Positions 1-64,000 of a stretch of DNA of 64,000 nt are shown here, one piece after another; within the stretch, counting starts at the first letter, position 1; every line of letters begins with the position of its first letter. The DNA is taken from contig NZ_CP166679.1 of NCBI RefSeq assembly GCF_041320605.1, forward strand, positions 2,342,001 through 2,406,000, read 5' to 3'. The translations under genes were made by a program, and so were the position numbers. The notes beneath the pieces were generated by a model. It saw only the letters and a list, made by a program, of their open reading frames with translations. It was not told the DNA's origin and searched no databases. Origin of the DNA: Arenibacter antarcticus. Its GTDB lineage: Bacteria > Bacteroidota > Bacteroidia > Flavobacteriales > Flavobacteriaceae.

Positions 1-1713
1 GTCGCGAAATATGGACAGCTGATCCATGGTTTTCCAAATTACCTGAGTGTGCATTCAGGGGGGATAGTCATCACCAAACAGCCCGTACAGGCCTATTGTG
101 CGACTTTTATGCCCCCAAAAGGATTTCAGACCTTACAGATAGATATGCATATTGCGGAGAAGGTAGGAATATTCAAATTTGATATCTTGGCCCAACGTGG
201 ACTTTCTAAAATTAAGGATGCAATAGAACTGGTAAGGACGAACCAGCCAAATGCCAAATTAAAGGATCTAAATGATACGGATTTTTTTAAAAACGATCCT
301 GCCATAAATAATTTATTAAAAACGGGGGATTGCATGGGTGTTTTTTATGTAGAATCCCCAGCTATGCGCACTTTGATGACGCGCTTACAAACACAGGGTT
401 ATCTAGGGCTGGTAGCAGCGAGCTCTATTATTAGACCAGGGGTGACCAATGGTGGGATGAAGAATGCCTATATAGAAAGACATCGTTTTCCGGAGAAAAG
501 GACAGAGGCCCATCCCGTGCTTTTAGCGATTATGGCAGATACCTATGGAGTAATGGTCTATCAAGAGGATGTGCTTAAGGTAGCGCATTATTTTGCTGGC
601 CTTAGCCTTGCGGAAGCGGATGTATTGCGAAGAGGGATGAGTGGAAAAGGTAGGAGCAAGGAGCAGTTTGATGCCTTGGAAAAAAAATTCTATGAGAACT
701 GTAAGGATAAGGGATATGAACCTAAGGTGATAGTAGAGGTCTGGGACCAGATAAAAGCGTTTGCAGGATATGCTTTTGCCAAAGGCCATTCTGCTTCTTA
801 TGCGGTAGAAAGTTATCAAAGCTTATATTTAAAAAAATATTTCCCGTTGGAATTTATGACCTCCGTTCTCAATAACGGCGGCGGTTTTTATAACTACGAT
901 ACTTATATCAATGAAATATTACGCTGTGGAGGAATGGTCGAAAACCCATGCATCAACCATAGTGATCATGGCAATACCATAAAAGGTAAAACTGTTTATC
1001 TGGGATTTGGCATTGTGAAGAATCTTGAGCACAGATGTATCCAACGGATCTTAAATGAACGACAATTGTACGGGGATTTTAAAGATTTCAATGATTTTTT
1101 AGAGCGTTGTAGAATAGGTCTGGAGCAACTTATGTTATTGATACGCATCAACGCATTTAGACTCTTTGAACCGAACAAACAAAGATTGATGTGGAACGCC
1201 CATATGGATGAAAATTCTATCAGAAGCAAGAGCCCACAACCACAGTTGTTTAAACCTAAAAGAATAAATTACAATTTACCCGTGTTAAAGGGCGATTCAA
1301 TTATAGATGCCTATGACAATCTGGAATTAATGGGATTTACACTGCAAAATAATTTTTCATTGATCCGCCCTGGCAAATATCCCATAACCTTGGAAAAGGA
1401 TTTTAAGCACAATGTGGGCAAAAGGATTACTATTGTGGGAAAACTTGTTACCTCTAAAACCACGAAGACGTCCAAGGGAGACCATATGGCATTTTCCACA
1501 TTTTTGGATCTAGAAGGAATATGTTTTGACAGCGTACAATTTCCTAAAATTAGGGCCAAATACGCTCTGAAAGGAATTGGGATATATTGGATCAAAGGTA
1601 TGGTCACAGAAGATTTAGGGTATTATGCAATTACCACGGAAGAGCTTTATAGGGTACCTGTAATTCCAGACCCTCGATATTCTGAAGAACAAAAAACCCA
1701 AAAGAATATTTAG
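1..1713 (+). CDS. dnaE: DNA polymerase III alpha subunit (DnaE-type), 3' part
   Basis: The reading frame is open from base 1, so the gene is cut by the window edge and about 570 C-terminal residues remain. The protein is a C-family replicative or translesion polymerase catalytic subunit. Visible family marks are HSGG near the start, the palm segment FKFDIL (its Asp corresponds to the third catalytic Asp of DnaE), the fingers segment YQEDV followed by LRRGMSGK, and AFAKGHSASYA. An OB-fold-like tail follows (KRITIVGKLV). The protein stops soon after the OB domain without the long tau-binding tail, which resembles the short DnaE2/error-prone form often paired with ImuB in Bacteroidota. The partner genes would lie left of the window, so the DnaE2 assignment is an inference. 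A strong hairpin follows the stop codon. Confidence 0.9.
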   Translation, partial: VAKYGQLIHGFPNYLSVHSGGIVITKQPVQAYCATFMPPKGFQTLQIDMHIAEKVGIFKFDILAQRGLSKIKDAIELVRTNQPNAKLKDLNDTDFFKNDPAINNLLKTGDCMGVFYVESPAMRTLMTRLQTQGYLGLVAASSIIRPGVTNGGMKNAYIERHRFPEKRTEAHPVLLAIMADTYGVMVYQEDVLKVAHYFAGLSLAEADVLRRGMSGKGRSKEQFDALEKKFYENCKDKGYEPKVIVEVWDQIKAFAGYAFAKGHSASYAVESYQSLYLKKYFPLEFMTSVLNNGGGFYNYDTYINEILRCGGMVENPCINHSDHGNTIKGKTVYLGFGIVKNLEHRCIQRILNERQLYGDFKDFNDFLERCRIGLEQLMLLIRINAFRLFEPNKQRLMWNAHMDENSIRSKSPQPQLFKPKRINYNLPVLKGDSIIDAYDNLELMGFTLQNNFSLIRPGKYPITLEKDFKHNVGKRITIVGKLVTSKTTKTSKGDHMAFSTFLDLEGICFDSVQFPKIRAKYALKGIGIYWIKGMVTEDLGYYAITTEELYRVPVIPDPRYSEEQKTQKNI

Positions 1714-1807
1714 TTTAGTATCGAGATACCTAGGAACTTTGTGTTTTTCTGAAAGTGGCCGTATTAGTTCACTCGGTATTTCATATTTTTCTTATTTAAA
1801 AACAAAG

Positions 1808-1832
1808 AAAAACCTCCGATGGAGAGGTTTTT
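1808..1832. terminator. Bidirectional terminator between convergent genes
   Basis: A perfect 9-bp stem AAAAACCTC / GAGGTTTTT surrounds a 7-base loop. It has A- and T-runs on both sides, so it can act on both strands. It lies between the converging polymerase and hydrolase genes. Confidence 0.85.
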
Positions 1833-1853
1833 CATATTACAAAAGACCTATCA

Positions 1854-2684
1854 TTATTCCTTTAAGAACGAAATCAAAATCTCGTTCAGTTCATCGGCAT
1901 GGGTAACGTTCAGTCCGTGCGGGGCACCTTCGATAACCTCATAACGATTGTCTGTAATACCCTCCGCTGCCTGCTTGCCAGAAGTTTTTATCGGTACGGT
2001 TTGGTCCGCATCGCCATGTACAATGAGCGTTGGTACGTTTACGTTTTTGAGTTCTGGTCTAAAATCGGTATCCATCCAGGCCAATGCTGTTTCAATGGTC
2101 GCTCTTGGGGAGGCGAAAGAAGCCACAATAAAATCGTAATCTAGTTGGGCTTGACTCACCTTGTCCTTATTATCCTCGAAGTTGTAGAATCCTTTACTGA
2201 ATTCTTTCAAAAAGCCCACCCGGTCGGATTGCAGGTTATCAATAATTCCGTTTAAAGCGTCCTGCGGTACACCATCGGGATTGTCATCTTTCTTCTTGAC
2301 CAAGGGAATTATCGAACTTATCAATGCAACTTTCGCAATGCGGTCGGTTCCGAAATTGGTCAGATAGCGAACTACTTCGCCACCCCCCATGGAAAAGCCT
2401 ACTAAAACGCAATCCTTTAAATCCAATTCCTTAATTATAGAATTAAGGTCGCTCGCCAAGGCCGAGTAGTCATACGGCCCCCATGGCGACGAGGAAGTTC
2501 CGAATCCTCTTCTGTCATAGGCAATACAACGAAATCCTTCTTCTACGATTTTCCAAACTTGTTGTTCCCATGACTTGTGACTCAGGGGCCAGCCGTGAAT
2601 CAGAATCACAGGTTGGCCTTCGCCATAGTCCTCATAAAATATATCGACTTGTTCTTTTGCGTTGGTATTTGTTATAAAAGGCAT
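1854..2684 (-). CDS. Alpha/beta hydrolase (non-heme haloperoxidase/arylesterase-like)
   Basis: A 276-residue cytosolic enzyme of the alpha/beta-hydrolase fold, subgroup of cofactor-free haloperoxidases and esterases. The sequence shows the oxyanion segment HGWPLS, the nucleophile elbow GFSMGG with the catalytic Ser, the Asp in VHGDADQTVP and the catalytic His in GAPHGLN near the C-terminus. Length and order match the family. There is no signal peptide. It is monocistronic and convergent with the polymerase gene. The natural substrate cannot be told from sequence; such proteins hydrolyse small esters or lactones and show perhydrolase activity in vitro. Confidence 0.88.
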   Translation of the reverse strand: MPFITNTNAKEQVDIFYEDYGEGQPVILIHGWPLSHKSWEQQVWKIVEEGFRCIAYDRRGFGTSSSPWGPYDYSALASDLNSIIKELDLKDCVLVGFSMGGGEVVRYLTNFGTDRIAKVALISSIIPLVKKKDDNPDGVPQDALNGIIDNLQSDRVGFLKEFSKGFYNFEDNKDKVSQAQLDYDFIVASFASPRATIETALAWMDTDFRPELKNVNVPTLIVHGDADQTVPIKTSGKQAAEGITDNRYEVIEGAPHGLNVTHADELNEILISFLKE

Positions 2685-3492
2685 TTGCTTTGTTTTAGGT
2701 TAAAATTCTATCGAGATTATCCCTATAGAATAAAATTACTGCACCGAATCGACCTGTGTATCATGTTGAACCCGCAAGTCATGGTCAACCATATTGCATT
2801 AAGCTATCATGTTCCCCTGACCAGGCCGGCATATTTGCGTGCTTTTGCTATCGCTTTCTGCTATGCTTGGCTTCGTACCCTATTGTAACTTCCACAGGGT
2901 CATTTCACTTTTATTGATTGTGTCAGCAACTGAAATAAATAATGTAAAATTGTCATTACTGAAGGGTACTTAATATTCGTTACGGCTGTTTCTCAAATTT
3001 ATCTTCTAAAATAGTCGCATATTGAAGCTGCTGTTAATCCTAAACATTAAAAAGCTATCACAAAAAGATTAGTATTCGAAAAAATTAGCTCTAGTGAGAC
3101 ATGAAAATTTACATTTTGAAGAAAATTCAAATTTGTTCTACATTTTTCGTATCTTTTTAAAATGATAGATGCAACTTAAACTGCATTTAATTAGCTCCTT
3201 ATGGTTCAAAAATGGTTTAAGACCACTTTTATTCCATTTTTTAATGACAATGTTCCAGTCATGTATTTTGTTTCAGCATTTTCTAAAACAAGTTATTAAG
3301 CACCCCCATAGCTTTTAATTGCAAATGGATTTAAGAGGAGTTTATCCTTTGTAAATCAAAATGATTTTCTTGTGTTTTTTGTGATGTAGTTCACTTAAAA
3401 TCAATTGGCCTTCATTTAAAACCATAGGGAAAATTATCTATTCCAAAATGGTTTTTAAGTTGTTTTATACTGGTGTAACTGAAAGATAAAAA
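2685..3492. other. 808-bp gene-free stretch before the peptide-export cassette
   Basis: No convincing coding sequence is seen on either strand. The first 200 bases contain only a short overlapping frame without recognisable similarity. The 3' half is very AT-rich and must hold the promoter of the exporter operon that starts at 3493. The short direct repeat AAAATGGTTT occurs near 3208 and again near 3447, but no clear -7/-33 pair can be assigned. It could be a decayed insertion. Confidence 0.5.
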
Positions 3493-5667
3493 ATGTTTGC
3501 GTTCACAACATTTCCGAATTATCGCCAGCTCGATCAGATGGATTGCGGTCCCACTTGTCTTAAAATTATCGCCAAACATTACGGTAGGGAGCTTAGGCTG
3601 GATTATCTGAGAAGAATCTCAAGTTTAGAAAATGAAGGAGTGTCCATGTCCGGACTTTCCGATGCTATGGTAACGATTGGGTTGGATGCCATTGGAATAC
3701 GGACTAATTTAAAAGAGTTAGTGAACGATGTTCCTCTGCCAGCTGTTGCACACTGGGAAAACAATCATTTTCTGGTGGTTTACAAAACGACCAAAAAGTC
3801 CATATATGTTTCTGATCCCGCAATAGGACTGGCCAGGTACGGATATACAGAATTTATGGAGAAATGGGCTTCCAAAAATGGAAAGGGGATTCTCTTATTA
3901 GCAGAACCAACACACATTTTCAAGGAATTCAATGATGAAAATGTATCCTATAGCGGCATTGCATTTCTGAAAAGGTATCTTTTACCTTTTAAAGATTATA
4001 TCGGACAATTATTTCTGGGGATTTTTCTGGCCTCAATAATTCAGTTGTTACTACCTTTTTTAACCCAGAGCCTTGTTGATTATGGTATTGACTATGGAAA
4101 TCTCAATTTTATCCATTTGATCGTAATCGCCCAAATCTTTCTTTTTCTTACAATATTGGCATCCGAAATTATCCGTGATTGGTTATTGCTGCATATGTCT
4201 ACCCAAATAAATATTTCGATGGTATCGGATTTCTTGGATAAAATATTGTTGTTGCCAATTGCTTATTTTGATTCCAAATCTACAGGGGATTTTATGCAAC
4301 GAATTTATGACCATCATCGTATAGATGAATTTTTAGGAGGGCGCTCTCTTTCCATTATTTTTGATTTGTTCAGCATTTTGGTATTTGCAGTTGTTCTGGG
4401 ATACTTCGATATAGAGATTTTAGTGATTTTTCTTATAGGTACTTCGCTTTTTATGGGTTGGACCTTACTTTACTTAAAAAGAAAAGCTCTATTGGATCAT
4501 CAGCTCTTTAACTTGAACCGAAGAGAGCAATCCTTGTTGCTACAAATGATTACCGCGGTGCGAGAAATAAGGCTGAACGGATCTGAAAGACGACGAAAAT
4601 TGGAATGGAAGAAGTTGCAGATTAGATTATATAGCCTGAAAATTAAGATTCTCAGGGCAGATCAGGTCCAGTTAAAGGGAGGATCTCTTTTTAATGAAAT
4701 GACCAACATATTAATTATTTTTTGGTCGGCCAAAGCTGTAGTTTATGGGGAGATTACACTCGGTGCCATGTTGGCCATTCAATTTATTGTAGGCAGTCTT
4801 TCCATTCCTATTGCAAATACGCTGGATTTTATTGTCGGATTGCAACGGGCAACACTTTCCCTAAAACGATTATCCGAAATCCATTCCCAGGAATTGGATA
4901 TAATGTCCCATGGAGATACCTCTGCTTTGGAACTTGGTGATATTATTATTACCGGTCTGGATTTCCGATATGGGGAAAGAACCGCCCAGAAGGTATTGCA
5001 CAATATACATGCTACTATACCTAAAAATAGAGTTACAGCTATCGTGGGTCCCAGTGGCTCCGGAAAAACTACACTTTTAAAAATTCTCCTCAAAATTTAT
5101 CAGCCTAACAATGGTAATATCCTTATTGGAAAGGAGAATTTAAAATATGTAAGTCCAAAAATATGGATAGCGCATTGTGGCGCAGTCCTCCAGGATAGTA
5201 TGTTGTTCAATGATACTTTGGAGCGAAATATTACTGAATCAAATTCCAATCGGCCTACTAATCGAAAACTTTTGCGAGAAGCTGTGCAAATGGCCAATCT
5301 TACCGAATTGGTCGAGAATCTTCCCTTAGGTTATAATACCAGAATAGGGCATTGGGGCAATACTCTTAGTGGAGGTGAGAAACAGCGCATGTTGATTGCT
5401 AGGGCAATCTATAATAACCCGGATTATCTTTTCTTTGATGAGGCTACAAGTGCTCTTGACGCCAAAAGCGAAATGATGATTACAAAGAACTTAAAATCAT
5501 TCTATTCCGGTAAAACTGTAATCCTTGTCGCCCATCGACTATCCACGGTCCGCAATGCAGATCAAATCTTGGTTATGGATAAAGGGAGGATTGTGGAACA
5601 GGGTCATCATCATGAATTGTTGAAAAGAAAAGGAAGGTATTATGATCTCATTTCAAATCAACTGTGA
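3493..5667 (+). CDS. Peptidase-containing ABC exporter (C39 protease, PCAT type)
   Basis: A 724-residue inner-membrane transporter that removes double-glycine leader peptides and exports the mature peptide. An N-terminal C39 peptidase domain (about 1-140) has Cys18 in QMDCGPTCL, His92 in NNHFLVVY and Asp108 in SDPAIG, so the catalytic set is intact. Six membrane helices lie between about 165 and 450. The ATPase domain has Walker A GPSGSGKTT at about 519-527, signature LSGGEKQR, Walker B YLFFDEA and an AHRLST switch. It is the first gene of a tight operon: its stop overlaps the HlyD start region, and a GG-leader peptide gene lies 3.1 kb downstream. The family exports bacteriocins, lanthipeptides and ComC-like signals. 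Confidence 0.95.
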   Translation: MFAFTTFPNYRQLDQMDCGPTCLKIIAKHYGRELRLDYLRRISSLENEGVSMSGLSDAMVTIGLDAIGIRTNLKELVNDVPLPAVAHWENNHFLVVYKTTKKSIYVSDPAIGLARYGYTEFMEKWASKNGKGILLLAEPTHIFKEFNDENVSYSGIAFLKRYLLPFKDYIGQLFLGIFLASIIQLLLPFLTQSLVDYGIDYGNLNFIHLIVIAQIFLFLTILASEIIRDWLLLHMSTQINISMVSDFLDKILLLPIAYFDSKSTGDFMQRIYDHHRIDEFLGGRSLSIIFDLFSILVFAVVLGYFDIEILVIFLIGTSLFMGWTLLYLKRKALLDHQLFNLNRREQSLLLQMITAVREIRLNGSERRRKLEWKKLQIRLYSLKIKILRADQVQLKGGSLFNEMTNILIIFWSAKAVVYGEITLGAMLAIQFIVGSLSIPIANTLDFIVGLQRATLSLKRLSEIHSQELDIMSHGDTSALELGDIIITGLDFRYGERTAQKVLHNIHATIPKNRVTAIVGPSGSGKTTLLKILLKIYQPNNGNILIGKENLKYVSPKIWIAHCGAVLQDSMLFNDTLERNITESNSNRPTNRKLLREAVQMANLTELVENLPLGYNTRIGHWGNTLSGGEKQRMLIARAIYNNPDYLFFDEATSALDAKSEMMITKNLKSFYSGKTVILVAHRLSTVRNADQILVMDKGRIVEQGHHHELLKRKGRYYDLISNQL

Positions 5668-5672
5668 GCGCT

Positions 5673-6968
5673 ATGGAAGATAGAGATAATTATCCTTACG
5701 AAGAAAATGCCTATATAAAAAGGAAACCCACATGGATGATAAGAAGGGGAATAGCTATGGTGTTCGTTTTTTTCGTTATGGTCATGATGTTTGCTTCCCT
5801 TTTCTCCTATAATGAAAGTATAAATACATCTTTGGTATTGACAACAGAAGATCCACCGGTACATTTAAGGGCTAAACAAATCGGAAGAATCCTTGATATT
5901 AATAACAGTCCAAATGATATTGTTTCCAAAGGAGATATTTTAGGGGTTTTGGAAAACACGGGAAATGTACAGCATATAATGAAGCTGAAACAGAAGCTAA
6001 CTTCAGAACAGCCGAAATTTCTAGATTTTGAGCTTTTTAAAAATCAGTTCCCTACTCATTTAAACCTTGGGAATCAAATTAGACCCCTTTACAACGATTT
6101 TTTAAATGCCTATCGTGATTTATTATTGTATCAGAATCTAAATGATGAAGAACTGAAAGAGTCTGAGCTTGAACAGCGATATCAAGGTCAGAACAATACA
6201 ATAGAGAATAAGCGATATGAAATTCAAGTGCTTCAACGGGACCTAGAGATTTCCAGAACTGATTATGAACGCTATAATGGGTTATTTGAAAAAGGAGTGA
6301 TATCTCTGCAGGAATTGGAGCGGACCGAAAAACTTTATTTAAACGTTCAAAGGCAATTTTCGAATCTAATTCAAGAATTATCCCAACTCCAAATAGAACA
6401 ATCCTGGCTAAAGAACAATCTTTTATTGTTTCAAAATTCTAAGAGCAAAAATAACAGCGCCCACACGTCTAAATTGGAATCTGAAAAACAGGAATTATTG
6501 GCTGTATTAAAAGAATGGGAGGACATGTACTTATTAAGAAGTCCTATTTCTGGTCGTGTTTCTTTTTTAGATGTTTGGGCCAAACACCAGAATATAGAGG
6601 AAGGGCAAGTGATTTTTACTATCGTTCCTATGGATAAGCAAAAGTTATTGGGAAGGTGTCAAGTACCTATTTACAATTCTGGTAAGATAAAGCAAGGTCA
6701 GCACGTTATCATAAAATTGGATAATTATCCTTATAGAGAATGGGGTTCACTGAAAGGAAAAGTAAAAACAATTTCGGAAGTTCCTAAAGTTGGCGAAAAC
6801 CAAGGTTATGTTGTGTATGTACAAGTGGACGACTTGATTACTTCTTATGGAAAAACTTTGGAATTTAAGCAAGAAATGCACGGCAACGCCAAAATTATAT
6901 TAGCCGAAGTTTCTCTTATACAACGGATTTTTTACCAGTTTAGGGAACTTTGGGAAAACATAGGGTGA
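5673..6968 (+). CDS. HlyD-family periplasmic adaptor protein
   Basis: A membrane-fusion protein of about 432 residues that would couple the C39 ABC exporter to a TolC-like outer-membrane channel. It has a short basic cytoplasmic tail, one membrane segment at about 27-48, a lipoyl/barrel-sandwich half with RILDINNSPNDIVSKGD, a long coiled-coil hairpin at about 165-285, the second sandwich half SPISGRVSFLD and a beta-barrel C-terminus. I prefer the ATG at 5673; a GTG at 5664 overlaps the exporter stop codon. Its own stop TGA overlaps the next ATG (TGATG at 6966-6970), so it is probably translationally coupled to the regulator. No outer-membrane channel gene is present nearby. Confidence 0.88.
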   Translation: MEDRDNYPYEENAYIKRKPTWMIRRGIAMVFVFFVMVMMFASLFSYNESINTSLVLTTEDPPVHLRAKQIGRILDINNSPNDIVSKGDILGVLENTGNVQHIMKLKQKLTSEQPKFLDFELFKNQFPTHLNLGNQIRPLYNDFLNAYRDLLLYQNLNDEELKESELEQRYQGQNNTIENKRYEIQVLQRDLEISRTDYERYNGLFEKGVISLQELERTEKLYLNVQRQFSNLIQELSQLQIEQSWLKNNLLLFQNSKSKNNSAHTSKLESEKQELLAVLKEWEDMYLLRSPISGRVSFLDVWAKHQNIEEGQVIFTIVPMDKQKLLGRCQVPIYNSGKIKQGQHVIIKLDNYPYREWGSLKGKVKTISEVPKVGENQGYVVYVQVDDLITSYGKTLEFKQEMHGNAKIILAEVSLIQRIFYQFRELWENIG

Positions 6969-8704
6969 TGGTTAAGAATTCCAATAAATATCGATCAAAA
7001 GACCTAGGCTTAGTTATCAGGGGCGTGATATTGTCTTTTCTGATTACCAATTCCTTTGCTCAAGAAGCACCATCTCTAAAGGACACCATTAAGTTGGATG
7101 TCAATCACATTTTTAATCAACCTTATGATTATATAATGGACTTGGAGGATGAGGCGTTTGAAAATATTGACCTAAACAAACTCCGCAAATTAACTGATAT
7201 ACATATTCGTAAGGCCAAGCTTGAGGCCAATCCTTTGGAGATGGTTAATGGGTATTATTATCGCACAATTACAGAGGTGCCAGAAATTGCAATAAATTAT
7301 TCGGACTCCATAATTTTAGCGACCAAATATAGTAACCATCCAGAGCATCCTACCTTCGGCTATATTCTTAAAGCTATAATTTATTATGATAAAGGTGATT
7401 ATCAGCGAGCGCTGCAGAATTATATAATAGCGTATAATCTTGCCGTGGAAAAGAAAAATTTCACCGATCAACTTACCAGCTCTATGGCTATAGCTGCAAT
7501 TAGAAATTTAAACGGGCAACCGCATGCCGCTGCCGATATTTATACAAGATCATTAAAATTATTACAAAAGGAGAAGGATTACAAATACAGCAATTATAAG
7601 GATTATATCATGTTAATGCACAATCTTTCTCTCGCACACCTAAGGTTATCTCAATTAGATTCTGCTCGTTATTATTTGACAATGGGTATCGGAAAAGCGA
7701 TTTCAGAAAATGACTCCTTGGAGTATCGTGATTTAATTTTAGTTGGCGCCCAGTTGGATTATTATGAAAATAATTTTCAAAAAGCCAAGGACTCCCTTAT
7801 AAAATATACAGATGAATTAGAAGGGAATAGTAAAGCGGTGAAATTCTATTACCTCGGTAAAATTGCTCAAAATACAGGAAACGATGCATTGGCCATTACC
7901 TATTTCCAGCAAATTGATTCAATTGTAGAGAGGACGAAAAGACCATTTGATAAAGTTAAAGATGTTTATCAGCAATTAATTCTTCACTACGGACTTCAAG
8001 GAAATCAGCAACGGGAAATAGAATCAATTGAAAAGTTGATTTATTACGATAGTTTGATTACTTCAGAACATAGAGGGGTTATAGAGCAGGCGACTGTTGC
8101 TTACGACATCCCTTATCTTAAATTCCAGAAAAGGAAAGTAGAGGAAGAGCTCAAAGCTAAAAGTATATGGATTGTGATATTAGGGGTAGTCGCAGGAGTT
8201 GGGGTACTTATGGCCCCCTATTTCTACATTAGGGCCCGAACTACGAAACTGAAAGTAAAACGAATGCTCGACGGTACCAGTCCGCTTAAAACCTTTTCTA
8301 AAGAAGTGGGAACCCATCCCGAATCTGTTCCCAAAGAAATACGGAATGAATTGTTGTTGAAATTAGATGCGTTTGAGAAGTCGGATCTCTATTTAAAAAA
8401 AGATTTGGATATGGCCCAATTGGCACTGGAGATGGACACCAACACTTCTTATTTGTCAACGATTATCAATCATTATAAAGGAATGAGTTTCCCTAAATAT
8501 ATCAAAGATTTAAAAATTTCTATCGCGATAGAAAGACTTTCTAAAGACCCAGAATTATTGAAATTCAACTATCAAGGATTGGCAGAGACCTTTGGATTCA
8601 AAACCGGGGAATCATTTTCTAAAGCTTTTTATTCAAGGACCGGGATATATCCTTCCAAATTATTAAAAGAATTAAAAAATCGAGAAAATGCACGTCATTT
8701 ATAA
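6968..8704 (+). CDS. Membrane-spanning TPR sensor with C-terminal AraC-type HTH
   Basis: About 578 residues in three parts. An N-terminal signal segment ending near SFAQE is followed by a long helical tetratricopeptide-like region (about 90-390). One membrane helix (IWIVILGVVAGVGVLMAPYF) comes next. A cytoplasmic tail ends in an AraC HTH_18 domain, with DMAQLALEMDTNTSYLSTIIN as the first helix-turn-helix and LAETFGFKTGESFSKAF..TGIYPS as the second. The layout implies a one-component regulator with a periplasmic sensor, a type known in Bacteroidota. The ATG at 6968 overlaps the HlyD stop, so it belongs to the exporter operon. I infer that the TPR part senses the exported peptide and the HTH part binds the palindromes at 8693 and 11200. 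The last codons overlap the first palindrome. Confidence 0.85.
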   Translation: MVKNSNKYRSKDLGLVIRGVILSFLITNSFAQEAPSLKDTIKLDVNHIFNQPYDYIMDLEDEAFENIDLNKLRKLTDIHIRKAKLEANPLEMVNGYYYRTITEVPEIAINYSDSIILATKYSNHPEHPTFGYILKAIIYYDKGDYQRALQNYIIAYNLAVEKKNFTDQLTSSMAIAAIRNLNGQPHAAADIYTRSLKLLQKEKDYKYSNYKDYIMLMHNLSLAHLRLSQLDSARYYLTMGIGKAISENDSLEYRDLILVGAQLDYYENNFQKAKDSLIKYTDELEGNSKAVKFYYLGKIAQNTGNDALAITYFQQIDSIVERTKRPFDKVKDVYQQLILHYGLQGNQQREIESIEKLIYYDSLITSEHRGVIEQATVAYDIPYLKFQKRKVEEELKAKSIWIVILGVVAGVGVLMAPYFYIRARTTKLKVKRMLDGTSPLKTFSKEVGTHPESVPKEIRNELLLKLDAFEKSDLYLKKDLDMAQLALEMDTNTSYLSTIINHYKGMSFPKYIKDLKISIAIERLSKDPELLKFNYQGLAETFGFKTGESFSKAFYSRTGIYPSKLLKELKNRENARHL

Positions 8705-8713
8705 ATGGCGACC
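8693..8713. promoter_or_regulatory. 21-bp near-palindrome upstream of the peptide gene
   Basis: CGTCATTTATAAATGGCGACC has the palindromic core CATTTATAAATG and lies across the stop codon of the regulator gene, 79 bases before the peptide ATG. Its exact reverse complement occurs at 11224-11244. I propose a binding site for the AraC-type regulator; this is an inference. Confidence 0.55.
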
Positions 8714-8791
8714 AAATTTTTTAGGAAATTTTAGCAATTCACGGTAAATTAAACTAATAAGTAATTGTGTAACCTTTTAATAAATAATGTC

Positions 8792-8920
8792 ATGAGAAAA
8801 AAAATGGAAGAGTTTAAAAGTAGAGCTTTAAAGGACCTTACCAAGATAAAAGGTGGTGGTGAAGATGGACCAATAGATACGGATAAAATAAGAAGACCAG
8901 GGAGAAAGCGCAAAAATTAA
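8792..8920 (+). CDS. Double-glycine-leader secreted peptide precursor (42 aa)
   Basis: A short frame too small for usual ORF cut-offs. The protein begins MRKKMEEFKSRALKDLTKIK and continues GGGEDG. Taking the second Gly as -1, the leader has Phe at -15, Asp at -8, Leu at -7, Ile at -4 and Gly at -2/-1, close to the consensus of substrates cleaved by C39 peptidases. Cleavage would release a peptide of about 20 residues with an acidic N-terminal half, Pro in EDGP and RRPG, and a strongly basic tail RKRKN. It has no Cys, Ser or modifiable core motif, and no modification enzyme lies nearby, so it is probably unmodified. It sits between the exporter/regulator operon and a lipoprotein prolyl peptidase. 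It could be a signal or a bacteriocin. No immunity gene is recognisable. Confidence 0.8.
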   Translation: MRKKMEEFKSRALKDLTKIKGGGEDGPIDTDKIRRPGRKRKN

Positions 8921-8977
8921 TTAGGTCATTTAATTGATTTATTTGGTTTTAATTTTGATTAAATAAGGATAGAAATC

Positions 8978-11137
8978 ATGGTAAAATACATGTTGTTATT
9001 GTGTGGTGCATTTATCACTCTTATGTCTTGTAATCAAAATAAGACGGAAAAGATATGGATCTATCCGCAACTAGAACTTAGTCCTAAAATTGAAGAATAT
9101 TTTGGGACTAAGGTTTTGGATGATTATCATCAATTATCTGATTTAAAGGAACCAAAAATTCAAATATGGCTTAATGCACAGGATTCAATGGCCGAATCAT
9201 ACTTTTTAAAAAATGACCTTTTAGTAAATTATCGGAAGAGATTTCATAACCTGCAGGACAGAACCGTTGGCGATATCAGTCTATTAAGAGTCAGTGAATT
9301 AAGTCAGTATTTTTATTTGCGATACGATGCACTGAAAGAGATTGACGTTCTGTTTTTTAAGGAAGGTTTGTCCGAGCAAGAGTTTGAAGTGTATAATCCT
9401 TCTATAGATTACCCAGAAAACCCAAACATAACATATTTAGAGCCATCTTTTGACGGAAATAAAATAGCACTAGGGCTCGATTCCAAAGGGGAGTTTACCA
9501 CCACAATCATAATTTATGACCTGGAAAGTAAAAAGGTTTTAAAAGAGATAATAACAAATATTAACCCAGACTTTGGCGGAATTGAATGGTTGCCGGATAG
9601 TTCAGGCTTCATATATCTATATTTTCCAAACATAGATCCATCCAAACCGAACTATAAAAAAGAGTCCTATTCTGTAATTCATTTTCTAGGAGATAATCCT
9701 GAGAAAAGGACTCCGATTTTCGGGATGGAAGAATCCTATAAAATTCCAGCGGATAATTATCCGAAAGTGAAGACTGGCTCGAGCTTGGATAAATATATCA
9801 TTGCATATTCTGCAAAATCAGGTGATTTTTATAACAGTTTTATTGCTTCTTATAAAGATGTGAAGATGGGTATACCAAATTGGAAACCTTTCTATACTAC
9901 AAAGGAAAATATATATTATGATCAGGGAGAAGTAAGAGGTAAGTACTTTATTTACAGAAGGGCCACTCCAAACGGAAATGAAATTTGCCAAGTCGATATC
10001 CAAAATGTAAACTTTGATAGTCCAATAATTTTAGCAAAGGGAAGTGGTGATAATCCCATTACCAAATTTGAAGTAACAAAAGACTATATATACTTTATTA
10101 GAGAAAAATTTGGAGTGGAAGTTTCGTTATTTAAAATTAATGAAAATAGTATTGAGACTCAACTAACTCTACCATTTGTTCCCGGTTATGCATCCTTCTT
10201 TGGGGAATCTATCACCCATAATAGAATTGGGGTGGAATTGGATGGTTGGACCTCTGACTACGTTAGATACGATATTGATTTAAAAGGGAATCTTACCAAA
10301 GAGGGTTTGAATAAAACCACATTATTTCCCGAATATGAGAACCTGATTACCGAACAGGTTATGGTTGTTTCGCATGATGGAGAAGAAGTACCGTTATCCT
10401 TAGTTTATCGAAAAGATATGGAGTTAGAATCCAAAAATGAAGTGTTTGTGTACGTATATGGTGCATATGGTATAAGTATGAGTCCGTTTTTTTCTCCCAT
10501 ATTTCTGGATTGGGCGGAACAAGGAGGCATCCTTGCATTTCCCCATGTCCGTGGGGGAGGGGAAAAAGGAAAGGATTGGCACCTTCAAGGAATGAAAGGT
10601 GTAAAAAGTAATTCATGGAATGATTTAATTTCATGTGCAGAATTCCTAGTTGAGAACAGATATACCAAAAAAGGATTGATTGCATTATATACTAATAGTG
10701 CCGGTGGAATTACTGCGGGTATGGCTGTTAATGAGCGTCCAGAACTATTTTCATCTTTTATTGCAGAAGTACCTAGAATGAACCCTTTCGGCCTAGAATC
10801 CGCTACTTCTAGCAGCAGTACTAGTTACATGGAATATGGTACGGTAAAAGACAGTTTGGAATTCCTAGGACTTGTAGAAATGGACCCTTATTTAAATCTT
10901 ACCCCAAAAACGAAATATCCAGCAACTTTACTTATGCCAAGTAGCAATGATGACCGTATCCCTTTATGGGATAGCGCCAAATATATTGCGAAACTTCAAC
11001 ATTTTAACACTGCCAATACTCCCATAATATTGGATATAAACTACAAGTCGGGTCATGAGAACTCGGCTGGTTATGATGCAGAAATAGAATCATATGCCCG
11101 AATATTTAGCTTTGCTAAGTTGAATATGCAGCGTTAA
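8978..11137 (+). CDS. Prolyl oligopeptidase (S9A) lipoprotein
   Basis: A 719-residue serine peptidase that would cleave short peptides after proline outside the cytoplasm. The N-terminus is a lipoprotein signal with lipobox LMSC. Residues to about 430 form the beta-propeller lid. The catalytic domain shows VRGGGEKGKDWH, the nucleophile in LYTNSAGG (family form GGSNGG), the Asp in NDDRIPLW and the His in SGHENS. It starts 57 bases after the peptide gene on the same strand with no terminator between, so co-transcription is likely. The peptide has two Pro residues, so trimming, activation or removal of the peptide is a reasonable inference. A general scavenging role is also possible. Confidence 0.88.
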   Translation: MVKYMLLLCGAFITLMSCNQNKTEKIWIYPQLELSPKIEEYFGTKVLDDYHQLSDLKEPKIQIWLNAQDSMAESYFLKNDLLVNYRKRFHNLQDRTVGDISLLRVSELSQYFYLRYDALKEIDVLFFKEGLSEQEFEVYNPSIDYPENPNITYLEPSFDGNKIALGLDSKGEFTTTIIIYDLESKKVLKEIITNINPDFGGIEWLPDSSGFIYLYFPNIDPSKPNYKKESYSVIHFLGDNPEKRTPIFGMEESYKIPADNYPKVKTGSSLDKYIIAYSAKSGDFYNSFIASYKDVKMGIPNWKPFYTTKENIYYDQGEVRGKYFIYRRATPNGNEICQVDIQNVNFDSPIILAKGSGDNPITKFEVTKDYIYFIREKFGVEVSLFKINENSIETQLTLPFVPGYASFFGESITHNRIGVELDGWTSDYVRYDIDLKGNLTKEGLNKTTLFPEYENLITEQVMVVSHDGEEVPLSLVYRKDMELESKNEVFVYVYGAYGISMSPFFSPIFLDWAEQGGILAFPHVRGGGEKGKDWHLQGMKGVKSNSWNDLISCAEFLVENRYTKKGLIALYTNSAGGITAGMAVNERPELFSSFIAEVPRMNPFGLESATSSSSTSYMEYGTVKDSLEFLGLVEMDPYLNLTPKTKYPATLLMPSSNDDRIPLWDSAKYIAKLQHFNTANTPIILDINYKSGHENSAGYDAEIESYARIFSFAKLNMQR

Positions 11138-11199
11138 AATTGACTCCTTTAGCTAATCGTCTCGTAATTAATTCATTTTTTATTATTCATTATCCCATT

Positions 11200-11244
11200 A
11201 TTTGGTCGTCATTTATAAATGAAGGTCGCCATTTATAAATGACG
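11200..11244. promoter_or_regulatory. Two tandem copies of the 21-bp palindromic motif
   Basis: Copy one, GGTCGTCATTTATAAATGA (11204-11222), and copy two, GGTCGCCATTTATAAATGACG (11224-11244), have corresponding bases exactly 20 bases apart. That is two helical turns, so bound proteins would sit on one face. Copy two is the exact reverse complement of 8693-8713. They lie between the prolyl peptidase and rteC. Confidence 0.55.
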
Positions 11245-11372
11245 CCCAATCCGATTTTTTATTCTTTATTTTTCTTATGATATTTAAAAGGCCATCCACT
11301 AAGGTTGGTTTTATAATGAATCAAGAACGGTTCAGGAGCAGGAAGGAATAAGAATCTATAAAGGACGGGAAA

Positions 11373-12188
11373 ATGGATTGGTTACGATCTCATATAGAAA
11401 TTAAATCTGGATTGATCAAGATCGAAGAATCATTCTTAAATAAGATTGTATCCTACAACAAGGCTATTTCCTATTGCCAAAATATTTTGGAGCAGTACCG
11501 TTCTGCTGTAGTTTCCGAAGGCTTCCCTGATGAAAGCGCGGAAATTCGATTTTTCAAAAATGAAAAGCCTTTTATAATGGGGCAACTTTTACGGTTTACG
11601 CATCAGTTGACTTTTGAACTTGATTTTGCAAAAATTGCCTATGCCTCTAACGAGAGTATTATTTTGCAGAAGATCCTGGAAGTAAATACCTTTTTGTCCC
11701 ACCATAGGGATATAGTGCTTTATATTGAACTTGAAAATCAAGAGCTGGATGCCCAATATTTCTTGCGAAAGAACAAGGGGTTCTATACCTATCCAGGTCC
11801 GCATGGATTCAGTTTTGACCCAGAATTTAGTTCTTCCCACGATGGGCTGTTGGCCCATATAGTGGGATATCAAGGTTTTCTTCAGTTTCTTCAACAAAAG
11901 TTGAATATTTCGAGTTCCTATCCCAACAAATCCCTTCCTAAAATTGCCTGGACAGAATCTAAAGTAGCTCTTACAGAACTTGCTTTTGCCCTGTTTTATA
12001 GCGGTGCTATTAATCAGGGTAAGGCCACTTTAAAATCTATAATTCGAGCTCTAGAACAGGTAACCGGGGTGGATTTGGGGGATTACCACCATACCTCTGT
12101 CCGATTTCGGAACCGTTCCCAACCCACAAAATTTATGGATAAACTTACAAGATCTCTAGAGAATTGGATGGCCGATTTGGACGATTAA
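11373..12188 (+). CDS. rteC: RteC-domain regulator of the conjugative element
   Basis: A 271-residue cytosolic protein. The C-terminal half carries the RteC signature: IAWTESKVALTELAFALFYSGAIN, then VDLGDYHHTSVRFRNRS and TKFMDKL. In CTnDOT the RteC protein activates the excision operon by binding inverted repeats upstream of it. Here an excisionase-like HTH gene follows about 240 bases later, behind a 17-bp inverted repeat, which is the same logic. It marks the left recognisable border of the mobilisation block. Confidence 0.88.
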   Translation: MDWLRSHIEIKSGLIKIEESFLNKIVSYNKAISYCQNILEQYRSAVVSEGFPDESAEIRFFKNEKPFIMGQLLRFTHQLTFELDFAKIAYASNESIILQKILEVNTFLSHHRDIVLYIELENQELDAQYFLRKNKGFYTYPGPHGFSFDPEFSSSHDGLLAHIVGYQGFLQFLQQKLNISSSYPNKSLPKIAWTESKVALTELAFALFYSGAINQGKATLKSIIRALEQVTGVDLGDYHHTSVRFRNRSQPTKFMDKLTRSLENWMADLDD

Positions 12189-12198
12189 AAAATGTCAG

Positions 12199-12335
12199 GT
12201 CATAGCCAGTTGGCTGTTTTATATTTTGAGACGAAATCAATCAAATCACCCCCATATTTGCCTTATTCCAGAGGTATTTTCCTACTAAAAACTATAAATT
12301 CAATACAAAACCCAATTTAGCCAACTGGCTATGAC
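12199..12335. repeat. 17-bp perfect inverted repeat upstream of the excisionase-like gene
   Basis: GTCATAGCCAGTTGGCT (12199-12215) is the exact reverse complement of AGCCAACTGGCTATGAC (12319-12335), with 103 bases between them. Each arm is itself near-palindromic around AGCCA..TGGCT. By analogy with CTnDOT it could be the RteC binding region controlling excision genes; recombination-site or MITE remnants are alternatives. Confidence 0.6.
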
Positions 12336-12424
12336 TTGGCGATTCATTCCAAAACTCTTTTTCATTTTTGTATCCTAATCACAGACCAACGCAGGGGTGT
12401 TGGTCCTGTATAAAACCATTGGAT

Positions 12425-12715
12425 ATGCCAACAGCTATTATTACTACGGATGATCTGAGAGAATTTAAACTGGAACTTCTCTCTTCGATCAAGGAACTAT
12501 TGAACGAGAACCAGACTAAAATGATGAAAAAGGAATGGCTCAGGAGCACCCAGGTCATGGATATGCTCCAGATCAGTATGACCACCCTTCAAGGTCTTCG
12601 GGTAAAAGGAACCCTCCCCTTTATAAAAATAGGGGGGCTTATTTTTTATGAAGCAGGGGAAATTGAAAAGGTCCTAATGGAGAATACCGTGAATCCCTTA
12701 AAGAAAAAGCGATGA
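12425..12715 (+). CDS. Excisionase-like helix-turn-helix protein
   Basis: A 96-residue small basic DNA-binding protein. The start ATG at 12425 (MPTAIITTDDL) is preferred because family members begin there; an upstream TTG at 12368 would only add unlike residues. The MerR/excisionase-type HTH is WLRSTQVMDMLQISMTTLQGLR followed by LPFIKIGGLIFY. Such proteins sit in the excision operon of Bacteroidetes conjugative elements and help the integrase excise. The stop overlaps the start of the next gene by four bases (ATGA), so the two are coupled. Confidence 0.82.
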   Translation: MPTAIITTDDLREFKLELLSSIKELLNENQTKMMKKEWLRSTQVMDMLQISMTTLQGLRVKGTLPFIKIGGLIFYEAGEIEKVLMENTVNPLKKKR

Positions 12716-13383
12716 ACTACATACGGCACCTTAATTCTGTTTTTGGACAATTTGCTAAAGACCAAAGGCTGAATCCTACCCACATCAGTCTTTATATAGC
12801 GCTGTTCCAGTTATGGAACATCCATCGTTTTCCAACGGTATTTTATATCAATAGGGAAGAAGTGATGGCCATTGCAAAAATAGGATCAAAAGCGACCTAC
12901 CATCGCTGTCTACGAAGATTGCACGATTGGAAATACATCCGGTATTTGCCTTCCCATAATCCCTATAAGGGAAGCCAAATACAGATGCTCGAATTCGGTA
13001 CAAGTACTGGAACAAGTACTGGGACAACTACTGGTACAAGTAGTGAACAAGTAGTGGTACAAGCATTAGTACCTTATATAAACATTAATAAACAAAATAG
13101 AAACATTAATAAACCTAAGCTACCCAAAAGTGAAAATGAAGTTTTTAATTTTTTCAAAAAAGAAAAATGGCCCGCTAATGAAGGAAAAAAATTCTTCAAC
13201 CATTACAATTCGATCGGGTGGAAATTGGGCGGAAGAATAGCGATAGAGGATTGGCATTCTACAGCTAGGAATTGGATGTTAAAGGCCGATGAAATAGAAA
13301 AAGAAAAAACGACGAACGGACCGTCCCAAAAACGGGACAACCTAAAAATCACCAAAGACAAAGATTATGGACAACCCCTCTAA
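12712..13383 (+). CDS. Replication-associated protein of the mobile element (unassigned family)
   Basis: A 223-residue protein. The N-terminal 95 residues look like a winged helix (THISLYIALFQLWN, then SKATYHRCLRRLHDWKYIRYLPS). A low-complexity linker of Thr/Ser/Gly is coded by 12-bp repeats. A small DnaD-like C-terminal domain follows (FFKKEKWPANEGKKFFNHYNSIGWK, ending DWHSTARNW). This pattern, directly upstream of a DnaC-like ATPase that overlaps its 3' end, is typical of helicase-loading pairs on Bacteroidetes mobile elements. I infer a role in initiating replication of the excised circle. The exact family name cannot be given from sequence alone. Confidence 0.65.
   Translation: MNYIRHLNSVFGQFAKDQRLNPTHISLYIALFQLWNIHRFPTVFYINREEVMAIAKIGSKATYHRCLRRLHDWKYIRYLPSHNPYKGSQIQMLEFGTSTGTSTGTTTGTSSEQVVVQALVPYININKQNRNINKPKLPKSENEVFNFFKKEKWPANEGKKFFNHYNSIGWKLGGRIAIEDWHSTARNWMLKADEIEKEKTTNGPSQKRDNLKITKDKDYGQPL
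13000..13063 (+). repeat. 12-bp tandem repeat inside the replication-like gene
   Basis: Units of the type ACAAGTACTGGA repeat in tandem (13000, 13012, 13024, 13036, 13047) and code for a Thr-Ser-Thr-Gly linker. The fourth unit is 11 bases long, so the later units are read in another frame (SSEQVVVQ). The repeat may vary in copy number. Confidence 0.75.
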
Positions 13384-14029
13384 AATAATCGAAGACCATC
13401 TGGAATATTCTCTTGGGGTATTTGACGGAAAGGAAGTGCTGTATGATTTTGATAAGATCCTGATTTACCTGAACGCCAAGGGGAAACTGCTTTTTGGAAA
13501 CCAATTTAAAATCTATGACCAGGATCGGGACATCGTTTTTAAACTTTGCAATTACTTCATCAAAGACAGGAAGTATTGCGAAAAGGAGAATATTGATCCC
13601 CAAAAAGGCATCCTCCTGACCGGCCCCGTGGGTTGCGGTAAGACCAGCTTGATGAAGTTGATCCGCCATCTTGTCCCGATGCAACGACCCTTCGAGGTAA
13701 TCCCCTCAAGAAACATAACCTTTAGCTTTAACCACTTGGGCTATAAGACCATCGAAGATTTTGGGAACAGTAGGTCCTACTGCTTCGACGACCTCGGGAT
13801 AGAGCCGATAGGCCGCTATTATGGGCATGACTGCAACGTGATGGGCGAGGTACTGCTCTCGCGCTATGAACTGTTCCTAGAGACCAAGGGCAAGGTCAAG
13901 ACCCATGCCACTACCAACCTGAACGCCGGAGAATTGGAAGAACTTTACGGGAATAGGGTACGCAGCCGGATGAGGGACCTTTTTAACCTGATCGCATTTG
14001 ATAAGAACACAAAGGACAAACGAATTTAA
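13367..14029 (+). CDS. DnaC/IstB-like AAA+ ATPase
   Basis: A 220-residue ATPase, probably a helicase loader for element replication. Walker A is GPVGCGKTS, Walker B is SYCFDDLGIE, a sensor-1-like segment is THATTNL, and an arginine-finger region is YGNRVRSRMRDLFNLI. The start at 13367 lies inside the 3' end of the upstream gene (17-base overlap), which argues for a functional pair. The 3' two thirds are visibly richer in G+C codons than the preceding gene, suggesting a mosaic origin. Confidence 0.85.
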   Translation: MDNPSKIIEDHLEYSLGVFDGKEVLYDFDKILIYLNAKGKLLFGNQFKIYDQDRDIVFKLCNYFIKDRKYCEKENIDPQKGILLTGPVGCGKTSLMKLIRHLVPMQRPFEVIPSRNITFSFNHLGYKTIEDFGNSRSYCFDDLGIEPIGRYYGHDCNVMGEVLLSRYELFLETKGKVKTHATTNLNAGELEELYGNRVRSRMRDLFNLIAFDKNTKDKRI

Positions 14030-14040
14030 TACCTGAAAAA

Positions 14041-15150
14041 ATGAAAGTAGCTACATGGAACATTGAAAACCTTTATCACCGGGACAAGGGATTGTCCAGA
14101 TCCAATCTAGGTAAGTGTGCGTCCGATTGGATTCTGGAATTGGACGCCCTGATGCCCAGAATACAAAAAAGCGAAAATGATATGGCACGTATTCGGGAAC
14201 TCACATTTTTATTGGGTTTTGAAAACATCGATACCCATCCCTACGCGGTAATGAGAAAAAGAAATGGGGGACTTTTTCTAAAACAACGTGATTTTGCCAA
14301 CGAATCCAAAGCCTCTAGGTTAACGGATTGGAACGGTTGGGTAGCTCTGCAGACCGTAGCTGTGGACCATAAATCGACCTTACATAAAGCGCGGCTTATT
14401 GCTGAAATCGATGCCGATATTCTAGTGCTGCAAGAGGTAGAGGATAAGCCTTCGTTAATGGAGTTCAATCGGATGCTGAAAGATTTTAATATTGCGTCCT
14501 ATGATCAGGTCATGGTCTTGGAGGGGAACGATGACCGTGGCCTGTCCATGGCAATTATGACCAAAAATGGATATCGGTTGGATACGGTGAGATGCCATAC
14601 CGTGGATATTGCGGATGGGAGGGACCTTACGTTTGAAACGGACTGTCAAGAGTATGCGATCATTACCCCAAAAGAGGAAACAGTTTTTATACTTTCCACA
14701 CAATTTTCGGGGCATAACACTGCCAAGAGAAAGCTACAGGCTCGGGAGGTTGCTGCCATTTACGATAAATTGAAAGTAGAAGGGAAGGAGCGGGTCCTAG
14801 TCTGTGGCACCTTGAACGATGTATCCTATAGCGATTGCTTGTCCCCAATACTCCGAGAGACGGACCTAGAAGATATTTCTAGGTTACCCATGTGTGAGGT
14901 AGACAAGGATAAGGGAAAAGCTGCTGGATATTTTCGGCTGGGGGCCTATCGGAAAGGGGTAAATATCAAACAGAAAGACTATATGCTTCTTTCCTATGAA
15001 ATGAGCCAGAAGATAATCACATGCGGAATTAATCGTAAAGCGATGTGGCCGGAACGGAATATGAAATGGGAAGTGTATCCAACCCTTAAAAACAGAGAAC
15101 ATGCGGCCAGTGCACACCCTTTGATCTGGGGAGAGTTTGATATTTGGTAG
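14041..15150 (+). CDS. Endonuclease/exonuclease/phosphatase-fold protein
   Basis: A 369-residue protein of the EEP superfamily, common in this type of mobile element. Recognisable motifs are ATWNIENL at the N-terminus, the metal-binding Glu in LVLQEVED, DRGLSMAI, LSTQFSGHN and NIKQKDYMLLS. Two canonical catalytic positions look changed: the GDxND motif reads CGTLND, and the terminal SDH motif reads SAHPLIWGEF. The family in general cleaves nucleic acids or phosphodiesters; here activity is uncertain. It begins 11 bases after the ATPase stop, so it shares that operon. Confidence 0.8.
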   Translation: MKVATWNIENLYHRDKGLSRSNLGKCASDWILELDALMPRIQKSENDMARIRELTFLLGFENIDTHPYAVMRKRNGGLFLKQRDFANESKASRLTDWNGWVALQTVAVDHKSTLHKARLIAEIDADILVLQEVEDKPSLMEFNRMLKDFNIASYDQVMVLEGNDDRGLSMAIMTKNGYRLDTVRCHTVDIADGRDLTFETDCQEYAIITPKEETVFILSTQFSGHNTAKRKLQAREVAAIYDKLKVEGKERVLVCGTLNDVSYSDCLSPILRETDLEDISRLPMCEVDKDKGKAAGYFRLGAYRKGVNIKQKDYMLLSYEMSQKIITCGINRKAMWPERNMKWEVYPTLKNREHAASAHPLIWGEFDIW

Positions 15151-15824
15151 TAGAAACTTGAGGATTATTAAGGTGGTGCATAAGATGTAGATTTATCCTA
15201 CCCAAAGGAATTGCCAGGTCTTCGGCACATTGCCACTCCATTCCATTTTGGACAATGAGCCTCAAACCAAGGTCTTGGACACGAACAATGGGTTTCCGGG
15301 CATCGTTCCGGGTTCCCTTCACTCTCTCCCATAAACCCATTGCTCAAGTCCGCTTGGCCACCCCATCGACCACTAGCGGATTCTAAAAAATGAAGACCCA
15401 AGAATTTAACAGGGACATGATTCATTGGATTTCCCTGTTTACATTTTGTGCCATTTCATCGGCGTTGGTATTCTTTCATGAGGTGTTTTAGTACTGCTGC
15501 GAAGGTCCCACTATAACCTTTTTTCGATGGCGAAATAACAATATTCGCTCTTGCCCGACGGCATAAACCAGGCTCCGATCGCTCTTATTTATACGTCTTG
15601 CCAAGCTCGAATATTGTGCTGGGTATTGCATCAAAAAAAGGTAACAGCGAGAGCTCTATGGGAAGTAGATCAAAAACAGAACATCATGAAAGCGTATCCA
15701 GATCCTAAAAATGAAACGGCACAAAAAAATCAAAAAATGGAAAACGCTCAAGATATAATAAGTAGATCAGTATTAAATCAATTATTAACCGTCTGCAGTG
15801 ATGTGGACATAATCTTTATCAATT
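15151..15824. other. 674-bp region without a supported gene, upstream of ssb
   Basis: Frames of 50-110 codons exist on both strands but show no recognisable family and overlap each other, so I do not call them. The stretch holds a 10-bp inverted repeat (ACAATATTCG at 15538-15547, CGAATATTGT at 15608-15617). It probably contains the 5' leader and promoter of the ssb unit. Confidence 0.45.
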
Positions 15825-16163
15825 ATGAGCAATTTAAGAAACCATGTACAGCTGATGGGGAACATCGGGGATGTTCCATCGATCACTAATCTAGAAAGTG
15901 GAAAAAAGGTGGCCCGTTTTCAAATGGCGACCAATGACTTTTACAAGAACGCCAAAGGGGAGAAAGTAAAACGTACGGACTGGCACAGCGTGGTAGCCTG
16001 GGGAAAAACGGCAGAGATCGTGGAGAAGTTTGGGGGAAAGGGAAAGGAAATCGGTATAGTCGGGAAATTAAGGACCCGGAGCTATACGGCTGCTGATGGG
16101 TCTACCCGATATATCACAGAAGTTGTTGCCGATGAGATTTTATTACTTGGTAGCAGGGCCTAA
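15825..16163 (+). CDS. ssb: Single-stranded DNA-binding protein (element-encoded)
   Basis: A 112-residue OB-fold protein. The start MSNLRNHVQLMGNIGDVPSI, the core VARFQMATNDFYKN and the WHSVVAWGKTAEIVEKF segment are characteristic. It lacks the long acidic C-terminal tail and tip of chromosomal SSB, as is usual for versions on Bacteroidetes mobile elements. It likely coats transferred or replicating single strands. A 9-bp hairpin follows the stop. Confidence 0.93.
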   Translation: MSNLRNHVQLMGNIGDVPSITNLESGKKVARFQMATNDFYKNAKGEKVKRTDWHSVVAWGKTAEIVEKFGGKGKEIGIVGKLRTRSYTAADGSTRYITEVVADEILLLGSRA

Positions 16164-16200
16164 CCGTTAGACCACGTATCCAAGATGCAGAACAACAACG

Positions 16201-16228
16201 GAGGGCGTTCCCGAAATTCAACGCCCTC
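16201..16228. other. Hairpin after ssb
   Basis: The arms GAGGGCGTT and AACGCCCTC form a perfect 9-bp stem with a 10-base loop. No T-run follows on the plus strand, so it is either a weak terminator or an mRNA processing or stabilising structure. Confidence 0.6.
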
Positions 16229-16264
16229 TCGATGTTGTCATTATTCACTTAATACTTAATAGTA

Positions 16265-16645
16265 ATGGACAGCAAATCTAAAGAAATAAACGAAGGGCTG
16301 CAACATTTTCACGGTTCGGAAATAGTTTTTCAACTCCCTTTATTAAAGACCAAATTTACGGACGGTATAAAATATCTTGCCCATGCGGCCGAATGTTTTT
16401 GGCTCGTTACGGATACCTCTGTAATCGCGAAAAGTTTGATGAACAAAAGTCGGTTTATCACAATCGTTTTTAAAAAATGTTCTGAGCAGGAAAAAGAAAA
16501 TCTGGGTTATGAGGCTACCATCGTTTATAGTGATGGCAATGGAAATATTTATGAAACCCATAAATACAATATAACCGATTTTCCATTGGACCAGCTCAGA
16601 TTGTTTTTTGTGGACGACACCTTGATGTTGCCCAGCGAATATTAA
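16265..16645 (+). CDS. DUF6876 family protein
   Basis: A 126-residue cytosolic protein of unknown function found on Bacteroidetes mobile elements. Recognisable conserved pieces are FTDGIKYLAHAAECFWLVTD, an ATIVYSDGNGNIY segment and the C-terminal YNITDFPLDQLRLFFVDDTL followed by LPSEY. It is followed by a clear terminator, so it ends the ssb unit. No catalytic motif is visible. Confidence 0.7.
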   Translation: MDSKSKEINEGLQHFHGSEIVFQLPLLKTKFTDGIKYLAHAAECFWLVTDTSVIAKSLMNKSRFITIVFKKCSEQEKENLGYEATIVYSDGNGNIYETHKYNITDFPLDQLRLFFVDDTLMLPSEY

Positions 16646-16655
16646 TCGAAAAAAA

Positions 16656-16688
16656 GGGCGGACCGACCAAAGTACCGCCCTCTTTTTT
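16656..16688 (+). terminator. Rho-independent terminator after the DUF6876 gene
   Basis: The stem GGGCGG (16656-16661) / CCGCCC (16675-16680) is followed by TCTTTTTT on the plus strand; an A-run precedes it. Confidence 0.85.
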
Positions 16689-16879
16689 CTGGTTACTTCA
16701 ACTGGGGACAATGAAAAACCCACAAGCGAGGGGTAATCTTATTTCTAAATTTTATTATTCGCATCGTTTTCTCCAAATCATTGCAAATTCCATAAAAACA
16801 CCTGTTTTATACTCTTAAAGTTTTCGGTTGACTTTAGGTCTAAGTGGCAGTGTACTACTTTGAATAGAAGGTTGAGAAA

Positions 16880-16960
16880 TTTTTCGCTGAGGGCGAAAAA
16901 AAGGAATAGCAAGAGGGTAACGCGCTAAAGCGACGTTACGATGATGTCTTGCTTCGCAAG
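16880..16960. other. Putative origin of transfer (oriT) with three hairpins
   Basis: Within 81 bases there are three stem-loops. TTTTTCGC/GCGAAAAA lies at 16880-16900. GTAACGCGCT/AGCGACGTTAC, with one bulge, lies at 16917-16939. CTTGC/GCAAG with a 3-base loop lies at 16948-16960. The stretch is non-coding, follows a terminator and directly precedes the mobilisation genes, where oriT is found in related elements. No nic site can be named from sequence. Confidence 0.5.
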
Positions 16961-17065
16961 GCCTTTGTTTGTAGGGGTTTGGAGCGTTTTGGATTTTAGG
17001 ATGAATCTTGCCCAATGGGTCAAAATCCTCGTCAACCCCCAAGAACATTGAAGAAATTTGACCCA

Positions 17066-17620
17066 ATGGAGAAGTTTTATACGATACGGTTTAGACGGAA
17101 TACTGCCCAGCGGTTCAAACGGTTTTCCAAAAAAGTCTCCAGTTCCTATTCGGAGTCGTTAGAGATGATTATTGATTTTTTTGAATGGCACGGATTTTTA
17201 CCGTCGGAAAAGTTTGAAAAGAGTGTGGGTAAGGAAATCTTAAAGAACAGAAAACGGACGGAAGCGGCAATTGCCATTATTCGTCAGATTGAAAAGAGCC
17301 AAACCCTGCCCACAACTACCATGCTGGAACTTCTTTTTGAACACTCTCCCCAAAAGAAACCGGAACAAGCACCCTTGTTGATCGGGAGCCAAGAGAATGA
17401 TGTGGAAAGGGATGTGTTTTTTAAAAAGGTGGAGCAAGCCTTGGCCATGGAGAGAGAGAACACCAACCTTCATCGAGACCTAAAGCAAACAAAGAAAGAG
17501 TTTGCTTTACTGCTAGATAAAGTACAATTAGTGAAAAGTGGGTTTGGGAAACCTAGGTTGCAATTGGACATGAGTCCTGACGTTTTTGAAAATTTAAAAC
17601 AGAGGTTGAAAAAAGAATAA
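17066..17620 (+). CDS. BfmA/BtgA-family mobilisation protein
   Basis: About 185 residues. It is a relaxosome accessory protein that binds near oriT and helps the relaxase. The N-terminal MEKFYTIRFRRNTAQRFKRF and SSSYSESLEMIIDFFEWHG fit the BfmA-type DNA-binding region, and IRQIEKSQTLPTTTMLELLF is a second conserved block; a coiled-coil tail follows. I prefer the ATG at 17066; the in-frame ATG at 17015 would add 17 atypical residues. It ends four bases before the relaxase start, so the two are co-translated. Confidence 0.82.
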   Translation: MEKFYTIRFRRNTAQRFKRFSKKVSSSYSESLEMIIDFFEWHGFLPSEKFEKSVGKEILKNRKRTEAAIAIIRQIEKSQTLPTTTMLELLFEHSPQKKPEQAPLLIGSQENDVERDVFFKKVEQALAMERENTNLHRDLKQTKKEFALLLDKVQLVKSGFGKPRLQLDMSPDVFENLKQRLKKE

Positions 17621-17624
17621 CACC

Positions 17625-18650
17625 ATGTATATCAATATCACCAAACAGCATTTGGATGCTACTTTTTCCCCGAGTTCCGCAGATTTTGTGGCCTATCTGG
17701 AGAAAGAGAACGAAGGGAAACAACTGGATCAGCAGGAACATTTTTTTGATCAGCGCAACGACCGGATCGCCCCCGAAAAGGTAATCAGGGAAATAGATGG
17801 AAATACGGCCAAATTGAAAAATCTGGAGCCTAAATTCTATTCCCTGACCATCAATCCAAGTCAGCGGGAATTAAGGCATATCAATAACGACCCAAATAAA
17901 TTAAAAGAATATGTCCGGGAGGTGATGAAGGATTATGCTGCCTCCTTTTATAGGGATAAGCCCGTATCGGTCCATAGTTTAAAATATTATGCAAAGTTGG
18001 AGTATGAACGCACCTTTAAGGGATATGACAAACAGGTAAAAGAGAATCAGGTTTTTAAGGCGCAGATCGTCAAATTGGAAAATGATATCCGAATGGTATT
18101 AAGAGGTGACCTGGAAGGCAGTGTCAACGCCATGAAGAAGGAAATCACCAAACTTACTGCTCAAATTCCCCATCGTTTAAATGGGGAAGTAGTTGCACAG
18201 GGGATGAATAAGCCAGGGTTGCAGACCCATATCCATGTCATTGTAAGCAGAAAGGACGTATCCAACCGGTTCAGTCTTTCCCCCGGAAGCAAATACATGG
18301 AATCAGAATCGATTCTAAACAACAAAGTGGTCAAACGGGGATTTAGGCGGGACCAATTTTATGAAAGTGCCGAGAAAAGATTTGATGCCATGTTCAAATA
18401 TAAGCGAAATTTCGTGGAGACCTACCACGCCCGAAAGAGCCTTTTAAACGATCCGAAAATTTATTTCGCCCATCTCTTAGGACTGCCCACCAATGAACGA
18501 AGTGCTGCCTTTAAAATCATGGGAGCTGCCGGGGTAAATATCCCCAAGCTTAACATTCCTACCAACAAGGTAGAAGCCGCCCTCCAAGCCATTAAACAAT
18601 TTAAAAAGGTGATAGAAGTGGCTAAAACGGCAAGCTCAATCGGGGTGTGA
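17625..18650 (+). CDS. Relaxase/mobilisation nuclease (MobB-like, DUF5712)
   Basis: A 341-residue protein that should nick oriT and pilot the strand. It has KFYSLTINPSQRELRH near residue 68 and the metal-binding HxH motif in QTHIHVIVSRKD near residue 200. The order and length fit the Bacteroidetes MobB/DUF5712 group. A helical C-terminal region (NERSAAFKIMGAAGVNIPK) is also typical. It is flanked by bfmA and a coupling protein, the normal mobilisation set. Confidence 0.85.
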   Translation: MYINITKQHLDATFSPSSADFVAYLEKENEGKQLDQQEHFFDQRNDRIAPEKVIREIDGNTAKLKNLEPKFYSLTINPSQRELRHINNDPNKLKEYVREVMKDYAASFYRDKPVSVHSLKYYAKLEYERTFKGYDKQVKENQVFKAQIVKLENDIRMVLRGDLEGSVNAMKKEITKLTAQIPHRLNGEVVAQGMNKPGLQTHIHVIVSRKDVSNRFSLSPGSKYMESESILNNKVVKRGFRRDQFYESAEKRFDAMFKYKRNFVETYHARKSLLNDPKIYFAHLLGLPTNERSAAFKIMGAAGVNIPKLNIPTNKVEAALQAIKQFKKVIEVAKTASSIGV

Positions 18651-18686
18651 GTGTATTCGTCAAACTGGGTTAATTGATAATATGAA

Positions 18687-20303
18687 TTGATGATGATAGA
18701 CTTTTTGATATTATTAAAGGTATTGATCTATGGTGTGGGAATCGCATTGGAATATGTATCCTATAAGTGGTACAAGTATCCCTTTGCCTTCAATTTTTTT
18801 ATATTATTTCTGTTGGGAGGAATATTTCAATGGCAGCATGGTTGGCCAATTTTTATTAAAATTATGCTGTTTTGGTTGTTGCCTTTTCAGATTGCCAATC
18901 TAGGGTTTTTTATCTACTTTAATTATAGTTTAAGGAGTCCCAAGGATCCTGAAAGTTATCGTGTGAAGTTTAAATTATTGAACGGCAGCCTGGTGTTAAG
19001 GAATATACGAAGAGGGGCCTCTATTATAGGGTCGGCGGGAAGTGGCAAAACAGAAAGTGTAGTCTATAATTTTTTAAAACACTTTAACCAACACCAGTTT
19101 TCTGGAGTAATTCATGATTACAAGGATTTTGAGATTACCGAAATGGCTTTTCCCCTTTTTAAGGACTCCAAAATACCATTTCATATTATTTCATTTGATG
19201 ATATTCATAGTCGGGTGAACCCTATAGCACCACGGTATATGGAGGATGAAGAAAGTGTCAATGAGGTTTCCCGGGTGCTGTTGGAGAATCTTTTGGAGCA
19301 GCGGGAATCTATTGCCTCGGGTTCCTCAAAGTTCTTTAACGATGCCGTGGAAGGCCTTCTGGGAGGGCTTATTTGGAAGTTGAAAACTAGCCATCAGCAA
19401 TATTGTACCTTGCCACATCTTATTGCCACCTTTCAGTACCTGGATACCAAAAACTTAATACAGTTCCTGAGTTCAGATTACACTTCAAAGGCCATGGCGG
19501 ATGCCTTTATTTCCGGGCAGGATTCGGAACGCCAAACTGCAGGGGTGATGAGCACCTTGGCCAATGCCCTTAAAAAAATCAGTACCCAACGGATATTTAT
19601 GGCACTTTCCGCAGATGAAGTGCCATTGGATATCAATAATCCAGAGCATCCTTCGGTGGTTTCCATTGTGAACAACCCAAAATTTGAAACCGCCTACTCC
19701 CCGGTGATAGCCACTATTATACACACCATTACCAAGCAGTTGAGCATACGTGGCCGCCAGCGCTCCTTTATCCTTATGGAAGAAGCGCCAACGATTAGAT
19801 TGCTAAATATGCACAGGATTCCAGCAACTTTAAGGAGTTATGATATTGCTACAATCTATGTGCTACAGGATAAAATTCAAAACGATATCATGTATGGCGA
19901 CAAGGCAAGTAGAGCCATACTGAGCAACCTATCCTACCAGTTTTTTGGCAAGGCTAACGATCCCGATACGGCACGATATTACGAACGATTTTTTGAAATC
20001 GTAAAACGGCCGACAAAGAGTGTGAGCAAGGGACAGGACACCTTCAAATCCGACACAAGGATTACAAAAGGGGAGAGGGAGGTGAGTAAAATCAGGGCAG
20101 AAGAATTTTTTAGGTTGAAGGAAGGGGAGTTTATTGCCTTTGCCGATGGAAAGGATAAAAAAGTGCGCTTCCCAAAACCCAATATAGTGAAAGGGCTTCC
20201 CGCACCTAAATTCCCCATCGGTGATGGAGCAATACTGGAAAACTTTAATCGGATCCATTTGGAAGTTCAGCAGTTCCTCATATTAACGTCCAAACGTCAG
20301 TAA
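18687..20303 (+). CDS. Type IV coupling protein (VirD4/TraG-like ATPase)
   Basis: A 538-residue inner-membrane ATPase that links the relaxosome to the mating pore. Two or three N-terminal membrane segments (to about residue 80) are followed by a nucleotide-binding domain with Walker A IGSAGSGKTE (about 115-124) and Walker B SFILMEEAPT. The segment NNPKFETAYSPVIATIIHTITKQ and a TDG-like C-terminus match the Bacteroidetes coupling proteins. It lies 36 bases after the relaxase. Confidence 0.88.
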   Translation: MMMIDFLILLKVLIYGVGIALEYVSYKWYKYPFAFNFFILFLLGGIFQWQHGWPIFIKIMLFWLLPFQIANLGFFIYFNYSLRSPKDPESYRVKFKLLNGSLVLRNIRRGASIIGSAGSGKTESVVYNFLKHFNQHQFSGVIHDYKDFEITEMAFPLFKDSKIPFHIISFDDIHSRVNPIAPRYMEDEESVNEVSRVLLENLLEQRESIASGSSKFFNDAVEGLLGGLIWKLKTSHQQYCTLPHLIATFQYLDTKNLIQFLSSDYTSKAMADAFISGQDSERQTAGVMSTLANALKKISTQRIFMALSADEVPLDINNPEHPSVVSIVNNPKFETAYSPVIATIIHTITKQLSIRGRQRSFILMEEAPTIRLLNMHRIPATLRSYDIATIYVLQDKIQNDIMYGDKASRAILSNLSYQFFGKANDPDTARYYERFFEIVKRPTKSVSKGQDTFKSDTRITKGEREVSKIRAEEFFRLKEGEFIAFADGKDKKVRFPKPNIVKGLPAPKFPIGDGAILENFNRIHLEVQQFLILTSKRQ

Positions 20304-20395
20304 TTTGTTGATAACTAATTGATTTGGTGGTATGTGCTGTTTTAGGTTTTGCTCGACTTTTCGTAATTTAATAGGTAACCAAAAATGAATAGACC

Positions 20396-21157
20396 ATGTA
20401 TTTTAATCAGGCCATCTGCGATGTATATATCGGAACTGGAGCCGGAAAAAAATTGATGGAAGATATTGGGAATGCCAAGCGTTCCGTTAAGATCGTTTCC
20501 CCATTTCTTTCTCCCTTTTTGGTACGAAAGTTGATCGACCTTCACTACAAGGAAATTGAGGTGCAGCTGATAACCGTAGATACGATTGAAGATTTTTATG
20601 GGGATAGACAAAAGAATATACACCAACTTATCTTTCAGGATAGAACGATCGACAAGGAGGCAGAAGCCCAACGATTAAAATGGCGCAAAAGGAAACAACT
20701 TCTTTTCCTTATTTTGACCTTTTTGATTCTGGCACTAATTGCAACTGCAATTCTGATTCAGGAGCGGATGGTTTTATGGGGGTTTATACCGTTACTTCCA
20801 GTATGCTTCTTAATTCGGTATTATACCTCGAGAATTAGAAACGCCAAAATCTACCATTATTCCTATAGTCAGTTATTTCCCTTCAAGGTTTTTACTACTC
20901 CAGAAAGCAACTCCTATTCACATCCTTTTATCCACGGCAAGATATACTTGATCGATGATGAGATCGCTTATTTGGGCTCACTGAACTTCACTAACAATGG
21001 TACGCGAAACAACTACGAAACCCGAATCCGTATGGTTGATCGGAAAGCAGTAAAAGAGCTGGTTGCTGAATTTGAGACTCTGTTCCATAATGAAATCTAC
21101 TTAGAAAAGGAGTTGTCCGAATGGGGGAGGGAGCTTTATGTTGAGCCAGGGAATTGA
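20396..21157 (+). CDS. Phospholipase D-like membrane protein
   Basis: A 253-residue protein with a split PLD fold interrupted by two membrane helices (about 103-145). The HKD motif is read as HGKIYLIDDEIAYLGSLNFTNNG; an N-terminal half contains ICDVYIGTGAGKKLMEDI and SVKIVSPFLSPFLVRKLI. Only one full HxK motif is present, so it would need to dimerise to be active. Similar genes accompany mobilisation modules in this phylum. Substrate unknown; nuclease or lipid activity are both possible. Confidence 0.75.
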   Translation: MYFNQAICDVYIGTGAGKKLMEDIGNAKRSVKIVSPFLSPFLVRKLIDLHYKEIEVQLITVDTIEDFYGDRQKNIHQLIFQDRTIDKEAEAQRLKWRKRKQLLFLILTFLILALIATAILIQERMVLWGFIPLLPVCFLIRYYTSRIRNAKIYHYSYSQLFPFKVFTTPESNSYSHPFIHGKIYLIDDEIAYLGSLNFTNNGTRNNYETRIRMVDRKAVKELVAEFETLFHNEIYLEKELSEWGRELYVEPGN

Positions 21158-21420
21158 GGAGAGGTGTGAACTGGATAAATATTAATTGAAAAGAAAAATT
21201 AGGTTTACTTTTTCTTCTTGACCAAATCATCGAAAGAAATAATCGAATTGAAGTGGCCCCAATAGAACTTATAAGTCCGTTGCAGAAAAGCACATTTACA
21301 TTGTCTTTCGGATTCTGTTTAAAGTAAAAGACCACTCAGCCTATTCTATACTTTTTTTATAAATTTAATTGGAAAATAGATTTGTTAATTAGATGGATAT
21401 ATTTAAATCTAGACAATTTT

Positions 21421-22670
21421 TTAGTTTCGGTTAGCTTTTCTAAATAATTCAAGATGTGGCCATTCAAATCCTTTTACTCCTCTATAAGTTGAAGGATCTT
21501 TATAAATTTTTTGTTCTTTAATGAAAAACTCAATATTCTCTTTATAGATAAATGGATCTTTGATTTTATGTTGAAAGATTTTCATTTCAGTCCACAAGTG
21601 TTCCCTAATTTGTTTGTATGTAGGGTCATAAGCTAGATTGTTCCATTCATTGGGGTCCTTTTCTAAATCATATAGCTCCAACTCTTCTGGATAAAGAAAT
21701 GCATTTATTTGGTGTTGTTTGCTTACATTGCTTAACACGTAACGAGAAGCTGCTAGCAAATTTAAGTCGCGAGATGGATTGTAAATTAATTTAAATCTTT
21801 TATCTCTTATTCCAAATTGCATAAATAAAAGAATTGGAGCAGAACCCGTTGTAAAAGAGTGTATGAATTCATGTCCATTTAATATACTTGAATCTATATC
21901 TTGAAGAGTGTTGCCAACAAGGTTTTTAGGTACTTTTATATTAGCTGATTTAAGCATTGTAGGTAAAATATCTAGAGTCGAAACCATTCGGTTTTCTACC
22001 TTTCCTTGAGAGAACACTTTTGGGTAATTCAATATCATAGGAACTTTTAGTCCAGCTTCATAAACACTTCCTTTAGCTCTAGGGAAATCAGCTCCATGGT
22101 CACTAATGTAAATAATTAAAGTATTATCCCTAGCCTTTAATTTATCCAAATCACTAAGTACCATTTTGATGCCTTCGTCCAAACGATTTATACAGCTATA
22201 ATAGTTTTTCATTTCATGACGTAAATACGGTGTGTCTGATCCAATCCATGGTAAAGGTTCAATATCGTCTTTGATTTTTACAGTGGGATAACCACTTTCA
22301 GAAATTTCTATAAACTCTCTATGTGCGTCTGCGTAATTAATTATCAATAAGAATGGTTTATTTTCTTTCGCAGCATTTTTCATTACAGATTTTGCTTGAT
22401 TAGCATATTCTTCTATGCTTATAGTATTTGAAAAGTTAGCTTCTTTAATGGCACGGTGATCAATATAGTCCTCAACTAAGCGTTCGGGGTTTATGTGAGT
22501 TTTGCCTAAAAACCCTGTGTAATAACCAGCTTCTTTAAAATATGCTGGCATTGTTTTAAAGTCTTTGAACATTGCAAACTTATGAGTAGAAAGTCCAATA
22601 TGACCTGTTTGTCTAGTGTACAGTCCTGTTAAAAAGGCAGCTCTAGAGGGGCTACAAACAGAATAGGGAA
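21421..22670 (-). pseudogene. Sulfatase lacking its N-terminus
   Basis: The reading frame continues upstream of its first internal Met to about 22670 and includes the formylglycine signature CSPSRAAFLTG near 22630. The first 50-60 residues of a sulfatase, with the DDH metal site, are missing. Other visible parts are GFLGKTH, the Asp-His pair ISDHGADF and a C-terminal domain ending FEWPHLELFRKANR. It was probably a secreted sulfatase of a polysaccharide utilisation locus. Homology stops abruptly where an oppositely oriented DUF6377 fragment begins, so the gene is broken by a rearrangement and cannot be expressed from its own start. Confidence 0.82.
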
Positions 22671-23109
22671 CAAATGCTAAAGAGCTTAGAGGATGCGAAT
22701 TTCTTTAATGCTCGTTTGAGGAGCATTCAGATATCTAGAGTGTATCCATTAATAGAAAATGCATATCAGTTAGAAAGGGAGCACCAAAAAAAGAGACTTC
22801 AGACTTTACTGATCCTTGCTAGTATTTTATCAGTGTTACTGATTCTAACCATTATATTCATAATTCGCCAATTTTATAAACTTTCAGAAGCCCGTAAACT
22901 TACGTTGGTTGCAAATGAAAAACTCCAAAATAATAATATTGCTTTAGCTGAAGCAAATAGTATTAAAGAAGAATACATTGGACGGTTTCTTAACTTATGC
23001 TCTATTTATATTGAAAAAATGGGGAAACATCATCGTATCCTGAACAAAAAAGCCAAAGAAGGAAACCTTACGGAATTGTACCGACTGCTTAAATCTAACC
23101 AGTTTATAG
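22671..23109 (+). pseudogene. DUF6377 regulator fragment, broken at both ends
   Basis: About 145 codons of a membrane regulator often linked to polysaccharide loci. A juxtamembrane region is followed by one membrane helix (LLILASILSVLLILTIIFII), a coiled coil, and the conserved SIKEEYIGRFLNLCSIYIEKM and RLLKSNQF. The periplasmic TPR half is lost at the 22670 junction. The C-terminal DNA-binding part is cut by the IS66-family element at 23110; codons beyond this point are IS sequence. Confidence 0.8.
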
Positions 23110-23178
23110 GTATCCACCCCACCAAGCACATATTGCAAATTATAATATTATTTTTTAATAGACCTATTAGCGAATCAT

Positions 23179-24732
23179 CTAAGCTTGCAACTGTAATTTC
23201 TTGTAGTTCTGTGGATACAGACCTCGGATATTTTTATGATTGATGCCCATAATGTTTTCCAGTGTATACTTTAGCCACTGGTAAGGATTCACCTGATGCT
23301 TTTTACAGATGGCAAGGAAGGAGTAGATACAGGCGGCCCTTTGTGCCGCGTCATGGGAACCGGCGAACAGATAGTTCTTTCTTCCTAGGGCCAGGGGCCT
23401 GATGGCATTTTCCACTAGATTATTATCGATTTCCAGGATGCCGTCATAAAGATAGGCGCTAAGCTGATCCCAACGGTCCATGGTATACCGGAAGGCTTTT
23501 CCGATAGGGCTCTTTGGAAGCATCGGATGATTTTTTGTCTGCCCGTACATCCATTTTCCCAGTTCATTGATCACCGGCAGGGACTCTTTTAGACGAAGTG
23601 CCTTGCGTTCTTGGGGATCGAGGCCCCTTTCCCTGGCGGCAGCTTCTACCGCATATAGTTTTTGGATGTAGGTCAGCGCCTTCCCCGCACGCTCCCTATC
23701 ATTATCCAGGGCCTTGTCGAATTCCCTTCGTGCGTGGGCCCAGCAGTTCAGATAGGTGACCCCCTCACGTTTGCCTATCTTGTCATAGACAATATAGCCA
23801 TCGGTTTGGAGGTAGCCCTTAAATCCGGCCAATACATGATTGGCGGCCTCCCGGCTACGCCCGCTCCGGTAATCAAAGAGTACGGTACCCTCCATAGGAC
23901 TATGGTACACCCAGTAATACCCTTGATGGGTGGTGCCTTTCCTGTTCTTATCGATGACCTTGATCGGACTCTCGTCCGCCTGCAGATACCCTTGGGACTT
24001 GGTGTCCTCCAAAAGGTATTGGTAAAGAATATCCAGTATTTTAAGGCTCTGTCTGGTCCAGCCCTCCAGGGTCGAGGAGGCTATCGGGATATTCTGTCTT
24101 TTAAACCGCTGGAGCTGTCGGTAGAGCGGGAGATGGTCCTGATATTTATCGACTAGGATAGAGGCCAACAATCCTGCCCCGGGAATACCCTTTTCGATCA
24201 CCCGATCGGGAAGTGCACCTATTACCACTCCTTCTTTATTTTTGGGAGCATACTTATAGCGGATGTAGCGTTTGATGTAGTATTTGGCGGGCTCGTATTC
24301 CAGTTCCTCGGTCACTTCTTCCCCGATGCATACCATATCGGTCAGATCGCCCTCGGGGTAGATCTTGATCTCTTCCACGGGCAGGTGGTCCGGAAGGGCC
24401 ACCCTTCCCTTATGGGCCGATGTCCTTTTGCGTCTCTCATAGGTGAGTTTTTCCTTGAGCTCCACCTCTTGTTCCTCCGCCTTTCCAGGTTCCATTTCAA
24501 AGGGAAGGCTCATTTGGTTTTTATCGCCCTCGAAGCGTTCCCTTTTCTGGCCATAGACCAGACGTTTGTAATAGGCCAATTGGAATTTAAGGTCGGTATT
24601 TTCTCTTTCTGCCCTGGCAAGGTCACGCTCGACTTTTACGAATCTTTTGACCTGCTTTTGAATGGATCCCCCCTGCTTTTCAAGCAGCGCTAAAAGTTCA
24701 TCTTTAGAGAGGTTTTCCAAGGGTTTTTGCAT
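23179..24732 (-). CDS. tnpC: IS66 family transposase TnpC
   Basis: A 517-residue DDE transposase. The N-terminal coiled coil (LLALLEKQGGSIQKQVKRF) and FKLQ..YYKRLVYGQKRER segment are followed by a zinc-finger/HTH region, then the catalytic domain with YLQADESPIKV (first Asp), FKGYLQTDGY (second Asp) and IDNNLVENAIRPLALGRKNYLFAGS (Glu region). The C-terminus ends in the usual NPYQWLKYTLENI..N. The length is normal and there is no internal stop, so it may be active. An alternative plus-strand frame over it is a shadow. Confidence 0.95.
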   Translation of the reverse strand: MQKPLENLSKDELLALLEKQGGSIQKQVKRFVKVERDLARAERENTDLKFQLAYYKRLVYGQKRERFEGDKNQMSLPFEMEPGKAEEQEVELKEKLTYERRKRTSAHKGRVALPDHLPVEEIKIYPEGDLTDMVCIGEEVTEELEYEPAKYYIKRYIRYKYAPKNKEGVVIGALPDRVIEKGIPGAGLLASILVDKYQDHLPLYRQLQRFKRQNIPIASSTLEGWTRQSLKILDILYQYLLEDTKSQGYLQADESPIKVIDKNRKGTTHQGYYWVYHSPMEGTVLFDYRSGRSREAANHVLAGFKGYLQTDGYIVYDKIGKREGVTYLNCWAHARREFDKALDNDRERAGKALTYIQKLYAVEAAARERGLDPQERKALRLKESLPVINELGKWMYGQTKNHPMLPKSPIGKAFRYTMDRWDQLSAYLYDGILEIDNNLVENAIRPLALGRKNYLFAGSHDAAQRAACIYSFLAICKKHQVNPYQWLKYTLENIMGINHKNIRGLYPQNYKKLQLQA

Positions 24733-24806
24733 AGGTCGAAGATACGGAAAATGATGTTATTGACCAAGCGGAATCCCTTGTATTCATTGATTTTTTATCG
24801 CTTTTT

Positions 24807-25148
24807 TCACCGTGGATACCGAAGTTTTTGATGAGCCTTTTTTATCTGAAGTCCCTCGACCATCAGCACCAGTTCGGACCAGGTAATAGTGGAAGAACTG
24901 CCCTGAAAGATGGGCGGGGTAAAACTGCCCTGTTCCAGACGTTTGTAATATAGTACAAAACCACCGGCCTCCCAGTGCAGCAGTTTGAGGTGCGTACGGT
25001 TGCGATTCAGGAAAATGAATACATCCCCACTGGCCGGCTCCCTTCCCAGTTCATTTTGGACCAGACCGCTCAGGCCATTGAAACTTTTGCGCATATCGCA
25101 CGGCCTTGGATAAAAATGGTAGGTATGGTAAGAACCCAGGACAAACAT
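24807..25148 (-). CDS. tnpB: IS66 family accessory protein TnpB
   Basis: A 113-residue Orf2-like protein needed for IS66 transposition. The signature is YHFYPRPCDMRKSFNGLSGL, then GDVFIFLNRNRTHLKLLHWE and GGFVLYYKRLEQGSF. It overlaps the stop of tnpA at base 25148, the normal translational coupling of this family. Confidence 0.95.
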   Translation of the reverse strand: MFVLGSYHTYHFYPRPCDMRKSFNGLSGLVQNELGREPASGDVFIFLNRNRTHLKLLHWEAGGFVLYYKRLEQGSFTPPIFQGSSSTITWSELVLMVEGLQIKKAHQKLRYPR

Positions 25149-25423
25149 TAGTAAAGCCTGAGGAGTTTGCCGATCAATGGAATTTGTGAGGTACTCAACC
25201 GGATACGGGTGCCATTGGGATAAATAAGTTCCAAGATCCCATCCGGGACCGGGTCGGAGTCTATCTCTACAAATCCTATGGCACCTACCTCCTCGGCCCT
25301 CTTTTTTTTCCAGTAATAGAAGGTGGAGGGCAGCAGACCTTTGGCCTTACAGAAGTCCCTCCCATTAAGGGGACTGCTCTCAAATTCTCCGATTAGGGCA
25401 AACATTTCCTGTTCCTTGCTCAT
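25148..25423 (-). CDS. tnpA: IS66 family accessory protein TnpA
   Basis: A 91-residue small protein with an HTH-like region (GRDFCKAKGLLPSTFYYWKKK) and a short basic tail, as in IS66 Orf1. It is the first gene of the IS operon, 45 bases from the right terminal repeat, so its promoter must be in or near that end. Confidence 0.88.
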   Translation of the reverse strand: MSKEQEMFALIGEFESSPLNGRDFCKAKGLLPSTFYYWKKKRAEEVGAIGFVEIDSDPVPDGILELIYPNGTRIRLSTSQIPLIGKLLRLY

Positions 25424-25494
25424 CTTATACTATTTTTGGGCAAAGCTAAATCCAAGAAATCAGGTTAGCAATATGTGCTTGGTGGGGTGGATAC

Positions 25495-25894
25495 AGGTAT
25501 GATTCTATCCTTAATGTTAATTAGTTTTTATTTCGTGTATGGAGAAGAGTTGGGCATAGGAAGTATTTATCTTTTAATCCTCTTCCTTTTTTATGTTTTT
25601 GCTACTGCAATTAGTATCTCCGCAGTCATTTTTGTATTGCTGTCCGAGATGTACCCCAATCAAATTCGCGGAATTGCGATGTCTATTGCTGGATTTTCGC
25701 TTTGGGTAGGGACTTATCTTATAGGGCAACTTACTCCTTGGTTGTTAGAGATTTTAGCACCAGCCGGCACATTTTTACTGTTTGCAATTATGTGTTTGCC
25801 GTATCTTTACTTAATGTGGAAATACATACCTGAGACAGCGGGTAAATCATTGGAAGAGATTGAGGCTTATTGGCTAGAAGAGCCTAAAGTATAA
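25495..25894 (+). pseudogene. C-terminal fragment of an MFS sugar porter
   Basis: About 133 codons remain of a major-facilitator sugar symporter. Four membrane helices are seen, with the conserved VLLSEMYPNQIRGIAMS (sugar-porter PESPR-like loop region) and the C-terminal motif PETAGKSLEEIE. The 5' part is replaced by the IS66-family right end; the apparent start codon before it is IS sequence. It is a third remnant of a carbohydrate locus. Confidence 0.85.
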
Positions 25895-25956
25895 TACTAT
25901 ATTAAGTCCACGAGATTGTGGTGTAAAATGTGGAGATCCAACTATAAAGGAATGTA

Positions 25957-26091
25957 ATGTTTAATTCAAAGGTAATACTTGGCTCTTATTATAAAATTAC
26001 GCATTTTAAATTAGTTGAAATTACCGAGCGAATAAATACCCTCAATTTCGGTCCGGTTGTCAGATGGTTTAATGAAGTTTCTGATTTTTAA
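25957..26091 (+). CDS. Small unassigned ORF (44 aa)
   Basis: The frame MFNSKVILGSYY ending GPVVRWFNEVSDF has a coding-like composition and lies between the sugar-porter tail and the end of the tra operon. I do not recognise a family. It may be another truncated gene of the wrecked polysaccharide locus or chance. Confidence 0.25.
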   Translation: MFNSKVILGSYYKITHFKLVEITERINTLNFGPVVRWFNEVSDF

Positions 26092-26193
26092 TAGAATATA
26101 TATATTCTATTTTAATGGAGTGAAGTCGGTTTTGTTACCCTTATATCAAGTTCTTCACCTAGAGTATATTCTTAATGTATCGTTGCCCTTTGT

Positions 26194-27015
26194 TCATTTA
26201 AATCCTAACACCACATCCCTAGCACCATTCAACTCATCCAGTTTAACTAATAGCTTCTCATGTGCCCCCAAAGTAAATTTGGGATACACAAATACGAATT
26301 CGACCGCTTGCCCCTTGGGAACTACTTGCGGCATGTTAAACTGAACAATAGGGGAGAGGGGAAGCTCTTGATAAGAAGCCTTTCGTCTTTTATTGCCATT
26401 TACTTTGAAAAGGATTAAGGAGTTGATTTCATAATCGATTCCGGAACTGTTGGAGATTTCGAATATGATATACACGTCTGTGGAATAATAGATGCTTTTG
26501 GTCATTCTTATTGAGATTCCTTTTTTCTTTTTTATTTGGTGAAAAGGCCTAGGGTTTCGTAGCAGTTGGGAGCAGAGTTTGGGATAGTCCAAAGTTTTGG
26601 ACGGATTGGTAAAGGTATCGGAGTCTGCAAAAGATGTTTTTTGCATTGGGAATTTAATGAGACCGCTCCTTTCATTACCGATACTTTTAGAAGCTGGGAT
26701 AAAATAGTTGAGTCTATTCAGCTTTTCGGAGTACCGCAATAAATAGGAGTAGACCTCCCCATCGCTGGTAACCACTAAAAGATTGCTTTCCTTTCCGGGC
26801 ATGGCTTGCAGCAGTCCAAAATATTGTTCTTTTTCCCGATTGTAACTAAAGGCATAATTGGAGGAACCCGTAATTCCTTGGCGAATGGGTTTAGGAAAGA
26901 ACATAGAAACGGTCTTTTGTTCATTGGCGAAGATGGTGTCGACTTCCACAGAGTTCTGCGCTTGGGTAAAACTCAAAACAGAAAAAAGGCTGATGAAGGT
27001 TATTGAATTTCTCAT
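26194..27015 (-). CDS. traN: Conjugative transposon protein TraN (DUF4138)
   Basis: A 273-residue exported protein, with signal peptide ending near SFTQAQ. It belongs to the mating pore and is thought to act with TraM at the outer membrane or periplasm. The DUF4138-like features are SVEVDTIFANEQKTVSMFFP, SNYAFSYNREKEQYFGLLQA and a Cys-containing middle, followed by a beta-rich end. It is the last gene of the minus-strand tra operon, 20 bases after traM. Confidence 0.88.
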   Translation of the reverse strand: MRNSITFISLFSVLSFTQAQNSVEVDTIFANEQKTVSMFFPKPIRQGITGSSNYAFSYNREKEQYFGLLQAMPGKESNLLVVTSDGEVYSYLLRYSEKLNRLNYFIPASKSIGNERSGLIKFPMQKTSFADSDTFTNPSKTLDYPKLCSQLLRNPRPFHQIKKKKGISIRMTKSIYYSTDVYIIFEISNSSGIDYEINSLILFKVNGNKRRKASYQELPLSPIVQFNMPQVVPKGQAVEFVFVYPKFTLGAHEKLLVKLDELNGARDVVLGFK

Positions 27016-27035
27016 TGCAGTAAGGATTTATCGTT

Positions 27036-27959
27036 TTAATGGGCTTTTAGAATGAGTTTGTAATTGTTGGTCACGGCAACCTTTACGCTTCTATTGCTGC
27101 GTTGGAATACTTTTTTGATACCGCTTACTTGGGGAACTCCGGCAATATTGATGTCATTTATAATATCATCTACTACTTCGTTGGTCACTTCCCCCCTAAA
27201 ACTATTTTCTACATAAATGCCCTCAAGTCCATCTTGCAGGTCGAAGGCCTTTAGTTTTACGGGAATATGGTCGATATTGTCGATTTTTATAAGGATCCGG
27301 TTGGGTTGAAAACTGACCACCCCATAAATCAAGGTATTCTTTAAAATTGTTTTAGTGCCCAATTTTAATTCCTGTAACAAGCGCATCCTCAATCTGGTAT
27401 TGACCTTCACCACTTGGTCCCCTTCCACTTCCGCATAAACCTCCTGAATATTTGGATCAAAAGAAATAGCGATCGGTCGTGGGTCCGAAGCAAAGAACAG
27501 TTGATGCTCCAGTGCCAACTCCTTGGAGGATATAGGCTCGTTGACTTCAGATTCTAAAGTATCCTTGGCAGTAGCTTTGATCATGGTTTGCTTAGGTGGA
27601 TCTGTATTTCGGTACTTGTTTTCTGTGTAATCTATCCTTCCCTGACTGTAAATACTGTCCACTATACGCTGCTTATCCTTATCCAAAAAGTCAGGGTCAT
27701 ATACCCCGGTAGAATCCAGAAATCGTTCGTCGTAAACGCTTGGGGCATTTTTTACACGTTCCTCTGGAATGTTGTCCACCGCTTCCAATTTAGAGGTATA
27801 CTCTTTCTGTTGTTGTTCCAATTTCGGCACTTCTGTCTGTTCCAATGTCTTGTCTCCATTATCCTCATTCTCCATGATCATCATGGTATATGCTAATATG
27901 AAGAGGATAATGACCAGTAATACGGAGCCAAACACCATTTTGTTTTTCTCAATTCTCAT
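27036..27959 (-). CDS. traM: Conjugative transposon protein TraM (VirB10-like position)
   Basis: A 307-residue protein anchored by one N-terminal membrane helix (VLLVIILFILAYTMMIM). A Pro/charged periplasmic linker is followed by a beta-rich C-terminal domain containing IKATAKDTLE, VNTRLRMRLLQELKLG and SFQPNRILIKIDNI. The layout matches TraM of CTnDOT, which bridges the membranes. Its start overlaps the end of traK by 11 bases, so translation is coupled. Confidence 0.88.
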   Translation of the reverse strand: MRIEKNKMVFGSVLLVIILFILAYTMMIMENEDNGDKTLEQTEVPKLEQQQKEYTSKLEAVDNIPEERVKNAPSVYDERFLDSTGVYDPDFLDKDKQRIVDSIYSQGRIDYTENKYRNTDPPKQTMIKATAKDTLESEVNEPISSKELALEHQLFFASDPRPIAISFDPNIQEVYAEVEGDQVVKVNTRLRMRLLQELKLGTKTILKNTLIYGVVSFQPNRILIKIDNIDHIPVKLKAFDLQDGLEGIYVENSFRGEVTNEVVDDIINDINIAGVPQVSGIKKVFQRSNRSVKVAVTNNYKLILKAH

Positions 27960-28563
27960 TGCGCAATTTTTTTAAGGATTTCTCAAAATAATCGGTGATC
28001 AAAAGCCCATGGGTGTTTTTGGGATAATTCCGGTCCACATGGATCAAGTTCCCGGTGGTTACCAATTCATAGGAATCCACAACGGTTCCCCGATTGATTT
28101 CAAAACGAGTTGTGGTCTGGAAGCTATAGGGTTCTTTGGACAGGTCTATTTCAGAATCCACCTGCAGCACCTTCTGGATCAGGGAATACTGCAACAAGCG
28201 ATTGTATACCCCATCGGATTTTTTCTGCCTGTACAGCGCATCAACGGCGCTGTTTCCCAACCATAGTGCCTTCTCCAAATTCTTTTGATAATTGCTGGCA
28301 TCGATATTATAGAAATAAGTATGGAACAGTTCCAAATGGGACAACGCCTCCACCGCCAGGTTTTCCTTTTGTGAAACCAGTTTCAATGGAATTACGTTGC
28401 CATCTGTATTGACCATAAATGCATTGTTGACGGTTTCCCTTTGTAGTTTTATAACCGATAAAATGGCGACTATACAGGTGACAGTGGTGCCAATGACCAG
28501 GGACCAGACTATCAACCGGTTTTGATTCAGGAGATTATATATGTTTTTATATGGTGTTTTCAT
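27949..28563 (-). CDS. traK: Conjugative transposon protein TraK (VirB8-like)
   Basis: A 204-residue inner-membrane protein with one membrane helix at about 18-38 (LIVWSLVIGTTVTCIVAILSV) and a periplasmic domain. The conserved pieces are NAFMVNTDGNVIPL and VEALSHLELFHTYFY, and the ending is HGLLITDYFEKSLKKL. TraK-type proteins are VirB8-like assembly factors. It lies between traJ and traM as in CTnDOT. Confidence 0.9.
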   Translation of the reverse strand: MKTPYKNIYNLLNQNRLIVWSLVIGTTVTCIVAILSVIKLQRETVNNAFMVNTDGNVIPLKLVSQKENLAVEALSHLELFHTYFYNIDASNYQKNLEKALWLGNSAVDALYRQKKSDGVYNRLLQYSLIQKVLQVDSEIDLSKEPYSFQTTTRFEINRGTVVDSYELVTTGNLIHVDRNYPKNTHGLLITDYFEKSLKKLRNEN

Positions 28564-28623
28564 CAGTTTTGTGTTTTTTATTTACTGGTTGGTATTTCTG
28601 TTTCCGTTGAGTCCTGCTATGAA

Positions 28624-29466
28624 TTATGCACCACTAAAAAGCCGAATGGTAAATGAGATCGCCCTGCGGTATAATTTGAACTTTAGCAGTACAATGAACC
28701 CTATCGACCCCAATTGCACCACAGGGGCATAGATCCTACTTCCCCAGTCGGTACCGAACAAGCTGGACCAAAAGTTGGTGTTCACTTCCGTATATAGGTG
28801 ATTGATAAAAACATTTACCAAAAAGAAGGCGGGCACGATCATATATATCCCTGTATACAGCTTGAAAAAATTATAGGCCAAGGATCGAAACTTTTCAAAT
28901 ACCGCCAAACTGATGACCAATGGGAAAAAGGCCTGCATTATTCCCAACAAAAAGAATCGTTCCGCCAAAAACAGGGGATAGATAAAGAGATCCAACAACC
29001 ATAGGAACAAACCAACAATAAAGGCCAAGATCTTGAGTCCGTACAAGGGGGTGACCAAAGACTCGAATAATAGGGCCATGGCTTTCTTGGCGGCGTCCAA
29101 GGCACCCACATCCTGTTCTATGTCAATATCATGCATCTGCAACGGGAGGAGTGCCGGGGCCGTGTTCCTATATTGGCCCTCGATGGCCACCAAAATGGTA
29201 TCGAACACCGCCAATACCTGGGTGGAAAATATCACCAAAATGACCACTGCAAAATTCTTTGCCAGTTCGGTAGGGGTCAGGCCCCAGGTATATCCCTCAT
29301 TGTTCGCTACGCCCTCATTATATTTTTTCAGGATATTGATCAGGAAAAATAGCACAGCAAGGGTTTTCATACCTGTGATGGTATATCGTGAGAAATCACT
29401 GTTTTTGATCATCTGAAAAACAGTATCCACATATTCGAGCCCGATCCCTAAAAGAATATCTGTCAT
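28624..29466 (-). CDS. traJ: Conjugative transposon protein TraJ (VirB6/TrbL-like)
   Basis: A 280-residue polytopic inner-membrane channel component with about six membrane helices. The conserved segment GYTWGLTPTELAKNFAVVIL, with helices such as LFLAERFFLLGIMQAFFPLVIS, is typical. Its start overlaps the traI stop by one base. The C-terminus RLFSGA is normal, so the gene looks intact. Confidence 0.88.
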   Translation of the reverse strand: MTDILLGIGLEYVDTVFQMIKNSDFSRYTITGMKTLAVLFFLINILKKYNEGVANNEGYTWGLTPTELAKNFAVVILVIFSTQVLAVFDTILVAIEGQYRNTAPALLPLQMHDIDIEQDVGALDAAKKAMALLFESLVTPLYGLKILAFIVGLFLWLLDLFIYPLFLAERFFLLGIMQAFFPLVISLAVFEKFRSLAYNFFKLYTGIYMIVPAFFLVNVFINHLYTEVNTNFWSSLFGTDWGSRIYAPVVQLGSIGFIVLLKFKLYRRAISFTIRLFSGA

Positions 29467-30047
29467 TAGTAGTTGGCTTCGCGATTGTTGATCTTGTCCT
29501 GCATTTCCCTAAAGGCGATGATCTCCCGATACCGTCTTGTCTTGGATTCAATTTCTGCTACCATTTCCTTGGATTGTAGTTCCTTTTCCTTGAGAACCGA
29601 AGCGCGTTCGGCATCGGTCATCCTCATATTGTCACTGGTAAGTACCTGTTCTATATAATCCATCCCGGACAAAGAGTTCTCTATGATGTCATTGAAGGAC
29701 TCTGATATTCTGGTAACTTCATTTGGTTTGATATAGGGGGAGTTGAAAATATCCCTTAGATCATCCTGTACAATATCGAACAGACGTTGATTGCTATTGG
29801 CAAGTTCCTTTACCGCCTTTAGTTGTTTGATGACATTATTGACCTTGTCCACGTTCTCTTTCTGTTGTTTTAGAAATTTTACGGTCTTTAATAATTGTGA
29901 GGTCTGTTTTCCGGATTCCAACAGGGATTTCATAAAGGATATGAAATTAGTGTTGTCATACACGGGCATTCCCTGGGCAGTTCCACTAACACCAATAAGT
30001 AGTGAAAATGTTGCTGCTAAAATGATTTTCATGATTTTGTGTTTCAT
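29466..30047 (-). CDS. traI: Conjugative transposon protein TraI (VirB5-like position)
   Basis: A 193-residue secreted helical protein with signal peptide ending at GTAQG. It has the long amphipathic helices FLKQQKENVDKVNNVIKQLK and SFNDIIENSLSGMDYIEQVL. The order G-I-J and the coiled-coil nature match TraI (DUF4141-type) of Bacteroides elements. The function in the pore is not defined; a minor pilus or adhesin role is inferred from its VirB5-like position. Confidence 0.82.
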   Translation of the reverse strand: MKHKIMKIILAATFSLLIGVSGTAQGMPVYDNTNFISFMKSLLESGKQTSQLLKTVKFLKQQKENVDKVNNVIKQLKAVKELANSNQRLFDIVQDDLRDIFNSPYIKPNEVTRISESFNDIIENSLSGMDYIEQVLTSDNMRMTDAERASVLKEKELQSKEMVAEIESKTRRYREIIAFREMQDKINNREANY

Positions 30048-30082
30048 CTTTTTATGGTTTTAACTGTTACTATTAAATTGGA

Positions 30083-32485
30083 TCAAGACTGTTGCATAAA
30101 AATTTTTATGGCTTTTTCCATGTCCCGATGTTCTTTATACAGCGCCAAGATCGACTCGTTTTCAGCTCCGTCCGTTAAATAGGCCGCATAGACCTCCTTG
30201 GGAACTTCCAACCTAAAAATGTTGCTTTCCTTACCGATCTTGATGAACATTTCGGTATACTTTCGGGAACCGGTCAGGTTATTCTTGATCGATTTCAGTT
30301 GGTTCAGGTCATGGCTGGACAGGTTAAGCCTGTTTTTCAGATTCTCATAACCCTTCTCATTATTGAGGCTATAGATGACCTGTGTGTTTTCGAGGATGCT
30401 CGCTGATGTAGAATTGTTGGGTAATTGGTTGATGGATTGAAGAATGATCCCAATGGCCCCGTTCTGTTTTCTTATAGCCTGATAGTAGAATTCCACACTC
30501 TCCAACACATTATCAAATTTGAGCTGTTTGGCGAACTCATCGAACAAGATGATCCCCTTTTCCGCACGGTTCTTCCAGATAGTCCTTTGGATGGCCGATT
30601 TGATCAGTTTTAGCATCACCGAAAGAATCTCCTTATTGTCCTTTACTTCATCCAGTTCAAAGACAATCAATCTTTTGTCCTCAATCTTATAGGTCTGGTC
30701 CTCACTCACTTCGAACAGGAAACTATAGAGTCCATCGCCTACATATTCGGACATAATATGAAGGAAGCCTGCTATGTTAAAATACTCGGGTTGTATTTTT
30801 AGTCCGGTCAACAGGTTTTGTTGACGTTCTTCTATAAATCGATAGAAACTGCCCAGGGAATGTCCTTCCTCAACGGATTGATAATAGTATTGTAGTATTT
30901 TTTTTATGGATACCGATTGTGCCTTGGAAGCCTTTAAATCTGAGGCCAAAAGCTCAAATAGGAATACCGATAGGTCTTCTAAACGTTCAGGGCTAAGGAC
31001 TTCTTGCTTCTGGATGTAAAATGGATTTATGCCTAAATTCTTACCGCTCTCATATCTAAGTATGGTATATTGTCCTGGATACAACCGTGCAAATTTGGTG
31101 TAGGATCCGCCAAGGTCGATAATGACCAGGCGTACCCCGATTTCAAAATACTGTCGGAGTATATTATTGGCCAAGAAGGACTTGCCTTCTCCTGTGGGGG
31201 CGAATATGGCAAAGTTCCGGGCCTTGATACGTTTTTTCTTTTCGTCCCAGACATCTTTGAGGACTGGGATATTATGCACCCTGTCATTAAAAATAATTCC
31301 GGTGCCGTCAGATTTATAGTTGCTATTATTGATGTAGAGACAAAGGGCATGTTTTAGATCGGTCACATAAAGGTCATGGTCCGAAAAGTTTGGGGAAAAA
31401 CAGAAATAACTGTTCAGAATGTAATTTTTACGTTCCTCGCCCCTTGGATAATAGGGGATGATATCTAGCTCCTTGAACTCGGCCCTTATTTTCGAACCTA
31501 TTTTTTCTAACTGCTTTATCTCTCGATCCCAATAGATGATGTTTAGATGGCCCCTGATAATCCGTGAACTGTCATCGCTATTGATCTGATCCAGGATATG
31601 CTGTACTTTGGTGAGCGTTACTTTGTTTTGGGAACCGAAATTGGAACTTTTGTTAAGTTCCTCGATTTTCTTGTCCAAGAGCTTGCGCCATTTATGTTTG
31701 TCGTCCAGATAAAGGATCTGATTTACAATATGGTTTTCGTTTAATGTAAGTCCGACCCCATCTATAAACCCCTGATGGAATACAAAATCGTCCGAGGTAA
31801 ACCGTTCATTGGTCTTACTGCTCTGTACACTATCACCAAAGCACAGCTCGCTATTTATGGCCAAAACGTCAAAGTAGTTCTCCCCTATGTTGACCTGTGA
31901 CCTTTCCATAAGGATATCTGTATCAAAGCCCTCATTGAAACCATTAAAGTAATTATCGGTGACCTGGAGGATTTCCTTGGACCCCAAGGAAGAAAAACTC
32001 ATTTTGCGACTGTTGTTGATATATGAAACGGAATCGTTAACGGATGCTATGAAATTTCTGACCTGGTCATCCATTTCCAAATGGATCCCTTTGGGAACCT
32101 TTCGAAAGGGGTTTACATATTTGGCATTGTTCAAGGCCTTATTTTTGGTAAGTATGAAGAATAAGAGGCATCGATGTTCCATATACTCCCGACCTTTGAA
32201 ATGTTGATGTGTGGCCTTTGCCAAAAAAGTGGTTTTGGGCAAATTTTTGGAGGAGTATGGTTTTTTTGTATAGATGTCCTGCTTGTGGATGACACATCCT
32301 ATGGGCAAAGATTTTATCGCTTGGAACCAAGTACTGTGGATATCCTCAAAATCCTTTTCGGAAAGGGAATAGATTTCCGGTAAGATCCCTTCAAAACACA
32401 GTACCACATTGCCATTGTTAGCAAAGACAATATTAGATTGGATGTCGGCAATGGGATGCTGAGAAAAAAGGTCAATCTTCTCCAT
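30083..32485 (-). CDS. traG: Conjugation ATPase TraG (VirB4 family)
   Basis: An 800-residue inner-membrane-associated ATPase that powers pore assembly and transfer. Walker A is APTGEGKSF (about 430-437), a second conserved motif is VRLVIIDLGGSY, Walker B is GIILFDEFAKQL and a glutamine-containing sensor is IGIILQSINQLP. A CagE/TrbE-like N-terminal region of about 350 residues precedes the ATPase domain. It overlaps the end of traF by 14 bases. The length matches Bacteroidetes TraG. All motifs appear intact. Confidence 0.93.
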   Translation of the reverse strand: MEKIDLFSQHPIADIQSNIVFANNGNVVLCFEGILPEIYSLSEKDFEDIHSTWFQAIKSLPIGCVIHKQDIYTKKPYSSKNLPKTTFLAKATHQHFKGREYMEHRCLLFFILTKNKALNNAKYVNPFRKVPKGIHLEMDDQVRNFIASVNDSVSYINNSRKMSFSSLGSKEILQVTDNYFNGFNEGFDTDILMERSQVNIGENYFDVLAINSELCFGDSVQSSKTNERFTSDDFVFHQGFIDGVGLTLNENHIVNQILYLDDKHKWRKLLDKKIEELNKSSNFGSQNKVTLTKVQHILDQINSDDSSRIIRGHLNIIYWDREIKQLEKIGSKIRAEFKELDIIPYYPRGEERKNYILNSYFCFSPNFSDHDLYVTDLKHALCLYINNSNYKSDGTGIIFNDRVHNIPVLKDVWDEKKKRIKARNFAIFAPTGEGKSFLANNILRQYFEIGVRLVIIDLGGSYTKFARLYPGQYTILRYESGKNLGINPFYIQKQEVLSPERLEDLSVFLFELLASDLKASKAQSVSIKKILQYYYQSVEEGHSLGSFYRFIEERQQNLLTGLKIQPEYFNIAGFLHIMSEYVGDGLYSFLFEVSEDQTYKIEDKRLIVFELDEVKDNKEILSVMLKLIKSAIQRTIWKNRAEKGIILFDEFAKQLKFDNVLESVEFYYQAIRKQNGAIGIILQSINQLPNNSTSASILENTQVIYSLNNEKGYENLKNRLNLSSHDLNQLKSIKNNLTGSRKYTEMFIKIGKESNIFRLEVPKEVYAAYLTDGAENESILALYKEHRDMEKAIKIFMQQS

Positions 32486-32756
32486 AGTTCAGGGATGTGG
32501 ATTTCTTATTACTGATGATTTTTGGAAATGTGCCAAATAGGAGGAAGGGAATCGGTTTGATGGTAATCCTGGTCAAGAATACATAGAGTAGGGTATTGAA
32601 GACAAATACAATTATGCTAATTGATAGGCTAAACGAGAATATAATTACCATCAAAGAACCGACTATGGACAATATTTGTAGTGCGAATAATGATATTGGC
32701 AAGCCGAATATCATAGCCCTTTTTCTAATATTCCTATAAACCTCGAATTTTTTCAT
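32472..32756 (-). CDS. traF: Conjugative transposon protein TraF (VirB3-like, DUF4133)
   Basis: About 94 residues with two adjacent membrane helices (IFGLPISLFALQILSIVGSLMVII and an aliphatic second one). The start MKKFEVYRNIRKR at 32756 is favoured over the Met at 32780, since family members begin with this kind of sequence. A small VirB3-like partner of the TraG ATPase, as its overlap with traG suggests. Confidence 0.85.
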   Translation of the reverse strand: MKKFEVYRNIRKRAMIFGLPISLFALQILSIVGSLMVIIFSFSLSISIIVFVFNTLLYVFLTRITIKPIPFLLFGTFPKIISNKKSTSLNYGED

Positions 32757-32769
32757 CTTTTGATATTCA

Positions 32770-33057
32770 TTAGACCACAATTCCGATTAAATAAGTAAAG
32801 ATGCCTACCACTGCGCCAGCAATAAGGACAAAGACTAGTACCCTAGTGATGCCTTTTTTAAGGTCCGCGTTTTCCCCAAAAAAATGACCGGCGTTGAATA
32901 AGAACCCAATAAGGAAGATGACACCCAAAATGATCGGAAAAATGGTTCTGATGGTATCTGAAACATCGTTAACAGAGTCTTCTATTCCCCCGATTTGGGA
33001 ATAGGCTGGTAAGGTTGTCAAAAGAAGCAGTAAAACTGATTTGAATGATTTTTTCAT
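32770..33057 (-). CDS. traE: Conjugative transposon protein TraE (VirB2-like, DUF4134)
   Basis: About 95 residues: a signal peptide (SVLLLLLTTLPAYSQ), a short exported segment (GGIEDSVNDVSDTI) and two membrane helices. This is the VirB2/pilin-like pattern of DUF4134. The start MKKSFKS at 33057 is chosen because it gives a normal signal peptide; a longer frame begins at 33102. It is the first recognisable gene of the operon. No traA-D homologues are seen upstream. Confidence 0.85.
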   Translation of the reverse strand: MKKSFKSVLLLLLTTLPAYSQIGGIEDSVNDVSDTIRTIFPIILGVIFLIGFLFNAGHFFGENADLKKGITRVLVFVLIAGAVVGIFTYLIGIVV

Positions 33058-33259
33058 GACGATACTTTTTTTATGCCTTCCCGAGTAATCGGAATTGGGC
33101 ATTTGATTAATTATTCATTAGGGAATTTCCAAAGGATTGTACAAATTGATTGGAATCGAATAAATTTTAACACTCGGAAGCGTTAAAATTTCACGGATTA
33201 TAGGTGATTCTGGGAAATCGATGAAAATTGTGCAACACGCACTAAATTTTTATTGAATT

Positions 33260-33918
33260 ATGAAACTACTTTGGATGGTTTGGCTCTGTATAGGATTGGC
33301 CTTTAACTGCTGTACAGTTTTGGCCCAACAAAATAATCGACAAATAGTTGTCCTGGATCCAGGCATGGGGGTGTGGATTCAGGGGCAATCGGGGTAAATG
33401 GGATAAGGGAAAAGGGTGTTGTCCTGGAAGTAGCTAGAGAGGTAATCCGGCTGAATAAGGAACTTTATAACAATCATTTGGATATTTACTTGACCAGATA
33501 TACCGACACTTTAATTTCATTGGCTGATCGGACAAAATTACCTAAGGCGTTGCAGGCTGATGTTTATGTGTCCATTCATTGTAATCAGGCAACAAGAAAG
33601 GAGGCACAGGGAATTGAGGTTTATATTCAACACCCTAAAGATTTAAAAATTCAGGACTACCGAAGAGAATCCGAATACTTGGCGCAATCAATTCTGGATA
33701 TATTCCACAATTCCTTGGGTTATAAAATAAGGGGAAGGAAATACGCCAATTTTCAAGTGCTTAGGGAAACCCAATCTTCTTGCCAAGGTGTGTTGCTAGA
33801 ACTTGGATTTTTGTCAAACACTGTAGACGCGGCACATAGTAAAAGAAGGGAGAGTATAACCGGATTTGCTATAGTTATTCTGCAAGCTTTGATTAAGGAA
33901 AGTAAAAGAATGGACTAA
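33260..33918 (+). pseudogene. N-acetylmuramoyl-L-alanine amidase (Amidase_3), frameshifted
   Basis: The start at 33260 codes for a signal peptide (ending VLAQQN) and IVVLDPG, then the frame runs into a stop. The remaining domain continues in another frame from about 33373 (VDSGAIGVNGIREKGVVLEVA, then RYTDTLISLADR, YVSIHCNQA, SCQGVLLELGFLSN). One base is missing in the run coding DPGHGG (around 33363-33370), exactly at the His that binds zinc. Such amidases open the peptidoglycan for the mating apparatus. Either the gene is inactivated or a sequencing error is present; the rest is well preserved. Confidence 0.82.
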
Positions 33919-34470
33919 TTACAAATTGGATCGGGGAGAACGTGCTAAATTTGAATGATATGTCCGTTCAGTTTTTAATTCAGCTCATGAATGCCTTAGG
34001 AGGAGCTACAAGAGTTAGAAATCCTTATTGGGATGGACATTTTGAGTAATTTATTATGGGGTTATAGATTACAAGAAATATATTGGATGAGATGGTCAAT
34101 AAGTGTTTTGAACACCACAGAAAACTTGAATATCGCGATATCAGTAAGTATATAATTGAGTGATTTTAGATTTTGTTATATGTATAAGGATAAAATAACA
34201 GAGGTTAGATTTTTTTAAAGTCATCTGACCCCTGTTGAATGACACTATCTACTCAAATGGCTAACACCCTTCTAATGGTTTTTAATTTAGAAGTATAATA
34301 TGACAAATCTTCTATTCTATAAAGAAATTGGAATCTTGATGAGTCAATAAAAATTGATGTAGTAGCTATTCATATGAAAAGAACGGAGTTTTTAATTAAT
34401 GTGTTAACGTTTAAAATAGCCTGAACTTCTAACCCTATAATTATCCAAGTAATTATAGTGATGTGAACTC
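33919..34470. other. 552-bp gene-free stretch with one hairpin
   Basis: A 29-codon frame (33960-34049, ending NPYWDGHFE) is coding-like but unassigned. A long imperfect hairpin at 34197-34236 (arms AACAGAGGTTAGAT and ATCTGACCCCTGTT, one mismatch and one wobble) could terminate transcription. The rest is AT-rich and holds nothing I can name. It separates the conjugation block from the peptidase/SusCD locus. Confidence 0.5.
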
Positions 34471-35958
34471 CTAATTATTGGCCATAATCAATACCTGGTC
34501 CAAAACCGTATCGGTTTCTTCTAACCAATCCGATATTTCTGGTTCAATATTAACATCTGGTTGAATGCCGACCCAATCAAATAATCCTCCGTCTTTTTGA
34601 TAAGAAATCATTGTGGATAGCCTAACCGGGATACCACTATGCTGGAGTTTCGTTGTTATACTATTACCACTTCTACCGTTGCTAGGTGAGCCCACCAGAG
34701 TAACATTTCTCCAGTTTTTAAAAGTGGACACAAATATATCACCAGCGCTGCCCACGCCAAAGTCCATAATCAGATATACTGGCTTGTCATAATAAAACTT
34801 TCCTGGTTTCGCCGTCATCGCCATAAAGTACCAATCCGTAAAATCGGTATTTGAAGCTTCGTAAGCTGGTTCAAAATCTGTAAGAAATCGGTGTAATGCT
34901 TCTAATTCATCTTTAGTAGTATCGTCATCCTCTATATATTTTAATTTTTTATCTCCTACATCCAATTTGCCTTTGGGGTCAAATTCAGACACATCTTGTG
35001 GAATTCTTAGTTTTGCCACATTTGCAATATAAGGGGAATCTTCCATATTCATAAAATAAGGAAATAAAGCCTGTAAATTGCTTCTTTTACCACCTCCACA
35101 TTGTCTGGCATCTATAATAAGTGCTTGCGTATCCTTAAAAGAAATCATTAAGGAATCAATACTCTTTAGCAATACTGTGTCATTTTGTGAATACATACGT
35201 AAGTATCCAATATTGTTTGGGAGTATACTACTTACTTTAGTTAGGCCGAAAGGTTTAGTGAAATCCGATTTTGTAGAGACAGGGAGCACCACTTTCTTTT
35301 CCTTTAAACCATCTTCTGATTCTAAAACGTATTCGACAGTTGAACCTTGTGCAATACCTAATTCACTTCTCATGAAACCGATGTACTGCATTAACTGTCT
35401 ACCCCTAAAAAACTTTGAGGATTCTGAGGAGCCCTCACCGCTCGAAATGGCGCCAGCTCTTTCAAAATATTTTTTTATTGGCACATTATCTATAGACTTA
35501 ACATAAGGAAATTGATTTGCCAATAAGCTGTCGACATTCAAATCGTAGGCAAATATGCGTCCATTTCTAATTCCATATTTAGCAGGAGCAAACTGTTTTG
35601 GCAATAAATCCATCCAGTTATTTACATAAGCATGTGAATCACCTAAATGCTGTACCAGTTTATGTATTTGTAATGCAAGAACGGAAACTGATACGGAATC
35701 GTCCAAGCTTTCTTTTATTTCAGATAAGGCTTCCTGGTAGTTAAAATCGACAGTATGGATATACGAATGATTCTGTTTAATTATTTTCGCAACTTCATCC
35801 AGATCTTGCAAAGCTTCCTGCTTGCTAATCTTAGACGCGTTCATCGTGTCATTAACGGCGGGTTTTCTAACAATGTCTTGATACTTGTTTGACATTTTTG
35901 GGGCACATCCAGAAATAATAGCCAGAAGATAAATGCAAGTTAATAGCTTTGATTTCAT
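34471..35958 (-). CDS. S41-family peptidase-like lipoprotein
   Basis: A 495-residue exported protein with lipobox ISGCAP. The C-terminal half has the tail-specific protease fold: IGYLRMYSQND, ALIIDARQCGGG and the nucleophile region DFGVGSAGDIF, followed by TLVGSPSNGRSG. The N-terminal part is helical (QALEDVAKIIKQN-like) and there is no obvious PDZ domain. It lies four bases after a paralogue of the same length, so the two form an operon. The substrate is likely a peptide or an exported protein. Position next to SusCD pairs and other peptidases suggests nutrient use. Confidence 0.82.
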   Translation of the reverse strand: MKSKLLTCIYLLAIISGCAPKMSNKYQDIVRKPAVNDTMNASKISKQEALQDLDEVAKIIKQNHSYIHTVDFNYQEALSEIKESLDDSVSVSVLALQIHKLVQHLGDSHAYVNNWMDLLPKQFAPAKYGIRNGRIFAYDLNVDSLLANQFPYVKSIDNVPIKKYFERAGAISSGEGSSESSKFFRGRQLMQYIGFMRSELGIAQGSTVEYVLESEDGLKEKKVVLPVSTKSDFTKPFGLTKVSSILPNNIGYLRMYSQNDTVLLKSIDSLMISFKDTQALIIDARQCGGGKRSNLQALFPYFMNMEDSPYIANVAKLRIPQDVSEFDPKGKLDVGDKKLKYIEDDDTTKDELEALHRFLTDFEPAYEASNTDFTDWYFMAMTAKPGKFYYDKPVYLIMDFGVGSAGDIFVSTFKNWRNVTLVGSPSNGRSGNSITTKLQHSGIPVRLSTMISYQKDGGLFDWVGIQPDVNIEPEISDWLEETDTVLDQVLIMANN

Positions 35959-35962
35959 AATG

Positions 35963-37420
35963 TTATTTTTCTATGAGTCGGATTAATGTTTCTAGTTGTG
36001 TATCCTTATTTCCCAATACTTGGTCCATTTCCTTCGCAATTATTATATCTGGTTCCGTACCGTTGGCGTCCAAAGTTTCACCATCGCGCTGAAGTGATAT
36101 CATTGATGATAATTTCAGGTTGATTTTAGTATGCTTAAGGTCATATTTCCTGCTTCTTCCACTAGATCCATCAGTACGTATCCCAGCGATTTTCACCTTT
36201 CCCATTCCTTTTACGGCTGTTGTAAAAACACTTGCAGCGCTAAAAGAGCGCTCGTTCACTAGTATATAAACCGGTTTATCATAATAGTAATGGTTCACGC
36301 CCATATCATGTCGAAGAATCATGTAAAAATAATCTGAAAATCGTTTCGGATCATATTCCCAAGCTGATTTGAAGTCATTCATAAAGAGATCAATTTCATT
36401 ACGGTCTAAATCGGTTAGATTTTGGGAATTATAATTATATAAATAACGATCTTGCATAGACTCCATATCTTCACTAATCATTTGGTCGCTTCTAATTTTA
36501 GCAACATTGGCTATCCATGGCTTTGCTTCTGGACTTAAAAAATAGGGGGCCAATTGCATTAAAAACTGTCGTGTGCCACCACCATTGTTTCTTAAGTCTA
36601 TAATAAGTGCATCAGTATTTTTATAATCATGCATATATGCTTCAACATATCTATATAGATTCCCGTATTTACCGTTCCTATCGATCATTGCTGGAATACT
36701 GATATAACCTATATTTTTACCTATAATCTTAAATAGACTCTGAGCATCGTCAATATTTGGTTTATAGGTGATATCCGTCCAAAGCTTAGGATTGTTTTCC
36801 AGCTTAAGATTTATAATTTTATCCTTATCTCCATTTTCATTTGTAAAGGTGAACGCATAAGAATCCGATTTGCCGAAAACTTTTGATAATAATTTGTCAT
36901 AGTTCCGCTCTTTGGTAACGTAATGGGTTTTGGAATATTTAGGGGCATATTTATAGGACCAGGCAATGCTATCCATAAATTGATCGATTGGTAGTCCATT
37001 AATTGCCTTTACAAATGGATGATTTTTTTGGAAATGAAGATATTTGTCGTTTTTAAGGTCCTTTTTTAATGCTACAATCTTACCTGAAATTGGTGCCATG
37101 ATAAAGGGTAATCCGATTTCGCTGTTTTTAATCCCTTCCCATCTCACCCTAGCATGACGATCACCAATATTTCCAACAATTTTCATTAAACTATAATATA
37201 AACCCTCTATGTCAACCGTTTCATCCAATGAATTGTAAAGGAAATCTAATTCCTTTTCTAGATTTAGCCCTTTACTATTTAAATAGGAAGATTCATTGAG
37301 TAATATACCTTTAAATTGTTCAACATCTTCAAGAGCTTGTCGCTTGGAAATATTCTGGGCACATATGATTCCTGGCAAGAGTACTCCTAATACTAGTGTG
37401 AGTTTAAAAATTAATTGCAT
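35963..37420 (-). CDS. S41-family peptidase-like exported protein
   Basis: A 485-residue paralogue of its downstream neighbour, with a signal peptide ending IICAQN. It shows the same order: helical N-domain with QALEDVEQFKGIL, HARVRWEG, then IGYISIPAMID, DALIIDLRNNGGG and the serine region NERSFSAASVF, followed by GIRTDGSSGRS. The tandem pair arose by duplication. Upstream 328 bases carry no gene and must contain the promoter. Enzyme activity is inferred from the intact serine loop. Confidence 0.82.
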   Translation of the reverse strand: MQLIFKLTLVLGVLLPGIICAQNISKRQALEDVEQFKGILLNESSYLNSKGLNLEKELDFLYNSLDETVDIEGLYYSLMKIVGNIGDRHARVRWEGIKNSEIGLPFIMAPISGKIVALKKDLKNDKYLHFQKNHPFVKAINGLPIDQFMDSIAWSYKYAPKYSKTHYVTKERNYDKLLSKVFGKSDSYAFTFTNENGDKDKIINLKLENNPKLWTDITYKPNIDDAQSLFKIIGKNIGYISIPAMIDRNGKYGNLYRYVEAYMHDYKNTDALIIDLRNNGGGTRQFLMQLAPYFLSPEAKPWIANVAKIRSDQMISEDMESMQDRYLYNYNSQNLTDLDRNEIDLFMNDFKSAWEYDPKRFSDYFYMILRHDMGVNHYYYDKPVYILVNERSFSAASVFTTAVKGMGKVKIAGIRTDGSSGRSRKYDLKHTKINLKLSSMISLQRDGETLDANGTEPDIIIAKEMDQVLGNKDTQLETLIRLIEK

Positions 37421-37748
37421 TGCATTTTAGTTTGCTGTTCTCTTTAAGTTAATCGACTGTCATTTTCTCACCCTAACACAACTAATGTTTATCTTTTTAT
37501 GAGTTTCAATATGGTGAAAATGATAATATTTAAGTTCTTATTGCAATTGATTAGCGATTTATTGAGAATTCGTTTATTTCAATCTTTTGTAACTTACTAA
37601 GCATGGTTCAACACCACTTTAAATTCTATTTTTGGTGCTTGTATGATTGTGAAGATACCTATACCACAAAGGAAAAAAGAAGTATCTAAATCTAATCTTT
37701 TGACCGAAGCGGTATAGGTTTCCTGATTTTTGCAAATAATTACTTTAT
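37421..37748. other. 328-bp intergenic region
   Basis: AT-rich, no gene recognised on either strand. It lies upstream of the S41 pair and downstream of the M29-like gene, so promoter and terminator signals are expected, but no clear hairpin with a T-run and no copy of the susC operator is visible. Confidence 0.5.
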
Positions 37749-38744
37749 CTATTTAGTGGACTCTTCTGGCTTATAAAAAAGTTGTTCCTTGTTCCGTTGC
37801 ACCACCACCCCATCTATTTCAATGGTTGGTTCCCACATAATTAAATCATAGTGTATTGGAGCCACGATTTCTCCACCTAATGTAAGACTAGTTCCAATGC
37901 CAATGTGGATTGTACCGACAATTCCTTCGTCATCCAGCATATTTCCAGTTAATCGTGCTTCTGGATTCATACCAACACCAAGTTCTGCCACATTAAAACA
38001 GTTAGGGTCGTTATAGGAATCAAGTTTTTCCTTTAGGAATTTTGCTTGCTCCCCACCTTCCATACTTGTGATAAATCCATCTTTTACTATACAGATAATA
38101 TCTTCTTTTAATATTCCAATGCCCAAATAAGGTACGCTGGCATCAATGACAAGCTTACCATTGGCAGAACCGGTTACGGGAACTACATTTACCTCTATAT
38201 CCGGTACTGGTGCCAATTCACCGGGATTTGGAATATTAGTCAACACATTAACTCCTCTTCCTTTGGTTGAAAATGTTAGGTCTGTACCTTTAGGAGATGT
38301 CAGTCTAACTGTATTTCCCTTTAAAAACGCCTCACCTAAAGCCTTACACTTGGGTACTTGTGCTTGAAAATCTGTTTTCAATAGTGCAGGGCTTAACAAG
38401 ACTTCCTCATTGTGAGCAGTCATCAAGATTGCTCTTGCTCCGTTTTTAAGAGCCTCTTTCATAGCTATGGTGTGGGTGATGGAATATTGCACTGGGGAAT
38501 AAATCACATCGGCCTCTTTCATCGCTGCGGCAATGGGCTTTGGCGGTTCCTGTCCATCTAAAGTTCTCTGGTCCATTATGCACATACTTACAATGCCGTC
38601 TACGGCAGTTACTGCCACCGCTAACTGGCGCGCAATATCGGTCATTGAAAAATCGGTTACAATAACTACTGTTTCTCCCGGTTGTACATTTCCGTTAACT
38701 TCTACTAATTTCTTGAAGCTTTTTGCAAATCTTACATCATTCAT
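37749..38744 (-). CDS. M29 aminopeptidase / NicX-like metalloenzyme
   Basis: A 331-residue cytosolic protein of the family that contains M29 aminopeptidases and 2,5-dihydroxypyridine dioxygenase NicX. The conserved stretch NVAELGVGMNPEARLTGNML, followed by DEGIVGTIHIGIG and APIHYDLIM, holds the expected Glu, His and Asp metal ligands. Because the neighbours are an amino-acid type symporter, S41 peptidases and an M19 dipeptidase, an aminopeptidase role is the better guess; ring cleavage cannot be excluded. It lies 35 bases after the symporter gene and is likely co-transcribed. Confidence 0.7.
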   Translation of the reverse strand: MNDVRFAKSFKKLVEVNGNVQPGETVVIVTDFSMTDIARQLAVAVTAVDGIVSMCIMDQRTLDGQEPPKPIAAAMKEADVIYSPVQYSITHTIAMKEALKNGARAILMTAHNEEVLLSPALLKTDFQAQVPKCKALGEAFLKGNTVRLTSPKGTDLTFSTKGRGVNVLTNIPNPGELAPVPDIEVNVVPVTGSANGKLVIDASVPYLGIGILKEDIICIVKDGFITSMEGGEQAKFLKEKLDSYNDPNCFNVAELGVGMNPEARLTGNMLDDEGIVGTIHIGIGTSLTLGGEIVAPIHYDLIMWEPTIEIDGVVVQRNKEQLFYKPEESTK

Positions 38745-38779
38745 GTTTTTTCGTATTTATTATCTTTAATTGATTAGTA

Positions 38780-39976
38780 TTAATTATTCTTATTCTCTTT
38801 GCCAAAATATTTATTGAAAAAAATGGCAGCGAAACCATCGCTTGTGCAATTTGTTGCCGTTCTGATCATATCGGGGATTCCACCAGAGAGCGCAATCCAT
38901 GTGGCAATAAATTCTGTTCTTACCTCTCCTGTAAGTCCCACCATAGAGGCAAATAGTGTGGAGCTCCACAATGCGGTCCCCATACCAGCCGGTAACCCCG
39001 GTGCAGCTATTGTAAACAAAACTATTGCTGGCCATGCCATAAACAGAATGGACCAACTTATCTGAATATCAAAAATCACGGTTAAAATAAATGGGGCATA
39101 GGCTACGTAAGCTAGAGCACTAGTGTCTAGATTTATTATCGACCCTACTGGAAGCACAAAATCCGCAACATCTTTATCGACACCATATTTTTTAATATTA
39201 GCCATATTTATTGGTAATGTAGCTAAAGAAGAGCATGTGCCAGCAGCAAATACAGCTGTTGGTAAATAGTATTCGCGAATTACTTTTTTGAGGGGTTGTT
39301 TTGCCACCCATTTTACAATAATAAAAATGTAAAGCAGCCACCAAAGAAAACACAGGCCTAAAGTATACAAGGACATGAGCAAATAATAATTTAGACTTTC
39401 TCTAGCTCCACTTTTAATCCCTAATGTAATTCCGAGAAAAAACACCAATGGAATCATTACATATCCCAAATAGCTTGACGAGTTTGAAATTCCGTTTTGA
39501 ACTTTCTGCAAAAAGTTGTCAAGAGCCTGTATTTTAATTGCTAAAAGCCCTGCCAGCACCGCTATTAAAATCGCGATGAGTGGCATGGAGGCGCCGGCTT
39601 CACCATTTAGCATTTGAAACATGCTAATTACATCCGCAAAACTATTTTCACCTGTGGAAGGTGCCATATCAAAAAGTAGTGAAGAGATTATAACTCCTAA
39701 CAAGCCCGCAACAATTGAGGTGCCTACATACCACAGAACAACATAGGTAGCCAACTTGCCTCCTTTTCCTTTTTTAACTAAACTGGCTATTGCCGGACTC
39801 AATGCAAAAAATATCAACAATGGCACAATTGCAATAAAACCGTTTAAGAAAACTGAGACTCCTTTACCCACAAATGCCAATTCGGTAGGGAAAAAACCGC
39901 CCAATAATACTCCCATAATTAGACCGAGGAGGGTCCATATATATTGGGGAACTTTTTTAATATATTTTTTCATCAA
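38780..39976 (-). CDS. Dicarboxylate/amino acid:cation symporter (DAACS family)
   Basis: A 398-residue inner-membrane protein with eight helices and two re-entrant loops. The first loop motif is AGTCSSLATLP (GltP form SSSAATLP), the TM7-like motif INLDTSALAY, and the TM8 motif IPDMIRTATNCTSDGFAAI, where Asp and Arg bind acidic substrates. It should import acidic amino acids, C4-dicarboxylates or small peptide-derived products with Na+ or H+. It forms an operon with the M29-like gene and lies downstream of a SusCD pair. Confidence 0.88.
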   Translation of the reverse strand: MMKKYIKKVPQYIWTLLGLIMGVLLGGFFPTELAFVGKGVSVFLNGFIAIVPLLIFFALSPAIASLVKKGKGGKLATYVVLWYVGTSIVAGLLGVIISSLLFDMAPSTGENSFADVISMFQMLNGEAGASMPLIAILIAVLAGLLAIKIQALDNFLQKVQNGISNSSSYLGYVMIPLVFFLGITLGIKSGARESLNYYLLMSLYTLGLCFLWWLLYIFIIVKWVAKQPLKKVIREYYLPTAVFAAGTCSSLATLPINMANIKKYGVDKDVADFVLPVGSIINLDTSALAYVAYAPFILTVIFDIQISWSILFMAWPAIVLFTIAAPGLPAGMGTALWSSTLFASMVGLTGEVRTEFIATWIALSGGIPDMIRTATNCTSDGFAAIFFNKYFGKENKNN

Positions 39977-40042
39977 TATTTAATTTATGCTTTTCGGTAT
40001 AATGACTAAACTTTCATACAGGATAAAATCTTCCATAAAATA

Positions 40043-40073
40043 CATGGAATCGATTTTTTAAACCGACTCCATG
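40043..40073. other. Imperfect hairpin after the first SusCD pair
   Basis: CATGGAATCG / CGACTCCATG form a 10-bp stem with one mismatch and an AT-rich loop. There is no strong T-run on the minus strand, so it is at best a weak terminator between susD and the symporter. Confidence 0.4.
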
Positions 40074-40153
40074 TTAACTAAACTAACTCAATACATTTGC
40101 TAATTCTAAAGGAAGATTTGGTCTTTGTAATAATTTTGATATTCAAGGAAAGT

Positions 40154-41644
40154 TTACTCTTTATCCCACCACACTCTTGTTTCAAAGCTGTCTGGCCCTT
40201 GTCTCTCGATGGCTGCTTTCACATTGGTGCCATTTAGGGTAAGCTCTTCAGAATCATAAGATCTTCTTCGTGGAATTTGATCTGTGGCCTGTGTATAAGG
40301 TCCAGGAGATAGAACAGGATAGTTAGTCCTTCTCCATTCAGACCAAGCAGTAATCCCTTGCATATAAAGGGCTATCCATTTTTGGGTCATGATTGTTTCA
40401 ATCATTGAATTCGGATCAATAAGCAACCCATCAATATAAATCTGTGCTTTTTCATCAGATATTTCCCAATATCCCATACTTGCAGCAACCGCCTCTTTCA
40501 TTTTATCTTTTGCTTCCCCTGCTATCCAACCTCTTTCAATAGCTTCAGCCTGAATGAAGAGTAATTCAGGGTAGCTCATAAGAATTGCTGGAGTGGTTTT
40601 ACTTCTTACGGCATCTCCAGGGAAAGAACTTAGGGTGTTGGAAAGATCTAAAGCAGCTTCGCTGGTCAAGCCATATGGCATTCCACCATAATCTCCAATA
40701 TAAAAGACATTACCGTTAGAAGGATCAGGATTTTCAGCGGGGTTTGCATATTTTTCTATTCTTGGATCGAATACTGCAGATAAGCTTCCAGCCTCCATAT
40801 ATGCGATCATAGTATTACTTACGGCATAATCTTGACGTCTGATAAAATTTATATAATGATCATTTGCATTATTCTCATCTTCTAAATGGGTGTATAGTGC
40901 ATTATCATCATTGCTTTCAAATATTCCTGCAGCTAGCGCGTCAACAACGATTTTCTTTCCCGTTTCCGGCGCTACCTTGGAAAGTCGAATTCCTATTCTT
41001 AATAATAGGGAATTTGCAAACTTCCTCCATTTCATCATATCGCCATTGTAGATTATATCTCCTTTTACAGGTAGATCATCTGCTTCTATTTGAAGGGAAG
41101 CTTCTTTAAGTTCTTTTATCAAATCTGTGTATATTTCAGATTGTGGATCATATTTTGGGCTAGCGTTTAAATTGCCTTGAAGTGCTTCTGAATAGGGCAC
41201 TTCTCCCCAAATATCCGTTAGGTTCATGTATACCCAAGCTTTAAGGATTCTGGCAACCGCCAATTGATTATTGTTGCTACCTGAAACCACAACTGAGGAT
41301 TTGGTCTTTTCATCTGTGTTAAGTTTTATAATTGCCTCAAGATCCGCTAAACATCCACTGTAAAAACTATAAAAACTAGATTCTGGGTTTGCATATGTAC
41401 TTTCGTCTGTATAATCAGTTTCTGCCCAATGTTGGGCGTACATCATCGAAGTTCTTTCACGAGTAAAGAGGGTACTCTTCGCATTACTCTGTGCGGCAGC
41501 CAGCAATTGAGATGTTTCTACAAATTCGGGACTGTTGGGGTTGGTATTTATTTCCTCAAAGTCTGTAGTACATCCGATTAAGGTAATATAACATGTAAAA
41601 ACCAATGCCATAATGCTATTTTTTTTCATATCGAGGTTTTTCAT
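40154..41644 (-). CDS. SusD/RagB-like outer-membrane lipoprotein (SusD-like_2), first pair
   Basis: About 496 residues. A surface lipoprotein that caps the SusC channel and binds the nutrient. The lipobox is TLIGC and the mature start is TTDFEEINTNPNSP, the usual SusD-like_2 opening. TPR-type helices and the C-terminal DSFETRVWWDKE are family-like. The start is placed at 41644 or 41629 because the longer frame overlaps the susC stop. It follows susC by four bases at most. The SusD-like_2 group is often tied to peptides or other non-starch ligands; the ligand here is unknown. Confidence 0.9.
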   Translation of the reverse strand: MKNLDMKKNSIMALVFTCYITLIGCTTDFEEINTNPNSPEFVETSQLLAAAQSNAKSTLFTRERTSMMYAQHWAETDYTDESTYANPESSFYSFYSGCLADLEAIIKLNTDEKTKSSVVVSGSNNNQLAVARILKAWVYMNLTDIWGEVPYSEALQGNLNASPKYDPQSEIYTDLIKELKEASLQIEADDLPVKGDIIYNGDMMKWRKFANSLLLRIGIRLSKVAPETGKKIVVDALAAGIFESNDDNALYTHLEDENNANDHYINFIRRQDYAVSNTMIAYMEAGSLSAVFDPRIEKYANPAENPDPSNGNVFYIGDYGGMPYGLTSEAALDLSNTLSSFPGDAVRSKTTPAILMSYPELLFIQAEAIERGWIAGEAKDKMKEAVAASMGYWEISDEKAQIYIDGLLIDPNSMIETIMTQKWIALYMQGITAWSEWRRTNYPVLSPGPYTQATDQIPRRRSYDSEELTLNGTNVKAAIERQGPDSFETRVWWDKE

Positions 41645-41648
41645 AATT

Positions 41649-44600
41649 CTAAAATTTAACATTAAGGTTCATTCCAAAATAACGTGTAGCGGGAGTGGTG
41701 GAATTTTCTATCCCCTGAATATTCCCTGATCCATAGGTTACTTCTGGGTCGATATTTGGAGTGTTTTTGTGTAAGGTTGCAATATTTCGTCCATAAATTG
41801 AAATAGCAATATTATCTAAAGGTGTTCTATCGAGCCATTTACGAGGAAGTTTATAACTTAAGGTGATATCTCTTAATTTTATAAAACTAGCATCGTATAG
41901 GAAGTTTTCATAAAAATCGTCTAAATTCTTAAAGTAGCTTTTTGCATCTTGATACACTGTATTAGGGTTGCCATTGATATCAACACCCTGAGCTAAAACA
42001 CCACCTCCTTCAGCCACAGGATTCCGGACAGGATTCCCTTTGTCATTTAAGCCTGTCGTATTTTCGAATTGTCCCGAACGTGTGCCCACTCTGTTGGTAT
42101 AAGAAAAGATAAGGCCTCCTTTTTGAACGGCAATATTAGCAGACAATGAAAACCCTTTATAACTAAAAGTATTGTAAAATCCACCTGTCCAGTCCGGTAA
42201 ATAACTACCTTTTTTAATGCCTCTTTCCCTAATATATTTACCGTTAGCATCAACTAGGCGCTCACCCTTTTCGTTTCTTTCGAACCCATCTACTACAAAA
42301 GTACCATAAGGTTTCCCTACCTCCGCAGTAATGAATACGCTGGAGCTATTATTGTTAATTACTACAGAATTAATTTCATTGCCCAATTCATCTTTATATA
42401 ACTCTTCTACCTTACTTGTGTTTTTAGCGAAATTGGTGGAAAAATCCCAATTGAATCCATCCTGACTTCGTATGGGAGATGCTCCTAATGTAGCTTCAAC
42501 GCCACTGTTGCTCAATCTCCCCGCATTAATTATGAAAGAGGAATACCCTGAAGTTGATGAAACTGGCAATGTGATTATTTGGTTAGTGGTATAGCTATCG
42601 TAATATGTAAGGCCTAAGTCTATGTTGTTCAAAATCTTGAGGTCAACACCTATTTCCTTCGAATAGGTCTCTTCAGGTTTTAAATTGGAGTTGTTAAGTG
42701 TGTTTGGCACACTGTATAATGGCAAGTTGCCATAGCCTACACCCGCTGAAAAGGCACCAACAAGACTATAAGGGTCGGTGTCGTTACCTACTTTGGACCA
42801 GCCAGCCCTTAGTTTCCCATAATTCAATAAACCAGAGTCTATTAATTCTGAAAATATAAAACTACCGTTAAAAGAAGGATATTGGTAAGAATTGTTTTCA
42901 GAAGGCAAAGTGGATGACCAGTCTGATCGGTAAGACCCATCCAGATAAAGTAAATCCTTATATCCCAAACTGACGCTAGAATAAACACTATTAACTCTTT
43001 TCTTAAACGTTGTGTCTTCAATTATAGGTCTATCTACAGAAGACTCTAGGCTAAACAAGGTTGGAACTGATAGCCCTCCAATGGTTATGCCTCCATTTTT
43101 ATGACTACTAAAATCCCTTCTATTAGCTCCAGCATTTATAGTAAGAGACAATGATTCAGAAATATCCTTTTCATACCTGAGAAGGGCGTCATAGTTGTTT
43201 TCTTGAAATTTCCTCATTGATTCTTGATATTCCCCACCATTGAAAAGATTTCCTTGACTTCCTTTAACAATCCTGGCTTCAGCTCTCAAAGTGTAAAAAT
43301 CGGTTCGCGCATTGACTTCGGCAGATAGGTTTTTTGTGATTTGGTATTTTGCAAATACGTTTCCAAATACTCTATTTTTCCAGTCTTCCGTATAATTATT
43401 ATAAAGTGTGAAATATGGGTTGTCCCAGAATTTCGCATCCAAATTAGTAGGAGATGAAATATTCCATGATTTGTTTGAAGCGTATTTGGTTTGGTAATCC
43501 TTTGCACGGTTTAAATCGACTTGTCTTTGAAACCACTGGTCCATTCCTCTTACTGGTGAGTCCAGACCTGACCCTTCTTCACTACCATTTCCAGAGGATC
43601 CAAAAGATGGTCTTCCCTTTGTATAGGTGTTGATATAGGAGAAGTTGGCACCGGCGGTTAGTTTATCTGATATTTCATCAGAAGCGCTAACACTTATTGA
43701 ATTACGTGATAAGCTGCTATTGGGTACAACTCCTTCTTGATCCAGATTCGTATAAGATAGCCGGAACTGACTAGTCTCACCCCGCCCTGATACAGATACG
43801 CTCGTCTTTTTATTCATCGCAGATTGATAAAAGTCTTTCACATTATTAGGATGAGCAACCCAAGGTGTTTTTTTCCCGTAGTCTGGATCGTCCTTAAACC
43901 AGCTGTAATACTGTCTAACCAAAGTTCCATCAAGCATCGGCCCCCAACTCTCATCTGTTGTGTAATCTGGGATTAATTCTCCATTGTAGTCACTGAATTT
44001 CTGTGTTGCACCACCACCATATTTATTCTGATAGTTAGGAAGGTCGAAAACTTGACCTATCTCCAATGAATTAGTGACAGAGACTCCAAGTCCTTTTGTA
44101 GTTGCTCTTCCTTTTTTCGTGGTAATCAACACAACACCATTCGCAGCTCGGGATCCATATAATGCTGAGGCATTAGCACCTCTTAATACCGTTATAGTTT
44201 CTATATCATCAGAATTAATGTCACTTATTCCATTACCATAATCTCTACCTCTTGTTCCCTGTTGTGTGTTTAAAGAATTGATATTATTGTTTATCATGGG
44301 GGTGCCGTCAATTACAAATAGAGGTTGATTATTACCCCCAAGAGAACTTACCCCCCTAATGACTACACTAGAAGAACCACCAATATTGTTACTTCCTGTG
44401 ACTTGTACTCCAGCTGCTTGTCCGGAAAGAAGGTTTACCACGTTACTCTCGGCAGATAAGCCTAGCTTTTCAGCTTTCACTTGCTCTGTAGCATAACCCA
44501 AGGATCTTTTTTCCCTTGTAATTCCAAGTGCAGTCACTACAACTTCATCCAACGATTCTGCATCTTCGGATAGCTTAAAATTAATCACAGTTTTATTACC

Positions 44601-44882
44601 AATTTCAATCCTGCTATTTGCAAAACCTACATAGCTTGCAATCATATAAACATAAGGACCACCATTTGATTTGAGTTCTGAGCTTTCTATTTCAATACTG
44701 TAGTTTCCATCAAAATCAGTAACCACACCCTTAGAAGTTCCTTCTATAACAACTGATGCTCCAGGCAATGGGTCCCCGTTAAGGTCATTTACAGTTCCGC
44801 TAATTGATACATTCTGGCCTATTGATGTGCCACAAATTAATAGAACAAAAATAATTTGTATTTGTAAAAGTTTATTTTTCAT
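41649..44882 (-). CDS. SusC/RagA TonB-linked outer-membrane transporter, first pair
   Basis: About 1077 residues from the ATG at 44882 (MKNKLLQIQ), which gives a normal signal peptide. It has the carboxypeptidase-like N-domain (VSISGTVNDLNGDPLPGASV), the TonB-box-adjacent LDEVVVTALGITREKRSLGY, plug motifs (VSSLGGNNQPLFVIDG, LRGANASALYGSRAANGVVL) and a long beta-barrel ending GMNLNVKF with a terminal aromatic. It imports oligomers with energy from TonB. A tandem repeat of TTTCAGAAAn lies 89 bases upstream of the start. It is divergent from the regulator at 45043. Confidence 0.95.
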   Translation of the reverse strand: MKNKLLQIQIIFVLLICGTSIGQNVSISGTVNDLNGDPLPGASVVIEGTSKGVVTDFDGNYSIEIESSELKSNGGPYVYMIASYVGFANSRIEIGNKTVINFKLSEDAESLDEVVVTALGITREKRSLGYATEQVKAEKLGLSAESNVVNLLSGQAAGVQVTGSNNIGGSSSVVIRGVSSLGGNNQPLFVIDGTPMINNNINSLNTQQGTRGRDYGNGISDINSDDIETITVLRGANASALYGSRAANGVVLITTKKGRATTKGLGVSVTNSLEIGQVFDLPNYQNKYGGGATQKFSDYNGELIPDYTTDESWGPMLDGTLVRQYYSWFKDDPDYGKKTPWVAHPNNVKDFYQSAMNKKTSVSVSGRGETSQFRLSYTNLDQEGVVPNSSLSRNSISVSASDEISDKLTAGANFSYINTYTKGRPSFGSSGNGSEEGSGLDSPVRGMDQWFQRQVDLNRAKDYQTKYASNKSWNISSPTNLDAKFWDNPYFTLYNNYTEDWKNRVFGNVFAKYQITKNLSAEVNARTDFYTLRAEARIVKGSQGNLFNGGEYQESMRKFQENNYDALLRYEKDISESLSLTINAGANRRDFSSHKNGGITIGGLSVPTLFSLESSVDRPIIEDTTFKKRVNSVYSSVSLGYKDLLYLDGSYRSDWSSTLPSENNSYQYPSFNGSFIFSELIDSGLLNYGKLRAGWSKVGNDTDPYSLVGAFSAGVGYGNLPLYSVPNTLNNSNLKPEETYSKEIGVDLKILNNIDLGLTYYDSYTTNQIITLPVSSTSGYSSFIINAGRLSNSGVEATLGASPIRSQDGFNWDFSTNFAKNTSKVEELYKDELGNEINSVVINNNSSSVFITAEVGKPYGTFVVDGFERNEKGERLVDANGKYIRERGIKKGSYLPDWTGGFYNTFSYKGFSLSANIAVQKGGLIFSYTNRVGTRSGQFENTTGLNDKGNPVRNPVAEGGGVLAQGVDINGNPNTVYQDAKSYFKNLDDFYENFLYDASFIKLRDITLSYKLPRKWLDRTPLDNIAISIYGRNIATLHKNTPNIDPEVTYGSGNIQGIENSTTPATRYFGMNLNVKF

Positions 44883-44970
44883 AGGGTTCAGTTTGAGGTT
44901 ATCCTTCAATAGTATTATTGGTTGAAGATGTAATATTATAATTTTATGAGCCATTAAACTATAGCTGTCT

Positions 44971-44998
44971 GTTTATTTCAGAAATTTTCAGAAATTTT
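44971..44998. promoter_or_regulatory. Operator-like tandem repeat upstream of the first susC
   Basis: GTTTATTTCAGAAATTTTCAGAAATTTT contains two direct copies of TTTCAGAAAn with a 10-base period. It differs at only two positions from 52561-52588, at nearly the same distance from the other susC start. It also sits 45 bases before the divergent regulator gene, so it may control both directions. Confidence 0.7.
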
Positions 44999-45012
44999 CT
45001 TTTTTATTTTGT

Positions 45013-45020
45013 TATTTTTG
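45013..45020 (+). promoter_or_regulatory. Putative Bacteroidota -7 box of the regulator gene
   Basis: TATTTTTG fits the TAnnTTTG consensus and lies 22 bases before the ATG at 45043. The -33 region would fall in the TTTCAGAAAn repeat, which would allow autoregulation. Confidence 0.5.
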
Positions 45021-45042
45021 AGAATTACTAAACCTTTTTCTT

Positions 45043-46224
45043 ATGAACAACTTAGGGTTAAATGATTATTCGGAATTGATTGATAAGCTACTTATTTTTC
45101 TAAAGGAACATAAGGTTAGTCAAAACCGTGTGAGTAGCCGTATAAATTACTATTCATTAAGTAAGGCAAAAAATATAGCGAGATATCCTCAAAAAATAAT
45201 AGAAGGGAAGAGCAGGTCTGAGGTTTTCAATAAAATACTGGCTGAATATGGCCTCAAATATGATAAGGACAATGAAACATTTACAAGTACTGGATTGGAT
45301 TTTACCCAGGAAATACAAAAGGTAGAAACTACATATTATGTCTTATATTATTTCTCATATGCGAAGCAGATAGTAGGGAAAGGGTTGGTAACGATTAAAG
45401 AAAAGAAATGGGCTACCATTGACTTTAATGACCCTAATCATACATCCTCACTTTGGAAAGGAACATTTGATGTTGTTGAAAGCTATTCTTTTTTATATCT
45501 CGAAAAAAAGGGAGATACAACCCCCGTTAGAGCATTCTATTCGTTCTTTTCTGGGACCATAAAACATGGCAGGCCAATATTGATAGGCACGTACAGCACA
45601 ATAAAAAGGGATGGTTCTCCTACTGCGGGGAACGTTATTATGGAAAAAGCGGAATCCAAGGAAGAGGCGATTAAAACAATTAATGGCACTACTAATCCTA
45701 AGGCCACCGCTTTTCTATTGAATAAAAATTTCACTATCGAAACAATCACCCCTCCTACTTTGGATGATTTACCAAAATTATTACTGTCAAAAACCTTAGT
45801 GGGCGAATATGTGTTTTACTGGCCCTATAAAAATGGTAGAATTCTAAATGGTAAATTGGTGATTTTGGAAACATCGGAAATTGAGGCAACTTTTGAGAAA
45901 AAGTCGTTTAATGGTTCAGCAACCCTTGCTGATAGTAATACACTTCATATTAAATTAAGAAACAGTAGAATAAATAGGAATTTGAAAAGTAATAACGTTC
46001 ATGCCTATCTAAATATTAATAATTATAACAAAGATAAAGGAGTTATTTCAGGGTTATTCCTTACACCGAGCCTGCTGACAATCCCGGCTTCATTTCCGAT
46101 TCTATTGGTCAAAAAAGATAAAGAAATATCAGAAGAAGCCATTGCACGTTTTTTTGATTCCTATACCGCCCCTTTGTTTACTGCAGTTGAACCTATTGAG
46201 TTGTTGACTATTTTGCAAGAGTGA
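45043..46224 (+). CDS. Unrecognised cytosolic protein, candidate regulator of the SusCD locus
   Basis: A 393-residue protein with no signal peptide or membrane helix. The N-terminal 65 residues are helical and basic (LIDKLLIFLKEHKVSQNRVSSRI, then KAKNIARYPQKIIEGKSRSE) and could be an XRE-like helix-turn-helix. The rest is predicted beta-rich, with a conserved-looking core TTYYVLYYFSYAKQIVGKGL and RAFYSFFSGTIKHGRPILIG, and a C-terminal half that repeats a similar pattern (LVGEYVFYWPYKNGRILNGK). I do not know the family. It is divergent from the first susC and shares the repeat element with it. A DNA-binding regulator with a ligand domain is an inference. Confidence 0.6.
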   Translation: MNNLGLNDYSELIDKLLIFLKEHKVSQNRVSSRINYYSLSKAKNIARYPQKIIEGKSRSEVFNKILAEYGLKYDKDNETFTSTGLDFTQEIQKVETTYYVLYYFSYAKQIVGKGLVTIKEKKWATIDFNDPNHTSSLWKGTFDVVESYSFLYLEKKGDTTPVRAFYSFFSGTIKHGRPILIGTYSTIKRDGSPTAGNVIMEKAESKEEAIKTINGTTNPKATAFLLNKNFTIETITPPTLDDLPKLLLSKTLVGEYVFYWPYKNGRILNGKLVILETSEIEATFEKKSFNGSATLADSNTLHIKLRNSRINRNLKSNNVHAYLNINNYNKDKGVISGLFLTPSLLTIPASFPILLVKKDKEISEEAIARFFDSYTAPLFTAVEPIELLTILQE

Positions 46225-46371
46225 AAAAAAGTTGACCAGCTCATAGTAATGACCCTATTAAGTTGAAAAATAAAGAATCAAAATCATAATAAGCCACTAT
46301 ATTTCCTATCCGATTTAGCTTTTAAGTTGAATTCGATTTAGAGAGCACCAATAGGCCTGATAAATAAAAAT

Positions 46372-46409
46372 AAAACAAGTTAAATCCATTTATGGTTTTA
46401 ACTTGTTTT
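46372..46409. terminator. Bidirectional terminator
   Basis: A perfect 13-bp stem AAAACAAGTTAAA / TTTAACTTGTTTT has a 12-base loop and A/T-runs on both sides. It lies between the converging regulator and dipeptidase genes. Confidence 0.9.
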
Positions 46410-46422
46410 AGAAGCGTTAAAT

Positions 46423-47715
46423 TTATGTTTTTTGTTTTTTGATTTTGGAAGCTACATCTTGAACTTCGTCTAAAACCCGCAATAGGTTTTCACCCCATAA
46501 TTTAGCTATTTCCTCTTCATTATAACCTCTTTTTACCAATTCCAAAGTTACATTCAATGTTTCGGAGGCGTCATTCCATCCTTCAACTCCACCGTTACCA
46601 TCAAAATCAGAGCTGATTCCAACATGGTTTATTCCTATTTTTTTCACTATGTAATCGATATGGTCTACAAAATCAGAAACATTTACAGGAGGAGCGATTT
46701 TTTTCCAATTATCTATTTTAGACTTCGCAACTACTTTTAGATGATGGAAATTGTCTGCATATTTCTGTAGTTGCTTTTCGTTCAATTCTGAAATTTCATT
46801 TCTACTTAATATTTTGAAACCTATTTCCTTTCCAACCTGTTGATAGATTTCATTAAGCCCGGCATAATAAGCCGCGTTTTTTTCCGTATTCACATATCGC
46901 CTAAAGGCTACTGTTTGTACGACTCCTCCATTTTCTTTCATCCATTCTAATTGCTCATCATCCAAATTCCTACTATGATTACATATTGCACGCGCTGAAG
47001 AATGTGAGGCGATAATTGGCGCTTTTGATAGAGCAATCATATCCCGCATGGCCTCTTTGGAGGGATGTGAAACGTCTATCATCATTCCCACCCTGTTCAT
47101 TTCCTTAACTACTTCTTTACCTAATTTGCTCAATCCGTTATGCAGCCATATATCGTCTATTTCACCAGTATTGGAATCGCTCAATTGGCTATGGCCATTA
47201 TGGGACAATGACATGTAACGTGCTCCAAGATTATAAAATTTCTCTACATTCTTGATGTCAGTTCCTATTGAATATCCATTTTCTACACCAATCATTGCAA
47301 CTTTTTTCCCGGAACCAACCAGTTCGCGTACCTCCTTGGAGGTTGTGGCAAGACCAATTTTATCTGGTGCATATTCCTCTACCAAACGATGAATAGCATT
47401 AAACTTTGCCATTGCATTTTTACTGGCATTTTTATAGCCTTTTCGTGTGAGTGGACCTTGTCCAGTGTATACGATAAACCAAGCTACATCCAAACCGCCT
47501 TTTTCCATTTTAGGCAATGTTACTTGATTAGGCAGATCCATGGTATAATTTCTATCCGCAGTAAAATTGGATACGTCTATATCATCATGAGTGTCAATGG
47601 TAATTACTTTTTGATGGATTCTTTTCGCTTCTTTCAAAAGGTTTTTGTCTTTGGATTGTCCTTGCATAAAAAAGTTGGACAACAATACAAAAATGAATAC
47701 GTACTTAATTTTCAT
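46423..47715 (-). CDS. M19 membrane dipeptidase (renal dipeptidase family)
   Basis: A 430-residue exported zinc dipeptidase (signal peptide ending FFMQGQS). Metal and active-site motifs are IDTHDDID, the Glu in GVENGYSIG, YMSLSHNGHSQL, the His in MMIDVSHPSKEAM, APIIASHSSARAICNHSRN and GISSDFDGNGG. The family splits dipeptides, including those with a D-residue at the C-terminal side. It lies between two SusCD pairs, behind a terminator from the second pair, so it has its own promoter or depends on read-through. This is a strong hint that the locus handles peptides. Confidence 0.92.
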   Translation of the reverse strand: MKIKYVFIFVLLSNFFMQGQSKDKNLLKEAKRIHQKVITIDTHDDIDVSNFTADRNYTMDLPNQVTLPKMEKGGLDVAWFIVYTGQGPLTRKGYKNASKNAMAKFNAIHRLVEEYAPDKIGLATTSKEVRELVGSGKKVAMIGVENGYSIGTDIKNVEKFYNLGARYMSLSHNGHSQLSDSNTGEIDDIWLHNGLSKLGKEVVKEMNRVGMMIDVSHPSKEAMRDMIALSKAPIIASHSSARAICNHSRNLDDEQLEWMKENGGVVQTVAFRRYVNTEKNAAYYAGLNEIYQQVGKEIGFKILSRNEISELNEKQLQKYADNFHHLKVVAKSKIDNWKKIAPPVNVSDFVDHIDYIVKKIGINHVGISSDFDGNGGVEGWNDASETLNVTLELVKRGYNEEEIAKLWGENLLRVLDEVQDVASKIKKQKT

Positions 47716-47764
47716 GATTTTAAGATTGGTTAAAAAGGATAAAGGATTATATTTAATCTACTTC

Positions 47765-47795
47765 AAAAAAATGCCCACTCAGTAACTGAGCAGGC
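47765..47795 (-). terminator. Terminator of the second SusCD operon
   Basis: On the minus strand GCCTGCTCAG / CTGAGTGGGC form a 10-bp stem with two wobble pairs and a 3-base loop, followed by a run of seven T. It lies just after the susD stop at 47810. Confidence 0.85.
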
Positions 47796-47809
47796 TTTGA
47801 TTTAATTAA

Positions 47810-49243
47810 TTAGTTTACATCCCAGAAAATGGGTGTTTGTTGTTCATCTCCACCAATTGCACTTGATGCAGCTTTCCACATATCTCCGTTCAAAGTGGCC
47901 TCGGTAGTAGGATAGGTATATCGTAATGGCACCGGAATATCTTCCTCAACTGCATTTGGAAGTTGTGGGAAATCAAGCTTTCTCCAGCTGGACCAAGCTT
48001 CAAATCCACGATTATAAAGCGCAATCCATTTTTGTTCGCCAATTCGTTCTTTCCACAGGGATGGAATATATTGAACTTCTGGTTGCACAATATAAGTATT
48101 GGCTTCAACTTCGGTTCCACCCCAATAGATAATTGAGGAGGTAATAGCTTTATTATAATGGGTTTGGGCATTTTTAGAAATATAACCTCTTGCAGCTGCT
48201 TCAGCAATTAGAAACTCCACTTCTGAATAGTCTATAAGTACACCTTCTAAAGTAGGGTCTTCAAAACGTTCGTTATAAATGGTACTATTACCGTGAGTAT
48301 TTCCAGCACCACCATAAGTTCCACCAATATAAACTCCTTCTCCTTGATTTTGGGCAAAGTAATCATCCCTTCTTGGGTCATCTAGCTTATTCATGGTATT
48401 AACAAGTGTATTAGCTGCAACATAATCTGCTCGCCCAGATTCAACAAGATCATTCCATATTGGGTTTGTGTTTGGAGCGGAAGCTTCGTATTCCATAAAT
48501 GCATTATCTCCTTCGGATTCAAATACCCCAGACTCAATGGCTTCTTTCGCCATTTTAGTTGCTTTAGCATCATCAAAATCTGCATATCGTAAAGCCATTC
48601 TTAGTTTTAAAGAATTACCAAACTTTTTCCATTTCGAGGCATTTCCGTCATAAATATAATCCGTACCAGCTGTAAAACCGCCTGCTCCAACTTCAATTTG
48701 AGTGATGGCAGCATTTAGTCTAATAACAAGATCTTCATAAATAGCTTTATCGTCATCATAGGCAGGTGTGCTATTATTTAAGTTAAGTGCTTCTGAATAA
48801 GGAATATCTCCAAAAGTATCGACCAACACGTGCCAGGTAAAAACTTGTAATATTTCAAGCATTGCTTGTTGGTTTAAAGTTTGAGCCTCAGGTATAGAGG
48901 CGTTTGGATTTGTACTAAGAATCAATTTACTTTCGGTAAGATTCTTTAGAACCTCAGTATAAAGGATGTTCCAATGGCTTCCATTAATATTTCTTTTTAT
49001 TAGATTGTAATTGGCTTCCTCTATATAGGTAGTTCGTGTCCAATATTGAGCTACCATTGTAAAGATGTTCCTATTTACACTGACGTTGACCATTTGGTCA
49101 AACAAGCTCTTGGTGGCATTGGAGAAAAGCACATCAGCTCCTACCACTGTAGGGCTTTTACTATCTGTATTAACATCTGATAGATCATCAGAACACGCTA
49201 GGGTGGCTCCAATCAAGAATGTTATTAATATTATCTTTTTCAT
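47810..49243 (-). CDS. SusD/RagB-like outer-membrane lipoprotein (SusD-like_2), second pair
   Basis: A 477-residue surface lipoprotein with lipobox GATLAC and mature start SDDLSDVNTDSKSPT. It shows the SusD-like_2 pattern: VAQYWTRTTYIEEANY, IPEAQTLNQQAMLEILQVF, FGDIPYSEALN, KWKKFGNSLKLRMALRYAD and GFEAWSSWRKLDFPQL. It is related to the first SusD but clearly different, so the two pairs probably take up different ligands. It starts seven bases after the susC stop. Confidence 0.92.
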   Translation of the reverse strand: MKKIILITFLIGATLACSDDLSDVNTDSKSPTVVGADVLFSNATKSLFDQMVNVSVNRNIFTMVAQYWTRTTYIEEANYNLIKRNINGSHWNILYTEVLKNLTESKLILSTNPNASIPEAQTLNQQAMLEILQVFTWHVLVDTFGDIPYSEALNLNNSTPAYDDDKAIYEDLVIRLNAAITQIEVGAGGFTAGTDYIYDGNASKWKKFGNSLKLRMALRYADFDDAKATKMAKEAIESGVFESEGDNAFMEYEASAPNTNPIWNDLVESGRADYVAANTLVNTMNKLDDPRRDDYFAQNQGEGVYIGGTYGGAGNTHGNSTIYNERFEDPTLEGVLIDYSEVEFLIAEAAARGYISKNAQTHYNKAITSSIIYWGGTEVEANTYIVQPEVQYIPSLWKERIGEQKWIALYNRGFEAWSSWRKLDFPQLPNAVEEDIPVPLRYTYPTTEATLNGDMWKAASSAIGGDEQQTPIFWDVN

Positions 49244-49249
49244 AATTGT

Positions 49250-52200
49250 TTAAAATTGCAACTTTAAGTTAAATCCGTATTCTTTTGCAGTTGGGATTGC
49301 CCCAGACTGATACCCTTGTATGTTTCCTGAACTTAATCCTGCTTCAGGATCGGAATATGGTATATTTTTATCAATGATCCAAAGGTTTCTACCAATTGCA
49401 GATAAAGTTATATTTGACATGGAAATTCTTTCGGCTATTGACTTTGGTAGGCTATAGGACAATGTTGCTTCTCTTAATTTCACAAAGCTGGCATCATATA
49501 CATGATAAGCGTGTGGTGCTGCTTTAGATCCTATAGCTGTGCTCTGATCCTGGACATGAGTACGCGTATCATTGGGCGAACCGTCGGGATTAACGCCATT
49601 TAATAATAGTCCGCCACCTGCAGATACAGGGTCTCGTACTGGGTTTCCTATCTCATTTAACCCTGCGGTATTTGCAGTTACACCAGTTCTATAGCCATAC
49701 CAGGTGTCAAGAGAAAATACATCTCCGCCTTTCTGAATATCAATGAGAAAGCTAAGTGAAAGGTTTTTATAAGATAGTGTATTACTTATACCTGCTTTCC
49801 AATCTGGATTGATATCTCCTATGGTTTGGGGATTTTCATCGACAACGAATTTACCGTTATCTGGGTCAATAACTCTTTCTCCATTTAGATATTCAAAGTT
49901 AGTGCCCCAGATAGTCCCATAGGCTTGTCCTACAGTAGCGTTGATTGTAACTCCTCCTTGAAGGGAAGCTAACTGTAGATTTTTATTATCGCCAAATAGG
50001 GATAAGACCTCGCTTTCGTTTTTATACCAATTAGCGTTAATTCTCCATTCGAAATCCTCATTTCTTATAGGACTAAAATGAATACTTGTTTCAAATCCTT
50101 TATTCTCAATTTCTCCAGCATTTACCCATCTTTTTGTAAATCCAGTGGCGCCAGTAACTGTTACGGGCATTAATTGATCTATAGAATTCGATTTATAAGC
50201 TGCTACGTCAAACCCTAATCTACGATTAAAGAATTCCATTTCTAAACCAACTTCTAGGCTCCTAGTGGTTTCGTTTTTTAAATCAGGATTATTTGCTGTG
50301 CTTGATACGGAATATAGCGGAGTCCTAAAGTTGGTAGGACTTGAGTAAACGTTGTGAATTGACAGGGGTGGAGCGTAATTCCCTACTTCAGCAAAATTGG
50401 CTCGAAATTTACCTAAAGTTAACCAGTTGGTATTCCACAATTCAGAAAAAACAAAGCTTGTGGAAACCGAAGGATAAAAATAAGAATTGTTGCTTTTAGG
50501 AAGAGAAGAAGATTCATCAATACGTCCAGTTACATCTAGGAAAAGGAAGTTTTGATACCCAAAAGAGGCGCTTCCAAAATAACCATTGGTATGTAGTTCT
50601 TCATATACCTCTTCGGGAGGAACCAGTAAGTTCTTAGAATTTGCTAAGGCGAATAAATCTGGAATTACCAATCCTCCAGTAGTACTAGCCCGCATCTGGC
50701 GAAATTTTTGTCTTCGTGCCGTTGCGCCTAATAATCCGGAAAAGTTTAAATCCTCTGTAATATTGTAGTTGAAATTTAGGAGTAAATCGTAGTTTAGTTC
50801 CGAATAATTCGCATCATAACGACCGTATCGGGAAACTCCATTACTTCCAACATTTGCTCTTTCTTCTCTTAAATCGGTATAATTATCCATAGAAACTCTA
50901 CCTGTGGCATTAACCCAATCGGTTAGCTTGTAGTTCACATTAAAATCACCATATACACGATCTCTGTTATCAGTTTGATAGTTTTCATATAACTGCCAGT
51001 ACGGGTTATCCGTATAGATAGCATCAAAATTTCCACCTTCGGCATTTGCATAGTTCCAAGTAATATTTCTTCCGGTTTGGAAATAGGCATTTTTTTGTGC
51101 TTCAAAATCTACGTTGTTCTGGTTCCATTGGCGCATAGATTGAAAAATATTTGTATTACTATATCCGGTTCCATACCTTCCCTTTCCATCGGTGTTAGTA
51201 TAAGTTACAGTTACTCCAGAAGTTAGCTTTTCAGTGAACTCATGAGTTCCTTTAAAGTTGACTGTATTTCTTCTGATTTTACTGTTAGGAAGAATTCCCT
51301 CTTGGTCATAAAGTGTGTAGCCTAATCTATAAGTGCTGATATCTGTGCCACCGTCTATGGAAATACTATTATTCAGTGAAACACCTGTTTTGAAAATTGA
51401 TTCGGGCCCACGTTGAGGTGCCACCCAAGGAGTTGCTTTCATGTAGTTGGAAGATTCGGGATAAAAGGCATCCCATTGAAAAACAAGTAGATTTGGATCG
51501 AACCTTCCTCCATAGGACGCATCTTCTGTAAAGGGGACTACTTGATCTGCATTTCCGTCCCCGTTAACATCCCATTCATTAAAATAAGAATTTTTGTTGG
51601 GACCATAAATTTTTCCATAACCGGCACCGTATTCTTTTTGATACTTTGTAAAGGTGTCTTTGTCATATGTAGAGAAACTAACGCCAGAGCTGATGGTTAC
51701 CCCAATATTATCGTTTTTTCGCCCCTTTTTAGTGGTGATAATAATTACTCCATTTGCGGCTCTAGAACCGTAGAGAGCAGATGCAGCAGCACCTTTTAGA
51801 ACGTTAACAGAGGCGATATCATCAGGATTTACGTCCATTGCGGCATTACCATAATCATATCCCCCACGACCAGTTTGTTGATTCGATGTATTTGTGTTTT
51901 CATTACTTATGGGTACACCGTCAACCACAAATAAAGGTTGGTTGTTTCCTGTAAGAGAAGTATAACCCCGAATAATAACGTTGGAAGATCCTCCCAATGT
52001 ACTACTCTTTGTGACACTTAAACCTGCAACCTTTCCAGATAAGGAATTCACAAAGTTACCTTCTTTTGCAGTGTTTACCTCGTCTCCACCTACCTCCTGA
52101 GTAGCATATCCAAGAGACCTCTTTTCTCTTGTAATACCTAGAGCAGTTACAACTACTTCTTCTAGTTGGGAAGCATCGTGCTGAAGTACAACGTTTATGG

Positions 52201-52471
52201 TAGTAGCGTTCTGAACTGGATATTCGGCGGCTTTCATTCCTATATGGGTAAAAGCCAAAATTTCTCCTTTACTAACAGCTATACTATAGTTGCCATCAAA
52301 ATCTGTCATAACTCCACGAGTAGTCCCTTTAACTAGTACATTTACTCCAGGTAGAGGCAGGTTGTCCGAATCTGAGACAGTTCCAGATATGATTTGTGAT
52401 TCTTGTGCAACTGTTATTTGCACAACTAACCCCAGTATGAGTGTTAGAATAATTTTTAATTTTGTTTTCAT
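49250..52471 (-). CDS. SusC/RagA TonB-linked outer-membrane transporter, second pair
   Basis: A 1073-residue outer-membrane beta-barrel with signal peptide (ending ITVAQES), a carboxypeptidase-like domain (IISGTVSDSDNLPLPGVNVL), EEVVVTALGITREKRSLGYA, plug motifs (LTGNNQPLFVVDG, LKGAAASALYGSRAANGVII) and a C-terminus GFNLKLQF with terminal Phe. It is paralogous to the first SusC. The upstream region contains the same TTTCAGAAAn repeats 90 bases from the start. A DNGNADQ-type Asp-rich loop near residue 300 (DVNGDGNADQ) resembles a calcium site. Confidence 0.95.
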   Translation of the reverse strand: MKTKLKIILTLILGLVVQITVAQESQIISGTVSDSDNLPLPGVNVLVKGTTRGVMTDFDGNYSIAVSKGEILAFTHIGMKAAEYPVQNATTINVVLQHDASQLEEVVVTALGITREKRSLGYATQEVGGDEVNTAKEGNFVNSLSGKVAGLSVTKSSTLGGSSNVIIRGYTSLTGNNQPLFVVDGVPISNENTNTSNQQTGRGGYDYGNAAMDVNPDDIASVNVLKGAAASALYGSRAANGVIIITTKKGRKNDNIGVTISSGVSFSTYDKDTFTKYQKEYGAGYGKIYGPNKNSYFNEWDVNGDGNADQVVPFTEDASYGGRFDPNLLVFQWDAFYPESSNYMKATPWVAPQRGPESIFKTGVSLNNSISIDGGTDISTYRLGYTLYDQEGILPNSKIRRNTVNFKGTHEFTEKLTSGVTVTYTNTDGKGRYGTGYSNTNIFQSMRQWNQNNVDFEAQKNAYFQTGRNITWNYANAEGGNFDAIYTDNPYWQLYENYQTDNRDRVYGDFNVNYKLTDWVNATGRVSMDNYTDLREERANVGSNGVSRYGRYDANYSELNYDLLLNFNYNITEDLNFSGLLGATARRQKFRQMRASTTGGLVIPDLFALANSKNLLVPPEEVYEELHTNGYFGSASFGYQNFLFLDVTGRIDESSSLPKSNNSYFYPSVSTSFVFSELWNTNWLTLGKFRANFAEVGNYAPPLSIHNVYSSPTNFRTPLYSVSSTANNPDLKNETTRSLEVGLEMEFFNRRLGFDVAAYKSNSIDQLMPVTVTGATGFTKRWVNAGEIENKGFETSIHFSPIRNEDFEWRINANWYKNESEVLSLFGDNKNLQLASLQGGVTINATVGQAYGTIWGTNFEYLNGERVIDPDNGKFVVDENPQTIGDINPDWKAGISNTLSYKNLSLSFLIDIQKGGDVFSLDTWYGYRTGVTANTAGLNEIGNPVRDPVSAGGGLLLNGVNPDGSPNDTRTHVQDQSTAIGSKAAPHAYHVYDASFVKLREATLSYSLPKSIAERISMSNITLSAIGRNLWIIDKNIPYSDPEAGLSSGNIQGYQSGAIPTAKEYGFNLKLQF

Positions 52472-52560
52472 TCGTTTTGGTGTGATTGTATGATTTAGAT
52501 TAGGTTAATTTTCATTTTGGCCAATATTAGGAGTTTATTCATGATTAACCAATATTCATT

Positions 52561-52588
52561 GTTTATTTCAGAAAGTTTCAGAAAGTTT
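52561..52588. promoter_or_regulatory. Operator-like tandem repeat upstream of the second susC
   Basis: GTTTATTTCAGAAAGTTTCAGAAAGTTT is the near-identical partner of 44971-44998 (26 of 28 bases). It begins 90 bases from the susC ATG. A third, weaker half-site AAATTTTCAGG follows. Confidence 0.7.
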
Positions 52589-52925
52589 GATAAATTTTCA
52601 GGATATAGAGATTAATTGAGATGTCTCACCTATTCCACGCATTACCAGAATTAGGCAAATAAAATATATAGACACAGAAACCTTGTAATATTGAATATTA
52701 TCTTCATCTTTTTTAAGTTTTGAAATAGCTTTGAAAGAATAAATTTCACTTCAACATTCAAATAAAAGTTGATAACGCTTTTATGTGTTGTTAGTCTTTT
52801 TGTTATAGGAACTGTGAATCGATTGAAGATACATTAACAAATAAGAGCTTAATGGAATAGCCTTTTGATGTTTAAATAATTGATTTTAATATCGCTTAGA
52901 ATTTTGGCGATGAGTATTGGATTTA
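52589..52925. other. 337-bp intergenic region before the integrase 3' end
   Basis: Very AT-rich. No gene, hairpin with T-run or long repeat recognised on either strand. Confidence 0.45.
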
Positions 52926-54182
52926 TTAAGAAACAACCAATTCATTGGCTTCATCCAATACATGATTGGTAAAGCTCTTCAAGTAAATCTGTGTTGTCTT
53001 TAATGAATGATGGCCCAGGCCTTCGCTTATTACCTCTGTTGATATGCCCATATATTTAGCAATCGTGGCCCAGGAATGACGGATGGTATAGGTAGTAAAC
53101 ACCTCCTCTATTCCGGAATCTTTCGCAATGGTCTTTAGATGGCCATTCATCCTTCTTCGAAGGGATTTATATTTTTCGAAACTCTTAGTGCTCCCATCAT
53201 AGTTTGCTGGGAAAAGATAGTCTTCATTTGATTTACCATCAAGGTAAAAGCTTAATATTTCGTTGAGTTCGTCGGTAATGCGAACGGAAAGCTGGTCCCC
53301 CGTTTTGCTCCTTCCATAAAATATGCGATCTGTGGATATATCCTTGATCTGAAGTTTTACCAAATCTATAAAGTTCATTCCCCTACAGTTGAACATGATA
53401 AGCGCATAATTCTTTGCATGCCAGATGGGCGATCTTTTTTTATAGTTCACATCTCGAATCTTTATAAAGTCTTCTTTTAATATAGCCTTCTTTTTTGTCC
53501 GTCTTGTGGAAGGTACTTTAAAGTGGTCGAAAGGATTTTTTTTGGCAATAAATTGATCTTCCTTAATAGCACTGTTGTAAACGGCCCTTACGGCTCTAAT
53601 ATAGCAGCTAATGCCATTTTTAGAATTTCCCTTTGCCTCATGTTCGCTCTGGAAATTTTTCAATAGGGTAACGGTTATTTCATTTAAGTGTAAATCCTTA
53701 TCTCCGTTCATTTTTGTGAAAGCCTTGATGCCATTGGCATACCAGCCAGCGGTGCCGGGGTTGTTTGATTTTAATTTTCTATCAACGATTACCTTCCCCC
53801 ATTCGGATAAGGTCAGACCGTTATCTACTTCTTCCCGTATTTTTGTGTCCACTTTTTTGTCCCATGCTTTTCGGATATACCCGACCAACGTATCGGCATT
53901 TATGGAGTTGATACTGTCCCCAAGTTCAACGATTAGTTTTCGTGCAATATGCAGCTTATCATAAATATTTTCATTAGCCTTGTCACAATCAATATGATTG
54001 TTTTTGTGGGCTGATTTTTTAATTTGCATGGATTTGTCATTCCATCCGGCAGGGGAGGTATAGTAGGGTAGACGTACAATCCTTGTTTTTTGGTGAAATA
54101 CTCTTAATGCGACCGGATATAATCCGTTAACTATACTTTTCGCTGATTTTCTTGTGTCTAAAATTAATCTTACCTTAGCCAT
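52926..54182 (-). CDS. int: Tyrosine recombinase (integrase) of the conjugative element
   Basis: A 418-residue site-specific recombinase with an N-terminal arm-binding domain (RLILDTRKSAKSIVNGLYPV), a SAM-like core-binding domain and a catalytic domain. Visible active-site elements are the first Arg in FNCRGMNFIDL, a Lys region KTGDQLSV, the RHSWATIAKYMG motif (the usual leading His is Thr, as in many Bacteroidetes integrases), GLGHHSLKTT and the nucleophile Tyr in QIYLKSF. It lies 173 bases from a tRNA-Val 3' half and reads away from it, the normal arrangement for a tRNA-integrating element. Confidence 0.93.
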   Translation of the reverse strand: MAKVRLILDTRKSAKSIVNGLYPVALRVFHQKTRIVRLPYYTSPAGWNDKSMQIKKSAHKNNHIDCDKANENIYDKLHIARKLIVELGDSINSINADTLVGYIRKAWDKKVDTKIREEVDNGLTLSEWGKVIVDRKLKSNNPGTAGWYANGIKAFTKMNGDKDLHLNEITVTLLKNFQSEHEAKGNSKNGISCYIRAVRAVYNSAIKEDQFIAKKNPFDHFKVPSTRRTKKKAILKEDFIKIRDVNYKKRSPIWHAKNYALIMFNCRGMNFIDLVKLQIKDISTDRIFYGRSKTGDQLSVRITDELNEILSFYLDGKSNEDYLFPANYDGSTKSFEKYKSLRRRMNGHLKTIAKDSGIEEVFTTYTIRHSWATIAKYMGISTEVISEGLGHHSLKTTQIYLKSFTNHVLDEANELVVS

Positions 54183-54219
54183 AACCTCTCTCGTTTAACT
54201 TAAAGTTAGTGAAAAATAA

Positions 54220-54274
54220 GGCTCACTTTAGGCTCACTTTCTCTTGATATCGTATGATATCATATAATATCAAA
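54220..54274. repeat. Phased short repeats between integrase and attachment site
   Basis: A tandem pair GGCTCACTTTA / GGCTCACTTTC (54220-54241) is followed by TGATATCGTA, TGATATCATA and TAATATCAAA, about three 10-base units (54245-54274). Such spacing near attR suggests arm-type integrase or excisionase sites. Confidence 0.55.
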
Positions 54275-54354
54275 TTTGTTAAAAATCATGCAATTTATTG
54301 ATAATCAGTGAAATATGATTAAATTTAGGTTGGTTTATTATGTGATTTTAGAGT

Positions 54355-54396
54355 CTTACAAGCAGGGGGTCACTGGTTCGAATCCAGTAGGGCCCA
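54355..54396 (+). tRNA. 3' half of tRNA-Val(TAC): attachment site at the element's right end
   Basis: The identity begins exactly at the anticodon loop (CTTACAA, anticodon TAC) and continues with the 3' anticodon strand GCAGG, variable loop, T-arm ACTGG-TTCGAAT-CCAGT and acceptor strand AGGGCCC plus A. The 5' half is absent; the bases before it do not pair. This is the signature of an integrase that crosses over in the anticodon loop. A native terminator follows. No second copy is found in the window. Confidence 0.8.
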
Positions 54397-54411
54397 CAGT
54401 AACAAAGACAA

Positions 54412-54439
54412 GGCTTCCAAGAAATTGGGAGCCTTTTTT
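54412..54439 (+). terminator. Terminator downstream of the tRNA remnant
   Basis: The stem GGCTTCC / GGGAGCC (one wobble pair) is followed by six T. It is in the right place to end the original tRNA transcript. Confidence 0.8.
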
Positions 54440-54546
54440 GTTTTGGACAGGTTAAACATAGGTGCAAGAAATTTTCTTTGACGTCAAATTTTAAAACTTC
54501 TATTCCTGCATATACAGAAAGGTTCATATTAAAAGCTTTTATTGTT

Positions 54547-57507
54547 TTACCTCTTCAGCGTAAAGTGTCCTGAAAAAATAGTGCCTTCCCCAAGATTGGC
54601 TTTAAACCAATAATCACTTGAAACCATTTCTCTGCCATTAAACAAACCATCCCAACCTAAATCATTTGATGATAGCTGAACCAACAATTTACCATATCTG
54701 TCATAAATAAATATTCTAGAACTTGGAAATTGGTCAATCCCATAAATTTGCCAGTAATCGTTTTGACCATCATTGTTAGGTGTAAAAAACTTTGGATAAT
54801 CAAGAATTGTAACTTCCTCAACATCCTCGCCACATCCATTTTTATCTCTTACCAACGCGGTATATGTACCACCAATAATATTGAAAAAATAATTACTTTT
54901 TTTAAAATTTATACCATCCAATGAATATTCAAAATCACCATTACCGGAAGCTATTATTTCAATGAAATTAGTATCGGATAGCCCCTTGTGCTTTACTTCC
55001 GTTATGGTTGGGGGCGATGATTTTATAAATTCAAAATTAAAGTTCTTTTCACAATATACACCATTTGTAATTTTCCCCAAAGTAAGAGTATAGCTCCCAG
55101 CATTTATCAGGTCTACTTTATGCGTATCAGAAATTATGCTGTTATCCTCGAACGACCAACTGTAATAATCAAAATTATTTTCTATTTGAATAGGTAGCGA
55201 AGGTTCCAAATGACATAAATAATAACTTGACTCCAGCATTGTTGTCGGCAGTTCGTTTACTATTACATCAAAACTTGTTTCTGCATAACACAGCGTATTC
55301 ATTGAATTCTCTGCACGGACCGTTATGGTCTCCTTCCACGATACCTTGTTTTCGTAAGATGTTGATAACGGACTAGGTAGTTCAGCTCCAGTTGTATCAA
55401 AATAGGAAAGTTTTAAGCCTACTTGATTACCAATAATTTCGGATTCAATTTTTGAAAGATCAAAGTTGCCGAACCCATTGCCCTTATCACATGCATAAAC
55501 AGGAGGTTGCATGTTTAATTGTGGCTGGGAAGATGTTCTCAGTACCAATGGAGTCTCTTCATAACAATTACCCACGCTTCCAAATGCTCGCACGGTTATT
55601 TTTTCTTCGTTTATGGTTTGGTTTTTAATTGCGTTCAATGGCGCCTGAATCTGATTGCCATTTTCTCGAAAAAAAGAAACTGAAGTTGCGTTGTTATTGC
55701 CCAAGATGTCATTTTGGACTTGCTCCAAATCAAAAGTAGCAAACCCATTGGCTTCATTACTACACATTAAAAGGTCCGAGACTGCCGAAAGGTCTGGAAC
55801 TGGGTTCACAATTAAATCAAATGTGGTTTCGGAATAGCAACAGAGATTATTGTTATGAGCAACCCTGACGCCAATGGTCTCCCGATCTTTAATGGTATTG
55901 GTAAAAGGAGAGGATAGTGTGGTAAATTCATTACCACTTCCATCAATAAAAGTAACCGTCATGTTATTTTGGCCTCTTAGGATTTGTTGGGTAACCTGAG
56001 CTAGATTAAACGATGATGAAATACCAGTATTGAAGCTGTCTTCACATGCGTAAATATTATCAATACCGTAAGCATTTGGAGGCTCTTTTACATTTATGGT
56101 TTCCGTTAGCACCTCAGCATTGCCATCGCTGGAAATGACCGTTGCGGTAATGGTGTAGGTACCTTCGGTAGAAAAATCATGAAAGGGAGATGCATCTGTC
56201 GAGGTATTGTTTCCCCCTGATGCAGGATCCCCAAAATCCCATGTTATTGATGCTATACTGCCGGTGGGAGCAACGCTGAATTCTTTTAAAAATTCTGAAC
56301 AGACATTGGAAATGTTCAATGAAAAATCATTGGTCACGTGATTAACATCTCCGGTAACATTAATATAGAACTTAGCATCTGGCCTACCAAAATCTTCAGT
56401 AGAAACATATTCAGTTGAATGAGGACCTCCGGTTACACAACCTCTTTGCCATGAAATACCGGTATCTTGTGTAGAACCTGCTATAAAAGCTACTCCATCT
56501 CCATAAACGATTCCCTTATGTACTTCTACTAAAATTCTTTCAACACCAGCTGGAACAACTACAGCTGTATCAAAATCTACATTTATAATTCGTGAATTAC
56601 GGTCTATATTCGGTGAGAGTTGTTGGTATTGACTACTCCCTATCAAATCGGTTTCTGAAAACGAACTGGGAAAATTGTCATCAATGGCATAAACATTAAA
56701 ACTAATTTCCGGTAACCATCCAACTTTGTTAACGCCAACTTGTCCAGAGGTTATAACGAATTCCTCATTGGTAGAAATACCAAAATCTTCTAAATAAAAA
56801 TCCCTTGCCCAATAAATGTAGGATGACGTACATGAGTGAATGCTCGTTTCAATAATGTCATCACATACATTATGCGATAATGTTACCGATGAACCACTAC
56901 TGGCTATGTTTTGTATTTTTCCAGTAACATTTATAAAGAAATTAGCATGTGGAACCGGAGTGCTTAAGTTTTCGGTAGGTATTGGGGTGTAATATTCCCT
57001 GCAGCCTTTAAACCAGGATGTGTCATTATCAAATTCAGTACCAGCGATAAGGACTTCTTTATACTCATCATTATAAATATCATCCATTTGAGTAACTTCT
57101 ACTAAAATTCTTTCAACTCCAGCAGGAATGGTAATGGGCGTACTAAAGTTAATCTGAACAATTTCAGGAGTATCTCCTATTTCAGGAGCGAGAACCACAT
57201 TTCCATAACTTATGCGTTGGGGGTTTCGCCCCGGTGTTTCAGAGTTTAAGCTATAGAAGTTAAAAACCAATTGAGCACCATCATATGAATTGCTAATGGC
57301 CACTTGTCCAGTAGTGATAATAAATTGATCTGCAGTAGAGATACCAAAATCAGAAAGGGTAAAGGCTCTTGACCAAGCTTCTTCATACTGGCAAGAAGTC
57401 ATACCTGTTTTTATCGGACTGTTCCCGATATTATGAGTTAATGTAATTTGTGCATCAATTCCATTTAAAAACAAAAAAAATATTAGTAAGGTTAAATTTC
57501 TTTGCAT
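54547..57507 (-). CDS. Large exported protein with type B type IX secretion domain
   Basis: A 986-residue secreted or surface protein with signal peptide (ending NGIDAQ). Two copies of a domain of about 190 residues come first; both have LTHN/LSHN starts, DFGIST, ITTGQV/ITSGQV and IPAGVERILVEV. A PKD-like domain (WDFGDPASGG, FSTEGTYTITATV) lies at about 415-480. Three repeats of about 100 residues follow (ACEDSF.., LMCSNEANG.., YACDKGNG..), each with ETxxVR. The C-terminal domain (FFTPNNDGQNDYWQIYGI, RYGKLL, GWDGLFNGREM) is the CHU_C gliding/T9SS type B signal. It is probably an adhesin or matrix protein. It starts outside the integrated element. Confidence 0.88.
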   Translation of the reverse strand: MQRNLTLLIFFLFLNGIDAQITLTHNIGNSPIKTGMTSCQYEEAWSRAFTLSDFGISTADQFIITTGQVAISNSYDGAQLVFNFYSLNSETPGRNPQRISYGNVVLAPEIGDTPEIVQINFSTPITIPAGVERILVEVTQMDDIYNDEYKEVLIAGTEFDNDTSWFKGCREYYTPIPTENLSTPVPHANFFINVTGKIQNIASSGSSVTLSHNVCDDIIETSIHSCTSSYIYWARDFYLEDFGISTNEEFVITSGQVGVNKVGWLPEISFNVYAIDDNFPSSFSETDLIGSSQYQQLSPNIDRNSRIINVDFDTAVVVPAGVERILVEVHKGIVYGDGVAFIAGSTQDTGISWQRGCVTGGPHSTEYVSTEDFGRPDAKFYINVTGDVNHVTNDFSLNISNVCSEFLKEFSVAPTGSIASITWDFGDPASGGNNTSTDASPFHDFSTEGTYTITATVISSDGNAEVLTETINVKEPPNAYGIDNIYACEDSFNTGISSSFNLAQVTQQILRGQNNMTVTFIDGSGNEFTTLSSPFTNTIKDRETIGVRVAHNNNLCCYSETTFDLIVNPVPDLSAVSDLLMCSNEANGFATFDLEQVQNDILGNNNATSVSFFRENGNQIQAPLNAIKNQTINEEKITVRAFGSVGNCYEETPLVLRTSSQPQLNMQPPVYACDKGNGFGNFDLSKIESEIIGNQVGLKLSYFDTTGAELPSPLSTSYENKVSWKETITVRAENSMNTLCYAETSFDVIVNELPTTMLESSYYLCHLEPSLPIQIENNFDYYSWSFEDNSIISDTHKVDLINAGSYTLTLGKITNGVYCEKNFNFEFIKSSPPTITEVKHKGLSDTNFIEIIASGNGDFEYSLDGINFKKSNYFFNIIGGTYTALVRDKNGCGEDVEEVTILDYPKFFTPNNDGQNDYWQIYGIDQFPSSRIFIYDRYGKLLVQLSSNDLGWDGLFNGREMVSSDYWFKANLGEGTIFSGHFTLKR

Positions 57508-57784
57508 AAAATAAGTAGGCCATTAAAATCTATAATGGTCCAAAATAGGATTTATTTGTGAGTTGGTTAAAACTTTTTTATGAGTTGCAAGAAATAACAT
57601 TTAAAGAACATCCAATTTTGGTTCTCTTCCTCTAAGCGGGTCTAGGAGGTTTTGTTTTCAACTGTTTTTCTTTGTCTGAGTGAGTTGTTTCCGCCGGGTT
57701 CTACGTCACTTTTTAGTCCAACCAAGTAAAAGGTCCATTTACGATTAGACTGCTTTCAAAATTATAATTCATCTTTCCATGGTT

Positions 57785-58207
57785 TTATGAAAATCCTGCT
57801 AGTTTTCCCTCATCGTTTAAAACCGTTCGGATTTCGATATCCGATTCTGATTCAAAAAATCCTTTAAATCTATATATTCTGAGCTTTTTACCTTTTTCGC
57901 TTTCCATTAAGGATTCAAATCTCAAGTCTTGATACTCCCCGAATAGATTTTTGATTTGTTGGTATGATTTTTTTTGTACCGTTTCGTTAAGTCCATCCAC
58001 CATTTCTTTGATAGCCACATTCTCCGAAAGCTTGTAATGACCACCGTTTTTTTGTGCTGTAAGTATCTTTTCTGATAATATTTTTACAGATTCAATATCC
58101 TCTTGCTTAAGTTGGGATTCATCAACTTTTTTAAAATCTGACGATGATTGACAACTTGCCGAAGTTGTTACAAAAAGAACGATTACTAATCGGAATATTT
58201 TCTTCAT
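57785..58207 (-). CDS. Small lipoprotein of unknown function
   Basis: A 140-residue exported protein with lipobox TSASC and mature start QSSSDFKKVDE. The body is helical, then beta (LRFESLMESEKGKKLRIYRFKG, EIRTVLNDEGKLAGF), like small periplasmic DUF3887-type proteins, but I cannot name the family. It is the first of a series of small minus-strand genes. Confidence 0.7.
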   Translation of the reverse strand: MKKIFRLVIVLFVTTSASCQSSSDFKKVDESQLKQEDIESVKILSEKILTAQKNGGHYKLSENVAIKEMVDGLNETVQKKSYQQIKNLFGEYQDLRFESLMESEKGKKLRIYRFKGFFESESDIEIRTVLNDEGKLAGFS

Positions 58208-58222
58208 ATCAATGCTTTTAAA

Positions 58223-58320
58223 TTGTTGCTAATGTTTAGTATATGGGTGTGACCTGATTTGGCATGAACCTCTTTTGTTAGTCACGGACCAAGCCATGAC
58301 TTATAGCGTGTTGTGGTGCG
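58223..58320. repeat. Cassette-type spacer A
   Basis: The left edge TTGTTGCTAATGTTTAGTAT and the right edge TTATAGCGTGTTGTGGTGCG enclose imperfect inverted segments. The left edge matches the spacer at 61512 in 19 of 23 positions. Confidence 0.5.
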
Positions 58321-58878
58321 TTAAGATTCCCACTTCTTTCTTTTTCGCCTTTTTTTTAATATTCCAATGGTAATTATATACATCACTACGATTGCAAATG
58401 GTATAGCAATAAATCTATATTCTGGTAATAAATACCAAAGTACAAGAACTATTGTAGTTCTGAAAATTGCGTGGAAAATTCCAACCCAATGATTGATGAT
58501 CCAAGAAAATGGTAACCACATTAAGCCTGTCAAAATCCCGACTGTCATAGGTAAAGAGGAGTAGTCTATAATGAAAAAAGGAATTGCAATAGAATAAGCT
58601 AATAGTGCTTGTCCAACTGTAAAGAAAAAAAGCTTATCGAATTCGTTTTTTGGTTTTGTTTTATCAAGGAAATTCTCGCCTGTAAATTTTGAAATGAACA
58701 TCGCTAAATATACAATACTACCTGTTCCAATAAAAATAGACCAAACTGCTATAAAATCGGAGAAAAATAATCCAATAAGTCCAATAATAGTCCAAACTAT
58801 TAGTCCAGCTAATGGTGTGGCGACGAATTTTTGATTCGAAAATTCAATCCGTTGCTCTTCTAGTGTTCTTTTATTCAT
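58321..58878 (-). CDS. DUF7010 family membrane protein
   Basis: A 185-residue inner-membrane protein with about five to six helices and a basic C-terminus (ILKKRRKRKKWE). The N-terminal EEQRIEFSNQKFVATPLAGLIVW and the PFSWIINHWVGIFHAIFRT segment resemble the DUF7010 family, of unknown function. It has its own spacer on both sides rather than operon neighbours. Confidence 0.65.
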   Translation of the reverse strand: MNKRTLEEQRIEFSNQKFVATPLAGLIVWTIIGLIGLFFSDFIAVWSIFIGTGSIVYLAMFISKFTGENFLDKTKPKNEFDKLFFFTVGQALLAYSIAIPFFIIDYSSLPMTVGILTGLMWLPFSWIINHWVGIFHAIFRTTIVLVLWYLLPEYRFIAIPFAIVVMYIITIGILKKRRKRKKWES

Positions 58879-59244
58879 TGGTTAACTTAGATGATTTTAT
58901 ATTGATGTAGGCTCCCCCAATAATTGTTCTTTAAAATTACTTTATTTTCTGAAATTTATCCTATCACTATTTTTTTTAAATGCAGCACAAGCTGTTTGTA
59001 TATGGAAAGTTGCGGGTTTGCTACCATTGCTTTAGCAGAACACTAGCCATTTTCCACACACCTTGTGTGTGACTAGTATGAGTATCTTTATCACATCTAA
59101 ATATGGTATTGGTCGAGACGGTGCAAGCCCGCCTATTGGACGCGCAGGCAGGTCCCTAATAGGCTTAGCGAAGCCGAAGGGTTCGGTAGTGTGAGGGGTG
59201 CACTCCGTCATTTAATTGCGGAGCCATTCACGCAATTTACCACG
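58879..59244. other. Cassette-type spacer B, 366 bp without an intact gene
   Basis: It contains GCACAAGCTGTTTGTATATG (58986-59005), similar to the edge of spacer A, the hairpin CACACACCTTGTGTGTG near 59060, and a right edge CACGTTATT that meets the S58 peptidase remnant. No coding frame is supported. Confidence 0.5.
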
Positions 59245-59515
59245 TTATTTTTTTAGTCGATTATATTTTTTAAGCGTTTTTATGAGTAAATCGTGAGGTA
59301 GAGCAAATGCTTTATATCCATTAATTCCTTCCATAGTTTCAGCTGCTACCATAGCGTTGACAATTGCTTCCTCAACCGCTTGTACCGTTGCTTCAAAAAC
59401 TGGTATTAGTTAGTCATTCGGCATTGTTTTTACGGTTGTTGTTTCGTCCCAATTAAAAGCATTTTCATTTGCTGTTGAAAAGGCTAAGAAAATCAAAAGA
59501 TGTGGCGGACTTCAC
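59245..59515 (-). pseudogene. S58 peptidase (DmpA/P1 family), C-terminal remnant
   Basis: Reading the minus strand gives FLAFSTANENAFNW, then ETTTVKTMPND, a stop (59410-59412), and in the same frame IPVFEATVQAVEEAIVNAMV, AAETMEG and YAFALPHDLL-like residues to the normal end. This is the last 85 or so residues of a beta-aminopeptidase of the DmpA group. One in-frame stop and loss of the first three quarters make it inactive. Confidence 0.72.
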
Positions 59516-59534
59516 GCCCTATTTGGTATAGGAA

Positions 59535-60077
59535 TTAGCTATAGTTTTTTTGATTTGCATTTTCTATAATTTCCTTATCCTTCTTAAAAATATTTGAAAC
59601 CCATAATGGTGGATCTTTTATTTCCGTTGCTCCAACTTCGTTCATAATGTCAGAAAGAGCAGTTGGGATATCTTTTTTCCAAATAAGAGCCCGAGTAATT
59701 CCGATAGCTTTGACTTGATTTTCTTGTTTAAAATAGTGAACATGATAAACCCACTTATCATCCCCTCCGACACTTTCTAAAATCACCTCAAATTTTGACC
59801 AAATTTTTAGGGGTTTTCTATATATGATTTTTTGTGAACCTAAGGTAGGTGCAAGCCCTCTTTTTACAATAGCATTAAATAATTTTGACCTAGCAATTAA
59901 TTCCCAACGGATAAAGTCCATATACATAGGATACTTTGAAGCTGTCATTACTCGTAATCCATCACAATCGAACGGTCCAACTCTAAACGTTTGTCTAATC
60001 GTCTGATCATGAATCACTTCACTTTGGAAGTGTCTCAGTACTAATATTTTAATGATGGTGTACCAATAATAAATCAT
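59535..60077 (-). CDS. Thioesterase-like protein (THEM6/4HBT type)
   Basis: A 180-residue hot-dog fold protein with a hydrophobic N-terminal segment. Family features are the TFRVGPFDCDGLRVMTASKY opening, DFIRWELIARS, RGLAPTLGSQKIIYRKPLK and the GGDDKWVYHVHYF segment. Members act on acyl-CoA or related thioesters. In the common forms Asp and His/Asn around the first motif are needed; here Asp of DCDG is present. Substrate unknown. Confidence 0.72.
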   Translation of the reverse strand: MIYYWYTIIKILVLRHFQSEVIHDQTIRQTFRVGPFDCDGLRVMTASKYPMYMDFIRWELIARSKLFNAIVKRGLAPTLGSQKIIYRKPLKIWSKFEVILESVGGDDKWVYHVHYFKQENQVKAIGITRALIWKKDIPTALSDIMNEVGATEIKDPPLWVSNIFKKDKEIIENANQKNYS

Positions 60078-60247
60078 AACTGTTCTAAAATTACATACAA
60101 CGATGAGTATAAACGTAGTGCATGATTCTCGAAGTACTCACCTACAATTTACCATTATTTTTTTAATTTCAATAGAGTCACTTTTAAACATTCAGCCTGC
60201 ATTGCCCATATACAAGGTTAGTTGCCGGCATTGTATAAGCGAATTTT

Positions 60248-60430
60248 TTAATGAAAAACGCTCACTGCTAATATTACTATTGCAACACCAATCATAAGTG
60301 CCATCTTTCCCATTAATTTAATTCCTTTAGAGCTGCTGCCAATTCCAGCTTTCATGTTTCTTTTCGCACCTAAGTTGATAAGCACTATCAAAATAACAAG
60401 AACTAGAAATAACACTAACTTAGTGATCAT
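60248..60430 (-). CDS. Small two-helix membrane protein
   Basis: A 60-residue protein with hydrophobic segments LVLFLVLVILIVLINLGA and LMIGVAIVILAV around a Gly/Ser/Lys-rich loop. The composition is clearly that of a membrane protein and the spacing fits a real gene, but the family is unknown. Confidence 0.5.
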   Translation of the reverse strand: MITKLVLFLVLVILIVLINLGAKRNMKAGIGSSSKGIKLMGKMALMIGVAIVILAVSVFH

Positions 60431-60522
60431 GAGTGGTAATAGTTTTAACGCTGGCTAAAATGGAAGAATAAGGTAAATTCCAGAAATAAGCAGAAGTATT
60501 GTTCCGATTCCTCCCAGTAAGC

Positions 60523-60930
60523 TCAAGCCTTTAGTGTGTCGTTGAAATTTGGTTGCCAGGAATAGCCGTTCCCTGCGTCAATAACACAAAGTTGAGCCCT
60601 AATTAATTCATCAGGAAAGTGACAATAAAATCCTTCCAAATAAGGTGAAACAGATGCTGTAATAGTGATTTTATTTTTAGGAGTAAAAAGGAAGTCGTTT
60701 TTATTTAGCTGATATAAAATCAATTCCTAAGTATCTTGTCATACTTCCCTTAGTAACAAACACAAAGTCATTTACAGTTTTTTTATGTGGGGGTAATGGG
60801 AGATAAAGCGCTACCTCATCTTCTTTAAAAGAATGGATAAAGAAGTGGGTTATTTTCAGGACTTAACAAATCATCTGATTTGTTCTTGATGTGATTATTC
60901 CTAAATAAAATTGGCGTTGATGTAGGTATT
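60523..60930 (-). pseudogene. AraC-type regulator, N-terminal sensor domain remnant
   Basis: Three frames must be joined: PILFRNNHIKNKSDDLLSPE, then IHSFKEDEVALYLPLPPHKK followed by TVNDFVFVTKGSMTRYLGI, then YQLNKNDFLFTPKNKITITA followed by YLEGFYCHFPDELI. Together they match the cupin-like N-terminal part of AraC regulators. At least two frameshifts and the absence of the HTH domain show it is dead. Confidence 0.6.
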
Positions 60931-60978
60931 TTCAATCTTGTTTTTCTAGTATTAAATGTAAAGGGTACTCTTAGGCTT

Positions 60979-61030
60979 ATTGCTAACATTGGTTTAGCTA
61001 AAACTAGCAATTTGTTTATACCGTGTTCAA
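60979..61030. repeat. Cassette-type spacer C (short)
   Basis: ATTGCTA (60979-60985) and TAGCAAT (61005-61011) form an inverted pair, followed by TTTATACCGTGTTC. The arrangement is a compact version of spacers A and D. Confidence 0.45.
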
Positions 61031-61091
61031 TATATTCAACCCTAGCCTATCGGAGGGTGGAATACTTCTTAGTTATTGACAACTGATTTTA

Positions 61092-61490
61092 TTATTGATT
61101 TTTGGATAATTCCATCAAAACTTTAATTGCTTTCTCCGAGTATTTTTTATCAACGAAAAAATGGTCGTGATAATATCCAGCAATTACATTGCAGCTAATA
61201 TTATTTTTCGCTAATTCCGTTGAAAATATGGCTGTTAAACCTACTGCATCTAGGGATGAGTGAATCATAAGAGTAATCCAAGAAGCAATATACTCATAGC
61301 TCAAATTTAGCTCGTCTGCTTTTTTTCTCTCAATAATAATAGTAGTTCCTTCCATTTCTTGAAATTCACAAACTGTATCATTTCGGCTAATCTTATTTAA
61401 ATCCTTTACAGTAGAAAACACGTATTCTCCTATATTCAGTTTGGGAGTCATTCCTTTTAATAATTCAGAGATATCTCTTTCTCCAGCCAT
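61092..61490 (-). CDS. ACT-domain protein
   Basis: A 132-residue cytosolic protein with two ACT-like halves. It shows [20 protein letters not shown] at the start, a central [20 protein letters not shown] and the end [20 protein letters not shown]. It corresponds to the COG3602-type proteins, thought to bind amino acids. Genes of this kind are frequent among integron cassettes. It has its own spacers on both sides. Confidence 0.82.
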
Positions 61491-61511
61491 TTATTTCCTG
61501 TTTTATTTAAC

Positions 61512-61654
61512 TTGTTGCTAAAGGTTTGTGTATGAAATGCTGGGGAATGCGGGCTTCGGCCCTGTCAGACTACACTGCACCTAATGCGTAGCAGATGGTT
61601 TACGTAATCGACTCGACACCAGTTTTTTTATAAAGCACGTTGGCATTTCGTTTT
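61512..61654. repeat. Cassette-type spacer D
   Basis: The left edge TTGTTGCTAAAGGTTTGTGT and right edge TTTATAAAGCACGTTGGCA enclose GC-rich imperfect inverted repeats (GGGCTTCGGCCC near 61551-61562). The left edge closely matches spacer A. Confidence 0.5.
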
Positions 61655-62068
61655 TTATTTTTTCGTGTATTCAGACAGGTAATTGCCCTTTTTGAGAATC
61701 AGCTCGTCTCTTGTTAATTTTTCAATATTATAAGTTATAGTGTCCATAGACGATGTGCCATTTCCAATACTCTCGATAGTGAATGTAATTTGATTGGCTT
61801 TTACCTTCCAATTTTTATAGAGAAGGGTTTTCATATTATCGGAACGAGCAGTGCCATTTTTTAAAAGGGTAAAATGTAATGCCGATTTAGAGGTGTCTTT
61901 CCAGGACCCGACAAGAAACTCTTTTTCAACTATTGATTCCTCTATTTCTGAATTTGCTTCGTTGTTAGCTGTACTTTTTCTGTCATTTTTACAAGAACCC
62001 AACAAAAGTACCCCGACAATTAAAAATAAGATGTGAATTGTCTTCGTGTTGGTAATTAAATTTTTCAT
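61655..62068 (-). CDS. Lipocalin-like lipoprotein
   Basis: A 137-residue lipoprotein with lipobox LLGSC. A charged linker is followed by the lipocalin-like GSWKDTSKSALHFTLLKNGT, KNWKVKANQITFTI and a C-terminal strand. It resembles short lipocalin-family or DUF5004-type proteins in Bacteroidota. The ligand is unknown. It shares strand and spacer type with the neighbouring small genes. Confidence 0.68.
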   Translation of the reverse strand: MKNLITNTKTIHILFLIVGVLLLGSCKNDRKSTANNEANSEIEESIVEKEFLVGSWKDTSKSALHFTLLKNGTARSDNMKTLLYKNWKVKANQITFTIESIGNGTSSMDTITYNIEKLTRDELILKKGNYLSEYTKK

Positions 62069-62145
62069 TACTATGTTATTAAATGTTATTTCGTTTTTAC
62101 ACCAATTACATGTCGCTTTTCAGTGTTTCAAAATTGTGACTAATG

Positions 62146-62740
62146 TCAAATTAAGTTGCTGATTTTTAGATTGTTTTTAAATCCCAAGCGTTCAGGTTTT
62201 AATTCAAATTTATCAATTTGATTTTTAATGCGGTTCACTAGCCCAAGTTTTTTTTTTTGGTCTAGGAATAAGTATTGTTTCGGTGGTTGATATTCAATTT
62301 TTTTGGTGACCCTATTCCAGATGATTACCGCAAGTTTTCGTGCCGTCGCAATGACTGCGGAATGCCTTCCCTTTCGGTAGGCGACCCTTCGGAAAAAATC
62401 GGAGAGGTGGGTATTCTTTAGGTTGCCTATGGCCTTCGCTGCTTGCCACAGGCTGACTTTCAGTCGGTAGCTTCCCTTTGGCACGCGGTTACTGAGTATC
62501 TTTCCCCCTGACCTTGTTGTTCGGTACGAGCCTGAGCCAAGAGGAAAACTGTTTTGCGGTCTTGAACTTATTGAAGCCTTCGGGGCCTATCTCGCTCGTA
62601 ATGGACAATATTGTAGAATGGCTCAGTCCATCGATGGCAAAGAGATCTACCCCGTTAAAATAACGGAAGGCTATTTAATTCAGGTCCTTTATTTGCGGTG
62701 CGTTCTTGTTGGTCCTCTTATGTGGTTTGTCCGTTGTTTA
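62146..62740 (-). pseudogene. IS110-family transposase, C-terminal remnant
   Basis: Two frames give NGVDLFAIDGLSHSTILSIT, GPEGFNKFKTAKQFSSWLRL and VPNNKVRGK, and then ILSNRVPKGSYRLKVSLWQA and HLSDFFRRVAYRKGRHSAV. These are the C-terminal helix-hairpin-helix/Tnp20 region of IS110 transposases. There is an in-frame stop near 62680 and a frameshift near 62500, and the DEDD domain is missing. The intact-looking frame 62146-62484 is only its end. Confidence 0.82.
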
Positions 62741-62799
62741 TATAGTTGCTCGGATGGATACTTTGATAAAATAAAAACAAAATAAATACAAAGCCTAAA

Positions 62800-63246
62800 A
62801 TGAAATTAGCTGAAGCATTATTAGTAAGGTCTGACCTTCTTAAAAAAATTAAACATTTACAAAATAGAATTCATCCAGTTCTTATTATTACGGAATGAAA
62901 AATACCGCAGGAAGACCCAATTGTATTAATTGCAAAATTAAGAGAAGCAATATTAAAATTTGAAGAAATAGTTATTAAAATCAATAAAACCAATAATCAA
63001 ACCCAAATAGATGGAGAAGGTGAACTTATGATTGCCTTAGCTAAACGATATGCTTTGAAAATGCTATCAGAAAAATTAAGAAATATTCGATAATTTGCAC
63101 AAATTAACAATCAATCTTCTAACAATAATCTAAAGTCAACTATTGATATTAAAAAATTACAAATTGAAATTGACCAAACTGGAAGAGCATTTAGAGCAAT
63201 AGACAGTAAAATTCAAGAGATGAATTGGTTAACTGAATTAGTATAA
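62800..63246 (+). pseudogene. DIP1984-family protein with two in-frame stops
   Basis: A single continuous frame of 148 codons reads MKLAEALLVRSDLLKKIKHL, EDPIVLIAKLREAILKFEEI, VIKINKTNNQTQ and ends IDSKIQEMNWLTELV. This is the full length of the DIP1984 (septicolysin-like) family. It is interrupted by TGA at 62896-62898 and TAA at 63091-63093, with no frameshift. The family function is unknown. It is followed by a proper terminator. Confidence 0.75.
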
Positions 63247-63263
63247 TAAATAAGGTTGTGAAT

Positions 63264-63292
63264 GGTTGGAGCGAGTACCAGCCTCTTTTTTT
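63264..63292 (+). terminator. Terminator after the DIP1984 remnant
   Basis: The stem GGTTGG / CCAGCC (one wobble) with an 8-base loop is followed by TCTTTTTTT. Confidence 0.75.
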
Positions 63293-63626
63293 CGGGTGTG
63301 TATTTTCGGGGCAAATTGAAAATACTACCCATTCCAAGGCTGCTTGAGTTGTGGCAAAATGTATAATTTAGGGCTCATTACAGTTTACCATTAACAATTG
63401 TATAATTAATATTTTACTACCAGGTACTGACCGACCATTCTTTATTTTTAATAAAAAAACATATAACACTATTATGATATATAAGGGCTTTTCTGCTTAT
63501 AGCTAGTTCAGAGATAAGAGCAAGCAACCCTAAATATATAATTTAGTTAGAAGATACGTTAAGGGTACTACTAAACTTCCCTTTCTTATCTTATATTTAA
63601 CGCTATTATTCCTATATAAAAATATT
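63293..63626. other. 334-bp intergenic region
   Basis: AT-rich, no gene recognised. It should contain the promoter of the metallophosphoesterase gene; no certain -7/-33 pair or repeat is seen. Confidence 0.45.
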
Positions 63627-64000
63627 ATGATTTTACGATTGAATAAATACCCAATACTAATTGCATTACTTGTACTCTTCATTTCCTGCGACAAAAGAGG
63701 GCAAAAGCCTTTCTCCTTTGTTCAATTATGCGATACTCAATTGGGAATGGGTGGTTATGCACATGATATAAAAACATTCAAACAGGCTGTTATACAAATA
63801 AATGAGCTTAACCCTGATTTTGTTGTAATATGTGGTGACCTTGTTGAAGAAGCTACTGATAGTTCATATTCTGATTTTAAAAACATTATGAAAGGGTTTA
63901 ATATACCTTGCCACGTCGCTCCAGGAAACCATGATGTAGGCAATAATGCAAACGACTCAAAACTAAGTTATTACCGAAAAACTATTGGAAATGATTATTA
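63627..64000 (+). CDS. Calcineurin-like metallophosphoesterase lipoprotein, 5' part
   Basis: The gene runs off the right edge after 124 codons. A lipoprotein signal (ALLVLFISC) is followed by the metallophosphoesterase motifs FVQLCDTQLG (Asp of the usual DxH motif, with Gln in place of His), DFVVICGDLVEEA and VAPGNHDVGN. It is an extracytoplasmic phosphoesterase; substrate unknown. Confidence 0.85.
   Translation, partial: MILRLNKYPILIALLVLFISCDKRGQKPFSFVQLCDTQLGMGGYAHDIKTFKQAVIQINELNPDFVVICGDLVEEATDSSYSDFKNIMKGFNIPCHVAPGNHDVGNNANDSKLSYYRKTIGNDY

Follow-up and report, generated by a model that had tools for sequence, protein, structure and literature searches.

A peptide-export and TPR/AraC regulator cassette beside rteC in a conjugative element of Arenibacter antarcticus, with a probable role in peptide signalling

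Why should genes for the export of a very short peptide, a membrane-spanning regulator and an exported peptidase stand together directly before rteC in Arenibacter antarcticus? The original prediction for the DNA analysed here (a stretch of 64,000 nucleotides, termed the window, to which all coordinates refer unless stated otherwise) was of a cell-cell signalling loop, in which an exported peptide is sensed in the periplasm by a TPR protein likened to the RRNPP receptors and is turned over by a proline-specific peptidase. The gene set on which it was built holds up throughout: all five genes are intact at the positions given, spanning 3493-11137, with the HlyD TGA and the regulator ATG overlapping by one base (TGATG at 6966-6970) and the S9 gene starting 57 bases past the peptide stop codon. 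No outer-membrane channel gene is present in the cassette. The cassette, its palindromic sites and rteC are laid out as follows.

3493..5667, + strand: C39 peptidase/ABC exporter, 724 aa (Pfam Peptidase_C39, 6.6e-33; ABC_membrane; ABC_tran)
5673..6968, + strand: HlyD-type periplasmic adaptor, 431 aa (Pfam HlyD_3, 2.2e-16)
6968..8704, + strand: TPR/AraC regulator with signal peptide, TPR, membrane span and AraC HTH, 578 aa (Pfam, hydropathy, AlphaFold2)
8693..8713, unstranded: palindromic site 1, CGTCATTTATAAATGGCGACC, ahead of the peptide gene and overlapping the regulator stop codon
8792..8920, + strand: double-glycine peptide gene, 42 codons (leader, conserved position, dN/dS about 0.1)
8978..11137, + strand: exported S9A-type peptidase of 719 aa, a predicted lipoprotein (Pfam Peptidase_S9, 4e-38)
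11207..11244, unstranded: palindromic sites 2 and 3, with a spacing of 20 bp, ahead of rteC
11373..12188, + strand: RteC-family protein, the probable output gene, directly after the S9 gene (Pfam RteC, 4.4e-46)

The peptide precursor consists of the leader MRKKMEEFKSRALKDLTKIKGG and the predicted mature form GEDGPIDTDKIRRPGRKRKN, which is about 20 aa long, hydrophilic, without cysteine and basic at its C terminus. The leader residues proposed at the outset (F-15, L-7, I-4, G-2 and G-1) are all present, and the weak match of the ComC profile (E=0.037) reflects the resemblance of this leader to that of ComC. The exporter carries the catalytic Cys and His of C39-type proteins, with CGPTC and NHF motifs, and is accompanied by a peptide whose matching leader ends in GG; its orthologues in the Arenibacter loci are 74-77% identical and occupy the same position. 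Judging from the protein families and the leader, cleavage after GG and export by the C39/HlyD pair are likely.

The short gene is found at the same place, between the regulator and the peptidase genes, at 28 loci from 12 flavobacterial genera. Arenibacter has a double-glycine gene of 41-43 codons at this position in eight loci, with the window counted, and the gene occurs, in differing gene arrangements, in Christiangramia, Gillisia, Cerina, Salegentibacter, Jejuia, Yeosuana, Confluentibacter, Seonamhaeicola, Ulvibacterium and Flagellimonas; a Croceitalea locus has a divergent form. A core like GPIDxDKI is found in all of the peptides except one (27 of 28), and across genera the mature core departs little from GPIDxDK[IVL], while the leader and flanks vary. 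For close orthologues dN/dS is about 0.1 (0.11 and 0.13 for the window peptide against those of loci L106 and L113, respectively), which, with the retention of the mature core, argues for selection on the protein product; by these comparisons, the peptide gene is real and under purifying selection. A short ORF not conserved beside homologous exporters had been named as grounds for abandoning the signalling reading; it is conserved there.

The proline specificity proposed for the peptidase found no support. The enzyme is of the S9A type with an intact Ser-Asp-His triad, it matches PDB prolyl endopeptidases (1.1e-59), and most of its relatives have an export signal or lipobox. The proline-specific S1 pocket, formed by Trp595, Phe476 and Asn555 in the porcine prolyl oligopeptidase, is not found in the window peptidase or its cassette relatives, the aligned positions being Ser or Asn, Tyr (or Asn) and Ala. 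Nor are the two prolines of the peptide invariant, since the Cerina peptide lacks the second and the Salegentibacter peptide the first. Turnover by a proline-specific enzyme is thus not supported, and the same two observations, variable prolines and a pocket unlike that of prolyl oligopeptidase, led us to reject post-proline excision of the conserved nonapeptide lying between the prolines. The exported S9 peptidase may instead mature the signal or remove it.

The regulator combines TPR_12 (2.5e-8) and HTH_18 (1.3e-8) Pfam domains with a membrane span near residues 398-420 by hydropathy, a topology that places the TPR domain in the periplasm. Its AlphaFold2 model has a mean pLDDT of 86.8, with values >90 across most of the TPR part, and the best PDB matches found by Foldseek are the TPR domains of LGN/Pins, mostly solved with bound partners; this is a likeness of shape only, the TM-scores normalised to query length being about 0.35. 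The 50 top-ranked fold matches listed for the model include no RRNPP structure. Although a propeptide gene adjoins the receptor gene in 28 loci, as in RRNPP systems, its leader is of the double-glycine type and not a Sec signal, and the regulator is membrane-anchored, having a signal peptide, a periplasmic TPR domain, one span and an AraC HTH; we therefore reject membership of the RRNPP family, and the proposal of an RRNPP-like receptor is not supported. No relative of the regulator was found in collections of plasmids and viral contigs.

The cassette lies inside an element of 92.8 kb, delimited at tRNA-Val by repeats of 85 bp, in a genome assembled as one 4.69-Mb contig. The repeat AGGCTCACTTTAGGCTCACTT is common to both ends; the right-hand copy has its partner 92.8 kb upstream, outside the window, at the intact tRNA-Val(tac) (genome positions 2303566-2303650). 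The remaining element features in the window are as follows.

12368..15150, + strand: element genes following rteC, for an HTH_17 protein and 223-aa, 220-aa P-loop and 369-aa proteins; conserved
15825..20303, + strand: SSB, DUF6876, BfmA/BtgA family protein, MobB relaxase and MobC-like coupling protein
26194..32485, - strand: TraN, TraM, genes in the TraK and TraJ positions (labelled by gene position only, with no family match) and the TraG conjugation ATPase
52926..54182, - strand: tyrosine integrase, adjacent to the right attachment site (Pfam Phage_integrase, 1.3e-17)
54355..54439, + strand: attR, a direct repeat of 85 bp that includes the 3' part of tRNA-Val

The integrase, attachment sites, relaxase, coupling protein and Tra genes characteristic of Bacteroidota CTn-type elements are all present, and on this gene content the segment between the repeats is, or was, an integrative and conjugative element. 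The Mob and Tra genes are separated by an IS66 copy and gene fragments, so this copy may be defective. Two other delimitations were set aside: a 14-bp repeat (3362/54144) near the cassette was judged a chance match, the element ends being at tRNA-Val, and dnaE with an abhydrolase gene was rejected as a chromosomal flank, dnaE having been found in only one of the other 12 genus members searched and lying inside the element.

What links the cassette to rteC is a palindrome, gTCATTTATAAATGAc, with one copy before the peptide gene and two before rteC. Its 12-bp core, CATTTATAAATG, occurs in four places in the whole 4.69-Mb genome, three of them in this cassette region. Among the 28 full loci, a count that omits the four receptor-only loci described below, the strict core ATTTATAAAT is present between regulator and peptide gene in 25 and the shorter core TTTATAAA in 27; the background of the strict core elsewhere in the same loci is 0.0024 per 125 bp. 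Of the 32 loci, 25 have at least two copies of TTTATAAA in the 350 bp preceding rteC, spaced by 20-21 bp in 24 of these 25, and some elements also have the palindrome before the exporter. The core is absent at all 30 cassette-free rteC genes searched in the same bacterial family (about 3.6 kb each). A caveat is that the left half of the first site belongs to the coding sequence where regulators end in His-Leu-stop; in the Jejuia, Yeosuana and Confluentibacter loci this half lies past the regulator stop, and the rteC copies sit in intergenic DNA, 34-166 bp before the gene. The same core also accompanies chromosomal relatives of the regulator that lack a neighbouring rteC, lying downstream in 24 of 47 cases and upstream in 30 of 47. 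The simplest reading of this comparative genomic evidence is that the TPR/AraC protein itself is likely to read the palindrome; two sites two helical turns apart would suit AraC-type binding, and their distance from rteC would suit activation. Both the conjugative element and these probable regulator sites before rteC had been missed in the original prediction.

We gathered 32 element-type loci, i.e. the window and 31 named loci. In all 32, rteC is near the regulator, in either orientation, and in 28 the exporter, peptide gene and peptidase all accompany it. Distance correlations among the four large cassette genes are 0.91-0.97, those between the peptide and the large genes 0.83-0.88 (0.88 with the regulator) and those of RteC with the cassette genes 0.69-0.79, values that support linkage but do not prove interaction, since correlated distances are also expected from shared ancestry. 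The integrase correlates with the cassette at only 0.09-0.25 (six loci), and the window integrase is 24-30% identical to those of other elements over part of its length. Thus, the cassette appears to move as a unit and to stay with rteC while integrases change. Four Arenibacter loci retain the regulator, the sites and rteC and lack the exporter, peptide and peptidase, one of them still holding S9 remnants; such receptor-only elements look as if they had shed the sender while retaining the receiver.

Taken together, these results make it probable, in our view, that the element encodes a peptide signal which, acting via the TPR/AraC protein, governs both the operon it comes from and the rteC transfer programme. 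On this model, the 42-aa precursor would be cut after Gly-Gly and exported by C39/HlyD as a hydrophilic peptide of roughly 20 aa, which would have to re-enter the periplasm through the outer membrane in order to reach the TPR domain. There the peptide, either whole or after trimming by the S9 enzyme, would be sensed by the membrane-spanning regulator, whose cytoplasmic AraC domain would bind gTCATTTATAAATGAc before the peptide-S9 genes, sometimes before the exporter, and as a tandem before rteC. RteC would then switch the excision and transfer genes, after the CTnDOT model, and the element could in this way gauge the number of neighbours carrying it and set its transfer programme accordingly. 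That the peptide is the ligand of the TPR domain we infer with moderate confidence. The missing outer-membrane channel gene, the need for re-entry and the four loci that keep regulator and sites but have neither peptide nor peptidase count against the model. Autoinduction by the self-peptide is the simpler reading; by analogy with ICEBs1, the self-peptide may alternatively inhibit. Of the signalling loop first proposed, a peptide circuit with a periplasmic TPR sensor is well supported, by conservation, co-variation and shared sites, whereas proline-specific turnover and the RRNPP-like receptor are not supported; as the probable sites of the regulator lead to rteC, the circuit also gains a concrete output.

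The same genes could be read as those of a bacteriocin-like toxin that favours element-bearing cells, with the periplasmic S9 enzyme as immunity and the TPR/AraC protein only timing production with transfer. C39 exporters with double-glycine peptides often serve bacteriocins, in Bacteroidota too, as with the bacteroidetocins (PMC6671954), a periplasmic peptidase could act as immunity, and the C terminus of the peptide is basic. Bacteroidetocins, however, are 42-aa cysteine-containing toxins encoded alongside genes for a thiol oxidoreductase and a TM protein, and they and the class IIa bacteriocins have at least two cysteines and mature forms of 35-50 aa (PMC6671954), whereas the peptide described here is shorter, hydrophilic and cysteine-free, has a TPR/AraC regulator and rteC alongside, and has a core that is conserved across genera rather than diversified. 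Profile searches, including Pfam, gave no match to a bacteriocin family, and the bacteriocin/immunity pair that was earlier envisaged as a replacement for signalling was not found. The persistence of regulator, sites and rteC where exporter, peptide and peptidase are lost also fits poorly with a regulator that only times a toxin, a reading that we consider unlikely.

We hold a similarly low opinion of the proposal that the regulator responds to some other cue, e.g. the state of the envelope or of nutrients, with rteC and the peptide genes both under its control and the peptide an output serving a different task rather than its ligand. TPR-AraC proteins are common in Flavobacteriaceae, many with no double-glycine peptide found alongside, and the existence of receptor-only elements also favours it, but the peptide-regulator distance correlation, the company of peptide gene, peptidase and exporter in most element loci and the match of the TPR fold to peptide-binding grooves speak against it. 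It seems highly improbable that the peptide is a RiPP precursor whose cluster, with regulator and peptidase serving RiPP production, rides on the element by chance. Distant regulator homologues do occur near other double-glycine peptides and near pairs of ~740 and ~285 aa proteins, which resemble split lanthipeptide dehydratases by size only; however, none of the cassette genes was recognised as encoding a modification enzyme, the mature part of the aligned cassette peptides has no conserved Ser, Cys or aromatic residue, and a tandem palindrome before rteC that is missing where there is no cassette misfits hitch-hiking.

For the preferred reading, a self-encoded signal, there are precedents in Gram-positive elements whose conjugation is under peptide control. 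In ICEBs1 (RapI-PhrI) and plasmid pLS20 (Rap-Phr), too, an element-encoded secreted peptide is paired with a TPR receptor controlling excision or conjugation (PMC3601965, PMC3814332, PMC6540685). Their receptors, of the RRNPP family, are cytoplasmic and respond in Gram-positive hosts to re-imported peptides from Sec-exported precursors, whereas here the TPR-AraC receptor spans the membrane, the leader is of the double-glycine type, export would be by a C39 protein and the output is rteC. The streptococcal ComC/ComAB system, in which the ComC competence peptide acts as a signal, likewise combines a double-glycine leader having Phe-15, Leu-7 and Ile-4 with a C39 exporter, but its receptor is a histidine kinase rather than a one-component TPR-AraC protein, and the cassette has in addition a peptidase and rteC. 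In CTnDOT, also a Bacteroidota conjugative element, RteC controls the excision and transfer genes, and rteC is turned on by the two-component RteA/RteB system with tetracycline as the trigger (PMC1976400); in the present element, the place before rteC is taken by a TPR/AraC protein together with a peptide cassette. The open-access literature searched, outside which lie most subscription papers and all preprints, yielded no peptide circuit or TPR/AraC regulator on a Bacteroidota conjugative element.

Bacteroidota conjugative elements spread resistance and metabolic genes, and the cassette provides a candidate native trigger for rteC, as against the described tetracycline trigger via RteA/RteB. 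Because peptide, receptor, operator and output gene can all be named, the circuit is testable with one synthetic peptide and one reporter. The combination of regulator, operator and double-glycine gene also offers a route to finding peptide signalling in Bacteroidota, a phylum for which the literature searched described no such case. More broadly, we see an even chance that the cassette represents a Bacteroidota class of peptide quorum sensing, defined by a periplasmic TPR/one-span/AraC receptor with a dedicated exported peptidase, and with a wide chromosomal family in Flavobacteriaceae of which one branch was captured by conjugative elements to control rteC, and in which receptor-only elements may listen to the signal of others. 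Arenibacter hampyeongensis carries one full and one receptor-only element.

Two TonB-dependent receptor genes, each adjoining a gene for a SusD-looking lipoprotein, are apparently carried as cargo by the element that holds the cassette, within which a gene for a DnaE-type polymerase also lies:

window 40154-44954 and 47810-52471: both TonB-dependent receptor genes and their SusD-looking neighbours
window 49-1713 and comparison locus L076 17515-18729: DnaE-type polymerase gene and upstream 404-aa gene, within the element
window 21421-25894: IS66 transposase, short sulfatase and sugar-porter fragment, between the Mob and Tra genes

The dnaE gene was found in only one of the 12 other genus members searched, where it likewise adjoins the cassette; the start of the 404-aa product encoded 5' of dnaE is Y-family polymerase-like (putatively ImuB-like). 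The IS66 and other sequences interposed between Mob and Tra point to insertion or decay.

In Gillisia limnaea and Christiangramia sediminis (L112 11810-13977 and L119 9971-11685) a cassette gene is split, the S9 gene in the former and the regulator gene in the latter, reflecting a frameshift, sequencing error or decay. Four Arenibacter loci (L098, L099, L104 and L115) are receptor-only elements, retaining the regulator, the palindromes and rteC without the peptide, exporter or peptidase; S9 remnants are present in L104.

Chromosomal TPR/AraC regulators form a wide family (loci L126-L175, L052-L055, L062-L068 and L090), represented in Aquimarina, Kordia and Tenacibaculum among others; at these loci double-glycine peptide genes, often multicopy, adjoin the regulator genes, and an S9 gene is often present too, as is the ATTTATAAAT core, which flanks the regulator genes as at the cassette. 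One flavobacterial genome has a tandem array of seven TPR/AraC regulator genes (L086 5537-17715).
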